Positions 1 to 64,000 of a DNA stretch of 64,000 bases are shown piece after piece. The stretch is from contig JAHLKD010000044.1 in NCBI GenBank assembly GCA_025526935.1, forward strand, positions 1 through 64,000, read 5' to 3'. A program made the translations under genes and the position numbers. How positions within the stretch are numbered: the first letter of the stretch is position 1; each line of letters begins with the position of its first letter. Under the pieces are notes generated by a model. It was not told the DNA's origin. It did not search any database and saw only the letters and a list, made by a program, of their open reading frames with translations. Origin of the DNA: Cladochytrium replicatum (taxonomy: Eukaryota > Chytridiomycota > Chytridiomycetes > Cladochytriales > Cladochytriaceae).

Positions 1-3000
1 TTGGGCGATTTCAATGCCCGTTTTTTAGCTACTGGTGATCATTCTTCAAATCGTAGGGGTAGGTTGTTTGAGCAATTTATTTCTGCCGCTAGTTTCTCTC
101 TAGTTAAGCACCCTTCCTGTCATAACCCCACATTTTCTTCTCGCAATGGTGACTCCATTATCGATTTTGTTTGTCAATCCTCTGCTTCAATGTGATCCTA
201 TTTCTTACATAGTTCATAGTCGTCTAGCCGACGGCGAGTTTATGCCTTGGGCTTCTGACCATTTTCCGGTTACAGCTGTTTTTTCTTTTGCTCCTCCCAA
301 TGCCAGCGCTCCCTCTGCTGCACCCCCCACAAGCGCTGGGCTGCTCATCTGTTGCGTGAACCTGCTGTCTTTCAAGCAATGGAGGATGTGGGACATTTGT
401 TTTTTGATCCCACCCTTGCTGATGTCAATGCTGCGCTCAGTCCAATTTTAGAAGCTCCCGCCTTTGCCCAAATGTCTGTGCATGTTGCACAGGGATGTAT
501 TGACTCTGCATTGGATATTATTTTGTCCTTTGTTACTTCTTGTGCTGCTTGTGTCATTGGACCCCCCAGTTTAGTTCGTCGTCACCCTGCCGTGCCATTG
601 TTGCCGTCGCATTTAGTGGCCTTGCGACGGAGACTTACTTGCTCATAAGCACTATTTAGCTGTTTCTTCCTGTGATGATCCTGATCCTGTTTAGTTGAGT
701 ATTGCCGCTTGGAGCGTGACCGGCTATCGCGTGAGCGTGTCAAAGCTTTTCGTACTTGGTCTCTTTCTCAGCGAGCTCAAGAGGCTTCTGGCGACAATAT
801 GTTTAGTTCTTCTCCTAGTTCTTTAACTGAGGTTAGCAAAGTTCTTTCCACCGTGCGTAGGTGTCATCAACGGCGCTCAGCTGCAAGTGGTTTATTGTCT
901 GATCCTGCCTCTTTATCTCATTATCGCAATCACTTTGCCTCCGTTTATCAGACTCAGTTTGCACAATCCTCTGCCAGTGCAGAACACGTTCGTCTACATG
1001 CGCTGAATGATTCTGTGTCAGTTAGTGTTAGTGACTTTGTTTGTGCTATTCGTTCTTCCCCAAACAACTCTGCTCCTGGCCCAAACCATATTCCAGCTGA
1101 GTTATTTAAGCCGTTAGCTTCTGATGTTGCTATCCTTTTTGTTCAACTTTCAAACGCTATTTTCCGTTCAGGTTTGTCGCCCTCTGCCTGGAATGCTGGC
1201 TTGTTGTTACCTGTTTGGAAGAATAAGGGTTCCATTGGTGATATTAGTCAGTACCGCCCCATTACTTTAACCAATGTTGATAGAAAAATCTTTGAGCGTA
1301 CCCTGCTTCCTATGCTTGTAGCTTATGTTGGTAAACTTAACCCCGCCCAAGCTGGTTTCCAGGCCAATCGTTCAGGTGTTGAGTGTGTTTTTGCATTAGA
1401 TGCTACCCTTCGACGAGCTTCCTGCACTGCTCTGCCTTATTGTGTTACTTTCTTAGATATTAAAGCAGCGTATGATACCTGTGCATAGGCCTCTTTTGTG
1501 GGAACGTCTTCGTCAATTTCCCAGAATTCCAAACCGTTTGATCTCTGTTTTGATGAGTATGTTTGATCGTTGTTCTTCTCAGGTTGTTATAGAGAATCGT
1601 TCTTCTGATTGTTTTTCGCTTCCACGAGGTCTTTTCAAGGTTCTGTTTTGTCTCCGTTCTTGTACTCAGTTTTCATCAATCCTTTAGCACAGCTCCTTCG
1701 TCGTGAATCTCTCATCTTGCTAGGTTTTCTTATAGCACTCCTGTTTTCAATTCGTTGTTTTTTGCTGATGACATAGCTTTGTTTTCTGCCACCCCTGAGC
1801 AAGCCCAACGTGCATTGAAAATTTGTGAAGATTTTGCTTTAGCTTCTCATTTTGTGTTTTCACCTTCAAAGTGTGCTGTGTTATCTTCTCAACGGTTACC
1901 CACCCCCTTGAAGCTTCATGCTCTGCCCTCCCTGTAGAGGTTTCATTTAGATACCTTGGTCACTATTTTACTATTGAAGGGTTTGATCTTGCTGCAACTA
2001 TTGATCATCGCTTAGAGAAAGCTCGTGCCTCATTGTATCTTTTTGCACCTTATGTCTCGTACTTTGGTGGGTCTGCTCCTCGTGTTGCCAGGTTGTTGTT
2101 TTTGTCTTTATTAGACCTTCACTTGAGTTTGGTTTAGCACTTATTCGGCCTTCCACTGCTCAGCTTCAGGTACTCGAGCGTTTTTGTTATCATGCACTGT
2201 GTCGTCTGTTTTCGATAGCCCATACCACTTCGCGTGTTGGTTTGTTGCTGTTAGCGCAAATTCCTACTTTTGAGTTCAGGCTGAAGTACCTTCAGGCACG
2301 TATGTTTGCTCGCTGGTCTAGTGATTCCAGCCCTCTGTTACCAGCTGCTGTGTTGCAATTCTATCGGTCATCTCCAGTCGGTTATGGTTCATCTCCTTAT
2401 TTTTCCGCTTGTCACAATGATCTCATTGTTCCTATGCCTGTTGTGCTCCCACTTCATCCGTTGATGTTGCATTTTCAGTCTTTAGCTGTTGCGCATAATG
2501 GACCAATTGCAGTTTCGTTTGCCCCTGTCCGCAATTTGAAACTTCGCCACCCTTTGTTGCTACCCCCACACCAACATCTCCCAACAGTATGTCTTCGTTT
2601 GTTCCTGCTATATCGGCTTGGCCGCCTGCTTCCAAACCCCCGACCTTATTGTAGGAACTGTCATGATGCCCCTGAAGTGTCGCATGCCCATGTCTCTGTG
2701 TGTCTACATTTGCGTGCTAGTTTGTCTGCTAGTTTTGATTTAGGCCCGCCTGACGATCCCCGCCTACCTCTTGACATTGCAATTGATATGCTTTCACCAC
2801 GGCCTTTTTATCCTTCCCCTGCTTTTTCCCAGTGGGTTCTTGTTCTTCGTGCACTTAACCGCATTTGGTCAAACTGTCTTGGTTATGAGTTAGTTTTGTC
2901 TCCAGCTCCTGATTGTATCTTGTCTGCTTTTGTTGATTTGGATATGCCTTAGTGTTTTGAAACATTTTACTTTTCCTACGGCTCGCACGGCTCCCCATGT

Positions 3001-3113
3001 GCTGCCAATTTACGTGTATTTTTACACTTGTATTTGGATTTTGCACCAGCGGGTGATATGTATTGGTTGGACAATAAATACATATTATGAAGTTCAAAAA
3101 AAAAAAAAAAAAA
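1..3113 (+). mobile_element. LINE-A copy 1, non-LTR retrotransposon ORF2 to poly(A), cut by window start
   Basis: This is the second ORF of a non-LTR retrotransposon. The window opens inside an APE-type endonuclease domain (GDFNAR, later WASDHFPV with the catalytic SDH). Reverse transcriptase follows at about 1030-2150, with SAPGPNHIPAELF, the AGFQANRSG box and the catalytic FADD at about 1758-1770. The C-terminal part has a Cys/His cluster (CRNC, then H and C) near 2660-2700, and the ORF ends at 2952. An A-tail of about 18 occupies 3096-3113. The reading frame is broken several times (stops or shifts near 195, 650, 1487, 1687 and 2137), so this copy is dead. Relatives lie at 7066-7463, 43503-44228 and 46371-50885. 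The catalytic motif missing from the 46-kb copy is kept here. Confidence 0.93.
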
Positions 3114-3411
3114 CCCCTCGTGGCTCAGTCGGTACCAATCCGACTTTTCGAAGCTAAACTCCGCGGTTCGAATCCTATAGGGGACTGGATTCGAATTTCC
3201 TGAAATATATCTCTCGCAATATCGTGTCACGTGCAAGTACCGCGCCACACCTCCTTCGATTCGCCATTGCCTTCGCTCCTCTTTCCTACGGCTCGCACGG
3301 CTCCCCAAGTACTGAAGATTCCAAAATCTTGGTTGAAGTACACGTGGGTGACATGTACTGATTAAGCATTGTCAATACATGTTATAACATTCAAAAAAAA
3401 AAAAAAAAAAA
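3114..3411 (+). mobile_element. tRNA-derived SINE, copy 1
   Basis: A short element with a tRNA-like head, an unrelated body and an A-tail. The head carries a pol III A box (TGGCTCAGTCGG at 3121) and B box (GGTTCGAATCC at 3165). The tail from about 3285 resembles the LINE-A 3' end: TTTCCTACGGCTCGCACGG, then a hairpin with arms near ACATGTA and TACATGT just before the A-run at 3393-3411. It starts directly at the end of the LINE-A A-tail. Copies at 4538-4800 and 34814-35118 share the head, body and tail. It encodes no protein and presumably depends on LINE-A reverse transcriptase, which is inference from the shared tail. Confidence 0.9.
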
Positions 3412-3427
3412 CCCCCGTTACTCTCTC

Positions 3428-3497
3428 TGCGCAATTGAACAATTGAACTGAGACCTTATCTTCAGTCTGACTCTACTCCCAGCTGAGCTAATGACGC
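3428..3497 (-). pseudogene. tRNA-Phe (GAA) pseudogene
   Basis: Read on the minus strand, the sequence follows a fungal tRNA-Phe: TAGCTCAGCTGGGAG in the D arm, a CTGAAGA anticodon loop giving GAA, TTCAATT in the T loop and TTGCGCA at the 3' end. It is about 70 nt instead of 73. The 3' side of the anticodon stem has lost about three bases, and the acceptor stem has mismatches (GCGTCAT against TTGCGC). It is therefore probably not functional. It sits 16 bp from the SINE A-tail on one side, with LINE-related sequence from about 3549 on its 5' side. Confidence 0.72.
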
Positions 3498-3548
3498 TTG
3501 AATTAGTTCCCCACAGAGGGGAAAATTTTTCTAGAAATATTCTCCGCC

Positions 3549-4335
3549 ATGATCATTTGCACCTCACCTCCGGTTATCCATCGCAACTGTGAGCCTTGTA
3601 CCCCTGCTGCCCTTCTTTTCACCTCCGCTCCTCTCTCCCTTAGCTCTCCATTGACCCTCTCACGTGCTTCTCTTCTGAGCAGTCTGCTGACTAGCAGGGG
3701 CTACTCCTCTGCTCATCCCTTATCTCTCTCACTTGCCTCTGCTCTGCCTTCTGACTTTGCAAGTTCCCTGACCTTCCTAGAGTGCTCTGCACTTCTATTG
3801 CGCTCCCTTTCTGCTCTCTCCCCTGCTACCCTCAACCCTGATCTGCTTCCAACTCTCCCAGCTTCTCCTCCACATTTACACGTCGCTGCCACCTCTGCCC
3901 TTGGTTCCACCCACACTGCCACCACCACTTTTGACAGTTCAGCCACTTGCTCAGCCCCATCTCCAGCCTCATCACCTGCCGCCAATGATTCTATGAATGA
4001 GCTTACTTGTTCGCACTTCGTCTTGGACGACCTGCCGACCTTGCATAGAAGCTTCAAATTTGTCAAAGAATGTGCTGAATCCTTCACTACTCTCTGATTT
4101 CTGGTTTTGCTTGTCGCCCAATCAGGGACATTCGTGTGTTGCTTCACAAAGATCTTCCGCATACTGCTTACCATGGCATTAATGAGTTTTAAGATCTCTG
4201 ATTTCTATTTCACTTGCCCTCCGACTTGCGCGCTTCCCTATGTCCTGGTCCACGACCATCTTGTAAGGCACTTTGGGGTTGTTTATTGTTATGCATTGTA
4301 TGTGCAAATAAATAAATAATATTGTTCAAAACAAC
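3549..4335 (+). mobile_element. Internally deleted LINE-B-related element: ORF1-like frame plus LINE-B 3' tail
   Basis: An open frame at 3549-4097 encodes a 182-residue Ser/Pro/Leu-rich, low-complexity protein. It ends in a more ordered stretch (LDDLPTLHRSFKFVKE) that loosely resembles the ORF1 of LINE-A (SLADLRVVLTQMRSV). The sequence at about 4205-4335 is a clear LINE-B 3' end (GCGCGCTTCCCTATGTCCTGG, TTATGCATTGTATGTGC, AATAAATAAT). My reading is a LINE-B-type 5' region joined to its 3' end with the endonuclease and reverse transcriptase deleted. The tail is certain; the ORF1 assignment is inference. The element points away from the tRNA-Phe pseudogene. Confidence 0.55.
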
Positions 4336-4463
4336 AAACAAAGAGTTGCTTTTCCTTATGCTGGGAGCGCTTCCCTATGTGCTGGTCCATGACCATCTTT
4401 TGCACTTTGAGTGTTATTTTTTGTTATGCATTGTATGTGCAAAATAAATATTGTTAAAAAAAG
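4336..4463 (+). mobile_element. LINE-B, 3' end only
   Basis: A severely 5'-truncated LINE-B insertion. It carries TTTTCCTTATGCTGGGAGCG, CTTCCCTATGTGCTGGTCC and TTATGCATTGTATGTGC, then a short A-rich end. It matches the 3' terminus of the longer LINE-B at 46190-46300. It lies head-to-tail behind the previous LINE-B tail. Confidence 0.85.
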
Positions 4464-4537
4464 TTTTTCTCCATTGTATCTCCAAAATAATATACTGTTA
4501 AAAAAATAAAGATATCTCAAAGGAGTTTATTTTGCAC

Positions 4538-4800
4538 TAATGCAACTTTTCAAAGCTAAACTCCGCAGCTCGAATCCTTTAGGGGACTGGATTCAAATTT
4601 GGTACGAAATATATCTCTCACAACCATGTCACGTGCAAGTATCGCGCCACACCTCCTTCGATTCTCCCATGCCTTTTCTCCTCTTTCGTACAGCTCCCAC
4701 GACTCCCCAAGTACTGAAGATTCCAAATCTTGGTTGGCGTACACGTGGGTGACATGTACTGGTTAAAGCATTATCAATACATGTTATAACATTCAAAAAA
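4538..4800 (+). mobile_element. SINE, copy 2, 5'-truncated
   Basis: Matches SINE copy 1 from inside the tRNA-like head (GCTAAACTCCGC, then a B box decayed to GCTCGAATCC) to the tail (TACACGTGGGTGACATGTAC, ATACATGTTATAACATTC, A6). The first 20 or so bases of the head are missing and several CpG-like positions differ, so it is an older copy. It lies in the same orientation as the LINE fragments before it. Confidence 0.85.
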
Positions 4801-5399
4801 GCTGGAAAAAAAATAAAATTAGAATAAAACGAAACAATAGACCTTGATTTTAAAACAAATACAAATGGCAACGGGAATCCCCTAGAAAGAAGCTCAGCCC
4901 AAGAATTGCATGATTGGTGGTGTCATAAGCTGATTGAATATCTAACAACCAGCAACCCATGGCATTAGACACAAGGGAGATACATGCCTGAAGACCGAAA
5001 ACACATTCCATTCCCGAGCGGCATGACCGAATGGGCAGCAAGTGGGCGTTGAGATGTGATAACAGAATAAAAATGTGGCAACAAAGCTCGCTCAAAAATA
5101 TTTTGGGCTACACATGAAAGAGTAATGGGGCGATAATTAGTAACGTCGCCAAGCTTACCACGTGGGTGTAAAAGCCCAAGATTCCATGAAGTAGGCGTAA
5201 GACTACATCCAAAAATGGACTGAGAAAGCTGCAAGAACAATAGAGCAATAGCTGAAATTTGGCGATAAAAAGTTCTGCAGGCCAACAATCATGACCCGGG
5301 GCAGACTCCAAAGGGCAGTCCCGAATAGCCAGAACGAAAGCATCAACATCCAATTGCAGCTGAAAATCCCACAGAAAGTTAAAAACCAAGGGCTTCTCC

Positions 5400-5880
5400 T
5401 AGGGTTTTTAGCTGTACTGTAGCTAGCACAACAGCTCCAGGTTCCGTCTCTTGGCCCAGTTGAATATGGGGTGATAATAAAGCAAAATTCCCTTGTTGCA
5501 CACAAGCACTTTGTGGCTGGTACAAATCAAGGCTGGGATTGCCTAACCAGGAAGACTGTGGTGTGTGAGTGTTTGGTTTGTTCCACTGTCTCCCTTTATT
5601 TATACCTGTTGTGTGAGTGTGTTTGGTTTGTTCCACTGTCTCAAGGAACCAGCCGCTCTCGTACCTGCACTAAATATTCCCATACAGAAATTCACACACT
5701 CTTACAAGAACATTTAACAATGACAATAAAGAAAATAAAACAGCATGACGGCCCAAAACATAAATCAAGCAATAGCATAAAAAACTCTAAAGCCCAAGAG
5801 AAAAAACCTATTGCACAAAATAATAGGTAAGCCCTCCAAGGATACACAGAATCTAACACAGAAAATTGAACGTACAACTG
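5400..5880. repeat. LTR-like insertion in LINE-B
   Basis: Sequence not matching LINE-B separates two adjacent reverse transcriptase blocks. On the minus strand it has a TATA-like GTATAAATAAAGG (about 5600). One terminal part, GCTAGCACAACAGCTCCAGG with the CTCTTGGCCCA that follows (about 5420-5458), recurs at 51670-51712, where its border reads TGTTAAAAACC. It also holds a direct repeat of about 48 bp (GTTTGGTTTGTTCCACTGTC at 5573 and 5621). A solo LTR is the best reading, but its exact ends were not fixed. Confidence 0.45.
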
Positions 5881-5968
5881 TGTCAGCAGGCTGAGCATTG
5901 TAGACACTAGCAAAATGATCAGCATATTTGGCTAACGATGGAAGATCGAAATCTAAACTAAGGATGGC

Positions 5969-6500
5969 AGGTTTTCCGGTCTTCTGGGTCGGGTTCAGGT
6001 CCATTGACAAAATGTACCCAATCTGATAGGCAGGTTTTCAGAAAAGGTTTTCAGTTCGGATCCAGGTCGGGTATCGGGTCCAGAAGCAAACCCTTATCGG
6101 GTCGAGCCCTAGACCGGTATAAAACCCGATCTCATAAGAAAAGATAGAAGGAAACTATTTGTATTTTCTGTTGACCTGGACACTTTCCAAGATGACAATC
6201 GACGTTTTGTGACAAAAAAAATCTAACCACAACAGACCTCGAGTGCTGCACTTTCTGTCCACGCGGACAGTTTCCAAGAAGACACAATCGAGAGTTAGTT
6301 TTACCTTCTTCTAGTTCAAGTTAAAACACAAAACGGACAGGGTCAGGTTCAGGTACAGGTTTCGATAACTGCAGGTCTGGGTTTGGCGCTGCTACCCGCA
6401 TTGACCTGGCGGGCCTCCAGACATACACGACCTGACATTTGGCTTTCTTTTGGGTTGACTTTCTAACCCGGACACGACCCGCACCTGCCGAACCTTATTA
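5969..6500. repeat. Fold-back type repeat, copy 1
   Basis: A stretch of about 530 bp dense in CGGGTC/GACCCG motifs in both orientations. It has an internal near-duplication around TTTCCAAGATGACAATCG and TTTCCAAGAAGACACAATCG. It has no coding potential. A second copy at 33745-34300 is mostly in the opposite orientation. It lies inside the decayed LINE-B. Confidence 0.6.
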
Positions 6501-7065
6501 GCTGAAGTACGAAGGTTAGCACAGCGATGAGCATGAGACACATGTTTCAGAAGAGAAGGCACTCATGAAGAACTAGTGTCATCAAAAAAATTTGCTTTTG
6601 TCTTACGCCTATGTGATCTTAGAAGAATTGTGGTGCAAGAGAGAATAATAGTCACGGAATGCTGAACAAGCCTTACTACGCAACAAAGCAATCTCATGGA
6701 GCATAGGAGTGGTCGCTGGTGCTCTACAACGAGGTGTTGGTGGTCCCAATGTCAGAACTGCTACTGCCTCAACAAAATGAACTATAATCTGAAATGCGGA
6801 ATCAATTGCTCCCTGGGCCACTGCACGAGAAAGAGAAGTCCCCACAGGGACCTGAAGTGGTTCGAATCCTGCTGTTAGCGCCTCTGATGTTGGAGGAAGG
6901 AGAATCTTAGCAGTTTCTCTGTACGACTTACAAATATCTTCATCCTTTAAGGCGGAGATTCCAAGAATGCAGAGGAGGAGGCACATTAGCCTCAGGATTT
7001 CTGAGAATGCAGAGGAGGAGGCACATTAGCCTTAGGATATGACGTAATTTAAGAAATTGGGGGGT

Positions 7066-7168
7066 TTTTTTTTGAACTTCATAATATGTATTTATTGTCC
7101 AACCAATACATATCACCTGCTGGTGCAAAATCCAAATACAAGTGTAAAATAGATGTAAATTGGCAGCA
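7066..7168 (-). mobile_element. LINE-A, 3' end only (outer copy)
   Basis: Antisense to the LINE-A 3' end: T-run, then GAACTTCATAATATGTATTT, TCCAACCAATACATATCACC and so on, stopping at CACATGGGGAG. The second LINE-A T-run starts immediately after. Both copies have the same orientation, so one landed directly next to the other. Confidence 0.9.
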
Positions 7169-7463
7169 CATGGGGAGTTCTTTTTTTTTGAACTTCATAA
7201 TATGTATTTATTGTCCAACCAATACATATCACCCGCTGGTGCAAAATCCAAATACAAGTGTAAAAATACACGTAAATTGGCAGCACATGGGGAGCCGTGC
7301 GAGCCGTAGGAAAAGTAAAATGTTTCAAAACACTAAGGCATATCCAAATCAACAAAAGCAGACAAGATACAATCAGGAGCTGGAGACAAAAGTAACTCAT
7401 AACCAACAGTTTGACCAAATGCGGTTAAGTGCACGAAGAACAAGAACCCACTGGGAAAAAGCA
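7169..7463 (-). mobile_element. LINE-A, 3' end only (copy beside tRNA-Leu)
   Basis: Antisense LINE-A 3' region from the T-run through the end of ORF2 (the last residues read FVDLDMP) back to the sequence encoding PAFSQWVLVLRALNRIWS. Homology stops at about 7463, nine bases before the 5' end of tRNA-Leu. The 5'-truncated end faces the tRNA gene. Confidence 0.9.
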
Positions 7464-7472
7464 AGTTGCAGC

Positions 7473-7555
7473 GGGGAGATGGCCGAGTCGGTCTAAGGCG
7501 CCACGTTAAGGCCGTGGTTTCTTCGGAAGCGTGGGTTCGAATCCCACTCTCCTCA
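7473..7555 (+). tRNA. tRNA-Leu (AAG)
   Basis: An 83-nt class II tRNA without intron. Acceptor strands are GGGGAGA and TCTCCTC with discriminator A. The A box is TGGCCGAGTCGG. The anticodon stem CCACG/CGTGG encloses the loop TTAAGGC, giving anticodon AAG. The variable arm is TTTCTTCGGAAG and the T arm is GTGGG-TTCGAAT-CCCAC. All stems pair, with one G:U in the acceptor. It looks functional. The LINE-A fragment ends nine bases upstream. Confidence 0.96.
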
Positions 7556-8489
7556 CTTTGGCAAAATGCTTTGCAAGAAAATAGAAATAGCTCTTCTAAG
7601 AGCAAGGCTGCTTAGTGTATGTTAACAGTAGAATTTACATTTACTACCATTGTGCAGTAACATGTGTAAGGTAACCATAGAACATATATTTACTACCATC
7701 TGTGCAGTAACATTTGACTACTTATGCCAATTGTACCAGGTCCACTCTCAACCCAAATTGTCGTTAAACGTAATTGTGATGGTGGATCGCAATTACTTCT
7801 GCTCAGTGCAGATTTACTCTTTCTATCCTTCCGTTTACGATAAGTTCTGTCTGCCATCTATCCCGATCATACCAGTTTTCCATGCCTTTCCATCTTTCCA
7901 TTACCATTTCCAGCTCATTTAAGCTGCACATTATCTTCATGAAGAGATGAGCATCTACATGGGAACATCCCATGATTTCCCATTTCGCGACAGTGTTGCG
8001 TAATATGGAAGAGCTTTACCGTGATGAGCTTTCCTTCTGACAATTGATACGAACTGAGTTGGGTCATGAGGTTACCCTGAGAATGTGGGAAGGTGAAATC
8101 ATGAGAAATCGTGAGCTGATTAGATAGAGTTTGTCAGTTAGTTACATTCAGTTCCATCTAATATTTGCTGTTGCAAATACAGTGTGATAATGAGAATACG
8201 ATATTACTATCATTTTGCTGACAATTTTCCAACGAATCTGAGAGACGTGGCTTGCAAGTGTTTGATCTAACTTCCTCTCTGCTGATCTTTAGCACTCACA
8301 CCTTTGTTGACTGTTCACAGATGCGAAGAATGGCAAAATCCAGATGAAACAGATCACCAAAATAGATCTGCTGAATTTTTTTTTATCTGTCATAAGTTTT
8401 AAAGAGCACAGACTGTCGATCAACGAGCACTGAAGACGCGCCAATGCAGATACTGGTAAGACCGAGAATGAAAATTACAACCAATCAGC
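7556..8489. other. No gene recognised
   Basis: AT-rich sequence with no frame that looks coding. A short imperfect duplication (TTTACTACCAT, GTGCAGTAACAT) occurs at about 7639 and 7690. Nothing else was seen. Confidence 0.6.
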
Positions 8490-9135
8490 AAGAGAAATTC
8501 AGCTTGAAAAGGATGTCTCTACACGATGTGACAGGCAAGCGATACTCCACCGCCGTTGATGTTGACCTTGCGAGGATCCAAGCCCAAGATCCGCAGACCT
8601 CACAGGAAAAGTAATCAACGCTCCACGCAATGATCATTCTTTCGATCACCTTTTCGTTTGCAAGTACAACAATACTGAACGCCTCGTTGATCGCAAACAA
8701 ATCCAAGTCCTGGATCAAACGCCAGGATCTTGATGACTCCTTCCGACACGCTCTGGTGCTCATATTTTGTACGAACCGAGTTGGACATTTTTGATTGTCC
8801 GAAGAACCTTATTTTTCATTCTTACGGAATCCGCCGCGAGGCATGTCGTCAGGAACATTGGACAGCTCTCCATGCCTCCAGCGACCACAACCAAGCGCGC
8901 GTCGACCTGGAGTGTCTGCGTAGCGAGGATCACTGCCTTAAGTCCCGAAGCCCAGTCTGTTGATTGGTAGTGGCTTCGGCTGACTCGGGGAGTGCCGCGC
9001 CAAGTGGTGCCTGACATCCATGGGCCTGGCCGAGAGGTTCGAAGAAATCACGTTGCCCATGAAGACTTCTTCCACATCTCCGGGAGCAATGCCGGCGCGC
9101 ACAAAATCAGCTCAAATTGCTCTCCAACGGAAAGA
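8490..9135 (-). pseudogene. Acetyl-CoA acetyltransferase (thiolase) pseudogene
   Basis: Three thiolase blocks lie in the right order on the minus strand but in different frames. The N-terminal block at about 9120-9030 reads AGIAPGDVEEVFMGNVIS. A central block at about 8960-8870 reads ASGLKAVILATQTLQV and VVVAGGMES, but the nucleophilic Cys normally just before ASG is Trp here. The C-terminal block at about 8690-8530 reads DLFAINEAFSIV and KVNINGGGVSL. Some 150 residues between the central and C-terminal blocks are missing. With frameshifts, an internal deletion and no catalytic Cys, this is a relic. No introns are evident inside the preserved blocks. Confidence 0.82.
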
Positions 9136-9421
9136 GTGGGACATTAAAAAAAATGCAATAATTCATCCCATTTTCTGATTGTGGCTTTGAGATGTGTGGG
9201 GTAGCACACCTTTCCAGTGGCTTTGACATGTGCTGCACATCACCGTGCCACGATCCACGTGTTTATTGCGCAATCGCGTCTTCCCCACACGCGCCTCGTT
9301 TGCGCGATCCATTACCCCACATCTGCCGAGTGTGACAACACCGCAAATCGCCTTATCAGGGCGGCGAATCCCACCACCCAACCGAGGATATTCACTCCAT
9401 TAGTTTTGCTATTGTCGTCTC

Positions 9422-10136
9422 ATGTCGCTGCCGCTCTTCGACATCCCCCAACAACTCAACGCACCACAATTGACATCCCGTCGATCACGGAATCCTTCGA
9501 TGGAGCCTCACATCTCCTCACGACCGCCCACTGAGAAACGATACCGCTGCAACAAGTGCGAATACTCTGCGAAACGTGCAGAGCATCTCAACAGACATCG
9601 TCTTACACACACCGGCAACAGGCCATTCAACTGCCCACGCTGTCCAAGAAGGTGAACCCTTTCCCTCAACGGTATCTAACCTTGAACTCACGCGTACGTG
9701 CTTCCATTCCAGCTTCTCACGCCAGGACGCCCTCCAACGCCATCACAGAATTCACTCCCCCACCAACCCAGTCTTCATCACAACCGCTAACTCTGGCTCT
9801 GATTCTTCCCCTTCTCTGTCTGCTTATTACCCCTCCTCCACCGCCTCAGTCCCACAATCTCGACCATACTCAAATTCTCCGCCGCCCGTCCCAACACCTC
9901 CAGATCTCGAACCGTGTCGTGATCTGCCTTCCCCACTCTCTTCATCTCACTCGTCCAATGGCGAGGACGATCAAGAGAATCCGCTCTTGGCTCTTGCTGC
10001 TGCTTGTGCTCAAAAACTCGAGATGGACGTATCAAAAAGCATCAAGCACTCTGTAAGCTCGATGCACTCGATGAACGCGCCGAGCCCGATCCATCCTCCA
10101 AGAACCAGGATCGACATTTCGTCTCTGCTCAACTGA
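9422..10136 (+). CDS. C2H2 zinc-finger protein, two fingers
   Basis: Two exons, 9422-9651 and 9713-10136, separated by a 61-bp GT-AG intron that splits the second finger. Finger 1 is YRCNKCEYSAKRAEHLNRH and then RLTH. Joined across the intron, finger 2 reads FNCPRCPRSFSRQDALQRH and then HRIH, giving perfect C-x2-C-x12-H-x3-H spacing and so confirming the splice. The TGN-like linker between them (HTGNRPF) is typical of DNA-binding finger pairs. The rest is Ser/Pro-rich and disordered, with an acidic patch (NGEDDQENPLLALAAACAQK). About 217 residues, probably a nuclear transcription regulator. Fungal two-finger factors of this layout are common; the target is unknown. The ATG at 9422 is the first in frame, and another Met (SMEPH) lies downstream. 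Confidence 0.85.
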
Positions 10137-11723
10137 TCTTCGATATCACGATACTATGACCGACGAAAACGAACACTGAACAATCAGCAATCTTCGAACT
10201 CATTGATCTTCATTGTGTGCTCGGTGATATTGTGATTTTTTAATCGCTACCAGTCTACGGCTACAAAAGATCTCTCACGCATCTCGAAACGTCCCCTCAA
10301 CCACGAAAGAAGCCCTGTTGTAACGGGAATACCTTTTTTTGCCAGATGTGTTTATAAATGTGCTATTTTTTTGATCGATAATTTGCTGGTGTTCATTCTC
10401 ACATCTAGCATTTTTTTGATTTCCGTTTGTAATAATGCCAAGTTGTGAATACAGCGAAACCTTTGTGGTAAAAAACGTTGGTTTTCAACTTATTAGGTGC
10501 ACTTAACTACAACGGAAACGAACATGCATGCGTACCGACGTGCTATAGAGTCGAATCTTGAAGAACAAGGTACTAACACAATCAGATTGTCCCACTCTGA
10601 CTCCCCCTGATATTCAGACTTAATTGAACGGGAGACTTTAACAGACCAGAACAATTTTTATTTAGGAAGTTGGCTACAAAGTACTGATTATCGCCCGATG
10701 AATATGGGTTTTTTACAGACGCCTAGATATCTGATTTTGTCTCTCCGATCACCTCGAAGTACGGACTAGCCGCATCGCAATGTTCGATCTTGCGGACGCT
10801 AAACATCCCAAAGCAGCTTGCTACGCTGTCAGAGCCGACACGCAGCATTGCTTTGCCGATAATTGATACGGCAAATGATACTTGCTCTCGCTGACCGAAT
10901 CATAGAATTGAAACGTATTTTATATCAGATTCTAAAGAGATTCAGCTTGTTTAACCCTGAAAGCAGTTGGAGGCATACAACGGCGACCTGGCGATCTTTG
11001 TTTCTCACGCATCCAAGTACAGCAACCTCCAGCAAATGAGCGTACAGGATCCTTTCGAGGAGGTGCTGGAACACTCGATCCCAGCGGATGGCGCATATGT
11101 GCGGGTATCCAGGCCAGTAGAGGAGGGTTGGAGGTAGGAACCATATGTCCCCGTGCTTCGATCAGTGGGAAGGACATTCGCTTGTCCATCATCAGGAATC
11201 TGATCTAATCTGGAGCAGGATCAGTGCCTTTGATCAAATGAGAGCTGTCTGCGTACCGAAGAGCTGGGTCACCGTTGACGTGCGCTCGGCAGAAGCTGTG
11301 CAGAAGCTGTGCAGTTTCATTAAGAGTCGGGTTTCCTCAACCATGACCAATAGTCCTGGTGCTTTAGAAACCGTCAGATCCTGGTTAATTTTAATATTCT
11401 GCTTGGCTCACCTGGCGGGAATTTAAACGCCAAACAACAACACAGCACCAACCATCATCGCGACCTGGAATACCGTGTACACTAGTGGACACTAGCACAC
11501 TCCCCGTCCATTTCCTGCGGAAGAGGACGTAACCTATGCAACAGCCGCAAGCATTGTCACCAAACGCCCGATCGGAGCGCAATCTCCAAGGTGAATGCAA
11601 GTGCCCATAGCGCAAGGTGTGCAAACACGTCTGGACGTAAAAGCAATGACCAGATAGCGTAAACAAAAATAGCACCATAGATTGATTGGACTTCGTGAAC
11701 GTTGTCCAAAAGTTGTCTATGGG
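10137..11723. other. No confident gene; possible decayed coding pieces
   Basis: Some stretches look faintly coding but cannot be joined. On the minus strand, about 10880-10728 reads SFAVSIIGKAMLRVGSDSV to a stop. On the plus strand, about 10970-11130 reads GDLAIFVSHASKYSNLQQM and ends in EEGWR. On the minus strand, about 11690-11560 is hydrophobic and membrane-like (FVYAIWSLLLRP, FAHLALWALAFTLEIAL). I recognise no family. They may be exons of unannotated genes or remnants. Confidence 0.4.
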
Positions 11724-11897
11724 CAACTTTTACTCTTGAACACGGCATGCATGAATTTGATGAACTTAAGCCAAAGGCGATTCTCTATGAGCAAAAACCA
11801 CAACTTTTGGCAACTTTTACTCTTGAACACGGCATGCATGAATTTGATAAACTTAAGCCAAAGGCGATTCTCTATGAGCAAAAACCTTTCGAAGTAA
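11724..11897. repeat. Two-copy 87-bp tandem duplication
   Basis: The sequence beginning CAACTTTTACTCTTGAACAC at 11724 repeats at 11811 with very few changes. The period, 87 bp, is 29 codons. On the plus strand one frame stays open through both copies (ATFTLEHGMHEFDELKPKA twice) and on to ILAEAA near 11950. No family is recognised, and whether it is coding is open. Confidence 0.7.
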
Positions 11898-12319
11898 TGC
11901 TCGCGACCATCTTTGACAAATCAAACAGTTTGAAAATTCTCGCTGAAGCGGCGATCATAATTAGGAGTACGGTGGGCATCGTTATGGGGTGATGGGGGAG
12001 TTTATAGTTTAACATTTGCAGGTGATCATCCGCGTTAAGGGTAGGAGGAGGACTTGGAAGTGCAAGCGAATTGGTGTTAGATCACATTATAAGGTATCCA
12101 TCATGATCATCAACGGAACAACTTACACGAGCCAGTGAACCAACTTCACTGGAGAATGCTTGGAGCTCCTATGTGACTAAATGTTGCAAATCTGCTTCAC
12201 AGCAAACCCACTAATCAGAGTTCACAAACCTGAGTGCTTGAGACGGTCGAATGCGGAGGCAATATCATCCGTTGCGGTATTCTGTAAACTGTTGACAGGT
12301 CAGCTCAGATCAACGTGGG

Positions 12320-13430
12320 GTCCGGTTGTAGCTTAACCCGTTTGAATTTATCTTCCGGGATAATTTTGCCGTTGGTGCGCTTGCTATTCCTCCGTCTGTT
12401 TGGAATCCTGCTGAGAGATGACGAGAGCAACGGCGAGCCCGCTGACGGCCATCTTGCCGAAGAGACCATAGCGGTGAGAATTTTGAAAATGGCAGTTTCA
12501 ATTCCAGTCGGTGAAAATACGTCATGCCACGTTCCATTGTGCGGACAGTGACGGCGGGATACGAATCCCGCACAGCAGCCAAGCACAAGAATTCAACAAA
12601 CCTGCGCACACATCCGACATAAGTTTCTTGGTCGCAATTGTTCGCTGAAATGGCTTATGTGTTCTAACGACTTGTTCCAGTGCGTCTCCGTTATTTAAGT
12701 CGGTGAAAAATAGGCTGGTGAAGTTGTCATGTACAGGAGGGGGAGCAATGAGATTCGGAGTGTGGGTAGAGAGATTGGCGGAAACACGGCTGGGGCAGTC
12801 GACACATTCGTTGGATTTCCTACAGATTGTGTAGCTTTGGGTCCAATCACTGCTGCGAATTAGATCGTCGCCTTTTGCAGTGCTGATACATTCTGAACAC
12901 CAGGCGGAAGTTGTTTTCGACACATCAGTGCTCGCAAAGCTCTCCTAGAACTTCCGAATTCGACGCATCGCGCATCATTTCCACTGATCCATCAACGGTC
13001 GCATCGTGGGCGCATTCGTCAAATCAACCCCTTACGTTCTGTTTCTTCAGGAACGTGAGCTCCCTTTTCCATGCCACATCAGATCAGGTGTGGGCTTCGA
13101 TGATGATCCATCCAGATCCTCAGATGATGCTACACTGTTTTGCAACTGGGCGACCTGTCCAATGATACGATGTGATTCCAGCTTCCAAGTCCTTTTAATT
13201 TGGGTCATGCGGGCTTCGTCTCCATCACCAACTGCCTGTAGAGTATCATCGTGATTGTACACTTCGATGGCGTGGGATGTGGACATGTCGGCAGACCCGA
13301 CATCATCATCATCAACATCTGCAGTCGATGCGTGTGCGTTAACCGCCCCATAGTGAGTTATAGCATTCGTAGGAGGGCCGAGTGCGTCTTCCAAGAACAG
13401 CTGCAGCGGTCGAACCCCCACCTGAACAGC
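12320..13430 (-). CDS. Possible uncharacterised gene (fragmentary)
   Basis: Two minus-strand frames look more coding than background. 13421-13047 encodes a hydrophilic, Asp-rich stretch (TADVDDDDVGSADMSTSH). About 12923-12600 encodes a Cys-containing stretch (AWCSECISTAKGDD, RKSNECVDCPS, VCAGLLNSCAW). A hydrophobic segment (KMAVSGLAVALVIS) lies in another frame at about 12455-12400. Introns could join them, but no unambiguous splice chain was found and no family is recognised. Treat the limits as approximate. Confidence 0.25.
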
Positions 13431-13547
13431 CCTCTATTGAAAAAGAGAACAATGTAATGCTATTGTTGCTTTTTTGGGGGGTTCAATGTTTGATAGAGCA
13501 AATGGTGCAATTATATTCACCAAAATTATGAAAAAAAGATCATGGTT

Positions 13548-16500
13548 CTATGCTGTTGTAACTTTGGCAACGTACGCCATTGCTGCCTCTTTGACGTGCT
13601 GTTCTCCTTCTGGCGTTCCCTTTCGTTTCTCAAACTCCAGGTACTTCTTGAAGAACGACTTCATCTTTTTGGAGGACGTCTTGATTGTGATCACCCGTTC
13701 AAACACACGTCTGTCAAAGAAACGGCAATTAGCATCAAAGTTTTTATGTTCCCTTCGTAAATCAAACCTTGTGCTATCAACGTCGCCATAGCTTGCTTCC
13801 ATGTCGAGATAGATGTTCCAGATATCGACCCTCTTCGGATAAGCGCTGATGATACCTTCGAACAGAGTTCGTCCACGCTCAGGTTCGCCAAATTTGAACT
13901 CAGTCTGGGCAAACTTTGTTAGAATCTTGGCATCTGAGAAAAATAGTCAGCGCTTCTAACAAGTGCGAGAATATTGAACTTCACTGACGCTTTCGCTGTG
14001 GCAAGCTTTGCAATGCACGCTGCTGGATCTTCCTCCACTGCTCGATATCGCCTGTCTTCAAGTAGAAGTTGGCAACCGCAACCCAAACTTTGCAGCTCTC
14101 ATTGAACTTCTTTGTCATGGTCTTGTACAGCTGCTCCGCAAGCTATAAAAAGGGTTCGTCAGGTAACTAAATCCCATTGACACTATTGACACTGATGAGC
14201 GAACCTCCTTCTTGTCTGTGCGCTCATAAATTCTTGCAAGTTGAGTGTATACCGCCTTTGGATCGTTGGCAGCGGCTGCTCTCTCAAACACTTTCAGCAG
14301 CGAAAGCTGTGTTCCGTACATATTTTCGAGATTCATGTAGGCCACCCACAAGTTCATCCTTTCACGCTCCTCCCGGTATCCGATGGCTTTCAAGGCGCGC
14401 TCTGCCACATCGCGAGCGCGATCCACCTCCGCAAGCTGCATGTGGAAGGCCATGTACTTGATCCATAGCACCGAAGAGTTGGGCTCACCAAGAAGCACTC
14501 TGTCAAAATCTTCTGCTGATTCCAGCTGAAGTTCATCTTCATCACGAGCAGCTTGTTTGGCAATCTGCGTCTCACGACGGGACACACGCTCTTCCTCTTC
14601 ATTCCTTGCCCTCTGCCTCTGGCGCTTCGATTTCTTTCGCTCAGATCGCTTCTGACCATCACCGGTTTCTTCTTCGTCACCGCCATCCTCCTCGTCGTCG
14701 TTCTCTTCTTCGTCACTGGAAAGTTTTTGACTTGGTTCCCAGCTGAATGAAGTTCCGATGTCGAGCGGCTCGATTTCGGCAAGGAATGGTGTTGCCGACA
14801 CAGATGATCCGGTCTTGGGCCGTGATGCTGTGGTCTGGGCTAATGGTTTGGCTTCTCGGGTGACATCGTCGCTGTCAGAGTCGTCGTCCACAGATATAGC
14901 ATCATCATCACTGTCCACGTTAATCACTTCCACGTCAGAAGATCGTCCCTCCGACTCATCGGACTCGTCTACTTCATCGTCACTGCCATCCAGATCCATA
15001 TCGTCCCTCGCATCTTGTTCAGTGAAGTAAGATGCCTTCAATCCGAAGCTAAGTTTCTTCTTTTCGGGATCGACTTTTCGGACAACAGCCTTGACCGCAT
15101 CACCGACTTTGTAAACGTCTGCTGGGTTCTTGATGTACTTGTCTGAGAGCTCTGAAATGTGGCAGAGACCTCGGACATTCGAGTCATTGATCTGCAGGAT
15201 CAGCCCGGCAGGAATAATTTGAGCCACAGTCGCGCGAAGCTTCATCCCCTCTTTAACGTCGGTCAACTTGGAGATCCTTGATGGCACTCCAGTGATCTCC
15301 GACCTTTTCAAGGTCATGTCAACGCGACGTCCCTTGACACTACAGTACAGGTTCAATCAAATAGGTTTCACACGACCTAATTCAGTCGATATACCTGAGG
15401 ATTTTTCCGCGAACCAAGAGGCCAGGTGGGAACATGGCCGAACAGTTCTTGATGTACGCATCGGACAGACTCCTCACCTTCACGAGAGCGGAGACGGATT
15501 TGCTAAGGCTAACGATACAACCTTTGTCTGAGCTTGAGCGAACGTAGCCCCGCACAATCATGCCTTCGCGAATATCCTGTAGACTCAACTCCTGCGATTC
15601 TTCGTTCACTTTCGGAACAGGTTTTGACGCGTCTTCAATGTTATCATCTGCAAACTCGTCATCGTCCGCACCCTCGTCGACTTCATCCTCATCGTTGTTG
15701 AACTCCACATCATCATCATCATCTTCTTTAATCTTATCCAGTGCAATTTCCTCATCATCTTCATCCAAATCAATGACTTCGGTTTCGTCCACATCCATTG
15801 CATCGTCCTCATCCTCCTGATCTCTTTCGACTTCTTGTCCATCACGGCCCTCTAGGGTGTCTTCAGGTTTTAGTTCCCCAACTCGCGATGCCCGCAACGA
15901 AAGGTCGTACAATCCAGACTTTGAAGGATTCTTCCCAATCACACAACACCTGAGAAGCTTTCCAACCTTGAATATCTTCGTCGGGTTGGTCTTGTAATTA
16001 TCAGAGATATCCGTAAGGTGAACACTGCCAAACAAGTTCTCTCCGATTTGCACCCTCAGTCCCAGGACTGCATCGACCTTGGTCACACGCCCAACAACAA
16101 TCTGTCCAACTTGTACAGGTGCGTCAGTAGACGGGAACTTGCTCAGAGCGTTTTTCACCGTCAGCTCCAGCACATTCCGATTCGTATCTTTGCCGATGAC
16201 TTTGCACATCACCGCCGAGCTCTTTGTGAAACGCCGTTGGATTGCTTCTGTCGTCAGGTCCCTCGGGTCATTCGAAAGCTCCAAGGCATAAATCCGGCCG
16301 TATGTGTCCGGTGCAATGTGCACCCAAACCGAGTTCTTGACGACCCTGCGAACAAATCCAACGCCCACATCCCCAAACTTGAGGGAATCAAATGAAGCAG
16401 GTCTCGGCCAACCCATAATCACTTTGTTGCCTTTGCGCTTATCGTGCTCCTGCAACCGTCCACTCGGCAACGCCAAGTCCGCCGTTCGTACTGTCAACTC

Positions 16501-19500
16501 AACCATCATCTGGCCAGACCCCGTGTGAGAGAAAGGCAGGTGATTGAAAGCCTTGGCGCGACGGAATCCGACTACTTTGCATTTGACCACGTTGCCGGGC
16601 TTGAATGCTCGGAAGGGGTTGGGAAGATCTTTGACCAGCGTATCGCTGTTCAGATGGTCGAAGAGTTCATGGAGGGGAATTCGTCCAGCAAGATCTTTCG
16701 CAACAACGACGTTCACTTGGAGTGGTTTAACGGATTTCACAAGAACCTTGATAGCGACTCCAGGACGCAGATCGCCCAGCGTTTTGATTTCGGGGTCGAT
16801 CGCGTCGTGAAGGGCCATGTCAGCCGTCACCGATGCCATCGTAGTCAAATCTTTTCCCTGGGCAACGCCTTCGACTCGGCGGGCAACCAGAAGAATTCGA
16901 TGCGCTCCAGAACTTTCTGATGACAGAGCCGAAATTCGAGCAACAAGAACACGAACGTTCTGGTTAGCTCTAAACTTGTTGAACGCGGGCACAGTGCTGC
17001 TGTTGAAAGTTCGTGTCGGTACGTATCCGATTGCATAATCGTGAGATGGGAGGGCGACGATGACGTAGTCTTCTTTAACAACGAGAACTTCAGCTGGGAT
17101 GAGTGTTCCTTTTTCTTGGGCATCACGAAGCTGAACAGAACAATGAGTGAACATATAGCGTATCATCAAATGAAGAAATGTACCTTTCTCACAGTTGAGG
17201 CCTTAACTATCGATTGGTCACTTCCACTTCCTTTTGCCTTTTTAACCTTGACCAGGTCTGGTTTTAACGAAAGATCGACAACCTTCTTTTCCACATCAAC
17301 ATCAAGGACTTTCGCCTGCACCGTCTTTCCGATCGTTCCGCTCTTCTTATCGTCATCAGCTTCCTCTTCAACTCCAGAACCCTGCACCTGTTCTGTCGTG
17401 ATGAGCCCAGACATACCCCCTTCGAGCTGCACGATCAAACCGTACGGAATCCGCTGCTTAATCGTTCCGCTAACACGTCCGCCAACAGGGAACTGTTCAG
17501 AGATCCGCGACAACTCATCGACGCTACGCTGACCAGTCACTAATGCCTGCTCCTCTCGCTCTTGGAAAATGCTATTAAGGTACTCAGTCTCGTAGAGAGA
17601 CGGAGGGGGTACAGCGACCCCTTTCTCCGCATTGGCCGTTGTGGTGTCAGCGCTCGACGGGAAGCACATGGATTCCTTCAAACTGATCTGCATTCTCCCA
17701 TGCTCCTGATCCACTTCGGTAACATATGCCACCACTGTTTGGCCAACATTGTAAAGGTCGGTCCCTTTCAAAACATAACGATCCGACATGTTCTGGAGAA
17801 TGATGGAGATATAACGAACAAATACAAATCCAAGATATCCCAACTTACATGCAGCTTGGCCATTCCAAAAGCTTCACCAAAGAAACCCACAAAGCACGTG
17901 GAGTCCGTGACGCTCTTTACAAACCCAGGCACTCGTATTCCGACCTGTGCATTCGAAACATCCTGCAAGATATCGCCGCTCTTTGCGAGAGAAACCAATA
18001 CAGGTTTGAGCGACACGGTGAGTCCTCGTTGCCCCCGCTTGCTCAAAACCACCACCTCCCGCAAAATAGATCCCTCTCGTAGCAAAGAGAACATCCTGTT
18101 AACGTGAGATGGGTGATCTGATACGTGCGCTTTCGGAAGAGTGGCATGGGCTCCCGATCCGTCGAGCTCAACGACGGCGGAATCTTTGCTGAGGACAATG
18201 ACTTTTCCGGAAACCACATCACCAACATTTAAATGCTCAGATGCGGGTCCGGCAGTGACTGCGACGCTTGAAGGTGTAAGCTGCAAAATCGTCAAGTCAA
18301 AAATGGTCAAGCATTTTGCACCGGCGTCTGTGCTTACCTTGAAGCTCACCGTCAGCTTGTTGTTGCGTGGATCGACTCTCATGACGCGACATTTGCAGGG
18401 TTGGCCAACTGTGAAGAGTCGAGTGGGATCCTTCACGGTGTTTTCACTAGTAGAATGTCTAAGCTCAAGCTGTGTGTCCCTTTAGAGAGTCTCACCTCAG
18501 CTCGGCAGTTGGTGCGAGGCCTTGGACGTCTCCGTAAAACCTCACGATACATCCAAACTGCCTAACCGCAACAACTACTCCCATCGTAATCATTCCTGGC
18601 TTTGCGTCTTCGAATTTGGAGACAATAGGCAGATCCGCCCCCATCAGCGATTTACGGGCCGTAAGAAGAAGCTTCTTCTTCCCAGCGTCCACTGAAATCA
18701 CTTGGCATTTGACTTCCCCTCCCACTTTGAATTTCTTCTCCGGCTTGCTGATCACCACGTCCGCAAAGTGCATTTTCGGGATGAACCCTCGAATTGTGTC
18801 TTCAATGGTAACGATCACTCCATTGTCAATAATTTTGAGGACGTGGCCCTAACAAGGAAACGGTTCAAGGAATGTTTAGAGATCTAGATGTGCGAAATTC
18901 ACCTTGAGCAACATTCCGGGTTTCAGGTCACTGTACTTCATGAATTGCATAGCCAGCACGCGAGGTTGCAGCGACACCTGGACCAGCCCGGCATTGTAAT
19001 CAAAACCGATGACTCTCGCCCGATGGACACTTCCAACTCGATACTTCTTGTCGATCTTGTCGATTCGCGTATCAGCGATTCTCCACATCTAAAAATTTCT
19101 GATTAATGGATACGCACAAAAGTGCAGCACACTTGGCAGACCTGAACATATGCCGCTTCGATCCCTCCACATGAAAGCAGTAACCCTTGTCCCTGATCCA
19201 TCCTTATGACCTTTGCGTCTTCAATGATCGTCCCAACGTCAACAGAATTCGAATTCGAGAATCCATTGTACAGTGTCCACTGGACGACATGCGGCTTCAA
19301 CGAAAGTCCAACGCGCTTCCGCTCCCGGTCAACGTACAAAACTCGCGCTCTCAGCTTTGAATTTGCTTTGTATGCATTGGCTAGAGGTTTGTCGATGTCG
19401 CCATCAACGGGCAAGATTGTACGGTCTAGGTGGAACAAATCGACGGTCCCTTTGAAAAAGCCCAGGAAGGATAGGAGAAGGCCGTTGGAAAGGTGGGAGT

Positions 19501-20960
19501 CGATTTTGGCCTGGACGAGCTGTCCGGGCTTCAACGTCTCAAACGTCAAAACGTGTGATGGTGGGACCTGTGTACAAATTAGGCGATGATGTAAATTGCA
19601 CAAATGAGGACTAACAGTCTTCTTTGTCATGGATTGACCATCCAGGCGGAGAGTAACCACACGCTTCGCGTCATCCATTCCGCGAACAGAACCGTACACA
19701 AGCTGGCCGACTTCGAGATCATTCCCTATTTGCCGTGTACATCAATCAAAACTGGTGTTTCAATGTCTGGCATTGATACACACCTTTGTTCACACGCTCA
19801 ATGTACTCAGATGCCCCGTCATTGCTCAAAAATCCATTCATCCCCGCAATCCCAAGATCAATCACGTAACCGTGGTCCTCTTGGCTCTGCACTGAGCCCA
19901 ACAACGCCATACCCTCGACGAGGTCTTTCGCTTCCAAGTGTCTGTTGACCAAGTCTGGCTTCAAAGTTAGCTCGACTCTCCTGCGCGTCGAGGCACTCGT
20001 GCTCGTTGCCTCTGCAGACACTTTCCGCTTCGAAACATTCACCGCGTCGGACGATTTCTCTTCGACTTCAAGGATCACACACGGAAGAAGTTGACCAATA
20101 GCAACATACTTGCGTAGATCTGGAAGTGCAGACTTTTTAATTTGCGAGCAACGGATCAGCCAATGAAGTCGAAGATTCGAGAAGTCACCATTTCTACCTC
20201 GTCAGAATCCTCGTCATCATTCTCTGCAATCTTCTCAACCAACTCGGTGATCTTGTTTGAGATCTCAGTGATAGAGACGTAACCAGTGAGTTGATTTGGA
20301 AGGGACATGACGATCTCCATGTCGTGAACTTCTTTTACGGCTGCAAGAACCGACATTCCAGCCGACAAACGCTATTTTGACAAGATTTAACCTCAAATCT
20401 TAATGTACAGTGTGGGGAATAACTGGCATACCTTAAACGTGAGTGCATCAGCTGAGTTGATTGATTTGCCCTTGTGCTCAGACACATCCGGTGTTGAATC
20501 AGCAGCGACACCGGCATCGGCGCGTTTTCGCTTTTTCTTTGGAGTTATTTCATCCAAATCAACGTCTTTTTGATCGTCCTAATGTCGGAGATCAGTTCTT
20601 TTCAGATAAAGCAGTGGACAATGGGTATACCTTGAACAGGGCATCATCATCTCTAGCAACAGCATCTGCGATTTCTCGAGCCTCTAAAGCTGTGAGCGCC
20701 GATGCGCCTCCTCGAGGAAAGTCTTCCAACACAGGATTCTTTGTGATCCCCGTTTCTCTTGGAACATCAGCACCAGGGGTAGACTCAGCGGCATTCCTTT
20801 TCTGTTTCTTTGCTGGCTTGACTGGAGCATCGCTCTCCACAACATCGCTCACTTTCGCATCCTCATCGAGTTTCCTCTTTTTCTTTCCGTTGGAAGTACC
20901 ATTGTTGTTTGCTGGTTTGGTTTGGGCAGCATTACCCTTTTTCAGGTTCTTCTGCGGCAT
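13548..20960 (-). CDS. RRP5: RRP5, S1/HAT-repeat rRNA processing factor
   Basis: A large many-exon gene (about 15 or more introns) for the ribosome biogenesis factor RRP5/PDCD11, needed in the nucleolus for both 18S and 5.8S/25S rRNA production. Exon 1 (20960-20631) starts [10 protein letters not shown] and is Lys-rich, as in RRP5 N-termini. A long run of S1 RNA-binding repeats follows, e.g. [20 protein letters not shown] near 17750, [20 protein letters not shown] near 17490, and [20 protein letters not shown] with [13 protein letters not shown] near 15200. Acidic linkers at 15640-15830 and 14690-14990 precede the C-terminal HAT repeats (about 14500-13548), including [20 protein letters not shown]. 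Splices checked near 17851, 15397 and 13711 keep frame. I estimate about 2,000 residues. Unlike several neighbours, I saw no stop or frameshift in it. Confidence 0.93.
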
Positions 20961-21151
20961 GCTGTAGCGCGGGCCACTTTGTGTTTAGGAGTGCAAAACG
21001 AATGCAATCGTGCTGCAAATCCTTTTCGTTCAGCTTGTGAAGAAAATCTGACAGGTCTGGATACAAGCCACACGTTGGGACATAAAAATTTGAAGATCAC
21101 TGGCTGGCAAATCGTTCAATTATCATGATATTCTGTATTTCAGTTCATATC
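20961..21151. other. Intergenic gap between pirin stop and RRP5 start
   Basis: 190 bp between two genes on the same strand. It must hold the 3' end of pirin and the promoter of RRP5. No clear TATA element was identified. Confidence 0.5.
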
Positions 21152-22207
21152 TCATGCTCGGGGAGGCGGTTGGGGAATGTAATCAGACAGCTGGTTGTCA
21201 TCCGGAATGATTGTAAACCGATTGCTCAACCCAGCTCTAAGTGTGGGATATTTATCTGGCTGGGTCAGTGCTCCCCAGTGCGCCTTCGCATCCTCAATCC
21301 CTTCGCGTATCGTGCTTACATAGTTCCACCTGGTAAATCAAGATTGCGTTTTAGCCCTAGAGAGATCAAGAAGTTGTTGTTCAATACATCCGTTAACTTA
21401 CCATATATAGCGGTGTGCAATGTGGTTCCCTCCCAAAATGATCGCTCGTGATGGTCGCGATGCGTTTCCAGCTCCACGCACACGAACGGAGATCCCAGGT
21501 TTGATCACAGCAAGGTGATATTGGGGGACGACGACTGGCGAAGCCCCATTGATGCTATCGTCGAGAATGGTGACACCATCAGGATCTGCAGCATAAACAG
21601 CTCGCTCCTCCGCATCATTCCCTCGGAAGTGAACGACATCCTCCCCTCGGAACTCGACCGCAGCATATAGCGTAGACGTATCCCTCGCGTTAACTGGTGA
21701 TGTCTTCTTCCCAAAAAGGTCGAAAGGGCTGTTCGATTTCGGCGAGATCAAGAGGTTCACCTTCGAAGAGCCCACTGTGACAGATGGAATGTCCAACGAG
21801 GCGACATGCTGGAAATCAGGGTTGGTTTCCTCGTGCTCTGGAGGCAATGCACACCAGAATTGAATCCCTTCGAGTGGTTGGATCTTCTCTGTGGGTACCG
21901 GCCGCTCAGAATGCACGATGCCGCGACCGGCTGTCATGAAGTTGATATCCCCGGGGCGAATCACCTCGCTGGTTCCAAGAGAGTCATAGTGTTGCAGTGC
22001 ACCAGAGAAGAGATAGGTCACAGTGGATAATCCAATGTGGGGATGTGGGCCAACATCCAACGGTAGACCTGGACTTGTCGGACCCATGTGATCCAAGAAG
22101 ATGAACGAGCCCACGGCCTGGATGGGCACGGACGGCAGCACGCGGCGCACCTTCGTTCCGCCTTCAACAAGCTCTTTTAGCTTTGGCTTCAGGAGTTGCA
22201 GGAGCAT
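21152..22207 (-). CDS. Pirin family protein
   Basis: Two exons, 22207-21402 and 21329-21152, with a GTAAGT...CAG intron; the join keeps frame (HRYIW, then WNYVS). Pirin is a cupin-fold metal protein with reported quercetinase activity in some members and a nuclear cofactor role in animals. The metal-binding motifs are present: HPHIGL near residue 60 and GIVHSERP near residue 105 (the His, His, His, Glu set). The second cupin domain is present but less conserved, as is usual. At 327 residues it is a little longer than the typical 290, because of a C-terminal tail ending PDDNQLSDYIPQ. I chose the Met at 22207 (MLLQLLKPKLK) rather than an upstream in-frame Met because homology starts there. Confidence 0.92.
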
Positions 22208-22419
22208 CTTGTTGAGGTTACGCCACAACAGGGAGCAATTTAATATGCAAAAAAATTTGCCGGAGCCATGAAGTGAATGGCACCGGATGGGATGAAAATA
22301 CAGCAAGGGTTTGCAGCATGTTTAAATCACTTTTGCATGAGGCATTCCAACGATATGACCATAAACATAGGTATAATGGAATCAAGAACTAAAACAATTC
22401 CGCTAATTTCCACATGGAA

Positions 22420-24420
22420 GCCGAGGGAAACAGCTGCAGAGAAACGACTAAGGCATGCCAAGCGATACTTGAAGACCGTCGAAGGTGAGCTTGGTGAGAT
22501 ATCACTAATTCGGCCGGCAAAATTTCTAACATCCCGATTCAGGAGATGCCGATGAAAATTGACGCCGGAGAAATTGGTAGTCAACTCAGCGCACAAAGGC
22601 TGCAATCAGACGTGCTTGAATCCGAAGGCAAACTCTTCAACCACATCGCCTCACGCAACCGTGACTTCTTCACATCCCAACCACCACACGTCCACACTCT
22701 CCACGCGGCAAACTCCCTTTCCATCACCTCCCTCGCATTCGCAGTCTCCTACCCACCAGCAAACAAAAAATCAAAGCCGCTAGCCCACGCCGCTCAATCG
22801 CAGCCGCGTCGATAGCAGCACGTTCGCACGCCGATGCAGTCCGTGCCGGCGCCGCCGCAGCACCATCTGCACCTCTAGACTTCGCAGCTATCGTGCTGAT
22901 GGTGTTGATGGGAAGTAAATCACGTGCGTTCTTCGAAAGAGGATACTTCCAAGGGCATCATTTTGTACTCTACATCAAAGGATGGGAATCTTCGAACGCA
23001 GAAAAAAGTTCTTTGTCTTCTGGTAGGCGAAAAGCGGACGAAGCGGGCGTTTAAGAGATATGGAGAGAATTACTTTTCGGAACCTGTTGGCCGCGCGGCA
23101 GCGATCTTGTGCTCGGCCAGCCATGACGGTCGGTTGTAGGTAAGTCTACAATTTGAAAAAGGGGAACTTATGTTGTCGGAGATTTTGTTGATGCTTGGCT
23201 ATGAAGAACACAAATTCATTGACCAGCATGAACGACGTCCCGGCCTTTGGTTGGGATGTATTTTAGAAAAGTCTCCAAAAGAAAACTGGCGTCCTTTGAG
23301 TCTGCACCAATGGAATCAATCGTTGGTTCAGAATTATGTGGCACTACATCTCTAATTTTCCTTGGATTTCATTCTGAACGTTTAATCATTTCCCTATTAT
23401 TCTCTAAAGGCAACCGCGTGGTCCAGAAACGATGATTCATCTCTGGTCAGCATGGCATCTCTCGCACCTTGGTGTTTTTCCAAGCACCACCACCATCGTG
23501 ACATGATTTCGGTATGCCAACCAGTTGACCGTTGAATGATTTCTCAATATTCTGTTTCGTATATAGGACCTTGCCTTCCGAAGAGGATCGCCGCAGCTCT
23601 AGTCTTCATCTTACGATCGTCTCGAACGCAGCAGATCTAATTTACATCGGAAATCTGTTTGGACACTAAGATCAGATCACAAGCATTGACTCACTTGCAA
23701 AAGAACGGTGCGTGAGAACCGGGATCGGACCGTGCGTTTGTGGAAAGTGGTGGAGGAGTCGCAACTGGTGTTTCGGGTTGGAGGAGAGTCGGGAACGAAA
23801 GCCATTGATGAGGGTGACGTCCCAGGGTGCAGAACAACGTGCGTTGACGTGGTTGCAATCCTCAATGAAGAGAATTAGGTTAGCGGAAGCGATGGGGGTG
23901 AGTAAATCTTTCATTTCTTGGTTGATAATGAATCACTGACATGTCGCCGTTGTTCAGCACGGTCTCACTTTGGAACATTAATCGCAAGAAACCTGTCTTA
24001 ACCAAGCTTCATGCAGACGGCGACACCAACAAAGATCTTCGTTTGACCCGACGGATGTCAAAACCGCCAAAGCAGATTGTCACCGCCGAATGCTGTGCTG
24101 GATCACAGCGCTGGCTGCCGTGCGGTACTCGGATCTTTTCGCCTCTGGTGTGTATAATTTTTGCGATCGCCAAATCATGATCGACTAACATCTACTCAAT
24201 TGTTCTTTAGGTTGAATTGTGAATGCATTGCTTTTTTTCAACGCTCTTGTTTCTGAAGAAGTTCAAAAGGAAGCAGCAGCGTTGCCGCCTATGTCGAAAA
24301 AGGAAGAACCGTTGTGGTTGGGCGTTTGAGTTGGACAACAGCACCGGATGGGTCGGTTGGCACAGGTTCTAGAAGCCAAGAACGAGATCAAGCTTGTTGT
24401 CTTGGGTTGAAGTGCTGGTA
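22420..24420 (+). pseudogene. RRP9: RRP9 / U3-55K WD40 protein, damaged
   Basis: Fragments in order match the U3 snoRNP protein RRP9: ETAAEKRLRHAKRYLK (22427), RLQSDVLESEGKLF then NSLSITSLAF (about 22590-22740), LYSTSKDGNL (22970), ILCSASHDGRL (23110), DRTVRLWKVVEESQLVF (23725), VSGSDGG (23880), TVSLWNINRKKPV (23957), ITALAAVRYSDLFASG (24105) and GQQHRMGRL (24330). RRP9 binds U3 snoRNA in the nucleolus for 18S processing. The piece near 23880 is preceded by an in-frame TAG (23876-23878). A TGA (24327-24329) interrupts the last blade, and several joins need a frame change. The middle (23150-23690) is not recognisable. Either a decayed copy or a badly sequenced gene. Confidence 0.72.
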
Positions 24421-24512
24421 GTTTTGTTCTGTAGTAGTCTTTATTTTTCTTGTGTGTTAATTTGCTGATCACAGATCCCAGAAATGTTCTATTATGGCGC
24501 AGCGGTGACATT

Positions 24513-26390
24513 ATGGAAGTGGTAGACGACGCGAGTGAGTGGGTGTTCAGGGCAGAGGGCAACGCCAACGTGGTGCTGGCGTACGTGGGAGACGACACTC
24601 GCTTCGTAAGACTGTGTGAACTGGTGCATTCAATGACATCTCATCAATACAGCTTCATTTAGAGAGGTCGGGTCCTGCGACTGAGAAAAAGGTCCAAGGC
24701 TGCATTGAAAGTCACAAATGACCCAGAGCAGCTCGTGAGCTTCTGGAAGGACCTCGTCGGATCGCTCATTGGCGAAGCGTACCTTTCAGATCCGGTATGG
24801 ACAATGTTTTAGGCGCCGTTCTTACCGCGTTAACATTGGTCCATTTTTTTTAAAACGAAGACGGTTGCAAAGGTATCTCTGTCTTTTCTGAGCGACCTGT
24901 CGACACGTATCACCAGAGAACGTCATGGGGACAATGATGTGCTGGATTATTCCCAGACTTCTGCAGTTTTACTCCGTGACGCAACAACGGTCGCAGGGGC
25001 GGATCGTAAATCTGGGACAACACCGTACCCATGTATCAGTTTCGAGATGAAGGTGAGACAGATCACGTCAAACAACAATTCCATTTATGTACTCGGGGTC
25101 GTGTAGCCAAAGTGGGGATGTCTCCCATCAGAAAAGGCCGTGGTACAGTCTGCAAAACGATACACTTGCAGATACTGCATGCACCGGAGATACAAGGAAG
25201 CAGTCAAGCGAAAATACAGTGAATGTGAGGCTGTGAGCATGATTTGCCCGAATTTGAATATGACGTGCGGAAGCACGGCGAACGGGAACGGAGGTGCAGT
25301 TTGCAGAAAGGCTGTGGATGGAGACTCTCCAGACGGATCGACTGCTGCTCTTTCAAACGGAAATGACCAACCGAAACTTGCGTATTGCCCGCTGGACCTT
25401 TTCTCTGGGGTGCCAGGAAGAGTTCGATCTGCAGTGCAGGCTCTTTACCAGAAAGAAGGGAACAAGATGAAAGTCTATCTTGATTCCGCCAAAGTTCCGC
25501 AACCTCAGGTATCTTTGATTGCTTTTTCAGATTCGATCGTGGAAAAACCAACGCCAATTTGCATAGATCGGGGAAACCATGGAGCAATCATGGATTAAGT
25601 TTGGAGGCGATCCATCAAACTCCTGCGGAGAGAACAGGTGAAAAGAGAGGGTATCAGCTCTACATGCACGTGTTTACTTATGTGTTCTACCTTTAGAGTA
25701 CTACTCGAAGTACTCTCCGCAATCTGTTACCGAGATCCAATCCTCAAACGCCTCAAAGCGCTCCAGAGGCAATTTGATCCATTCGACATTGAAGGAATAC
25801 ATCCAAAGTACCAGAGATTAGCAGAGGTAAAGTCCAACCTGGCCACAAAGCATATCTGGCGAAATGTAAAGTATTCTTAAAAGATCGAAGATTTGAACAT
25901 GCCGGACTTGGAGGGCTGGAAGCGCGCCATTCGGGCCGAAAAGCAATATGCCAGTGAAAATGGAGACGAGGACCTAAAGAACGGTGAAAATTGGTTGGAC
26001 GACGGTACCGAGCGTGCAGAAGATGGGGACGATCTGCTCCTTATCTACCGATTCCTTTTCGCAACAATGCTCAAAGACTGCTCGTTGATTGTCACGATTA
26101 CTTGTGCGAGGTAGGTCCGCCTGGTTGTTTTCCTACGGAGCTCCTATTGACAGTAAATAAGCGAAAATGAGCAGATGGGTCGAATTTGCGGGATATACCC
26201 TCAGTCCGACGGAAAGGGGATCTTCGTATTGCCAGCCGACCCGTCTGTTGCGAGCTCGGCTCTGTGGAATGATACTTCAATGATCGGATCGATTGTTCTT
26301 TCGTACCGGATCTTTGTCGTGGATACAGACCCGAAGCCGATACGAAAGATTCCGGACTACTATCGCCTGGATCAAGAGATCGTGAGGTAA
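24513..26390 (+). CDS. IPK1: Inositol-pentakisphosphate 2-kinase (IPK1)
   Basis: Makes phytate (InsP6) from InsP5. Exons that join in frame are 24513-24605, 24663-24794, 24861-25052, 25107-25508, 25567-25637, 25697-25826 and 25884 to about 26110, then a last exon ending at 26390. Family motifs in order are FRAEGNANVVLAYVG and GRVLRLRKR (nucleotide-binding N-lobe), FEMKPKWGCLPS across the 25052/25107 junction, the Cys/His site RYTCRYCMH, YCPLDLFSG, FATMLKDCSLIVTI, and the C-terminal SYRIFVVDTDPKPIRKIPDY. The last junction is not resolved: the good donor at 26111 leaves phase 2, while every nearby AG acceptor restores the final frame only in phase 0. That suggests a one-base error, an unusual splice site or decay. 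An upstream in-frame Met exists at 24450, but homology favours 24513. Confidence 0.88.
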
Positions 26391-26918
26391 AGAGAAAATG
26401 TTTGATGCGGAATGATCATTCATAATCTTTGAAAAAACAGAAATTACATTCAAACGGGCGAATGTAAACGGTGCAATGAGTGAACGTTGCTTGGATAGTG
26501 AGGATATTGGTTCCGTGTGAACAGTGATGGTACACTCTCACCCGCAACCACTTTCGTTGACAATTCAACTCTGATAGATTTAGAGGCAGTTTATTTAAAG
26601 AAATTGGCAAATGGAAAATGCAAAAACGAATAAAAAGGGAAAAGGAGAGTATTCAAACCGTCCCTGAAAACCAATCCTAATGCCTGTCCTCCTCGGATGA
26701 ATTTGGTTTGCTCCCACAAAAGTCCATCGACGCCCTCTTGGGCCCCAACCTTTTCCCCAAGACTCATGTACTTTGTCGCCCCTACGACACCTCCAGCATT
26801 CGAGTAGGGGGCAGGTTATTCGCTCCGACTTCATCGCCGGCTCCGGCTCTACTGCTACTGCCCGCGAAGTTGAAACCCCCCACTAAGTGCACAAGCCACA
26901 ATCACCAAATCTGGAGTC
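26391..26918. other. Intergenic, no gene recognised
   Basis: 528 bp between IPK1 and SAS-6 on the same strand. AT-rich in the first half and GC-richer towards SAS-6, presumably the SAS-6 promoter. No frame looks coding. Confidence 0.55.
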
Positions 26919-29624
26919 ATGGATGAGGGCTTGAAGCTGCTGTTCAGCAAACAGGTGCCGCTCTCCATAAAATCACTCAAGCCTACCGCGGGAAGCGGTG
27001 GGGGTGCTGCGGCGTTGCCTTCTGGTACACCCTTCAAACGCTGTTGCGCTCTGTGATCTCACTCTTGGCTCGAGTTCAGTTAGCCCTGCTCTTTTGCAGA
27101 ACTCGCTGTTGCCAAACGAAATGAGGATACCAATAACGTCTGGAGTGAGCTCTTCTCGACATTGGCCGGAAGCCACAGCGCTGACACCTCGGACAGGAGA
27201 AAGTGCAGGCTGAGATCACTGTGAAAGTTTCCCTCGCAACAAAGCTGTCGGGGAGAGTCAAGGTTGGACTTTTTTGGCCTTTCTCTGCTGTCTTTGGCTA
27301 ATTCAGAACTCGTCTTGCCCAGGTGTTGGAAGTCCAGCTGACAGACGAGACCGATCCTTACTTCCTGTATCTATTGGACATCGGCGAGGATGAATTCAGA
27401 CTTTTGAAAACTGAGCAGAATCTACTGGTGGATTTCCAACAATTCCCTTGGAAATTCGTTGAGCTGCTGGAAGAATCAATCGCCTGCAGAGGGGAAGATT
27501 ACCCAAAGTTGGTTGAATGGATAAAATTCTTCAACCCGGGAGATTACGCCTAATTCTTAGATTCTTATCTCAACTGATAACCGATGGGGCTGCTCGTGCT
27601 GCTTTCTCAGTCATCGAAACCAATTCGTTTAAGCACATCACACACCTGTCGCTGCAGTTTATCCCCGGAAATGATGCCGCTGTGAAGCAAATCTGGCGAC
27701 TCTCGTTAAATCCTTCAAGGTTTGTTGCAGCTACCCATTACGCAAAATCCGGTCTCCTGATCCCAGATGTTTTAGGCAGAGAATCAAACATTGAAAGCAG
27801 AACTCAACAGCACCGGAACCACGCTCTCTTCTCGCCTTGCGTCTGCAGAATCGATGGTTTCCAATATGAGTGCAGAGCTGGAAAAACTCAAGCTTTCGCA
27901 TGCTGAACAGCTGAGCATATTGCAGCTGCAGCACGCCGATGAGCTCGCTCAGGATAAAGAAAGCTGCATTCGTGAGCAGGAATCGAAACTTCGCAGCATC
28001 GAACGAGAGAAGCGTGACCTGACGATAAAATACGAAGATCAGGTTTGCTGAATGTGACTCTTGCAATAACATTTTCGTTCAACTTCTTATCAGCTTAAGA
28101 TTGCGACGCAAAAATTGAGTACGCTTACTACCACGCATTCTCACTTGAGTACCCACGCAGCGACCATGGAGAGCCAGCTCGAAATCGCAAACAAGCAGAT
28201 AGATCAGTTGATGATTGAGAATCGGGAAGCGAAATTGGGATACGATCGATCAGGCGGACAACTTAAGCAGCTCGAGAAAGAGCTAACGGAGCTTGATCAG
28301 GAGAACAAGAGACTGATACAGCAATTGCGGGACAGTGAGATTCGTGAACGAGAGAAAGTGGATCAGTTGAGGAGCTCTCAGGACGCTTTCAGATCTCTTC
28401 AGGATCAGAAGGTGGGCTTCAGATGTTGCCGAAACGTGAAACCGAAGCCTGATCCCGAAAATAGGAAAAGATGGAGCAGACAATTGACGTTTTACAAACA
28501 CAAAGCCAGAGATTAGACGATAATCTCAAAGCTGCAACGGAGGAGATTAACAAGGTGAAGTTGAATTTGTGGATGGCTAACTTGTGGGGCTGACCATATT
28601 GTACAGGGGAACGACATCATTCGGAGACTACAATCGGAATTGAAATCAGCAAAATCGAAGATTAAGCTGAAGAATATTGTTACTTTGCAGCAAGAGAAGC
28701 TTCTCGACGAGCGTGGCACCATGGTTGAGTCCGCGCAGAAGGAATTCGCGAGCTTGAAGGAGGAGCTAGCGAAGAAGCAAGAAACTTTGGAGGAGAAGGA
28801 AAAGAAGTTGAACGATCTCACGGCAAAGCTGGAGGAGTGAAAGAAGATCATCGAAGACAACAACAACGGTGGGTCCCACGTGAAGTTGTAAATGATCGGT
28901 GAATCTCATGATGTTGTTTTATCCACCAGTAATCGAGTGGCTTCACAAACAGGTCAATGAAAATGCTGTAAATCGACCATTGTCATCCATAACGCGAACG
29001 ATTGGCACGCTCGACTTTGACAAGTACACTGGAACACAGGATTCTCCAGAAGGGGACTACAAGGTATTAAAGGACATTTACAATTATTGCACACGTTCGT
29101 TAACCTTTCTTTAGCCGTCGGTTCTTCGATCCCGATACAGGATTGGAAACACTGTAGAACCGTATACTAAGCCAACTGGTGTGTCGTCATTGCCTGTACC
29201 GTCCCCTGTTCCAGCATACAGAGGGTTAAATTCTAATCCTAACGGTGGAGACAGAGGAGAAGGCAGTATGGCAGGGTCTGCCGGTTTATCCTCCTCGCTA
29301 AGCGCTGCTGGCGGCGGGACTGCGAATGTTCCGTCGTCGTCCTTGCGACAGAACATCGATCCGGCAGGAAAGCCGGGAACTGGACGTCCAACATCATTTT
29401 ACAGCGTTTCAAAAGATCCTCTACGACGATACTCTGCCGACACCGGGACGTCCGGTGCATACGATCGAGTTGCAGGAGCGAGCAGGTCGATTGGAACGAG
29501 ACGGTTTGATCTTAAAGGGACTTCGTCTGCTGATTCGTACGACGTCGTAGGAGGACGGAATACAGCCTCCATGAGTGGAGTTGGAGGGAAGGGAGGCGGT
29601 GCGGCATCTGCCTATTTCAAGTGA
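26919..29624 (+). CDS. SAS6: SAS-6 centriole cartwheel protein, with two apparent lesions
   Basis: SAS-6 builds the nine-fold cartwheel of centrioles and basal bodies. Residues start MDEGLKLLFSKQVPLSIKS at 26919. The PISA head region continues in exons near 27197-27262, 27323-27507 and 27561-27719, with LTDETDPYFLYLLDIGEDEF, LLVDFQQFPWKFVELL, IETNSFKHITHLSLQF and PGND. A long coiled coil follows (27776-28042, 28094-28411, 28465-28554, 28607-28868). The conserved VIEWLHKQVNE is at 28930-29063, and a Gly/Ser-rich tail ends at 29624. Lesion 1: at AAA 27689-27691 one extra base is needed to reach NLATLVKSFK in frame. Lesion 2: an in-frame TGA at 28838-28840, just before KKIIEDNNN. The exon 1 to exon 2 join is also uncertain. 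Either a decayed gene or sequence errors. Confidence 0.88.
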
Positions 29625-29693
29625 TTTGGAGTGGAAATTGATTTTAAATAGATGATTGTATGCACAAATGACGATTTAGTTTGTAGACATCCA

Positions 29694-30121
29694 TCATGCC
29701 TCTTGCGTGACCCATTCCTGACGGTCCAGCGGGCATTGGTTCCTCGAAGATTCGGAGCTTATCCACTTGAATAGACAGTGCATGTGAAATACGTGGGTGC
29801 ACTTCCCCGTAACTGGCAATTACGTGAGCGGGGTTTCGTTTTCGTTGCGGGGATTCGCAGCAACCAACTCACTGATTGGGCAGTCGTCCCCGGGGACTTT
29901 GCACTCTGGACAGCAATCGTCGAAAGCATTCCGGCAAATTCCACAGACATCATCGTTCTTCAGGTCCCATTTCCATTGGGCAACCGCATTCCAACTGTGC
30001 GAGGAAACGTCGGCCGATTGAAATAGATTTAAATTTCGACATACCCTAGAAACAATAACAATGCATTTATTTACCAAAAATACACCATCAAAGTAAGCTC
30101 ACTCTTGATCTTGACTTTCAT
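29694..30121 (-). CDS. APC11: APC11, RING subunit of the anaphase-promoting complex
   Basis: A small RING-H2 protein that recruits the E2 to the APC/C ubiquitin ligase driving mitotic exit. Exon 3 (29812-29694) encodes KCTHVFHMHCLFKW and NQCPLDRQEW. Exon 2 (29994-29873) encodes SWNAVAQWKWDL, CGICRNAFDDCCPECKVPGD and DCPI. Together they give the full Cys/His set of the APC11 RING and its extra zinc site. The first exon is probably 30121-30103 (MKVKIK), as in other APC11 proteins. The exon 2/3 join is clean in phase 1. The exon 1/2 join is one base off with the obvious donor (AAGA|GTGAGC) and acceptor (CACAG|TTGG), so it is unresolved. Expected length is about 85-90 residues. Confidence 0.88.
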
Positions 30122-30503
30122 TCGGGTTGACACGTGCGGCACAGCGTGGCACAGCGTGGCCAGTTGTTGGAATACCACGGTCAAGCCTGGCTGGATACCT
30201 TGGTAGAGTGGCTCGCCGCTTGATCTGACATCAGCATCCGCAAAATATCAAACCACCGACAAAAAACGAATCACACCACTTCAGCTGCCCTCTTGTCTGT
30301 CGCATTGCTGGCTGCGAAACATGAGAAAGTGGTGGCAATTACTAAAAATAACTGGGTGGAACTTCCAGGTGAATGATCCTTTTGATTCTTATTCGATAAT
30401 TCGTATAAAGAAAAATACAGGTGTGAAAGAGCTCGGGGGAAAATAGCAGTGATTGGGCTGATCCACTGATCCGCGTTTAAAGAGTGTTCTCAGAATCGCT
30501 CGC
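30122..30503. promoter_or_regulatory. Divergent intergenic region between APC11 and the WW-repeat gene
   Basis: 382 bp separating two genes that start away from each other, so it should hold both promoters. A short tandem CACAGCGTGG occurs near 30140-30160. No defined motif was identified. Confidence 0.45.
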
Positions 30504-31250
30504 ATGCCCACGGCCCACAAACTACTTCCCATCGAGATCGTCGATCAGATCCTCATCGAGCTGGGTCGCTCGGCGCTCCGTCCACGCCTCGCCTTCAAAG
30601 TCGCGACGCTGCTGCGGCGACACCACATCCAGAGAGAGCTCATGCCCTTGTTCATGACCTTTGACACGGCAAGCGCCATCGGACAGATTTATGTTCTTCA
30701 GCAGCATTTTTCCAACACCGATGTACGATGGTACACTGAGCGATCGATGGATGACGCGAGTGCGAACGGTCACATCCGCGTGCTGGATTGGTGGATGTCG
30801 AGCGGTCTGAATCTGAAATGGACCGCGAACGCCATCGACGAAGCGAGCAAGAACGGACACCTGGACGTTCTCCAATGGTGGCGCGATAGCGGTCTCGAGA
30901 TAAAGTACACGCAGGCCGCAATTGATCGTGCGAGCCGGAACGGACATTTGGAGGTGCTGGATTGGTGGATCGCGAGCGGGAAGAAATTGAGGTGGACAGA
31001 AGAGGCGGTTGATTGGGCGAGCGGGTTTGGGAGGATTGAAGTGCTTGATTGGTGGAGATCGAACGGGCTCAGAATGAAGTACACGCACCTGGCGATGGTT
31101 TTGGCGAGCGGGAATGGACATCTTTCCGTGCTTGAATGGTGGAGATCAAGTGGTCTAAAGCTGAAGTGGAACTCTGAGGCGATGGATCTTGCGAGACTTT
31201 ACGGACAAATTGAGGTTGTTAACTGGTGGAAATCGAGCGGGCTTCATTGA
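30504..31250 (+). CDS. Ankyrin-like WW-repeat protein with F-box-like N-terminus
   Basis: An intact, intronless 248-residue frame. The N-terminus LPIEIVDQILIEL resembles an F-box. The rest is a run of about six repeats of about 34 residues with the pattern A-D-x-A-S-x-N-G-H-L-x-V-L-x-W-W-x-x-S-G-L-x-L-K-W-T, e.g. ASKNGHLDVLQWWRDSGLEI and ASRNGHLEVLDWWIASGKKL. The spacing and the NGHLxVL core match ankyrin repeats of the type common in amoebal and giant-virus proteins. Function is unknown; an F-box plus a binding repeat would suit a ubiquitin-ligase adaptor, which is inference. Two decayed relatives lie at 52740-53390 and 59560-59930, so this is a small gene family. Confidence 0.85.
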   Translation: MPTAHKLLPIEIVDQILIELGRSALRPRLAFKVATLLRRHHIQRELMPLFMTFDTASAIGQIYVLQQHFSNTDVRWYTERSMDDASANGHIRVLDWWMSSGLNLKWTANAIDEASKNGHLDVLQWWRDSGLEIKYTQAAIDRASRNGHLEVLDWWIASGKKLRWTEEAVDWASGFGRIEVLDWWRSNGLRMKYTHLAMVLASGNGHLSVLEWWRSSGLKLKWNSEAMDLARLYGQIEVVNWWKSSGLH

Positions 31251-31463
31251 AAACCATGAAGTAAAACGAAAGCAAGTCTACATAGGTGTCTTCAGTGTTC
31301 ACGATCACAACAGCTAAGCTTTCTGATCCACTCGATCCACACAATATGTGATTTATTTGATTTTCGAGCTGCTGCGGCTGTCCTCCGTTAATCCGTTGGG
31401 AACCCTCTCCATCTCTTCTCGCGACCGGCAAAACAGTTTAAAAAGGATCTCTCCGCCCTCACA

Positions 31464-33142
31464 ATGAGCATCAGCGAAGCAATGACCACCGCTGGAAAAC
31501 GCATCGTAAACCGCGAAACGTATCGCGGTGCCCTTGTCATCAACTTCGTCGCTTTTCTCGTCCCGGCAATCTATGCAACCTTGTCGAAAATCTGGATCGG
31601 CCAGATTGACAGCTCGATGGTCGTTACCACCGAAGCTTACGTCTATATGTCCATCCTTGCCGAGATCATCAACGAGGGCCTTCCGCGCGCGTCTTACCTC
31701 ATCATTGGCGACCTCGCCAACCGCACTCACTTTGACAGGCTCACCCTGATGTTGACACTTGTGTTTTTCCAGAGCGTTCTTGGCTTTGTGCTGTCAATTG
31801 TGCTGATCGCCGCTGCTCCTACATTTGCATCCGTCTTTGCACCACCGTCGGTGTTCGAGGTCTCGGTTCGATACATACGGATTAGCGCATTTTCGACCTT
31901 CTTCTCTGTGATCGACTACTCTGTAGCAACCGCTACTCGAGCGGCAGACCATCCAGGTAACATTCTTTCCGTAAACTAACTACCTTGTCATTTTGCTGAC
32001 AGTTCCTTAGATGTTCCTCTAGTCATATCACTTTGCAAGACCATCGCAAACATCGTCCTGGACTTTGCCCTGCTTTCCTCCTTCCGAGTCCCAGGCATTA
32101 TCGCTACCGTTGAGACACAGGCGTACATCCGTCTCGCGTGCGACTTTGTTGGATCTTTCGCTGGCCTCATCTTTTTCTTTTCGCTGTGCTTTGGCCGTCA
32201 TCACCCCAACGTTTCTGCCGCCCCGCCATCCTCGCCCCCATCTTCGTCTTCCGCTTCGGAACCACTAGTCTCAGACATCCATCCCGTACCCAAATTCTCC
32301 CTCCCAGCACTGAAAACCCTAGCGATCCCAGGATCCTTCACGCTCGCCGAATCAGCTATCCGCAACGCGCTATACCTGTTCCTCGTTTCCGGTGTCGTTG
32401 CGCTCGGGAGTGACTACGCTACGGCCTGGGGAGTCTTCAACACGATCCGTTGGGGCATCGTCATGGTTCCCGTCAGCACCCTCGAAGCTACCGCAACGCC
32501 GTTTGTAGGGCACGAGTGGGGCGTGTGGACGAAACACGAGAAGGAGGAGGATAACCGCGACGCTCGTGATCCACATCGGGAAGCGGACAAAGTCTCACGT
32601 CGAAATTCGTTGAACCGTAAGGTCTTTTGTGCAGAGTTTTGTCGTCCAATTCACAGCAGCATCCTCTTAAAGGCGTCATGGCACCCGCGCTCAGATCGGC
32701 GGGTATCGCTCTAGCAATTGAGGTCCTGCTATCCATTGCCTTTGTCTTCCTCATTCGTCCCTTTGCGCTGTACATCAACGGCGGTAACCCCGTGGTCGCC
32801 GACATCACCGAATTGATCTGGCGCACAATGGGATGGTGCTACATCGCCTACGCGATCAGCACCCAGCTCTCCACAATCTTCCTCGCCACCTGGCCAGCAT
32901 GGTACTTCCTCAACTCCATCCTTGCAAATTTGCTGTGGGTTCTACCGTGGGCGATCGCAGTCACGAAGATCAACGTATCACAAGATGGCGCGTGGACTTA
33001 TTATGCGGTGATCTTTGGGGGCTCGTTGGTGGTGAGTTTGGTCATTGTTGTTGTGAGCCTGGTGCTTTGGCGTTTTGCTGTGCTGAGGAAGGAGGCACTA
33101 CGCACTGCATTTGGAAAGGCGGGTCTTTCTTTTTTGTTTTAA
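31464..33142 (+). CDS. MATE-like multidrug/organic cation transporter
   Basis: A membrane protein from three exons: 31464-31956, 32011-32616 and 32673-33142, all with GT-AG introns and in-frame joins (HP|DVPL and LNR|VMAPALRSAG). About 520 residues with roughly a dozen hydrophobic segments, e.g. ALVINFVAFLVPAIYATL, FFQSVLGFVLSIVLIAA, AIEVLLSIAFVFLIRPFALY and SLVVSLVIVVVSLVLW. The architecture and the paired halves fit the MATE family of proton- or sodium-driven exporters. A hydrophilic, charged loop (about residues 340-370, EKEEDNRDARDPHREADK) is an insertion. The substrate is unknown. The family call rests on overall pattern rather than one decisive motif. Confidence 0.7.
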
Positions 33143-33744
33143 TGTATCGCATGACTGGCTACCCAGTTGTGAGTATGTGCAATGAAGTTTTCAAGGTTCG
33201 GTATTGTTTTGTTTGAATTTATACAATAGTCGTTACGATTCTCGACCAATTGCCCCACTGACATGAAAATTGAATCAATTCACCACCTCAACCGGATCCG
33301 AGCTGTGAAGCAGATGTTAGGTAGGTATGACACTTCAGCCGACTTTCCTTTTTTTAGAAAGTGTGTGTGTGAGTGTGGATGGAAAACTCAATTACCTTAA
33401 ATCAGGTTGTTCTGGGGATGTTATTGAAAGTACAAGCAGGCTGCGGAGAGGGAGTCTCAGTGAGGCTACCTTATCAAAAATAGGGCCGACCAACCAAAGA
33501 GTTTAGGAATAGGGGAGTCTCAGTGAGGTGATTTCGCGTTATTTGCAAGTAAGAATTGGTGCCAAAACAAATACAGAAGCTGATTTGGGCTGTTCCACCT
33601 ATCAACTTGTGATTGTTTAGTGGAGTTTTATACATTGTTACGATAATGTTCGTAAATATCACACTGTCCACACAGACGCAAAGTGTTCATGTAAATATCA
33701 AGCGTGTGCTAACTAAGTTCGCTCCTCTCCTGAGCAGCAAAAAA
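33143..33744. other. No gene recognised
   Basis: Downstream region of the MATE-like gene. A 16-bp direct repeat GGGAGTCTCAGTGAGG occurs at about 33450 and 33512, flanking 45 bp, possibly a trace of an old insertion. A TGTG run lies near 33362. Confidence 0.5.
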
Positions 33745-34300
33745 CCTGGAGGGTCAGGGTCAGGTACGGGTTTCAACCACTTTGGGTCTGGGTATACCAC
33801 TCCTACCCGCAGTGACCTGGCGGGTGCCTGGACAAACACGACCAAAAATAAGGATTCAATTTGGTTGCCTCTGAAACCTGGACCCGACCCGGACCCGCCG
33901 AAGCTTAACCATGACCCTGTCCGTTTTGCGTTTTAGCTTGAACTAGAAGAAGGTGAAACACAATCTCGATTGTGTCGTCTTGGAAAGTGTCCGCATGGAC
34001 AGAAAGTGCAGCTCTCAAGGTCTGTTGTGGATAGAAAAAGTTTATTACAAAACCTCAATTGTCATCTTGGAAAGTGTCCGCGTGGACAGAAAATACAAAT
34101 GGGTTCCTTCTATCTTTTCTGATGAGATCGGGTTTTACACAGGTCTAAAGCTCGACCCGATAAGGTTTTGCTTCTGGACCCGACACACAACCTGGATGCC
34201 ACCGAAAAACTAAACTTTCCTGAAAACCTGCCTATCAGTTTGGGTAAATTTTGTCAATGGACCCGAACCTGACCCAGAAGACCCGAAAACCTACTGAGGA
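33745..34300. repeat. Fold-back type repeat, copy 2
   Basis: Matches the repeat at 5969-6500. The part from about 33915 to 34300 (GTCCGTTTTGCG..., TTGGAAAGTGTCCGC, ATGGACCCGAACCTGACCC) is in the opposite orientation to copy 1. The terminal part at 33750-33835 (GGGTCAGGTACGGG, CTACCCGCAGTGACCTGGCG) is in the same orientation as in copy 1. The terminal segment has therefore flipped relative to the rest. Confidence 0.6.
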
Positions 34301-34314
34301 CCACAAAGGCTGAC

Positions 34315-34487
34315 ATGTGTAGTGGGGTCACGGCCAGCAAGGGCAGTCCTGACAGCTTCTGTGCGAGATTCAGCGCTAAGCGTGGGGAGACTCTCAAGCA
34401 CACGGGCACAGGCATTGGCAGCAGCAGCAGCATAAGTGCGTGGACCCGAGGTCCACATGGGGCAGGTCGACTAGAGGGGCGAAGATA
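34315..34487 (-). mobile_element. LINE-A ORF1 fragment
   Basis: Antisense match to LINE-A 47325-47465: GGGGTCACGGCCAGCAAGGG, GGCATTGGCAGCAGCAGCAG, GTGGACCCGAGGTCCACATG. It carries only one copy of the GTCGACTAG unit that is expanded in the 46-kb copy. Confidence 0.85.
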
Positions 34488-34599
34488 TTCCTACTTACCT
34501 TCTATTTTCTTTTGGCATTTGCTTGATGTCTACCTCAAATTGCAAGAACAATCAATGAAAGTCCAAGTTACAGCACAAGTTTAAGGTGGAATCAGGAGT

Positions 34600-34805
34600 A
34601 TAAGAGTATTAATGTTGGGTGGGGAGTCTGGAAACATACCACCACACACAATATTCGACAAATATTTGCCCAAGCCTTGCAGCCTATTTGCCAAATAGGT
34701 TGGTTCCATTTGTAATTGACAAATTGGTGCCCCTATTTGCTCAAATCGCGTTTGGTTTCACGAAGAACCCTAAAAAATTGGGCAAAAATGTAACTTGGCA
34801 AGTGT
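34600..34805. repeat. Short dispersed repeat, copy 1
   Basis: Shares TTTGCCAAATAGGTTGGTTC, GCCCCTATTTGCTCAAATC and flanks with 40746-40985, in the same orientation. It is AT-rich and contains several TTTGCC/TTTGAC words. No coding potential. The class is unknown; it could be a short non-autonomous element. Confidence 0.6.
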
Positions 34806-34813
34806 GAATCAAA

Positions 34814-35118
34814 TTTTTTTTTTTTTTTTTTTGAATGTTATAACATGTATTGACAATGCTTAATCAGTACATGTCACCCACGTGTACTTCAACCAAGATT
34901 TGGAATCTTCCGTACTTGGGGAGCCGTGCGAGCCGTAGGAAAGAGGAGCGAAGGCAATGGCGAATCGAAGGAGGTGTGGCGCGGTACTTGCACGTGACAC
35001 GATATTGCGAGAGATATATTTCGTAGGAAATTCGAATCCAGTCCCCTATAGGATTCGAACCGCGGAGTTTAGCTTCGAAAAGTCGCATTCGTAGTGACTG
35101 AGCCACTATGAGGTCACA
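34814..35118 (-). mobile_element. tRNA-derived SINE, copy 3, full length
   Basis: On the minus strand this runs from the tRNA-like head (TAGTGGCTCAGTCACTACG, B box GGTTCGAATCC) through the body to the tail and A-run (T-run at 34814-34832). It is very close to copy 1, so relatively recent. Its 5' end meets the A-tail of the LINE-B at 35119, in the same orientation. Confidence 0.92.
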
Positions 35119-36723
35119 ATTTTTTTTTTTTTTTAACAATATTATTATTTATTTTGCACATACAATGCATAACAAAAAACAACACCCAAAGTGCCTTACA
35201 AGATGGTCATGGACCAGCACATAGGGAAGCGCGCGCAGCATAAGGAAAAGCAACAAAGCAAAACAGAGAATGTAAACTCAAACCTGTGGCTACCCGTCAG
35301 ATACTGCTAAGGTGCCAAAAAACAGGTGAGTAATAAATAATAAAAAAGAAACCGTTAAAGATCCACAAATGCAGGGCCAAAGAGGGAGTCTGGAGGAGAA
35401 ACTTCTAATGGCAGACCCATACAGTGAAGCCAAATCTTATGGAGACAACGAAAAACTAGATACCACGGTGCAAGATTCACTGGGTTGACAATGCGAAGTG
35501 GACGAAGGCTATCAATTGCAACATCAAGTGGAAGTTGTAAAACAGGAACAGGAACAGGAGGCAACAATAGGTCAAGACACAGACATTCTGAAACATGAGA
35601 TCTAGAGAGAGTTGCAGTGCGGCAGTGACAACACTGCTTGCGGGGGTGATAAAACAAACGTCCAAGGCGATACTGCAGAAGCCTCAAGATTGACGAAATA
35701 GGGAAGCATGGAGGAGCAATTGCTAGCGCATGAGGGTGTGCAGATGCAAGGGGAGCAAAGCTAGCAGCTATAGAACCATAGGCAGATGAGGCTACTTGGT
35801 GAAAGTGATTTGCGATAACATCAGAAGGTTTGGGAACTACAACATTTGCAGCCGGGAAGAGGAAGTGATTGTTGAAAGGGACAGGAGAACAACGAAAGTG
35901 CTTTCCCTGGTGAAGAAAGAATGACAACGTAGAGTGAACCATATCAGGGGCATCATCATCCAGCCAACGTTGAAACATCTGAAACTGCAGATATTGAAGC
36001 CGAAACTGAAGGTCAGGAAACTTAAAAAACAGTAAAACCCCAGCAATTGAAGTAGAAAATGAAAGGCGAAGAAATCGACACAAACATTGGTGAATAAAAG
36101 TCCGAACTGGTTTGCAAACAGCAACAGAGGGAAGAATAAAATATAAACCAAATTCAAGCGTAGGTCGAATAAAAGACAAAAACAAATGACGAACCACAAC
36201 CAGAGAATGAGAACTAAACATCCTTGAAAAAGAAAGCAAAGCAAAAGAAGCTGCGCGCGCTTTGGCAAGTCGATGGGAAATAGTCAGTGACACATCAAAT
36301 CCAGTATCTCCAAAAAAGCAACCCAGATAACGAAATGAAGGCTTGACAGGCAGAGTTTGACCATGAAGAAGCAAAGGTGAATGAGCAGGAATAGGAATTT
36401 TTGTGAGAATCACAGACTTCAAAGGAGCAAAAGAAAAACCACGAGCTTGGGCAAACTGGTCACAAACAGAGAGAAGAACCTGCATAGCATCCAAAGTAAG
36501 TGCAAACAAGGCCAAATCACCTGCAAATAAAAAAGAATTATATTGTGGTTTGGCAGGATGAAAGAGTGTTATAGGTGGGGCAAATGGTCGGAGGAGCCCA
36601 GGTAGAGGATCAAGAAAAGTGATATAGAGAAGTGGACTGAGAACAGAACCTTGAAACAAACCTCTAAACAAATCAAAAGCATCTGAAAAACAATTTACAA
36701 GAACCACTTTGGAAGAACAAAAA
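35119..36723 (-). mobile_element. LINE-B, 5'-truncated, beside tRNA-Asp
   Basis: A T-run at 35120-35136, the LINE-B 3' UTR, then an unbroken 450-residue frame (36707-35355) covering the middle and C-terminal part of reverse transcriptase, including LFAGDLALFA where other copies have FADD, and the C-terminal Cys/His motif CCHCRTATLSRSHVSEC. It is nearly identical to 44735-46300. Homology stops at about 36723, four bases before tRNA-Asp. The FADD to FAGD change removes a catalytic Asp. Confidence 0.93.
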
Positions 36724-36727
36724 AATG

Positions 36728-36799
36728 TCTCAGTTAGTATAGTGGCTAGTATCTCTCCCTGTCACGGAGAAGACCCGGGTTCGATTCCCGGACTGAGAG
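36728..36799 (+). tRNA. tRNA-Asp (GTC)
   Basis: A 72-nt tRNA with acceptor TCTCAGT/ACTGAGA and discriminator G, A box TAGTATAGTGGCTAG, anticodon loop CTGTCAC giving GTC, and T arm CCCGG-GTTCGATTC-CCGG. All stems pair and there is no intron. A LINE-B truncation point lies about four bases upstream. Confidence 0.96.
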
Positions 36800-36814
36800 G
36801 TGTGGAAGCAAATC

Positions 36815-36982
36815 CTTGTGCAGGACGCAAGAGTGCCCAGAGAAATTGTGGAATGCAGCAGTTAAGTACTTTAATGAGTTTACTTTTCGATTTCTTCCCT
36901 TGTACAGGACGCTCGATTGCACAAAGAAATTGTGGAATGCAGCAGTCAAGTACTTTAATGAGTTTACTCTTCGATTTCTTCT
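36815..36982. repeat. Two-copy 84-bp tandem duplication
   Basis: CTTGTGCAGGACGC at 36815 returns as CTTGTACAGGACGC at 36899, with the core GAAATTGTGGAATGCAGCAG in both. The copies differ at a handful of positions. It lies just downstream of tRNA-Asp. No function seen. Confidence 0.8.
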
Positions 36983-37183
36983 TAAGGGGGTAATCTGGTT
37001 AGCCGGTATCGTCTTTAGTGGTCGCCTTCCATCATTGGATCCTTTGGGGGAGTGTAATTCTCTGTTTTTACAAATATGAAGTCAACTGTCATTTTTAAAA
37101 ACCACGATCGAATGCACATATCACCCATAACCCAACCCCTCCACTCCCTCTAAAAGCAAAATCATATCATAACCTCACTGCTG

Positions 37184-39962
37184 TCACTGCTCAAATAGCA
37201 ACCTCCAGCAGCTCTTCGTCTTGCTATAAACACTCGCCCGTCCCGTCGTCGCCACACCATCCTCCAGATCTAACCTGCCATAAACCCCCTTTTCTCCAGC
37301 GCCTTCTTCCCCAATCACCCGCTCTCTCAGCTTCGAGTTTGTCACGCTCGCCACGCTGGGCCTGCGAAGAGCCACAGGACCATCGATCACAGACGAAGTG
37401 TCCGAGTCAGTGTCGCCCTGGGCATCGCCGCCCATCCCGTTCAACAGCTCCAGAGTCGTCGACGCGGCGGGTACGCGAGCGAGAGACCTATAGGATCGGA
37501 ACGCGTTTTTCCGTCCACGGAGCCAATGGCATGACCGGGACCGAAACCGGCACAAAACTGCGGCAGCCATTGCCGGAGCCGCCGCTGGCGTTGCGGTCCG
37601 TGCAGCAGCCTTGGGTTTCTCTGGTGCAGGTGCAGCCTGCATCACCGACTGCAAGTTGTCCAGCGCGCCATAACTAACCCTACGCCAGCCGCCTCCTTCA
37701 CATTCATCTGTTCCCTAACTCACGCCTCCACACTGTCGTTTGGAAGCCCCGATTCGCGTCGTCTTCCTCGTCAAGCACCTCCCGCACAGCCACGATATTG
37801 AACCGTAGCTCCTTGTCCCGAACCATATACGCGATCCCGACGACCCGTCGGGGACGACCTCGCCCCAGCCGTACCCGTCCAACAGGTTCGCAGGCACCTG
37901 CGAAGTCGACAGCGTCCAGTGCGACGAGAGCGAGTACGCCGGGTCAAGGAACAGCGCCGTCGATTCCCATGGGTACTGCAGCAACCGCAGCCCGAGCAAG
38001 TGTCGATCGATGCCATTGCCCTGCAAGCACGTGCTCATATACGCCGACTGCGTCTCGATCGCCGTTCGCGCTGCGTCGTCTTTGTGCTTGATGGACGACT
38101 CGGGGTCCTCCATGACCCGCACAAAGGCCACGGATTCGAGGGACACGCTTCGGCACGTCTCGGTGCGTCCCCACGCTTACCGACGCATGCCGGCAGACTC
38201 GTAGGTAGGGGCGCTAGGTGCCGTACGTGCGGTAGAACGCAAGCTGCATCGCCATCTGCACAAAGGCGTCCGGGGAGCATTTGAGCGTCTTGATCGTGTC
38301 CTTGCCAAAATTGGTAAACTTGAGAACGGGAAAGTCGTTGCGCTTGGATGCTTTTGTGAAGGAGACGATCGCACATTCGACCGAGGCCACGACAGGAGGA
38401 GACACGAAAAAGTCGAGGCGGGCTGGCTCGAGAAGGAGTGTGTTGAACTGCGGTTCAGAGGGAATGCCACCCAGCGTGCTACATTGATTAAAACAATCAA
38501 TGTTGGTTCACCGGCCATTAATTCATTCACATGAGTACACTCACAGCTCAGAGATGTACTCGCACAATCTGGACGTGGGCGTCGCGTCCATCATCGAGTG
38601 CTCTCCATTAAACCCAACCTTTCCGTGGTGCGAAAGAACCAGTTCACGTGTGATCTGACGGTCTGTGAAGAAAAAGACGGGAAGTAAGTTCGAAGGAACT
38701 TGACTGTCCCGAAAATTGAATAGTGAGTTTCAGACTTAGCAAGCATTTTTGATCTTGAAATACCCACTGATGTTGAAATACTCAACCTGCGTTTTCAAAC
38801 AAAGCCAACTTCGTCCACTTGCGTTGCAGCACAAAAAACGAAAGCCCTACCACTGGGTATCTAACCTGCGAGCACCGCGACACCTGGACCGATGTCCGCG
38901 CACAGATCGTGGGCAGCACGGTCGTGAACAATGTTTCTGGGAGAACGAATGCGCAGTTGCTTGAGCAGCTCGATTCCGCGGCGTTTTTGGTGTGCCTGGA
39001 CGACATCAACCCGGTCACGCGGGAAGAGATTGGGCGGGCATTGCTGGCACGGCGATGGAAGGAACGGGCGGTTCGACACGTCGCTCCAGTTCATTTTGTG
39101 TGAAAATGGCGACATGGTTTCCTTCTTCCTTAGTGAACACTTCGACATAGTCAGACGGTCTGTGAGGGATACGGCAGGTGTTGAGCATGAATGCCTACTG
39201 GCGCATGCACTGGGGCACATTCTTGGCCGCCCAGTCGGGAACCAGAGATTCTCTGAAATTGGGGCAATCAACATGGGACGCATCAATGTCCAGGTAGACT
39301 TACGTTTCAAACATGTGTTGAAATTGTCTGGCACTGTAAACGATGCTAGCAGCGCGAGTACACAGCATGTAGATCAAAGTCGATAGCTTTGCAGATTTCT
39401 GGCCAAATACAAACGGAGCGGCCGCAACGGCTCTCGGCGAGGGCCCGAGCCCACCGATGGGTACATCCGGGAACAACAAAAAGTAGTTGACGTTGAGCAC
39501 AACTGTTCCCTCGTAATCCAAGTATGCGTATTCGTTCCACCAGTCGATTAGCCACGAGTTGCAGGTCGGAATGACGGGATTAGATTTGTCGGGTACTGCC
39601 TTGATTACGAAACTGCGACACTTGGAGACGGCAGTGGTGCGCTCCTGATCGGATTCGGAAGATGACGTGCACCAGGTTGAAGGGATTTGGAGGTTGCGTT
39701 AGTCTGGGAGTGGATAACAGGATGGGCATTGCCGATCCCTTTGCATCTTCGGCTCGCTTGAGGAAAAGTTGCTGGAGCTCTTCGCCTTGACCGCCAGGCT
39801 TAATGGACTCCTTGACAGCGGCGACGGTGTTATTGAACTCATCGTCAGTCGGGAATGGGGGGTGGTCAGGTACTTTGCGCAAGACTCCTCCAGGGAAGGC
39901 AACGGCAGCAGTGGCTGGTCGTGGTTCGTCCAGGTGAGATTGGTACTCGCGGGATCAGGCAT
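37184..39962 (-). pseudogene. Carnitine O-acetyltransferase, with an inverted internal segment
   Basis: Carnitine acetyltransferase moves acetyl units between CoA and carnitine in peroxisomes and mitochondria. Minus-strand blocks in order are LPLPSLEESCAKYL (39905), FPTDDEFNNTVAAVKESIKP (39850), WNEYAYLDYEGTVVLNVNYF (39525), PDWAAKNVPQCMRQ then FMLNTCRIPHRPSDY (39220), the catalytic-His motif VGFNGEHSMMD (38620), IKTLKCSPDAFVQMAMQLAF (38290), LDPAYSLSSHWTLSTSQ and YGWGEVVPDG (37900). The block between them, GYLTCEHRDTW...AAFLVCLDD...LQFILCENG, is on the plus strand at about 38830-39110. Further lesions: a frameshift at the C6 run 39857-39862, TAG at 39195-39197, an extra base near 39046, and a frameshift at 37844-37846. 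The C-terminal exon is poorly conserved. Probable start is Met at 39962. Confidence 0.85.
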
Positions 39963-40254
39963 GTCAGCAAGTAATGGCAGCAAAGCCGGTCATCGTTTAA
40001 AAGTGGTAAGCGGAGTAAATTTTGAGTATGGTTTTGAAAAATTTGAATTCTCCGACAATTGAAAAACATACCGTGATATCACACGGTTCACACAAATTGT
40101 GAGCAGTCTGGAAATATCTTCCTGTTTATCACTTGTGTTATTCCAGCCACAGTGCAAAACAAACATTAGCCACTTCTGGCTAATGCAGTGAGTTAGTAAG
40201 TTAGTTTTGAGTGATTCAGTTGTGGATTGCTTGTGCCTTTTATTATAGGCTCGA
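39963..40254. other. No gene recognised
   Basis: AT-rich sequence upstream of the carnitine acetyltransferase start, so it would hold its promoter. Nothing distinctive was seen. Confidence 0.5.
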
Positions 40255-40745
40255 GCGGATACCTATGGTGGTCTAAGTTCTGTTCGTCCCTATGGTCTAA
40301 GTTCTGTTCGTCCCTGTGGTCTAAGTTCTGTTCGTCCCTGTGGTTCAAGTTCTGCTCATCACTTTGCGAGAAATTTTGTTCATCACTTTGGTCCAAGTTC
40401 AGCTCATCACCATTGCGCAAGTTGTGTTCGTCATTAGACAAAAGTTCCGATCTTTGTCCAGATCACATGCTGCAAGTTCTGTCCTCACTATGGTTCAAAG
40501 TTCGGTACGTCACGATGGTGCAAATTCTGTCCCTCACTATGGCTCAAGTTCGGTATTTCACTATGGTGCAAGTTCTGTCCCTCACTATGGCTCAAGTTCG
40601 GTATGTCACAATGGTGCAAGTTCTGCTCACTATGGCTCAAGTTAGGTATGTCACAATGGTGCAAGTTCTGCTCACTATGCTCAAGTTCGGTATGTCACAA
40701 TGGTGCAAGTTCTGCTCACTATGGCTCAAGTTCTATTTGTCGCTA
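40255..40745. repeat. Minisatellite, AAGTTCTG-based
   Basis: A tandem array of a degenerate unit of about 24 bp. It starts as TGGTCTAAGTTCTGTTCGTC repeats (about 40268-40340), drifts to CACTATGGCTCAAGTTC variants, and ends with three near-identical 40-45-bp higher-order units (40590-40740). One minus-strand frame reads through the first half as repeats of DEQNLDHR, but the unit drift argues against a gene. Confidence 0.8.
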
Positions 40746-40985
40746 TGTCAGAATATTGATGTTGGATGGAGGAGTCAGGGGACATATGATGACACTAAAA
40801 ATTTGACAAATACTTGCCCAAGCCCAGCAGCCTGTTTGCCAAATAGGTTGGTTCCATTTGTATTTGACAAATTGATGCCCCTATTTGCTCAAATCACGTT
40901 TGGGCAAATCAGGGAGCTACCCTAGGTTTGAATTGTGCAAATAGGTTCAAATAATATTTGACAAATCAAATAAAGAATTTCATTT
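40746..40985. repeat. Short dispersed repeat, copy 2
   Basis: Matches 34600-34805 (TTTGCCAAATAGGTTGGTTC and neighbours) with extra AT-rich sequence at the 3' side. It lies between the minisatellite and the Copia remnant. Confidence 0.6.
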
Positions 40986-43120
40986 GTGGCAGACCTGCCT
41001 TGTGTGGATATTCCTTCGAAAAACAAATCCGCCCAACCCTCGAAGTTCAAACAATTCCTTGCAGAGGCATCCAGCCTTCACTCCTGTCCTGTTGACACGC
41101 TTATCCTTAATAACGGCTTGGAGATTGCTTCTATATGAAAACTCACGAACACCACAATCCAAATCACCCCCAAAGCTCATATTGAAGAACTTTGCACTGA
41201 CAACTGTGGAGAATATGTCAACAAAAGCATGACCACAATCCTTCGTGATCATGGAATACAACATCACCCAACAATTTCCCATACAACGCAACTTAACAGC
41301 GCCACCAAATGCCTGAACCGAACACTCCTAGAATCTGCTGAGTCAATGATGTTCTGCTGGTCTCATCTTACTGGGTTACACAGTTGATACTGCTGGATTC
41401 ATTCATAATCGCCTTCCCACTGCCTCCAATCCAGACAAAAAGATGCCATTCGAAATGTGGGAAGCTCACATACACTCATCGCTCCCCGTGATGTTGCCTT
41501 TGACAAAACTCGGTTCTGGAAGCCGCATCCTGATGAGCTGGATCTCGATCTTTCACCACCACTTCCTTGTAAACACCTTCGGAGAACTCCAAAATCAGAG
41601 GCAAACGTACAACCCTCACTCAACTCTTGCTTCCCTCTGTTCCCTCCCCGATGCAGACCTTGGCCCCGATGAAGAACTCACGCCCACTTTAATGTGTGCA
41701 CTCTTTGCCAACATCGACAACATTATCGATTACAATGCTGCACTCCTCACTCCCAATGCTTCCAAGTGGAACAAGGCAATTAAAAACAAAGTCGCCATGA
41801 TGTTCCACTTCAGCGTCTTCTCCGATCCATGTGATCTTCCTTCAGGCCAAAAAGCACTAGGCGCCAAAGTTATTCTTCGCCTCAAACGTGGCCCTAACCG
41901 AGAAATCCTTTGATTCAAGGCTCGGTTGGTCATCCAAGGTTTCAATCAGATAAAAGGAATTGACTTCTTTGCACATTTGCTCGCTTAGTTTGATTCTCTA
42001 CTGTCCGCACCTTACTATCCATAGCGGCCCGTGATGACCTTGAGCTTCACCATATGGACATGCAAACAGCATTCCTTGGTACAGACTTAGCTGGAGAAGA
42101 GATTTATGTTCGCCTACCCCCAGCATTCACTGCACTCACCACTAACAGTGGTGACATTGTACGACTCTACAAAAGTCTATATGGGCTGAAACTGTCCCCT
42201 CGGTACTTAAACCAAAAACTAGACACCGCACTCATCAACGGAAGCTTCTCCAAATGTGTCAGTGAACCATGTCTTTATCACAAACGCACCGACACAGCAA
42301 TCATCTACATTGCTATTACATTGACGATCTCATCCTTGCATCCAATTCTGTCGACCTTCTTACCGCTGCTAAAGACTAACTTCATTCCAACTTCTCCATG
42401 AGAGACCCGGGTGACCTCTCGTACTTCCAGGGAATGACTGTTGAACGTAACCGCGCTGCCTGCATCCTTTTTCTCCATCAACGCCAATACACGCTCAACC
42501 TTCTCTCCAACTTCAAAATGTCAAATTGCAGAAAGCGGTCAACTACCCTGTCACCACTGGCATTTTCCAAAGAGATGTCCCCAACTACCGCAGACGAGAG
42601 TGCAGCAATGAAATCTACACCCTATCGTAGTGCAGTTGGAGGTCTCCTTTACCTTGTCTCTGGCACTCGCCCCGACTTACTTAGCCTTTGCTGTAAGTGA
42701 TGTTGCTCGCTAGGTGAAAAACCCTGGTCAGGAACACTGGATGGTAGTCAAGCACATATTATCTCCAAGGCACATCAAGTTTCAGGATTCAATACGGAAC
42801 GGACTCACCACTCTCTGCCTATGCAGATCCCTGGGCATCCTGTCGCGACGATCGACATTCGACCACTGGATTTATCCTTACGCTCAGGGATGGTCCTATC
42901 TGCTGGCAGTCACGCAAACAAAAGACACCCCCTCTTTTGACTACTGAAGCAGAATACGAAGCTGTCTTGGCCACGACACAAGACATCATCACCAGTCACC
43001 ATATTTATGTCAAACTGGGTCAACCTATTCCTCGGCCCATCAAGGTTGCATTGCTGCCGTCAATGACCCCAAATCTTTCCCCAAACTGACTAACACATTG
43101 ACCTTGAATCCATTTCTTCC
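40986..43120 (+). mobile_element. Copia-type LTR retrotransposon remnant
   Basis: Pieces of a Copia polyprotein in order but in changing frames. Integrase at about 41190-41380 reads ELCTDNCGEYVNKSM and LNRTLLESAESMMF. Reverse transcriptase at about 42040-42330 reads DMQTAFLGTDLAGEEIYVRL and LYKSLYGLKLSPRYLNQKLD. The RT/RNase H connection at 42398-42690 reads LSYFQGMTVER, STPYRSAVGGLLYLVSGTRPD. RNase H is only traceable near 42800-43050. No LTRs were found at either side. It is heavily decayed and a different lineage from the element at 53422. Confidence 0.88.
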
Positions 43121-43395
43121 CTCATTGCCCTGCCAATAATGATATCCGGCTTCAGTTTCCTCCCACAACAATGACTGACTAAGAACGTTTCACACCCCGA
43201 TTAATCCTTCGGGTTTAAATGATTGTAGACATGGAAGCAAATCATTATTAACTAACCCGAACTAACCCTAACTAACCCGGGCTGAAGATAAAAATATTTG
43301 CCACACATACTCCAGAAATAGATGTAGACACCCGCAGTGTTTATCTCGGGAAAACGGGAACATGTACATAGTGCAAAAGCGCGAATCGCACAATT
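43121..43395. other. No gene; short CTAACCC-like run
   Basis: AT-rich sequence. At 43246-43281 there are three imperfect CTAACCC units (CTAACCCGAA, CTAACCCTAA, CTAACCCGGG). They resemble the TTAGGG telomere repeat but are too few and irregular to call. Confidence 0.5.
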
Positions 43396-43466
43396 TGCAA
43401 AGGCCGGGAATCGAACCCGGGTCTGCCGCGTGGCAGGCGGCAATTCTACCACTGGACCACCTTTGC
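43396..43466 (-). tRNA. tRNA-Gly (GCC)
   Basis: A 71-nt tRNA on the minus strand: acceptor GCAAAGG/CCTTTGC with discriminator A, A box TGGTCCAGTGGTAG, anticodon loop CTGCCAC giving GCC, and T arm CCCGG-GTTCGATTC-CCGG. All stems pair. The LINE array starts 36 bases upstream of its 5' end, on the higher-coordinate side. Confidence 0.97.
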
Positions 43467-43502
43467 CTCGAAAATCTTCTAAATATAAAAAAGGAAAATT
43501 AT

Positions 43503-44228
43503 TGCTTGTCACAATGGTCTGATTGTTCCTATGCCTGCTGTGCTCCCACTTCATCCGTTGATGTTGCATTTTCAGTCTTTAGCTGTTGCGCATAATGGAC
43601 TAATTGCAGTTTCGTCTGCCCCTGTCCGCAATTTGAAACTTCGCCACCCTTTGTTGCTACCCCCACACCAACATCTCCCAACAGTATGTCATCTCCCAAC
43701 AGTATGTCTTCGTTTGTTCCTGCTATATCGGCTTGGCCGCCTGTTTCCAAACCCCCAACCTTATTGTAGGAACTGTCATGATGCCCCTGAAGTGTCGCGT
43801 GCCCATGTCTCTGTGTGTCTACATTTGCGTGCTAGTTTGTCTGCTAGTTTTGATTTAGGCCAGCCTGACGATCCCCGCCTACCTCTTGACATTGCAATTG
43901 ATATGCTTTCACCACGGCCTTTTTATCCTTCCCCTGCCTTTTCCCAGTGGGTTCTTGTTCTTCGTGCACTTAACCGCATTTGGTCAAAGTGTCTTGGTTA
44001 TGAGTTAGTTTTGTCTCCAGCTCCTGATTGTATCTTGTCTGCTTTTGTTGATTTGGATATGCCTTAGTGTTTTGAAACATTTTACTTTTCCTACGGCTCG
44101 CACGGCTCCCCATGTGCTGCCAATTTACGTGTATTTTTACACTTGTATTTGGATTTTGCACCAGCGGGTGATATGTATTGGTTGGACAATAAATACATAT
44201 TATGAAGTTCAAAAAAAAAAAAAAAAAA
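43503..44228 (+). mobile_element. LINE-A, 3' third, beside tRNA-Gly
   Basis: Matches LINE-A copy 1 from 2409 to its A-tail: VLPLHPLMLHFQSLAVAHNG, the Cys/His motif CRNCHDAPEVSRAHVSVC and the end FVDLDMP, then the 3' UTR hairpin and A19. It has a small duplication (HLPTVC twice). It points away from tRNA-Gly, and LINE-B begins right at the end of its A-tail. Confidence 0.94.
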
Positions 44229-46310
44229 AGAGAGCAGAACTTTATCGCCCAATTTCAGCTATTCTTGCTCCATTGTTCTTGCAACTTTCTCAGTCCATTT
44301 TTCGCAGTAGTCTTACACCCACTTCATGGAATCTTGGGCTTTTGCACCCAGTTTGGAAGCAACGTGGTACGCTTGGTGATATTACTAATTATCGCCCCAT
44401 TACTCTTTCGTGTGTTGCCCGAAAAATTTTTGAGCGAGCTTTGTTGCCACATCTTTATTCTGCTATCACGTCTCAACGCCCACTTGATGCTGCCCAAGCG
44501 GGATTTCAGTCACACCGCTCGGGAATGGAATGTGTTTTTGGTCTTCAGGCATGTATCTCCCGTGCGTCTAATGCCAAGGTTCCTTGGGTTGCTGGTTTTT
44601 TAGATATTCAAGCAGCTTATGACACCACAAATCGTGCAATTCTTTGGGCTGAGCTTCTTTCTAGGGGAGTACCGTTGCCATTTGTTTTTGTTTTGAAGTC
44701 TCTGTTTGATTTTTGTTCTTCCAGAGTGGTTGTTGCAAATTGTTTTTCAGATGCTTTTGATTTGTTTAGAGGTTTGTTTCAAGGTTCTGTTCTCAGTCCA
44801 CTTCTCTATATCACTTTTCTTGATCCTCTACCTGGGCTCCTCCGACCATTTGCCCCACCTATAACACTCTTTCATCCTGCCAAACCACGATATAATTCTT
44901 TTTTATTTGCAGATGATTTGGCCTTGTTTGCAATTACTTTGGATGCTATGCAGGTTCTTCTCTCTGTTTGTGACCAGTTTGCCCAAGCTCGTGGTTTTTC
45001 TTTTGCTCCTTTGAAGTCTGTGATTCTCACAAAAATTCCTATTCCTGCTCATTCGCCTTTGCTTCTTCATGGTCAACCTCTGCCTGTCAAGCCTTCATTT
45101 CGTTATCTGGGTTGCTTTTTTGGAGATACTGGATTTGATGTTTCACTGACTATTTCCCATCGACTTGCCAAAGCGCGCGCAGCTTCTTTTGCTTTGCTTT
45201 CTTTTTCAAGGATGTTTAGTTCTCATTCTCTGGTTGTGGTTCGTCATTTGTTTTTGTCTTTTATTCGACCTACGCTTGAATTTGGTTTATATTTTATTCT
45301 TCCCTCTGTTGCTGTTTGCAAACCAGTTCGGACTTTTATTCACCAATGTTTGTGTCGATTTCTTCGCCTTTCATTTTCTACTTCAATTGCTGGGGTTTTA
45401 CTGTTTTTTAAGTTTCCTGACCTTCAGTTTCGGCTTCAATATCTGCAGTTTCAGATGTTTCAACGTTGGCTGGATGATGATGCCCCTGATATGGTTCACT
45501 CTATGTTGTCATTCTTTCTTCACCAGGGAAAGCACTTTCGTTGTTCTCCTGTCCCTTTCAACAATCACTTCCTCTTCCCGGCTGCAAATGTTGTAGTTCC
45601 CAAACCTTCTGATGTTATCGCAAATCACTTTCACCAAGTAGCCTCATCTGCCTATGGTTCTATAGCTGCTAGCTTTGCTCCCCTTGCATCTGCACACCCT
45701 CATGCGCTAGCAATTGCTCCTCCATGCTTCCCTATTTCGTCAATCTTGAGGCTTCTGCAGTATCGCCTTGGACGTTTGTTTTATCACCCCCGCAAGCAGT
45801 GTTGTCACTGCCGCACTGCAACTCTCTCTAGATCTCATGTTTCAGAATGTCTGTGTCTTGACCTATTGTTGCCTCCTGTTCCTGTTCCTGTTTTACAACT
45901 TCCGCTTGACGTTGCAATTGATAGCCTTCGTCCACTTCGCATTGTCAACCCAGTGAATCTTGCACCGTGGTATCTAGTTTTTCGTTGTCTCCATAAGATT
46001 TGGCTTCACTGTATGGGTCTGCCATTAGAAGTTTCTCCTCCAGACTACCTCTTTGGCCCTGCATTTGTGGATCTTTAACGGTTTCTTTTTTATTATTATT
46101 ACTCACCTGTTTTTTTGGCACCTTAGCAGTATCTGACGGGTAGCCACAGGTTTGAGTTTACATTCTCTGTTTTGCTTTGTTGCTTTTCCTTATGCTGCGC
46201 GCGCTTCCCTATGTGCTGGTCCATGACCATCTTGTAAGGCACTTTGGGTGTTGTTTTTTGTTATGCATTGTATGTGCAAAATAAATAATAATATTGTTTA
46301 AAAAGAAAAA
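44229..46310 (+). mobile_element. LINE-B, 5'-truncated, reverse transcriptase frame open
   Basis: Begins inside reverse transcriptase (AELYRPISAILAPLFLQLSQ). An uninterrupted frame runs to 46078: TNYRPITLSCVARKIFERAL, AGFQSHRSGMECVFGL, FLDIQAAYDTTNRAI, LFRGLFQGSVLSPLLY, the catalytic SFLFADDLALFA near 44905, and the C-terminal CCHCRTATLSRSHVSEC. The endonuclease and ORF1 are missing, so it cannot move by itself, but the open frame and intact FADD suggest recent insertion. The 3' UTR ends with GCGCGCTTCCCTATGTGCTG, TTATGCATTGTATGTGC and AATAAATAATAATATTGTTT. Confidence 0.94.
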
Positions 46311-46370
46311 GAAAGAGTTCAAAAAAAAGGTTCAAAAAAAAATATTATGAAGTTCAAAAAAAAAAAAGAG
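46311..46370 (+). repeat. Stacked minimal retrotransposon 3' ends
   Basis: Short units GAGTTCAAAAAAAA, GGTTCAAAAAAAAA and ATATTATGAAGTTCAAAAAA follow each other. TATTATGAAGTTCA plus A-run is exactly the terminus of LINE-A. They look like LINE-A insertions truncated after fewer than 20 bases, or slippage products of such an end. Confidence 0.6.
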
Positions 46371-46411
46371 GAAAAAAAGGCTCTCTCTGTGTCTCTCTCT
46401 CTCTAAAATCA

Positions 46412-47110
46412 ATGCTGCCTGATGCGCCGCATGCCACGCCGCCCGCCGCAACCCCCGCTGTGCCCCCTTATGGGCTTTCTGGTGGCACCGTCATTTTTGA
46501 GGCCCGTTTGCACCCCCGTGCCTCTTCTGTTGAAAATTCTGCTCGACAGCTTCCACTCTCCGCTCCTGCCTCTCCAATTCACTGGGCTGATGATGTGAAT
46601 ATGGGCGAGGATGAAATGCCGAATCACGTGATTTCCGATCACGTGACCAGCGCGCCTGCTGAACATGAATTGCCCCGTGGTCGCTCCCGTTCTCGTTCCC
46701 GATCACATCTGCCCGGCGTCCAGGTTCTTGCTGCTGTGGCTGCTCCCTCGAGTGTTGCATCTCTGGCCGATCTCCGTGTCGTTCTTACTCAGATGCGATC
46801 TGTTTGTGCAACCTTCGATCCGTTGGCGATGCTGGATCCTATGCTTGTACATTTGCCGAGGGACACTCCTGCTGAATTTTTTAGTGTTTGTCGTGATATG
46901 GCCGAGGATCCGGTGGGTCGCTTTGGGAGGCTGCTGCCTTCGCCTTCACCTCCGGTTGCCCCTGTCTCCCGCCATGATGATGTGGCTACGCCTGTGTGCC
47001 TTTCCCCTAGACAACTGCATGGTAATCCTCTAATTCAGGACGATCTTGGGAACTCTGGTGCTCCTGGCCCTCGCCCCCCGTCTAGTCAACCTGCCCTGCC
47101 CCCCGTCTAG
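46412..47110 (+). CDS. LINE-A ORF1, N-terminal part
   Basis: 232 codons starting MLPDAPHATPPAA, up to the tandem-repeat block. It is Pro/Ala/Ser-rich with an Arg-Ser stretch (RGRSRSRSRSHLPG) and a more ordered middle (SLADLRVVLTQMRSVCATFD, LVHLPRDTPAEFFSVCRDMA). ORF1 proteins of LINEs bind the element RNA. The frame closes inside the 20-bp repeat array, whose unit is not a multiple of three. Confidence 0.75.
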   Translation: MLPDAPHATPPAATPAVPPYGLSGGTVIFEARLHPRASSVENSARQLPLSAPASPIHWADDVNMGEDEMPNHVISDHVTSAPAEHELPRGRSRSRSRSHLPGVQVLAAVAAPSSVASLADLRVVLTQMRSVCATFDPLAMLDPMLVHLPRDTPAEFFSVCRDMAEDPVGRFGRLLPSPSPPVAPVSRHDDVATPVCLSPRQLHGNPLIQDDLGNSGAPGPRPPSSQPALPPV

Positions 47111-47330
47111 TCAACCTGCCCTGCCCCCCGTCTAGTCGACCTGCCCCCTGTCTAGTCGACCTGCCCCCCGTCCAGTCGACCTGCCCCCCGTCCAGTCGAC
47201 CTGCCCCCCGTCCAGTCGACCTGCCCCCCGTCCAGTCGACCTGCCCCCCGTCCAGTCGACCTGCCCCCCGTCTAGTCGACCTGCCCCCCGTCTAGTCGGC
47301 CTGCCCCCTGTCTAGTCGACCTGCCCCACA
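47075..47330. repeat. 20-bp minisatellite in LINE-A ORF1
   Basis: About twelve tandem copies of a unit like GTCGACCTGCCCCCCGTCTA with small variants (GTCAACCTG, GTCCAGTCG). Each unit contains a TAG in one frame, and a 20-bp period cycles through all frames. The expansion therefore splits ORF1 into two frames. Confidence 0.92.
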
Positions 47331-47983
47331 TGGACCTCGTGGTCCACGCACTTATGCCGCTGCTGCTGCCAATGCCCCTGCCCGTGCTTGAGAGTCTCCC
47401 CACACTGAGTGCTGAATCTCGTCCAGAAGCTGTCAGGACTGCCCTTGCTGGTCGTGACCCCACTTCAAATGTCAGCCTTCGTGGCCCTCGGCCTGTTGTA
47501 TTCTATCCACCGACCTCTCCGCTGCTGGTCTCCCCACCTGCTGATCTTCAGGCTCGTGTGGATGATTTGACCACTGTGTACATCAAGGACATCATGAGAC
47601 AGCGGCTCAGCTTTGTGCGGACCATGCTGAGGGCTCTCTTGGGCGATGAGGTGGTGCGTGGTATCCGCCGCATCGGTTTTGTTGGTCGCAACATTGCTTC
47701 CTTTATCTGTATTCGCTCAACTGCAATTGCTCTCCGTGCGCACTTCTCCACCCAGGAAGCTTCCACTGACGAATCAAACCCTGACTTTCTTTGCCGAGCC
47801 TCTACTTTGCCTTTGGAGCAGCGGGAGGCTGCAGTCAGGGAAGTTGTCCACAAGAGATATGCACATATCCTCAGTTCAGTTACTGATCCTGCTATTTTCC
47901 TGTATGTCCATGGTCAGCTCCCCATGGATGCTCAGGAAACTGTGCTGGACAGTGCCCGCAGGATTGCGCGTCAGCCTCGCTAA
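47330..47983 (+). CDS. LINE-A ORF1, C-terminal part
   Basis: After the minisatellite the frame is open for 217 codons to TAA at 47981. It contains a folded-looking segment, IKDIMRQRLSFVRTMLRALL, RRIGFVGRNIASFICIRSTA and LRAHFSTQEA, compatible with an RRM-like RNA-binding domain as in many LINE ORF1 proteins. That assignment is inference. The segment has no natural start of its own; it continues ORF1. ORF2 starts 14 bp later. Confidence 0.7.
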   Translation: MDLVVHALMPLLLPMPLPVLESLPTLSAESRPEAVRTALAGRDPTSNVSLRGPRPVVFYPPTSPLLVSPPADLQARVDDLTTVYIKDIMRQRLSFVRTMLRALLGDEVVRGIRRIGFVGRNIASFICIRSTAIALRAHFSTQEASTDESNPDFLCRASTLPLEQREAAVREVVHKRYAHILSSVTDPAIFLYVHGQLPMDAQETVLDSARRIARQPR

Positions 47984-47997
47984 ACCAATCTTCGTCA

Positions 47998-50750
47998 ATG
48001 ATTAGTGTTCGAGTTGGTATCTTCAATTGTCGAAATTTGAGCTTTGGAGTTCTTGATTCACTGTTTCGTTTTATGCGCGCAAATCACATTGTTTTTCTGC
48101 TCCTGACTGAAACACACCTTTTTCCTTTAGACCTGCTGCCTTCCCCAGATTTGATTTTTGACACTCGTTTTCCTCCTGGGTCATCGGGTATACGACAGGC
48201 TGGTGTGGGAGTCTTGATCAATCGCAGCTTTGTAGAGCTTCTGATTTCCGTCTCATTTCTAGTTATGGTGGCACCTCTCTATGTTTTACATTTCGTGAGC
48301 TTTTGGTTAGAGTATTATTTGACTCCGTGTGGTATTGCTCAGGACCCCTTCCTTGAAGAGTTTATTGCTTCGCTTCCTCAACATGTGGCGTCGTCTCCGT
48401 GCCCTGTTCTTTTGTTGGGCGATTTCAATGCCCGTTTTTTAGCTACTGGTGATCATTCTTCAAATCGTAGTGGTAGGTTGTTTGAGCAATTTATTTCTGC
48501 CGCTAGTTCCTCTCTAGTTAAGCACCTTCCTGCCATAACCCCACATTTTCTTCTCGCAATGGTGACTCCGTTATCGATTTGTTGTTTGTCAATCCTCTGC
48601 TTCAATGTGATCCTATTTCTTACATAGTTCATAGTCGTCTAGCCGACGGCGAGTTTATGCCTTGGGCTTCTGACCATTTTCCGGTTACAGCTGTTTTTTC
48701 TTTTGCTCCTCCCAATGCCAGCGCTCCCTCTGCTGCACCCCCCCACAAGCGCTGGGCTGCTCATCTGTTGCGTGAACCTGCTGTCTTTCAAGCAATGGAG
48801 GATGTGGGACATTTCTTTTTTGATCCCACCCTTGCTGATGTCAATGCTGCGCTCAGTCCAATTTTAGAAGCTCCCGCCTTTGCCCAAATGTCTGTGGATG
48901 TTGCACAGGGATGTATTGACTCTGCATTGGATATTATTTTGTCCTTTGTTACTTCGTGTGCTGCTTGTGTCATTGGACCCCCCAGTTTAGTTCGTCGTCG
49001 CCCTGCCCTGCCATTGTTGCCGCCATTTTTAGTGGCCTTGCGACGGAGCTACTTACTTGCTCATAAGCACTTTTTAGCTGCTTCTTCCTGTGATGATCCT
49101 GATCCTGTTTTAGTTGAGTATTGCCGCTTGGAGCGTGACCGGCTATCGCGTGAGCGTGTCAAAGCTTTTCGTACTTGGTCTCTTTCCCAGTGAGCTCGAG
49201 AGGCTTCTGGCGACAATATGTTAAGTTCTTCTCCTAGTTCTTTAACCGAGGTTAGCAAAGTTCTTTCCACCGCGCGTAGGTGTCATCAATGGCCCTCAGC
49301 TGCAAGTGGTTTATTGTCTGATCCTGCCTCTTTATCTCATTATCGCAATCACTTTGCCTCCGTTTATCAGACTCAGTTTGCACAATCCTCTGCCAATGCA
49401 GAACACGTTCGTCTACCTGCGCTGAATGATTCTGTGTCAGTTAGTGTTAGTGACTTTGTTTGTGCTATTCGTTCTTCCCCAAACAACTCTGCTCCTGGCC
49501 CAAACCATATTCCAGCTGAGTTATTTAAGCCGTTAGCTTCTAATGTTGCTATTCTTTTCGTTCAACTTTCAAACGCTATTTTCTGTTCAGGTTTGTCGCC
49601 CTCTGCCTGGAAAGCTGGCTTGTTGTTACCTGTTTGGAAGAATAAGGGTTCCATTGGTGATATTAGTCAGTACCGCCCCATTACTTTCCAATGTTGATAG
49701 AAAAATCTTTGAGCGTACCTTGCTTCCTATGCTTGTAGCTTATGTTGGTAAACTTGATCCCGCCCAAGCTGGTTTCCAGGCCAATCGTTCAGGTGTTGAG
49801 TGTGTTTTTGCATTAGATGCTACCCTTCGACGGGCTTCCCGCACTGCTCTGCCTTATTGTGTTACTTTCTTAGACATTAAAGCAGCGTATGATGCTGTGC
49901 ATAGGCCTCTTTTGTAGGAATGTCTTCGTCAATTTCCCAGAATTCCCAACCGTTTGATCTCTGTTTTGATGAGTTTGTTTGATCGTTGTTCTTCTCAGGG
50001 TGTTATAGAGAATCGTTCTTCTGATTTGTTTTCGCTTCCACGAGGTCTCTTTCAAGGTTCTGTTTTGTCTCCGTTCTTGTACTCAGTTTTCATCAATCCT
50101 TTAGCACAGCTCCTTCTTCGTGTGAAGATTTTGCTTTAGCTTCTCATTTTGTGTTTTCACCTTCAAAGTGTGCTGTGTTATCTTCTCAGCGGTTACCCAC
50201 CCCCTTGAAGCTTCATGGCTCTGCCCTCCCTGTCGAGGTTTCATTTAGATACCTTGGTCACTATTTTACTATTGCAGGGTTTGATCTTGCTGCAACTATT
50301 GATCATTGCTTAGAGAAAGCTCGTGCCTCATTGCATCTTTTTGCACCTTATGTCTCGTACTTTGGTGGGTCTGCTCCTCGTGTTGCTAGGTTGTTGTTTT
50401 TGTCTCTTATTAGACCTTCACTTGAGTTTGGTTTAGCACTTATTCGGCCTTCCACTGCTCAGCTTCAGGTACTCGAGCGTTTTTGTTATCATGCACTGTG
50501 TCATCTGTTTTCGCTAGCCCATACCACTTCGCGTGTTGGTTTGTTGCTGTTAGCAGTGACGATCCCGGCTACCTCTTGACATTGCAATTGGTATGCTTTC
50601 ACCACGGACTTTTTATCCTTCCCCTGCTTTTTCCCGGTGGGTTCTTGTTCTTTGTGCACTTAACCGCATTTGGTCAAACTGTCTTGGTTATGACCTAGTT
50701 TTGTCTCCAGCTCCTGATTCTATCTTGTCTGCTTTTGCTGATTTGGATAG
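47998..50750 (+). pseudogene. LINE-A ORF2, endonuclease plus reverse transcriptase, broken
   Basis: Starts MISVRVGIFNCRNLS. The APE endonuclease motifs are complete: the Asn in GIFNCRN, LLLTETHLF, LLLGDFNARF and ASDHFPV. Reverse transcriptase begins near 49460 (SVSDFVCAIRSSPNNSAPGP). Breaks: a frameshift near 48530, TGA at 49191, a lost base near 49690 (PITF|QC), TAG at 49915, and two deletions (50120, 50556). The last residues read ADLDR before the 3' UTR. It shows the full domain order of the family: EN, RT, C-terminal Cys/His region. Confidence 0.88.
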
Positions 50751-50885
50751 AAACATTTTACTTTTCCTACAGCTCGCACAGCTCCCCATGTGCTGCCAAT
50801 TTACGTGTATTTTTACACTTGTATTTGGATTTTGCACCAGCGGGTGAAGTATTGGTTTGACAATAAATACATATTTAGAAGTTCA

Positions 50886-52735
50886 AAAAAAAAGGATGGT
50901 TTTCTTGCTTTATTAGATTTTTAACCTTCATCTCCGGCTTCAATATCAGATGTTTCAGCGTTGGTTGGATGATGATGCCCCAGATATGGTTCACTCTATT
51001 TTGTCCTTTCTTCACCAGGGAAAGAATTTTCGTTGTTCTCCTGTTCCTTTCAACAATCCCTTCCTCTTCCCGGCTGCAAATGTTGTAATTTCCAAACCTT
51101 CTGATGTTATTGCAAATTACTTTCACCAAGTAGCCTTATCTGCCTATGGTTCTATAGCTGCTAACTTTGCTCCCCTTGCATCTGCCCACCCTCATGCGCT
51201 AGCAACTGCTCCTATTTCGTTATCTTGTATCGTCTGGGACGTTTGTTTTATCACCCCACAAACAGTGTTGTTGCTGCACTGCAACTCTCTCTAGATCTCA
51301 TGTTTCAGAATGTTTGCGTCTTGACCTGCTGTTGCCTCCTGTTCCTGTTCCTGTTTTACAGCTTCCGCTTGATGTTGCAATTGATAGCCTTTGTCCACTT
51401 TGCATTGTCAACCCCAGCGAATCTTGCACCGTGGTATTTGGGGAAGAACAAATAGCACAAACAAAGTCACTAACACTAACTGACAAAGAATCATTCAGCG
51501 CATGTAGACAAACGTGTTCTGCAGTGGCGGAGGATTGTGCAGACTGAGTTGATACATGGAAGCAAAGTGATTGCGATAATGAGATAGAGAGGCAGGATCA
51601 GACAGTAAACCACTAGCAGCTGAACATTGTTGATAACTCCTGTTAAAAACCAACCGTCTTTAGCTGTACGTAGCTAGCACAACAGCTCCAGGTTCCGCCT
51701 CTTGGCCCACTACCTGTTCTCCCAGGTGTGTGCATGTACCTAATAATCAGACAGGCTGTACACTACCCAAGCTGGTCAGGCAACCAGGGAATGCTGTGGT
51801 CAAAGACATAGGTTGGGACAAGCAAAAGAAAAACTGCTGTAACAGGAAAGTGGTCAGAAGCCCAAGGCATAAACTCGCCGTCGGCTAGACGACTATGAAC
51901 TATGTAAGAAATAGGATCACATTGAAGCAGAGGATTGACAAACAACAAATCGATAATGGAGTCACCATTGCGAGAAGAAAATGTGGGGTTATGGCAGGAA
52001 GGGCGCTTAACTAGAGAGAAACTAGCGGCAGAAATAAATTGCTCAAACAACCTACCACTACGATTTGAAGAATGATCACCAGTATCTAAAAAACGGCCAT
52101 TGAAAGCGCCCAACAAAAGAACAGGACACGGAGAAGACGCACATGTTGAGGAAGTGAAGCAATAAAATCTTCAAGGAAGGGGTCCTGAGCAATACCACAA
52201 GGAGGCAAATAATACCCTCCAACCAAAAGCCCACGAAATGTAAACCATAGAGAGGTACCACTACATTTTTTTGATTTTTTTGAAACAATATTATTTATTT
52301 TGCACATACATTGCATAACGAAAAACAACACCTAAAGTGCCTTACAACATAGTCATGGCCCAGCAAATAGGGAAGCGCGCACAGCATAAGGAAAAGCAAC
52401 AAAGGAAAACAGAGAATATAAACTCAAACCTGTGGCTACCTGTCAGATACTGCTAAGGTGCCAAAAAAATAGGTGAGTAATAAATAATGAAAAAAGAAAA
52501 GTTAAAGATCCACAAATGCAGGGCCAAAGAGAGAGTCTGGAGGAGAAACTTCTAATGGCACGCCCATATAGTGAAGCCAAATCATATGAAGACAACAAAA
52601 AACAAAACAAACTGCCCCAAACCATATTCCAGCTGAGTTGTTTAAGCCGTTAGCTTCTGAAGTTGCTATTCTTTTTGTTCAACTTTCAAAAGCTATTTTT
52701 CTTCAGGTTTGCCCCCTCTGCCTGCCACTCAATTT
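50886..52735. mobile_element. Mosaic of LINE-A and LINE-B fragments in both orientations
   Basis: Several pieces in a row. 50920-51440 (+) is the LINE-B C-terminal region (FQRWLDDDAPDMVHSILSFL, PFNNPFLFPAANVV). 51440-51640 (-) is the LINE-A region of copy 1 positions 880-1060. 51641-51790 is LTR-like. 51800-52262 (-) is LINE-A endonuclease (GRLFEQFISAAS, ASDHFPVTAVF). 52264-52600 (-) is a LINE-B 3' end with T-run. 52611-52725 (+) is LINE-A reverse transcriptase (PNHIPAELFKPLASE). All are dead. The mix of strands suggests later rearrangement or repeated insertion. Confidence 0.82.
51641..51790. repeat. LTR-like fragment, second copy
   Basis: Shares GCTAGCACAACAGCTCCAGG and CTCTTGGCCCA with 5420-5458. 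It begins TGTTAAAAACC, a plausible LTR edge. It sits between two antisense LINE-A pieces, with some LINE-A sequence missing at the junction. Confidence 0.45.
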
Positions 52736-52739
52736 CCAC

Positions 52740-53390
52740 CACTCGAGCACATCATCTTTTCCATGCAGGGTTAGATCCATGTCATGATTCGAACATTTCA
52801 TTTCCGATTTGCTTCTCTTCCACCAATCCAAAGGACCACTTCAACTCGAGACCACTCAAGGACATGCACATGTCCCGCGCTGCTCGCAAGGTCCATAGCA
52901 GCTTTGCTCCACTTGAGTTCCCAACCGCTTGATTTCCACCAATCGAGGATCTCGAAAAAGCCACGCTTACTTGCAACGTCCTTAGCATCGTAACTCCACT
53001 GCCGCTCCAGACCGCTTAATGTCCACCAGGTGAGAACTTCTAGATATCTATTCCAGCAGGCCATATCGATTGCAATTTTTGCGCGCTTCATCTCCAGTCT
53101 CGAGCACTTTCACATCACAGACTGCACTGGCACGATCCATTGCGTCAGTACTCCAGGTCATCGCAAGTCTGCTTGTTTTCCACCATGCAAGAACCACAGC
53201 TTTTCCTGGCTCGCTCGCTTTGTCCATAACGTAAGGTGATTTGCTCCATTTTAGCCCCAATCCGCTTGCCTTCCACCAGTCCTGCAGATGCACAATGACA
53301 TAGAACCCACATACTGGCAGCGAGCAAAGAGTTTTCACAGTTCAACTAACCATAGCTTATCCATAAAGATTCCATGCACAGTCTTTCTTG
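52740..53390 (-). pseudogene. Ankyrin-like WW-repeat pseudogene
   Basis: Minus-strand repeats of the same kind as the intact gene at 30504: DWWKASGLGLKWSK, LAWWKTSRLAMTWSTDAMDR, LTWWTLSGLERQWS, LDWWKSSGWELKWSKAAMDL and ASSAGHVHVLEWS. They lie in at least two frames and lack the F-box-like N-terminus. It ends close to the Copia target site at 53401. Confidence 0.8.
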
Positions 53391-53400
53391 AATTGTAGAG

Positions 53401-53421
53401 CAATTACATCCACCACTTTAC
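53401..53421 (+). repeat. 21-bp target-site duplication, left copy
   Basis: Starts CAATTACATCC and ends CACTTTAC. It is identical over all 21 bases to 59518-59538 and directly precedes TGTCAAACG. Confidence 0.9.
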
Positions 53422-53667
53422 TGTCAAACGTGCACTCTACACAAATGTGCCGTCCTGCCGTAAATCAATACACACGTTACCACGCTGCTCCTGCACAAGA
53501 GCTAGTAGACTCACACGTTATCAGCACACACTGCTCCAAATCATCGGCGATCAAGCTCCAAACTGGCAGGAAAATGTCGCACCTGCTCTAATCAAAACGG
53601 AAACAGGCAAAACAGCCCTCCAGCACAACAAAACTACCACCCCAGATCATCACCACCGCCATTCACC

Positions 53668-54677
53668 ATGTCCAACTTGAAGGGCAAGAAGATTATCCTG
53701 CAGACTGATGGATCCAACTGGATTGCACGCCAACATCCAGAAAATTGCCATCGCCAGTCTCCGCTCATTTTTGGACAAAAACAAAGTCATCCCTGGCATC
53801 AATGATGATGGCACCCTGGACTCAGCAAAAATCAACTTCACCCCGATGAAGACATTTTGTTCACCAATGCAACTTGACTTCTGCTATTCATCCAGGAATC
53901 CTTGCCGACTGACACTATTGGAGCTCAATATGCCGAATGGTACCACCTGGGCAAAATTCTGGAAGACCTCAAGACGACCTACACCCAACTTGCGAATGCT
54001 GCTGCAACTGAAGTACATCGAAAATGGCAGAAACTTCGCCTCTCTGATTATGTCGACATCATCGCCTACAACTCTGCGATCTTGAAAATTTCTGGCGAAA
54101 TGAAGCGATCGGACAAGCTGCCGAAGTCACAGATGAGAAGATGATAACAAAAACCTTGGAAACCTTCAAAGAACAAGACATCGCGATAAGCAACCAATTG
54201 AGAGCCAAACCTTTACTAAATATCATGATCTTGACACCCAGACACTTGACGACAGGGACTCACAGACTGGAAATACAAAGACAAGCCGAACTTGGCGGAC
54301 CTTCACTCAACATTGGCTATGATGGAATCCCTGTCCCCCAGGCTCTGGCAACATCGACTCCGACCTTACCTGTCCCAACTGGCCCTGCACTTCCTTCAAC
54401 TACAACAAAACCAGTGAACATGTTCATCTACCGTGGACGTGGCTGTGGACGTGGCCGTGGACGCGCTTGTGGACGCGGACGCAGCATGCGCCGTGGTGGA
54501 GGTCCCTCTCGCAATTTTGGATATTGCCCTCCTCATGGGCGTGGAAATGGTTCCACCCGCGGTAAGAATATGAAACCTGCACCACTGATCTGTTGTCATT
54601 GTGTCCAGTATGGACACGTCTCTAAGGTGTGCCAATGCGGAAGCCCAAGCTTTCAGTGCCTAGAACCCACAGCCTAA
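53668..54677 (+). pseudogene. Copia gag region
   Basis: Begins MSNLKGKKIILQTDGSNW. After a one-base shift it continues NIQKIAIASLRSFLDKNKVI, with more shifts near 53870 and 54140. The C-terminal part has an Arg/Gly tract (RGRGCGRGRGRACGRGR) and a CCHC zinc knuckle (CCHCVQYGHVSKVC), the nucleocapsid signature. It ends at TAA 54675. Confidence 0.78.
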
Positions 54678-54939
54678 CTACCAGAACAAACAAGACTCTT
54701 ATGGCCCTCGCCGTCGCGCAGTAACTAGCAATTACAAACCCATACCTTCACAACAATACTTTATGTTTTCTCATACTGATTCTGATATTCCCTACCCATC
54801 AGATCAAATGTCCCAGCAGACTGAAGAAGTTGTCGACAACGAGTACTACGAAGAGGAAGAATGTAATGACCAGGACTATGAATATTACTACGATGACAAC
54901 TATGACTACGTCGACTGAGGAACCACCGGCTGCAGGGAT

Positions 54940-56230
54940 GTATATGCTCAACTTTGCTAACATTACTTTAGGAAAGACAACCATGAAGATTCGCCCCCAA
55001 TTGTCGACTTCACCGACAGTGAATCAACAGTCCCCTGCCTTATCGACAACTGTGCTCGAGTTACTGTCCTACAACGCCGTGAACTCTTCCTGACTCTGGA
55101 AAATTGTCCAGATCTCCAATGGGTTACAACAATCAAAAGGAAATGTGAAGTATTTGGTATTGGAGTTGGTAGCGCCCGAGTTGTGTTGGAAAATGGAACT
55201 GTACTTAACATTACCCTTGCTGTTCTCGCTCCAGAAGCCACAGAGAATGTCATACCTGTCGATTCCTCCACGACAACAACTTGGAAAGTTTTGCTGCATT
55301 ATCCTGACTAACTTACATTACAGATGCCACCACTGAACTGACAGTTGAAGTACTTGACCGTCACCCTGACCTCAGCCTCCCATTCGCACGAATTCGCCAG
55401 CTCAACTTTCATATGGCCGCAAAATTACACCACCAACCACAATCAAAGACTGTTCCACTGCCTTCAAACGATATCATGCTCGACTTGGGCATCAGAGCTC
55501 GCATTCCATGAAACTCTTGATCAGACACAACCCTCATATCATTCCTTTACGTCAAACTGACATCCCATCCTCCATTGCAGACATTGATGAAGAAATCTGT
55601 CAACCATGTGCACAAGGAAAATTCAAGACGGCCCCTTCGACAGTAAAGACAAGTCAACCAACCGACGATTTGGCGAAATGTTACACTCTGACTATGCCGG
55701 ACCAATCTACCCACCAGCCGTTGGCCGATATACTGGATTTGAGCTGACAATCAAGACCAAATCACATTTGATGAAAGTTACACCATCTGAATCTACTGAC
55801 CAGTTCCTTGCCATTGCACTTCAACAGATTCATTCCCACAAACATCCGGCACCCGGACAACCCAATCACTGCGATACGATTCGATAATAACCAGAACAGT
55901 GCTGCATTTGAAAACTTCTGCCAAGCAAGAGGGATTACTATCGAGCCCAGTGTTCCCTACGTACCTCAGATAAACGGCATCGCTGAACGAGGAATTGACA
56001 TCATCGTCACAATGGTCTGAACCTTCCTTATAGGCTGCAACCTCCCGCAAAATTACTGGCACCTTACATTCGAACATGCCTGCGCCATCAAGAACCACCT
56101 ACCTCACTCATCCCTGGACTATGCAATCCCTGCAGAAGTAGAATCTGGTTTACCAACCTCAATTAACCATTTTAGGATTTTTGGCTGCACTGTCTGGGTT
56201 CCTGTACCAGCTCCAGCTTGAACAAAAACC
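54940..56230 (+). pseudogene. Copia protease and integrase region
   Basis: Protease-like PCLIDNCARVTVLQRR (about 55035-55075), where the usual Asp-Ser/Thr-Gly triad is altered. Integrase: the zinc site ends in CQPCAQGKF (55595), the core has SDYAGPIYPPAVGRYTGFEL (55680), then RFDNNQNSAAFENF and GIAERGIDIIVTMV (55885-56020), giving the D, D and E of the catalytic triad. Stops or shifts separate the pieces. Unlike the protease, the integrase catalytic residues remain readable. Confidence 0.78.
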
Positions 56231-57457
56231 TCCTCAGTTCGCTCATTAGCCATCTACACTGGAGCGAACACACCAAAAATTATCATGGCCCTCGACCCAT
56301 ATACAGGCTATGTGTTCACTGCTTGCTTTGCTGATTGTGTTTTTGACGAATCTTCTTTCCCAGAACTACATCCCGACCTAAGACCGCAACTACCATCATC
56401 TTCACCTCTGAGAGTATTCCCAATCGATAGCTGGCCCACTCAGATCCAATTCCCTCACCCGAACCCAGCAAACCACAAATCTCTCACTCAACGTGCGATT
56501 GCTGCTGCTGAACCACCCACAATCATTCGGGCACCATCATCACAAAAACAACAACGCCCCAGTAAATCAACATCAGATGCACCACCAGACAGTACACCAA
56601 CGCCAGCGAACATCCCTCTTGTTCGACGTGCACCCGGTGGTCAGCCTAAACACCTTCGACAACAACAACCCGACCAACCCGACCAACCACCCCAACAACC
56701 TCGCAAACGAAACACTACTCCATCACCTACTCTCCATGTCAACAACAAACGCAAAAAGATCTATCATATTAATAGGCCAAAAACATCTAATGTGCAACCT
56801 GAAAGTGACAATGACAATAGGGACACCACTGAGGGTGGTAGTGGAAAACAGACCCTCTGGCACCACTGTGGTAGTGGATAATGCCGGCGCCACAGTGGGA
56901 GTGGGTAACACCTCAAATTGTGAAAGTCACAGCGCTCAAACTGGTATGTAAGCAGCATCTTGATGGAGTTGTGGAGTTGGGAAAACGTTCATTGGTAAAT
57001 CCATGTTCAAAGGCACTCTGTCTCGCTTTCTGAAAGTTGTTTGCTAGCTAGGTCCTTACTCTTTGTGGTGTATGTTTGGAAGTCTGCCATATTGCTCGAG
57101 ACTGGATTCGATGCTTTTCTCTATCTTTATTAGTCTTCACTATATTTTTTAACATCTTTCAAATCCCAAATCCCAATCACTCACTATCCACTTACTACAT
57201 TCAGGGACTTCATCAACTAAACCCCGAATCAAACTTGTTCTCAAGCCTCCTACCAACAACAAGGTCCTCTTCAGTAACATCACCGTCACCCGTTCCCTTG
57301 TAGACAATGCATTTGCTTTAACCACGTACAAAACCATCATGGCTACAGACAACACTTCAACAAACTCCAAATCAAAGAAGCAACAACCTTCCAACTCACA
57401 ATATCGACCAGACCCCATCACGCTGGAAGAAGCCAAAGCTTCACCTGACTAGCCCCA

Positions 57458-59057
57458 ATGGCAAACTGTGATGAAAGAAGAAGTTATTGGTCTCTTGAAA
57501 CGACAAGTTGGAGGCCTGTACAGGAAGTACCAACCCACAAACTACTTGTGGACCACAAATGGGTTATTGTTACAAAACGAGATTCTGATGGAAACATTAT
57601 TAGGTTTAAGGCACGATTTGTAGCAAAAGGGATTCAATCAACAACCTGGATTTGAATACTCGGATACCTATCCCCTGTTATGGATTCTACTACCTAGTAC
57701 CTACCGTATTATCCTTGCACTAAGTGTTATATTTAACGTCGAAGTTCATATTATGGACTTTTTACTTGCTTACCTCTATGGAGACACTGACTGCGAGATC
57801 TACATGAAGGTTCCTGAGGGCCTATATTACGAAGGTCTCTATGGCAACCCTGGAATCCGTCTTCTTAAAGCCCTCTATGGTCTTAAACAATCTGGGCGAT
57901 GCTGGTTCGAACAACTTGCAAAGTTCCTCGATTCTCGAGATTATCTCTCTATGCCTAAAGCACCTCCTATTTACTATAAAGCCTTTGCTGATTGATGGGT
58001 TATTATCGGAATCTATGTAGGCGACCTAGGCATTATGGGAACTCCTGAAGCTAGTCGACTAACCAAAACACTTCTCAAATCTGAATTTGAAATGAAGGAC
58101 CTTGGATTAGCTCAATCATGCATTGGATTCGAATTCCTTCGTACTCCCAATAGTCTCTTTGTCCACCAACAGGCTTACACTAAGAAAATTCTTGACAGAT
58201 TTCGTATGTCTGACTGCAATGATACTACACTCATCCCACTTGACATCAGACAAATTGAACCCTGGAACGACAAATATGGTCCTCTCCGCGAAGGAGAAGA
58301 CATTCTTTCACCCAGTTATCCTTACATGAGCTTAATTGGATCTTTAATTTACCTTGCTAACAAAAGTAGACCTGATATCGCATTTGCAGTACACCTTCTA
58401 GCTCGCCACAGCCAAGCCCCTACTATGAGACACTGGGAAGGAGGTAAAATGATTCTAAAATATCTAAAACAGACTATGGACTATGGGCTCTACTTTGATC
58501 GAACAAAACCCGCTTCGATTGTTGCCTATGCCGATGCCTCGTTCATGTCTGACTACTCCTCTGGTAAAGCTCAAACCGAATACGCAGTAACCTGCTGTGG
58601 CGCAGCTATCTCCTGGCGATCAACGAAACAGGATATGCCTACCACCTCTACTATGCACTCAGAAATTCTTGCTCTCTGGGACACAGCTAAGGAAATTATC
58701 TGGATCAGAGAACTTCTCACAGCTATACTTACAGACTTACGATTACCTCTTACGATCCTCAATGGACCGACTACTATCTATGAAGACAACGCTGCTTGTG
58801 TTTCCCAATTTAAATCAGGTTACATTCGCACTGACCTTAACAAACATGTAGATTCAAAAGTCTTTGCCACTGCCAATCACGACGGTACTGATCTATGTGT
58901 CACCAAAATCTCCTCTTCAGAGAACATGGCCGACTTACTCACCAAAACTCTCGGCCGTATTCAGTTTACCAAACACCGCGATTCCCTCAGTCTCCGATCT
59001 CTTGCAGATATTCGTTCTATGACATCCTTGTCCAAAGGGGGAGTCTCTATGCGCTAA
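57458..59057 (+). pseudogene. Copia reverse transcriptase and RNase H
   Basis: LVDHKWVIVTKRDSDGNIIR and FKARFVAKG at 57545-57640, LLAYLYGDTDCEIYMKVPEG at 57762, and LLKALYGLKQSGRCWFEQL at 57865. The usual YVDD box reads YVGD (58013-58024), so a catalytic Asp is lost, and a TGA stands just before it (57993). From 58035 to 59057 the frame is open for 340 codons: the RT connection (SLIGSLIYLANKSRPDIAFA) and RNase H (SIVAYADASFMSDYSSGKAQ, TMHSEILALWDTAKEIIWIR, IYEDNAACVSQF). Confidence 0.9.
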
Positions 59058-59180
59058 ATATCACGAGTTGGTCAACGAGGTCGATTTGAGGGGGATAGAG
59101 CCAATATGCATTTTATTCTACGGTTGGGCTTTAGTTCTTTTATGGCAAAAGACAATAATCGTTCTTCCATTTCTTTTCGC

Positions 59181-59366
59181 TCTATGATTCTTCGTCGCTG
59201 ATATATATATTTCTATGATTCTTCGTCGCTGATATATATATTTCTATGATTCTTCGTCGCTGATATATATATTTCTATGATTCTTCGTCGCTGATATATA
59301 TATTTCTATGATTCTTCGTCGCTGATATATATATTTCTATGATTCTTCGTCGCCGATATATATATT
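59181..59366. repeat. 31-bp tandem repeat, six copies
   Basis: Unit starting TCTATGATTCTTCGTCGCTG and ending in ATATATATATT. The period is 31 bp and the copies are nearly identical (the last has CGCCG for CGCTG). Each unit holds a TATATATA box. It lies between the Copia coding region and the right terminal repeat, where an LTR promoter would be. Confidence 0.95.
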
Positions 59367-59517
59367 TCCTAGAGCACTATGTTTAGATTTATTTCTCTAT
59401 GCTTTTACATTTGTTCAGAGTGAGTCAAACGTGCACTCTACACAAATGTGCCGTCCTGCGGTAAATCAATAAACACGTGACCACACTCCTCACTGCACAA
59501 GAGCTAGTAGACTCACA

Positions 59518-59538
59518 CAATTACATCCACCACTTTAC
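59518..59538 (+). repeat. 21-bp target-site duplication, right copy
   Basis: Exact repeat of 53401-53421, directly after CTCACA of the terminal repeat. Confidence 0.9.
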
Positions 59539-59559
59539 ACGCTTTAAAAGAATATGAAA

Positions 59560-59930
59560 AAGATCTCAACCTTCTGTGGTATTATTCGCTTCGACGAAAT
59601 ATGCTGCTCGTGGAGCTGATCAAGCGGGTCCTCCTTTTCCGAGGCACCTCAGCGAACCAGCCGGTGCTCGCTTTCATAGTTGCCACCCTTCTGCGACGAC
59701 GGCATGTCCAAATCAAACTGATCCACAAAGTCACAACCATCGACTGCGCGAGCAGCTCGAGATTCGTCGGTGCTCTCGACCTGTTGCTGGTCATCCAGGA
59801 GTGCTATATTGGTGGACAAGCGAATTGGACACGGAATGGACCGAAGATGCGATGGATAATACTACCGTTAATCGGCATGTTGGTGTTATCGAGTGGTAGA
59901 AACCGAGTGGACTTAACTTTTCTACGTCAG
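59560..59930 (+). pseudogene. Ankyrin-like WW-repeat pseudogene, plus strand
   Basis: Starts at a place comparable to the N-terminus of the gene at 30504: MLLVELIKRVLLFRG, VLAFIVATLLRRRHVQIKL, and TIDCASSSRFVGALDLLL against FDTASAIGQIYVLQQ. It then changes frame to VLYWWTSELDTEWTEDAMD and HVGVIEW, where a TAG follows. At least one frameshift and a stop show decay. It is divergent from the relative at 52740-53390, with the Copia between them. Confidence 0.78.
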
Positions 59931-60192
59931 TGATCTCAAGGAGGAGTTTCTTTTGGTCCAGCAGGCCCGTTGTTTAGGAGACATATGAGGTGCTCCTTTC
60001 GCTTTTTATTCAAAATTGAATAGCTGAAAGGCTTTTAGAGGGATCGAGCATCATCACTCCATAAAAATGAATATCAAACATCATATCATCAACCTTCTAG
60101 AGATAGGGAATGGGAAATAATTGGCAAAGGTCCAAAGTCCGGCTGACTTGGCGGGGAAAGTTGTTTGTACATGTTTGGTATAGGCGAGCCGC

Positions 60193-61131
60193 TTAAGCCT
60201 GGCCGGCGGGGATGGCCTTGTTGCGTAGGGAGACGTGGGTCTGGTAGTCACCGACCAGGATGACGGCGTCGGCGTTGACGTTGGCAATGATGGTCTTGCC
60301 ACCGCCGATGGCGGTGATCAACGCGAGAGCCTGTGTGAGGGTGAACTTAACAGTGGCAGGGATCTCACCAGAGACGGCAGCACTGCAAGTAAGCTTTGTG
60401 AGCAATGTTCCTCTAACAAGTATCCAAGGGAAAAGCTTACGTCTTGGGGGCAACAACGATGGGGGTAGCGAGGGGGTTCTGGGTAATGGTACCAAGGGTG
60501 ATGGTGCTGCCACCAACGGGTCCGGTGGCGGTGGAGTTCAAAGAGACGAAAGTGAGGGGGACGGAGAAGCTGTTGTTGTTCGTGATCTTAACGCCACCTT
60601 TGCCACTGATCAAGGCGCTGAGGGACACAACGAGGCCGAGCTTCTGGATAGTCTCGACGCCGGGGGCCGCGAGGGGAATGTTGGTGAAGGTACCGTCAGT
60701 CGAGACGACCGAAATGAGACTGCCAGCGTTGGCGGCGTAGTTGCCGAGCACAGCGGAACCAGCTTCCTTGGCGGATTCGGTGGTGGGGCTGTAGGTGGCG
60801 GTAGCAGCAACGGACACAGCACCGTCCTCGGGGATGGTGTCGGGGAGGGTCAAGGATCCAGAACCGAAAGTTTCGGTGTTGTCGGCGTTACCAAAAGTGA
60901 ATGCAACAACCTTTCCGGCCTCGTCGGCGGTTGCAGTGAGCGAGGCAGTGAAGCTGAGAGTAAGGGAGTCAGCAGTGGACGCGGTCACGTCAAGGTTGGA
61001 CTAAGAGCGAGAACAGCGATCAGGTCTACAATCAACAAGATGCAGTTTTCGACACTTACCACTCCGCTGGGAACAGCAGCGTTGACTGCAGCGGCGGCAG
61101 CGAGGAAAGCGAAGACGAGCTTGGAGAACAT
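60193..61131 (-). CDS. Secreted protein of unknown family
   Basis: Three exons: 61131-61060, 61000-60441 and 60382-60193, with GTAAGT...TAG and GTAAGC...CAG introns; both joins keep frame. 273 residues. A signal peptide is clear: MFSKLVFAFLAAAAAVNA, with cleavage likely after NA. The mature part is Ala/Thr/Ser/Val-rich with very few charged residues and no Cys except one near the last splice (SGEI follows). It looks like extended beta structure (SLTLSFTASLTATADEAGKV, LTFVSLNSTATGPVGGSTI). I recognise no family. An extracellular or wall-associated role is inferred only from the signal peptide and composition. Codon use is strongly biased to C/G-ending codons compared with its neighbours, suggesting high expression. 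Confidence 0.85.
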
Positions 61132-62541
61132 TGTTGAAGAGATGATTGTTGGAAGTGAAGTTCTGAAGACTTGGAGTGATTGATTTGAGGTTCTGTGAAT
61201 CTCTACATGGGAAGGGCCGAGTTTTATGCTTCTGCATCTCCAACAAAAATTTGACAAACCAAGCTCGACAACCATCACGAGCCGATTGCACCTTGCAGAG
61301 CACCATCACGAGGTACATGGATCAGGCGTGGGCAAAGATCAAGTCGTCTGTAAAAATCTGTAACCGGACGTACAAACGTGGCATCCACACGGTCCCCCTA
61401 TAAAGATTTTACGATCAGGTTTTTTTCATCTTGTCAAGACATTCGAACATCAAAACACCGTCTGATTGATGTGTTGAAGGGTCCCGCTGAGTGGTAATCA
61501 GCGTGTGGACGGTTTTATCGCCATCAGTCCAACCTTTATGTCATTGCCCCTGCAGAGCCCTTAAATCTGTCCGCGGGAATTGCGTGTGTGACTTATTGAC
61601 AAGGGCGGTTGCACCTTTTCAGGTCACAACTGCTCAGTGGTAAATACTGCCTCGAAGGGTCCTAATGTCTCCCAACGATGGCACCAATGAAAAGTCGATG
61701 TCTTTTTTTTGAGGACAACTGCCGCTTGCATATTGACATCATCAATGATGCTCAACACGGCATAACGGCTTCCTTCATCTTCGAGCGTGTTACATTGATT
61801 GGTATTCATGCTCACCGACTTTAGGAACAATCATGAAATTGAACACACACAATAACTGTCGGGCAGTACACCTTACACATCATCCCTACATGCGTAAAGG
61901 GCCCTGGATGAAACAAATGACGCTTTGAGCGTATCCACTCTCTGCCGATATCAGGAAAGAAGCACATACAGAAGCAGTACAGCCTTGGCCACGGGATTGA
62001 AGCTTTCCGTGACTTTAGCCGGTGGCAAAACCCGAAAACGGAGGACAGAAGTGCAGTGCATGCGATTTAAGACTGACTCTTGAACATGTCCACAGAGCCA
62101 GCATACAAGAATTCGCAGCTTCGTTGGCGACTTACTGTTGATCTTAGATTTCAGTGGGCCGATTTGAATTTGAAGTGGTCTGGAACGCCTGCTACACAAT
62201 CGACTGGGCCCATTTAGCTCAAAGTGCTACAAGCAAACATTGTCAGGCCCAGGATTCTGAAATGCATCCTTTTGACGGACAAATAGACTCCCTCGTGCTG
62301 ACATTAAGCTTGCCACATCCAGGTTGAACATGTTCATCCTACTCAGCAAACGTCACATTATTACTTTTCTTGAGTGCAGCCTCGCAGCTGTATTTTCTCA
62401 ATGCTTTTGGAAGTTCAAACCGCACTCGAGCGTCCATTCAGCCTCGCAGCTGTATTTTCTCAATGCTTTTGGAAGTTCAAACCGCACTCGAGCGTCCATT
62501 CTAATTAAGAAACCGTAAAATAAGGACAGATTCATAAACCT
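61132..62541. other. No gene recognised; one tandem duplication
   Basis: 1.4 kb without a convincing frame between two minus-strand genes. It contains the 62-bp duplication listed separately. The stretch next to 61132 would be the promoter of the secreted protein. Confidence 0.5.
62378..62501. repeat. Perfect 62-bp tandem duplication
   Basis: AGCCTCGCAGCTGTATTTTC begins at 62378 and again at 62440, and the two units are identical over 62 bases. The lack of any difference implies a very recent event. Confidence 0.95.
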
Positions 62542-63373
62542 TCAAATACCACCCCTCCGTCTGTTTGAGGGCGAGAAGAAGCGCTGGATGACGAAGACCT
62601 GCAGCACACCCATCCCAACAATCAATCCGGACTCCCCCAACGCGAACCAGAAAATCCTCGACTCGGTGCTAGCGACCGTCGCGAAATTCCTGTTTTCTCG
62701 AGTACGGAAGTACCTCTGCAAGCGCGAGATCTGGTTCACCATGCCACCCACGGTGCCCATGTGAACCTCTGCGGCGTTGACGATCTGCTTGTACTGGTCT
62801 TCAGCCTGGGACTTTGCCTTTCCGGTGGCAGCGTCGCGGTCACGGATTCCACCGCTACGGTCGGTGATCTCGTGCTCGGCGGTGACTTCGAGGTCGATGA
62901 CTTTCTCTGCGAACGACGCACCGCTGTTGAAGAAGCACAAGCCGTGTTCACCTACCGCACGGGCAGCGAGGACGATGTCGATCTGACGTTCTTTCATTCC
63001 GGATGTATAGAGTGTGCCGTCGGGACCGGTGATTTCGTAGTCAATATCGAAATCGCCTCCAGTTTGAACCTGATTAAAAACGAGGTTAGTCCTAACCTTC
63101 CCACATGGAAAAGCGGTCCGTCTTACAGCAAAATAGAATGCCATCTGCACGAATTAATCGAGTTGGAGAAGAACGGTCGTTAGGCCCCTACGTAATAATC
63201 TATTGCACAACAGATCTGACCTTCTCATTGACCTTATCCGCCGTGGTGTAGAAGCACGGACGCTCGTGCGCCGCCATGCGGTAAGTAACGGTCGTGCTAT
63301 ACACCAGCGAAGGAGCCAGAGCCAGCATTGTTGCCAGCACAGCCAATGCCCCCATTGCCATCGACCGACGCAT
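62542..63373 (-). CDS. p24 (emp24/gp25L/TMED) family cargo receptor
   Basis: p24 proteins cycle between ER and Golgi in COPII/COPI vesicles and select cargo. Exons are 63373-63221, an 18-nt microexon 63144-63127 (MAFYFA) and 63069-62542; all joins are in frame, total 232 residues. Signal peptide MRRSMAMGALAVLATMLALA. The GOLD domain has CFYTTADKVNEK and, after splicing, VQTGGDFDIDYEITGPDG, with the paired Cys of the domain (ERPCF and GLCFFNSG). A coiled coil (DAATGKAKSQAEDQYKQIVN) leads to RYFRTRENRNFATVASTESR. One transmembrane helix (FWFALGESGLIVGMGVLQVF) and a short cytosolic tail with FF and a basic end (RFFSPSNRRRGGI) finish it, as in COPI/COPII-binding p24 tails. Confidence 0.93.
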
Positions 63374-63639
63374 TGTTCCAAATGAAAGCAAATTATGGGG
63401 GTAACGTAGATGAGGAAAGAACAGGATTGCTCGACCTGGTGCAGAGTCCTTTGCTAGCGAGAGAAGCCTTTGTTGTGTCCTCACACCTCGCCGAATCGAG
63501 TCGAGAAAACTTTTCGGGTTCAGCAACACGTGTGGAATCGAGCAATTGTCCCACTAGAACTAGGCGGAAAAAGAAGCAAAACGAGCTCGGTTTATTGAGT
63601 CTTGGCGTGCAATTCTACCCTTTCGGAGTACTTGGAACA
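63374..63639. promoter_or_regulatory. Divergent promoter region between p24 and F-box gene
   Basis: 266 bp between two start codons pointing away from each other. No specific element was identified. Confidence 0.45.
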
Positions 63640-64000
63640 ATGAGCGAAAACGGCTTTCCACCTCTCCCGACATTAAGCTCAAACTCCCCAAGCAACACAT
63701 GGAGGCCACCGGCCGGGGCATGGACAGCATCTCGGCAGTCGCAAGGGCAAAAGCCAAATTCTGAAGTAGATCCAAGGTAGTTTTTGCTCATTACGCGCCA
63801 AACGTCCATTTATCGGTGACACCATGTTACTTCGCACAAAACGAATAGACTCGCCGAGAAGATTCCCGTGGAAGTCTTGATTCATATCTTCTCCAAACTA
63901 GATACACACGATCTGGTATGTAATCGGGGCTGATGTTTAGATAAGGAACTCATAATAAGCCCGTCACGTTTCAGAGAAAGGGATCGCTGGTCTGCAGACG
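63640..64000 (+). CDS. F-box protein, N-terminal part, cut by window end
   Basis: Exon 1 63640-63776 (MSENGFPPLPTLSSN, disordered), exon 2 63849-63915 and exon 3 from 63975 join in frame. Exons 2 and 3 give LAEKIPVEVLIHIFSKLDTH, DL, RKGSLVCRR, matching an F-box (LP.E.L..IF..L...DL....VC+). F-box proteins link substrates to SCF ubiquitin ligases through Skp1. The substrate-binding part lies outside the window. Confidence 0.8.

Follow-up and report, generated by a model that had tools for sequence, protein, structure and literature searches.

Two LINE families and a tRNA-derived SINE stacked upstream of tRNA genes in a chytrid fungus

TRE5 of Dictyostelium discoideum, a non-LTR retrotransposon listed as L1 (PMC5911963), inserts upstream of any tRNA gene and in the opposite transcriptional orientation, with an APE, an RT and an A-tail (PMC5911963, PMC5006619). 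Upstream insertion at tRNA genes is also seen in the LTR elements Ty3 and DGLT-A, at a distance of a few to ca. 20 bp and in Ty3 via TFIIIB (PMC5006619, PMC7175516), whereas NeSL-1_TV, LIN15_SM and LIN25_SM, relatives of the NeSL clade, carry a restriction-like endonuclease and are specific for one isotype each (Pro, Arg and Glu; PMC4640811). In this literature, APE LINEs that are guided to tRNA genes by position are described for dictyostelids, and among the titles and abstract openings of the matches listed we found no description of tRNA-targeted LINEs in a fungus.

Here we describe two such families, LINE-A and LINE-B, from Cladochytrium replicatum, in a window of 64,000 nucleotides and across the 50.5 Mb assembly (GC ca. 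47%). They resemble TRE5 in lying upstream of any tRNA gene in the opposite orientation (all 41 nearest copies) and in having an APE, an RT and an A-tail. They differ from it in distance (mostly 5–15 bp, which is outside the ca. 44–54 bp of TRE5), in their host with its GC of ca. 47%, in forming stacks and in being joined by a SINE that obeys the same rule; a term search of PMC5006619 found no mention of stacks or SINEs. NLTR-A of Dictyostelium purpureum has an RNase H domain, whereas none was called after the RT in the 899-aa LINE-B frame, in which only RVT_1 was found (E 0.1). LINE-A and LINE-B work like TRE5 and NLTR-A, yet miss one defining feature of each. The short upstream distance is shared with Ty3 and DGLT-A, but those are LTR elements with an integrase and a different chemistry. 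A sequence-only reading of this DNA had suggested, should the pattern be general, a rare case of tRNA-targeted LINEs outside amoebae. That rarity has to be qualified by NeSL-1_TV, LIN15_SM and LIN25_SM, already reported as tRNA-specific (PMC4640811), but what sets the present elements apart is that they have an APE and act by position at a minimum of ten isotypes.

Three blocks in the window

We detected 25 LINE/SINE matches in the window (blastn, E 0.001, minimum length 40 nt), 16,042 bp in all, and they were confined to three blocks (1–7463, 34296–36723 and 43504–52724), each bounded on one edge by the 5' end of a tRNA gene; at the same thresholds the other ca. 45 kb contained none. The three genes, all detected by ARAGORN and Rfam, are tRNA-Leu(aag) (7473–7556, plus strand, 56.3 bits), tRNA-Asp(gtc) (36728–36799, plus, 60.3 bits) and tRNA-Gly(gcc) (43396–43466, minus, 62.3 bits). 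As the sequence-only reading had claimed, a 5'-truncated LINE stands before each of them with its A-tail pointing away: a LINE-B 9 nt from tRNA-Leu (7190–7463, minus, reference 4649–4924, 99% by blastn), a LINE-A 4 nt from tRNA-Asp (35120–36723, minus, reference 3347–4941, 98%; A-tail at 35120–35134) and a LINE-B 37 nt from tRNA-Gly (43504–44210, plus, reference 4236–4924, 96%). A point picked at random in the window has a probability of 0.0030 of lying within 14 bp of the start of a facing element.

Behind these nearest copies, further elements follow. The tRNA-Leu stack continues with a second LINE-B (7074–7177, minus, 96%) and older, interrupted LINE-A pieces (4846–6998, minus, 85–93%). Beyond them, the region 1–4794 (plus) holds elements that face tRNA-Leu instead of pointing away, namely a LINE-B, a SINE, a third LINE family, two LINE-A copies and another SINE (five outer matches of the block). 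Since this block begins at the contig end, these elements are perhaps the stack of a second tRNA situated past the contig start. At tRNA-Asp the LINE-A tail is touched by the head of a SINE (34833–35119, minus), with a LINE-B fragment (34296–34479, minus, 92%) in the outer part. The tRNA-Gly block goes on with a 5'-truncated LINE-A (44234–46298, plus, 99%; RVT_1 open frame at 44009–46078), a nearly full-length LINE-B that has lost internal stretches and contains an array of 20-nt repeats (46414–50884, plus), and LINE-A and LINE-B fragments in mixed orientation (50924–52724, 87–95%), three matches of which (51437–52603) face tRNA-Gly.

RVT_1 and Exo_endo_phos (APE type) domains were called in these LINEs, the closest solved RT structure is that of human LINE-1 ORF2, and the copies show the A-runs and 5' truncation of APE-type non-LTR retrotransposons. 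Among the marks of TRE5 are a zinc finger behind the RT and an ORF1 that contacts TFIIIB. A CX2CX8-9HX3C motif was read by eye in both families, and a Pfam scan of LINE-B called no zinc finger. The reference copies have interrupted open frames. On these sequence features, LINE-A and LINE-B are best read as two related APE-type, L1-like families. One further element had Tf2-1-type SH3 and chromo domains, and Rrp5-like and Arb1-like proteins had Rrp5 and ARB1 as their best structure matches, both of fungal origin. These features fit a fungal host, while pirin and AMPK-beta did not discriminate.

tRNA genes across the assembly

The assembly yielded 62 tRNA matches, 41 of which were taken with their flanks; the partial match C116 is among those outside the sample, and loci L021–L031 were excluded as repeats of L032–L042. 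From 45 tRNAs we removed the tRNA-Cys of L001, whose upstream region is common to the tRNA-Thr of L001 (itself detected by ARAGORN within the tRNA-Cys flank), and L048, a near-copy of L045. This left 43 non-redundant genes, 40 elsewhere in the assembly and 3 in the window, and the genes examined are intact (56–73 bits).

The claim that every tRNA gene has a LINE on its 5' side was nearly right: LINE-A, LINE-B or the SINE was found within the 5' flank read of 41 of the 43 tRNAs, from ten isotypes, the exceptions being L003, preceded solely by a third, distantly related LINE, and L004, in whose upstream flank no element was recognised. The check proposed with that claim, enrichment within 100 bp together with orientation, came out in its favour, with the nearest match starting at 100 bp or less in 36/43 and the nearest copy divergent from the tRNA in 41/41. 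The nearest start lay within 14 bp in 27 genes and at 1–17 bp in 31 (if, in four full-length copies, the CT-run positioned by eye is included), nine of these at 1–6 bp and the others at 7–17 bp; in the remaining 12/43 tRNAs no element starts as close as 17 bp. Hardly any element sequence lies on the 3' side: over the first 1.4 kb, elements cover 81.3% upstream versus 0.9% downstream of the 43 tRNAs. Truncated first LINEs within 14 bp numbered 21 and had 21 different truncation points, and are therefore separate insertions. The junctions contained no motif other than A/T richness. Target-site duplications of at least 4 nt were present in 24% of 58 copies versus 15% in shuffled sequences (p 0.035), a weak signal overall, and strong duplications, sought among the same 58 copies, were not found.

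Seen from the elements, the picture is similar. The survey covered 136 listed copies (rows) tested against an incomplete tRNA list, and for 75 of them this list contains no tRNA as near as 10 kb. Among the other 61, 56 have the predicted geometry (upstream and pointing away), with a chance expectation of about 0.5 per family and category, in agreement with the earlier claim that both LINE families take part. Five rows break it, including a LINE-B on C80 aimed at a tRNA-Leu from 24 bp, the clearest of the exceptions (C80:93179–95631). The tRNA-upstream pattern is present even among copies whose 3' ends are 100% identical.

The copies are also layered. Within 1.4 kb upstream, 83 of 85 matches point away from the tRNA, and the A-run of one copy often adjoins the head of the next. 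Comparing pairs in a stack, the copy nearer the tRNA was the younger in 29, the older in 4 and tied in 15 (10, 1 and 2 for pairs of the same family). When age was measured crudely against single-copy references, p was 0.002, or 0.012 without the two stacks holding the references; the same-family form of this test (13 vs 8 pairs, p 0.21) was not significant, and the median divergence is equal (0.010) at stack ranks 1 and 2. The newest copy is usually the one nearest the tRNA, a tendency implying that new copies enter between the tRNA and the existing stack.

The SINE and other Pol III genes

The SINE is ca. 287 nt long (34833–35119, minus), with further copies in the window at 3120–3392 and 4536–4794 (both plus). 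It has a tRNA-like head, a LINE-like tail matching the LINE-B 3' end in two stretches, an A-run and many copies, as tRNA-derived SINEs do; the genome survey gave 44 rows from 40 scored of 136 candidates. ARAGORN and Rfam did not call the head as a tRNA, and its boxes were read by eye. A supposed tRNA-Phe pseudogene, which had been offered as a fourth tRNA with LINE-B-type sequence on its 5' side, is most likely the head of this SINE, and the LINE-B-like sequence its own 3' tail. The copy at 35119 is itself flanked 5' by the LINE-A A-tail, in the same orientation. None of 13 SINE heads served as a landing site.

We also located 5S, U6 (C106:142984–143093 and C61:254246–254355) and SRP RNA genes (C53:10615–10921 and C53:20093–20398). 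At the two readable 5S loci no element was found in the 235 and 1500 bp read upstream. At L052, LINE matches occur 500 bp and more downstream of 5S. The earlier idea that these LINEs target Pol III genes is supported for tRNA genes, and the two free 5S loci and the spared SINE heads do not extend it to Pol III genes in general. The mere presence of a Pol III promoter is thus insufficient.

Explanations and implications

The position, the orientation of the nearest copy, the involvement of both families and the SINE, the stacking and the younger-inside trend are direct observations. They are very probably explained by LINE-A, LINE-B and the SINE inserting at a point that the tRNA gene determines, with their 5' end gene-ward, and building younger-inside stacks. 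Insertion would take place mostly 5–15 bp before the tRNA 5' end, irrespective of isotype and local sequence, the element 5' end would come to lie towards the gene, and each new copy would displace the older ones outwards. The A-tails, the 5' truncation and the APE and RT domains suggest target-primed reverse transcription, and the polarity of the copies suggests a first strand primed on the tRNA coding strand, with synthesis running towards the gene. The SINE, judging from its tail, would borrow the LINE-B enzyme. Insertion is probably aimed by the initiation complex that assembles where Pol III starts, through TFIIIB or the polymerase itself, and not by the DNA sequence.

Two other explanations concern how such stacks could arise without any aim. 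If LINEs inserted at random and selection left survivors only in the harmless space before tRNA genes of a gene-dense genome, the absence of LINE/SINE matches in the ca. 45 kb outside the blocks is what removal would predict; but selection does not set a distance of 1–17 bp (31/43) or a single orientation (41/41), the 3' flank of the same genes is nearly empty (0.9%), and copies with 100% identical 3' ends are patterned already, and we consider this very improbable. Alternatively, stacks might grow as later copies enter the poly(A) tails of those already in place, the first landing near a tRNA being due to chance. Such growth has a parallel in Zorro3 of Candida, which enters poly(A) (PMC7175516), and fits the A-runs that often adjoin the next head. 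This, however, predicts the oldest copy nearest the tRNA, the reverse of what was found (29 pairs versus 4), and leaves first landings 1–17 bp from 31 separate tRNAs unaccounted for, so that we give it hardly any credence.

An endonuclease reading DNA sequence in or beside tRNA genes, like those of NeSL-1_TV, LIN15_SM and LIN25_SM, could in principle use the A and B boxes common to tRNA genes, which an element protein might read. Against this stand the ten isotypes hit, the junctions without a motif beyond A/T richness, the APE type of the endonuclease and the SINE heads, which have the same kind of boxes and were not hit (0/13); such recognition seems to us very doubtful. That the tRNAs themselves are retro-copies, joined from RNA to the 5' end of LINE cDNA by template switching, we regard as next to impossible, even if the SINE shows that tRNA-like RNA gets copied in this genome: tRNA and LINE would be expected in the same orientation, whereas all 41 nearest copies are divergent, the tRNAs are intact (56–73 bits), and several elements share one tRNA.

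Within guidance by the Pol III complex, a more specific and tentative possibility, which we hold to be rather less likely than its opposite, is that the elements sense the state of the gene and not its sequence. Where Pol III starts and the coding strand is displaced, the APE would nick that strand, so that only actively initiating tRNA genes are hit, and silent tRNA-like SINE heads would be spared despite having the same kind of boxes. If this were true, the stacks would be a layered, datable record of active tRNA genes, and tRNA targeting blind to the isotype would have arisen in a LINE-SINE partnership, independently of amoebae.

Two families and a passenger SINE at 41 of 43 tRNAs, with the nearest copies all oriented one way and an order of ages that can be read, provide a natural system for three questions: what aims an APE LINE that lacks sequence specificity, whether this aim passes to a SINE via its tail, and how tRNA genes survive when their 5' flank is replaced time and again. 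At single loci, moreover, the activity of LINEs and SINEs can be dated in relative terms from the stacks.

Elements beside the tRNA genes of the window

The window contains three tRNA genes on which two methods agree, tRNA-Leu (7473-7556, forward strand), tRNA-Asp (36728-36799, forward) and tRNA-Gly (43396-43466, reverse), and two LINE families, LINE-A and LINE-B. The LINE-A RVT_1 frame lies at 44009-46078, and pieces of the LINE-B APE endonuclease and reverse transcriptase (RT) are found between 46.3 and 50.9 kb. Comparison with one long copy of each family, taken from another part of the genome (LINE-A, locus L038, 4941 nt; LINE-B, L046, 4924 nt), gave 25 matches totalling 16,042 bp, in three blocks. 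One edge of each block is close to a tRNA 5' end, at 9 nt for tRNA-Leu, 4 nt for tRNA-Asp and 37 nt for tRNA-Gly. At all three, the truncated 5' end of the element faces the tRNA and the A-tail is distal, as described in the sequence-only reading, whose coordinates were correct to within a base. Five matches beside the contig start (1-4794) are oriented opposite to these divergent copies, and three in the outer part of the tRNA-Gly block (51437-52603) are also reversed.

The other tRNA-like sequences are heads of a SINE of ca. 287 nt (promoter boxes identified by eye). Two stretches in the 3' part of this SINE match the 3' end of LINE-B. We take the "tRNA-Phe pseudogene" previously proposed, without coordinates, as a target with a divergent LINE-B to be one such head; it is most likely another passenger instead. 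The head at 35119 abuts the tail of a LINE-A in the same orientation. Seven of 13 SINE heads face a tRNA; the remaining six face a co-oriented element at its tail. No SINE head in this set served as a landing site.

Other repeats are also present. An 84-nt direct duplication (36814-36981) starts 15 nt past tRNA-Asp, three AACTAACCCG units (43250-43279), similar to the TTAGGGTTAG repeats of L053 described below, lie on the 3' side of tRNA-Gly, and an array of 20-25-nt repeats (47067-47327) occupies part of the 5' third of the LINE-B copy in the tRNA-Gly stack. Another interspersed repeat (6047-6345 and 33912-34210, inverted, 86% alike) recurs in L003, L008, L011 and L051, where it is found inside LINE copies, adjacent to them and 3' of tRNAs. 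A fragment of a Copia-type RVT_2 reverse transcriptase (57996-59057) has none of the three tRNAs in its neighbourhood. Rrp5-like and Arb1-like proteins had Rrp5 and ARB1 as best structural matches, entries of fungal origin, and a chromodomain element has a Tf2-1-like SH3 domain; the host is probably a fungus.

Upstream flanks across the genome

In a covariance search 63 of 2278 first-look candidates were scored, yielding 62 tRNA matches. This list is incomplete, since the window's own tRNA genes are absent from it. We read 41 of the 62 and added a neighbouring tRNA-Thr in L001 (ARAGORN) and the three window genes; removing two dependent tRNAs from these 45 left 43, covering ten isotypes. LINE-A, LINE-B or the SINE was found upstream of 41, the nearest element being LINE-B at 21, LINE-A at 13 and the SINE at seven. 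At 27 of the 43 the nearest match starts at a distance of 1-14 bp; counting the CT-run at the opening of full-length copies (by eye) adds four and brings 31 within 17 bp. The earlier expectation of enrichment within about 100 bp and of non-random orientation was borne out, with 36 of 43 inside that distance and the nearest copy divergent in 41 of 41. In L003, one of the two remaining loci, a third LINE family lies upstream (28-800), 91% alike to window 3540-4179 and distantly related to LINE-A ORF1 (39% over 74 aa); the same family contributes 115 nt in L016 (upstream 10-124), starting 10 nt from the tRNA. At the other, L004, no recognised element was found upstream.

Within 1.4 kb, elements cover 81.3% of 60,193 upstream bases versus 0.9% of 60,200 downstream, and only four of the 45 tRNAs have a downstream match of any kind within 1.5-2.4 kb of flank. 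A random window point has a facing element start within 14 bp with a chance of 0.0030; the binomial figure for 27 of 43, about 1e-57, is only a rough guide. Among first LINEs starting no more than 14 bp away, 21 are truncated, each at a different point, and are therefore separate insertions.

From the element side, the best-scoring 3' ends (LINE-B, 48 rows from the best 40 of 381 candidates; LINE-A, 44 from the best 40 of 431; SINE, 44 from the best 40 of 136) were compared with 120 tRNA places, partial matches among them. A listed tRNA lies within 10 kb of 61 of the 136 rows, ten SINEs being 4-10 bp from one. In 56 of the 61 the tRNA is on the other strand from the element and behind its 5' end (LINE-B 21, LINE-A 13, SINE 22), and five depart from this geometry, with about 0.5 expected per category per family, rows within one stack being non-independent. 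The other 75 neither show nor exclude off-target copies, because the tRNA list is incomplete. The departures are two LINE-B copies pointing at a tRNA-Leu (G000:C80:93179-93802; 24 and 296 bp), which are either exceptions or members of another tRNA's stack, LINE-B copies at C44:2851 (4.4 kb from the tRNA) and C76:196204 (8.9 kb), and a LINE-A at C34:1857 (408 bp); those on contigs C80, C76 and C34 are known by listed place alone.

Order of copies within the stacks

Copies in a stack are arranged tail to head, frequently 0-6 nt after an A-run, and mostly co-oriented; 83 of 85 matches within 1.4 kb are directed away from the tRNA. When the age of 60 copies was judged by how far their final ~100 nt diverge from the majority of the family, the copy nearer the tRNA was younger in 29 pairs, older in four and tied in 15, a result as high in none of 5000 shuffles. 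Single-family pairs gave 10, one and two (p 0.004), and nearest versus farthest copies in 18 stacks a Wilcoxon p of 0.0035. The trend is uneven (median divergence 0.010 at both rank 1 and rank 2) and the overall correlation modest (rho 0.27, p 0.04). A cruder age measure gave p 0.002 overall, and 0.012 excluding two stacks with reference copies; within families it did not agree (13 versus 8 pairs, p 0.21). Since nearer copies tend to be younger, new ones most likely enter between the tRNA and the stack, contrary to what targeting of poly(A) tails would give. The upstream stacks of two tRNA-Ile loci, L045 and L048, are almost identical, so that one of these loci arose from the other as a segmental copy.

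Proposed guidance to the tRNA gene and relation to known elements

From insert polarity and target-primed reverse transcription, first-strand synthesis would begin a few bases ahead of the tRNA gene, on the coding strand of that gene, and proceed towards it. No junction motif was found except A/T richness. Every insertion substitutes the sequence beyond the junction, so that distance must be gauged from the gene. The simplest candidate guide would be the Pol III initiation complex, by analogy with the TRE5-A ORF1-TFIIIB contacts and with Ty3, as treated in two papers (PMC5911963, PMC5006619). The unused SINE heads and two 5S loci without an upstream element in the 235 and 1500 bp examined set a limit on such guidance; both would be expected if an active complex of the tRNA type were required, and neither is proof of it. 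L053 terminates, near the contig end and not far from a 5S gene, in tandem telomere-like TTAGGGTTAG repeats.

Target duplications are weak across copies overall, short ones being clear by eye in a few (TTCGA in L006, GGCTA in L050, GGTA in L046). In L009, 27 nt from the beginning of tRNA-Val (-4 to +23) recur at upstream 209-235, past an unknown insert of ~208 nt; some insertions may thus be accompanied by a duplication that reaches into the gene. At G000:C57:12325-12747, known by place, a copy of tRNA-Gly positions 1-44 is followed by a SINE and, 7 bp on, a complete tRNA-Gly. Either a tandem tRNA was broken here, or a long target duplication extends into the gene.

In chemistry these are APE, L1-like LINEs. 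They resemble the Dictyostelium TRE5 in side and orientation but differ from it in distance to the tRNA, in which D. purpureum NLTR-A is nearest, although no RNase H feature like that of NLTR-A was called in the 899-aa frame of LINE-B. On these two differences we class them as working like TRE5 and NLTR-A yet forming a separate variant. LINEs linked to tRNAs outside amoebae are already known, NeSL-1_TV, LIN15_SM and LIN25_SM being of a sequence-specific kind (PMC4640811); searches of open-licence full texts listed no paper on LINEs with this tRNA behaviour in fungi. Identity between LINE-A and LINE-B is 47% in RT and falls to 39% in the region of ORF1, and the aim at tRNA genes may thus be older than the split between the two families.
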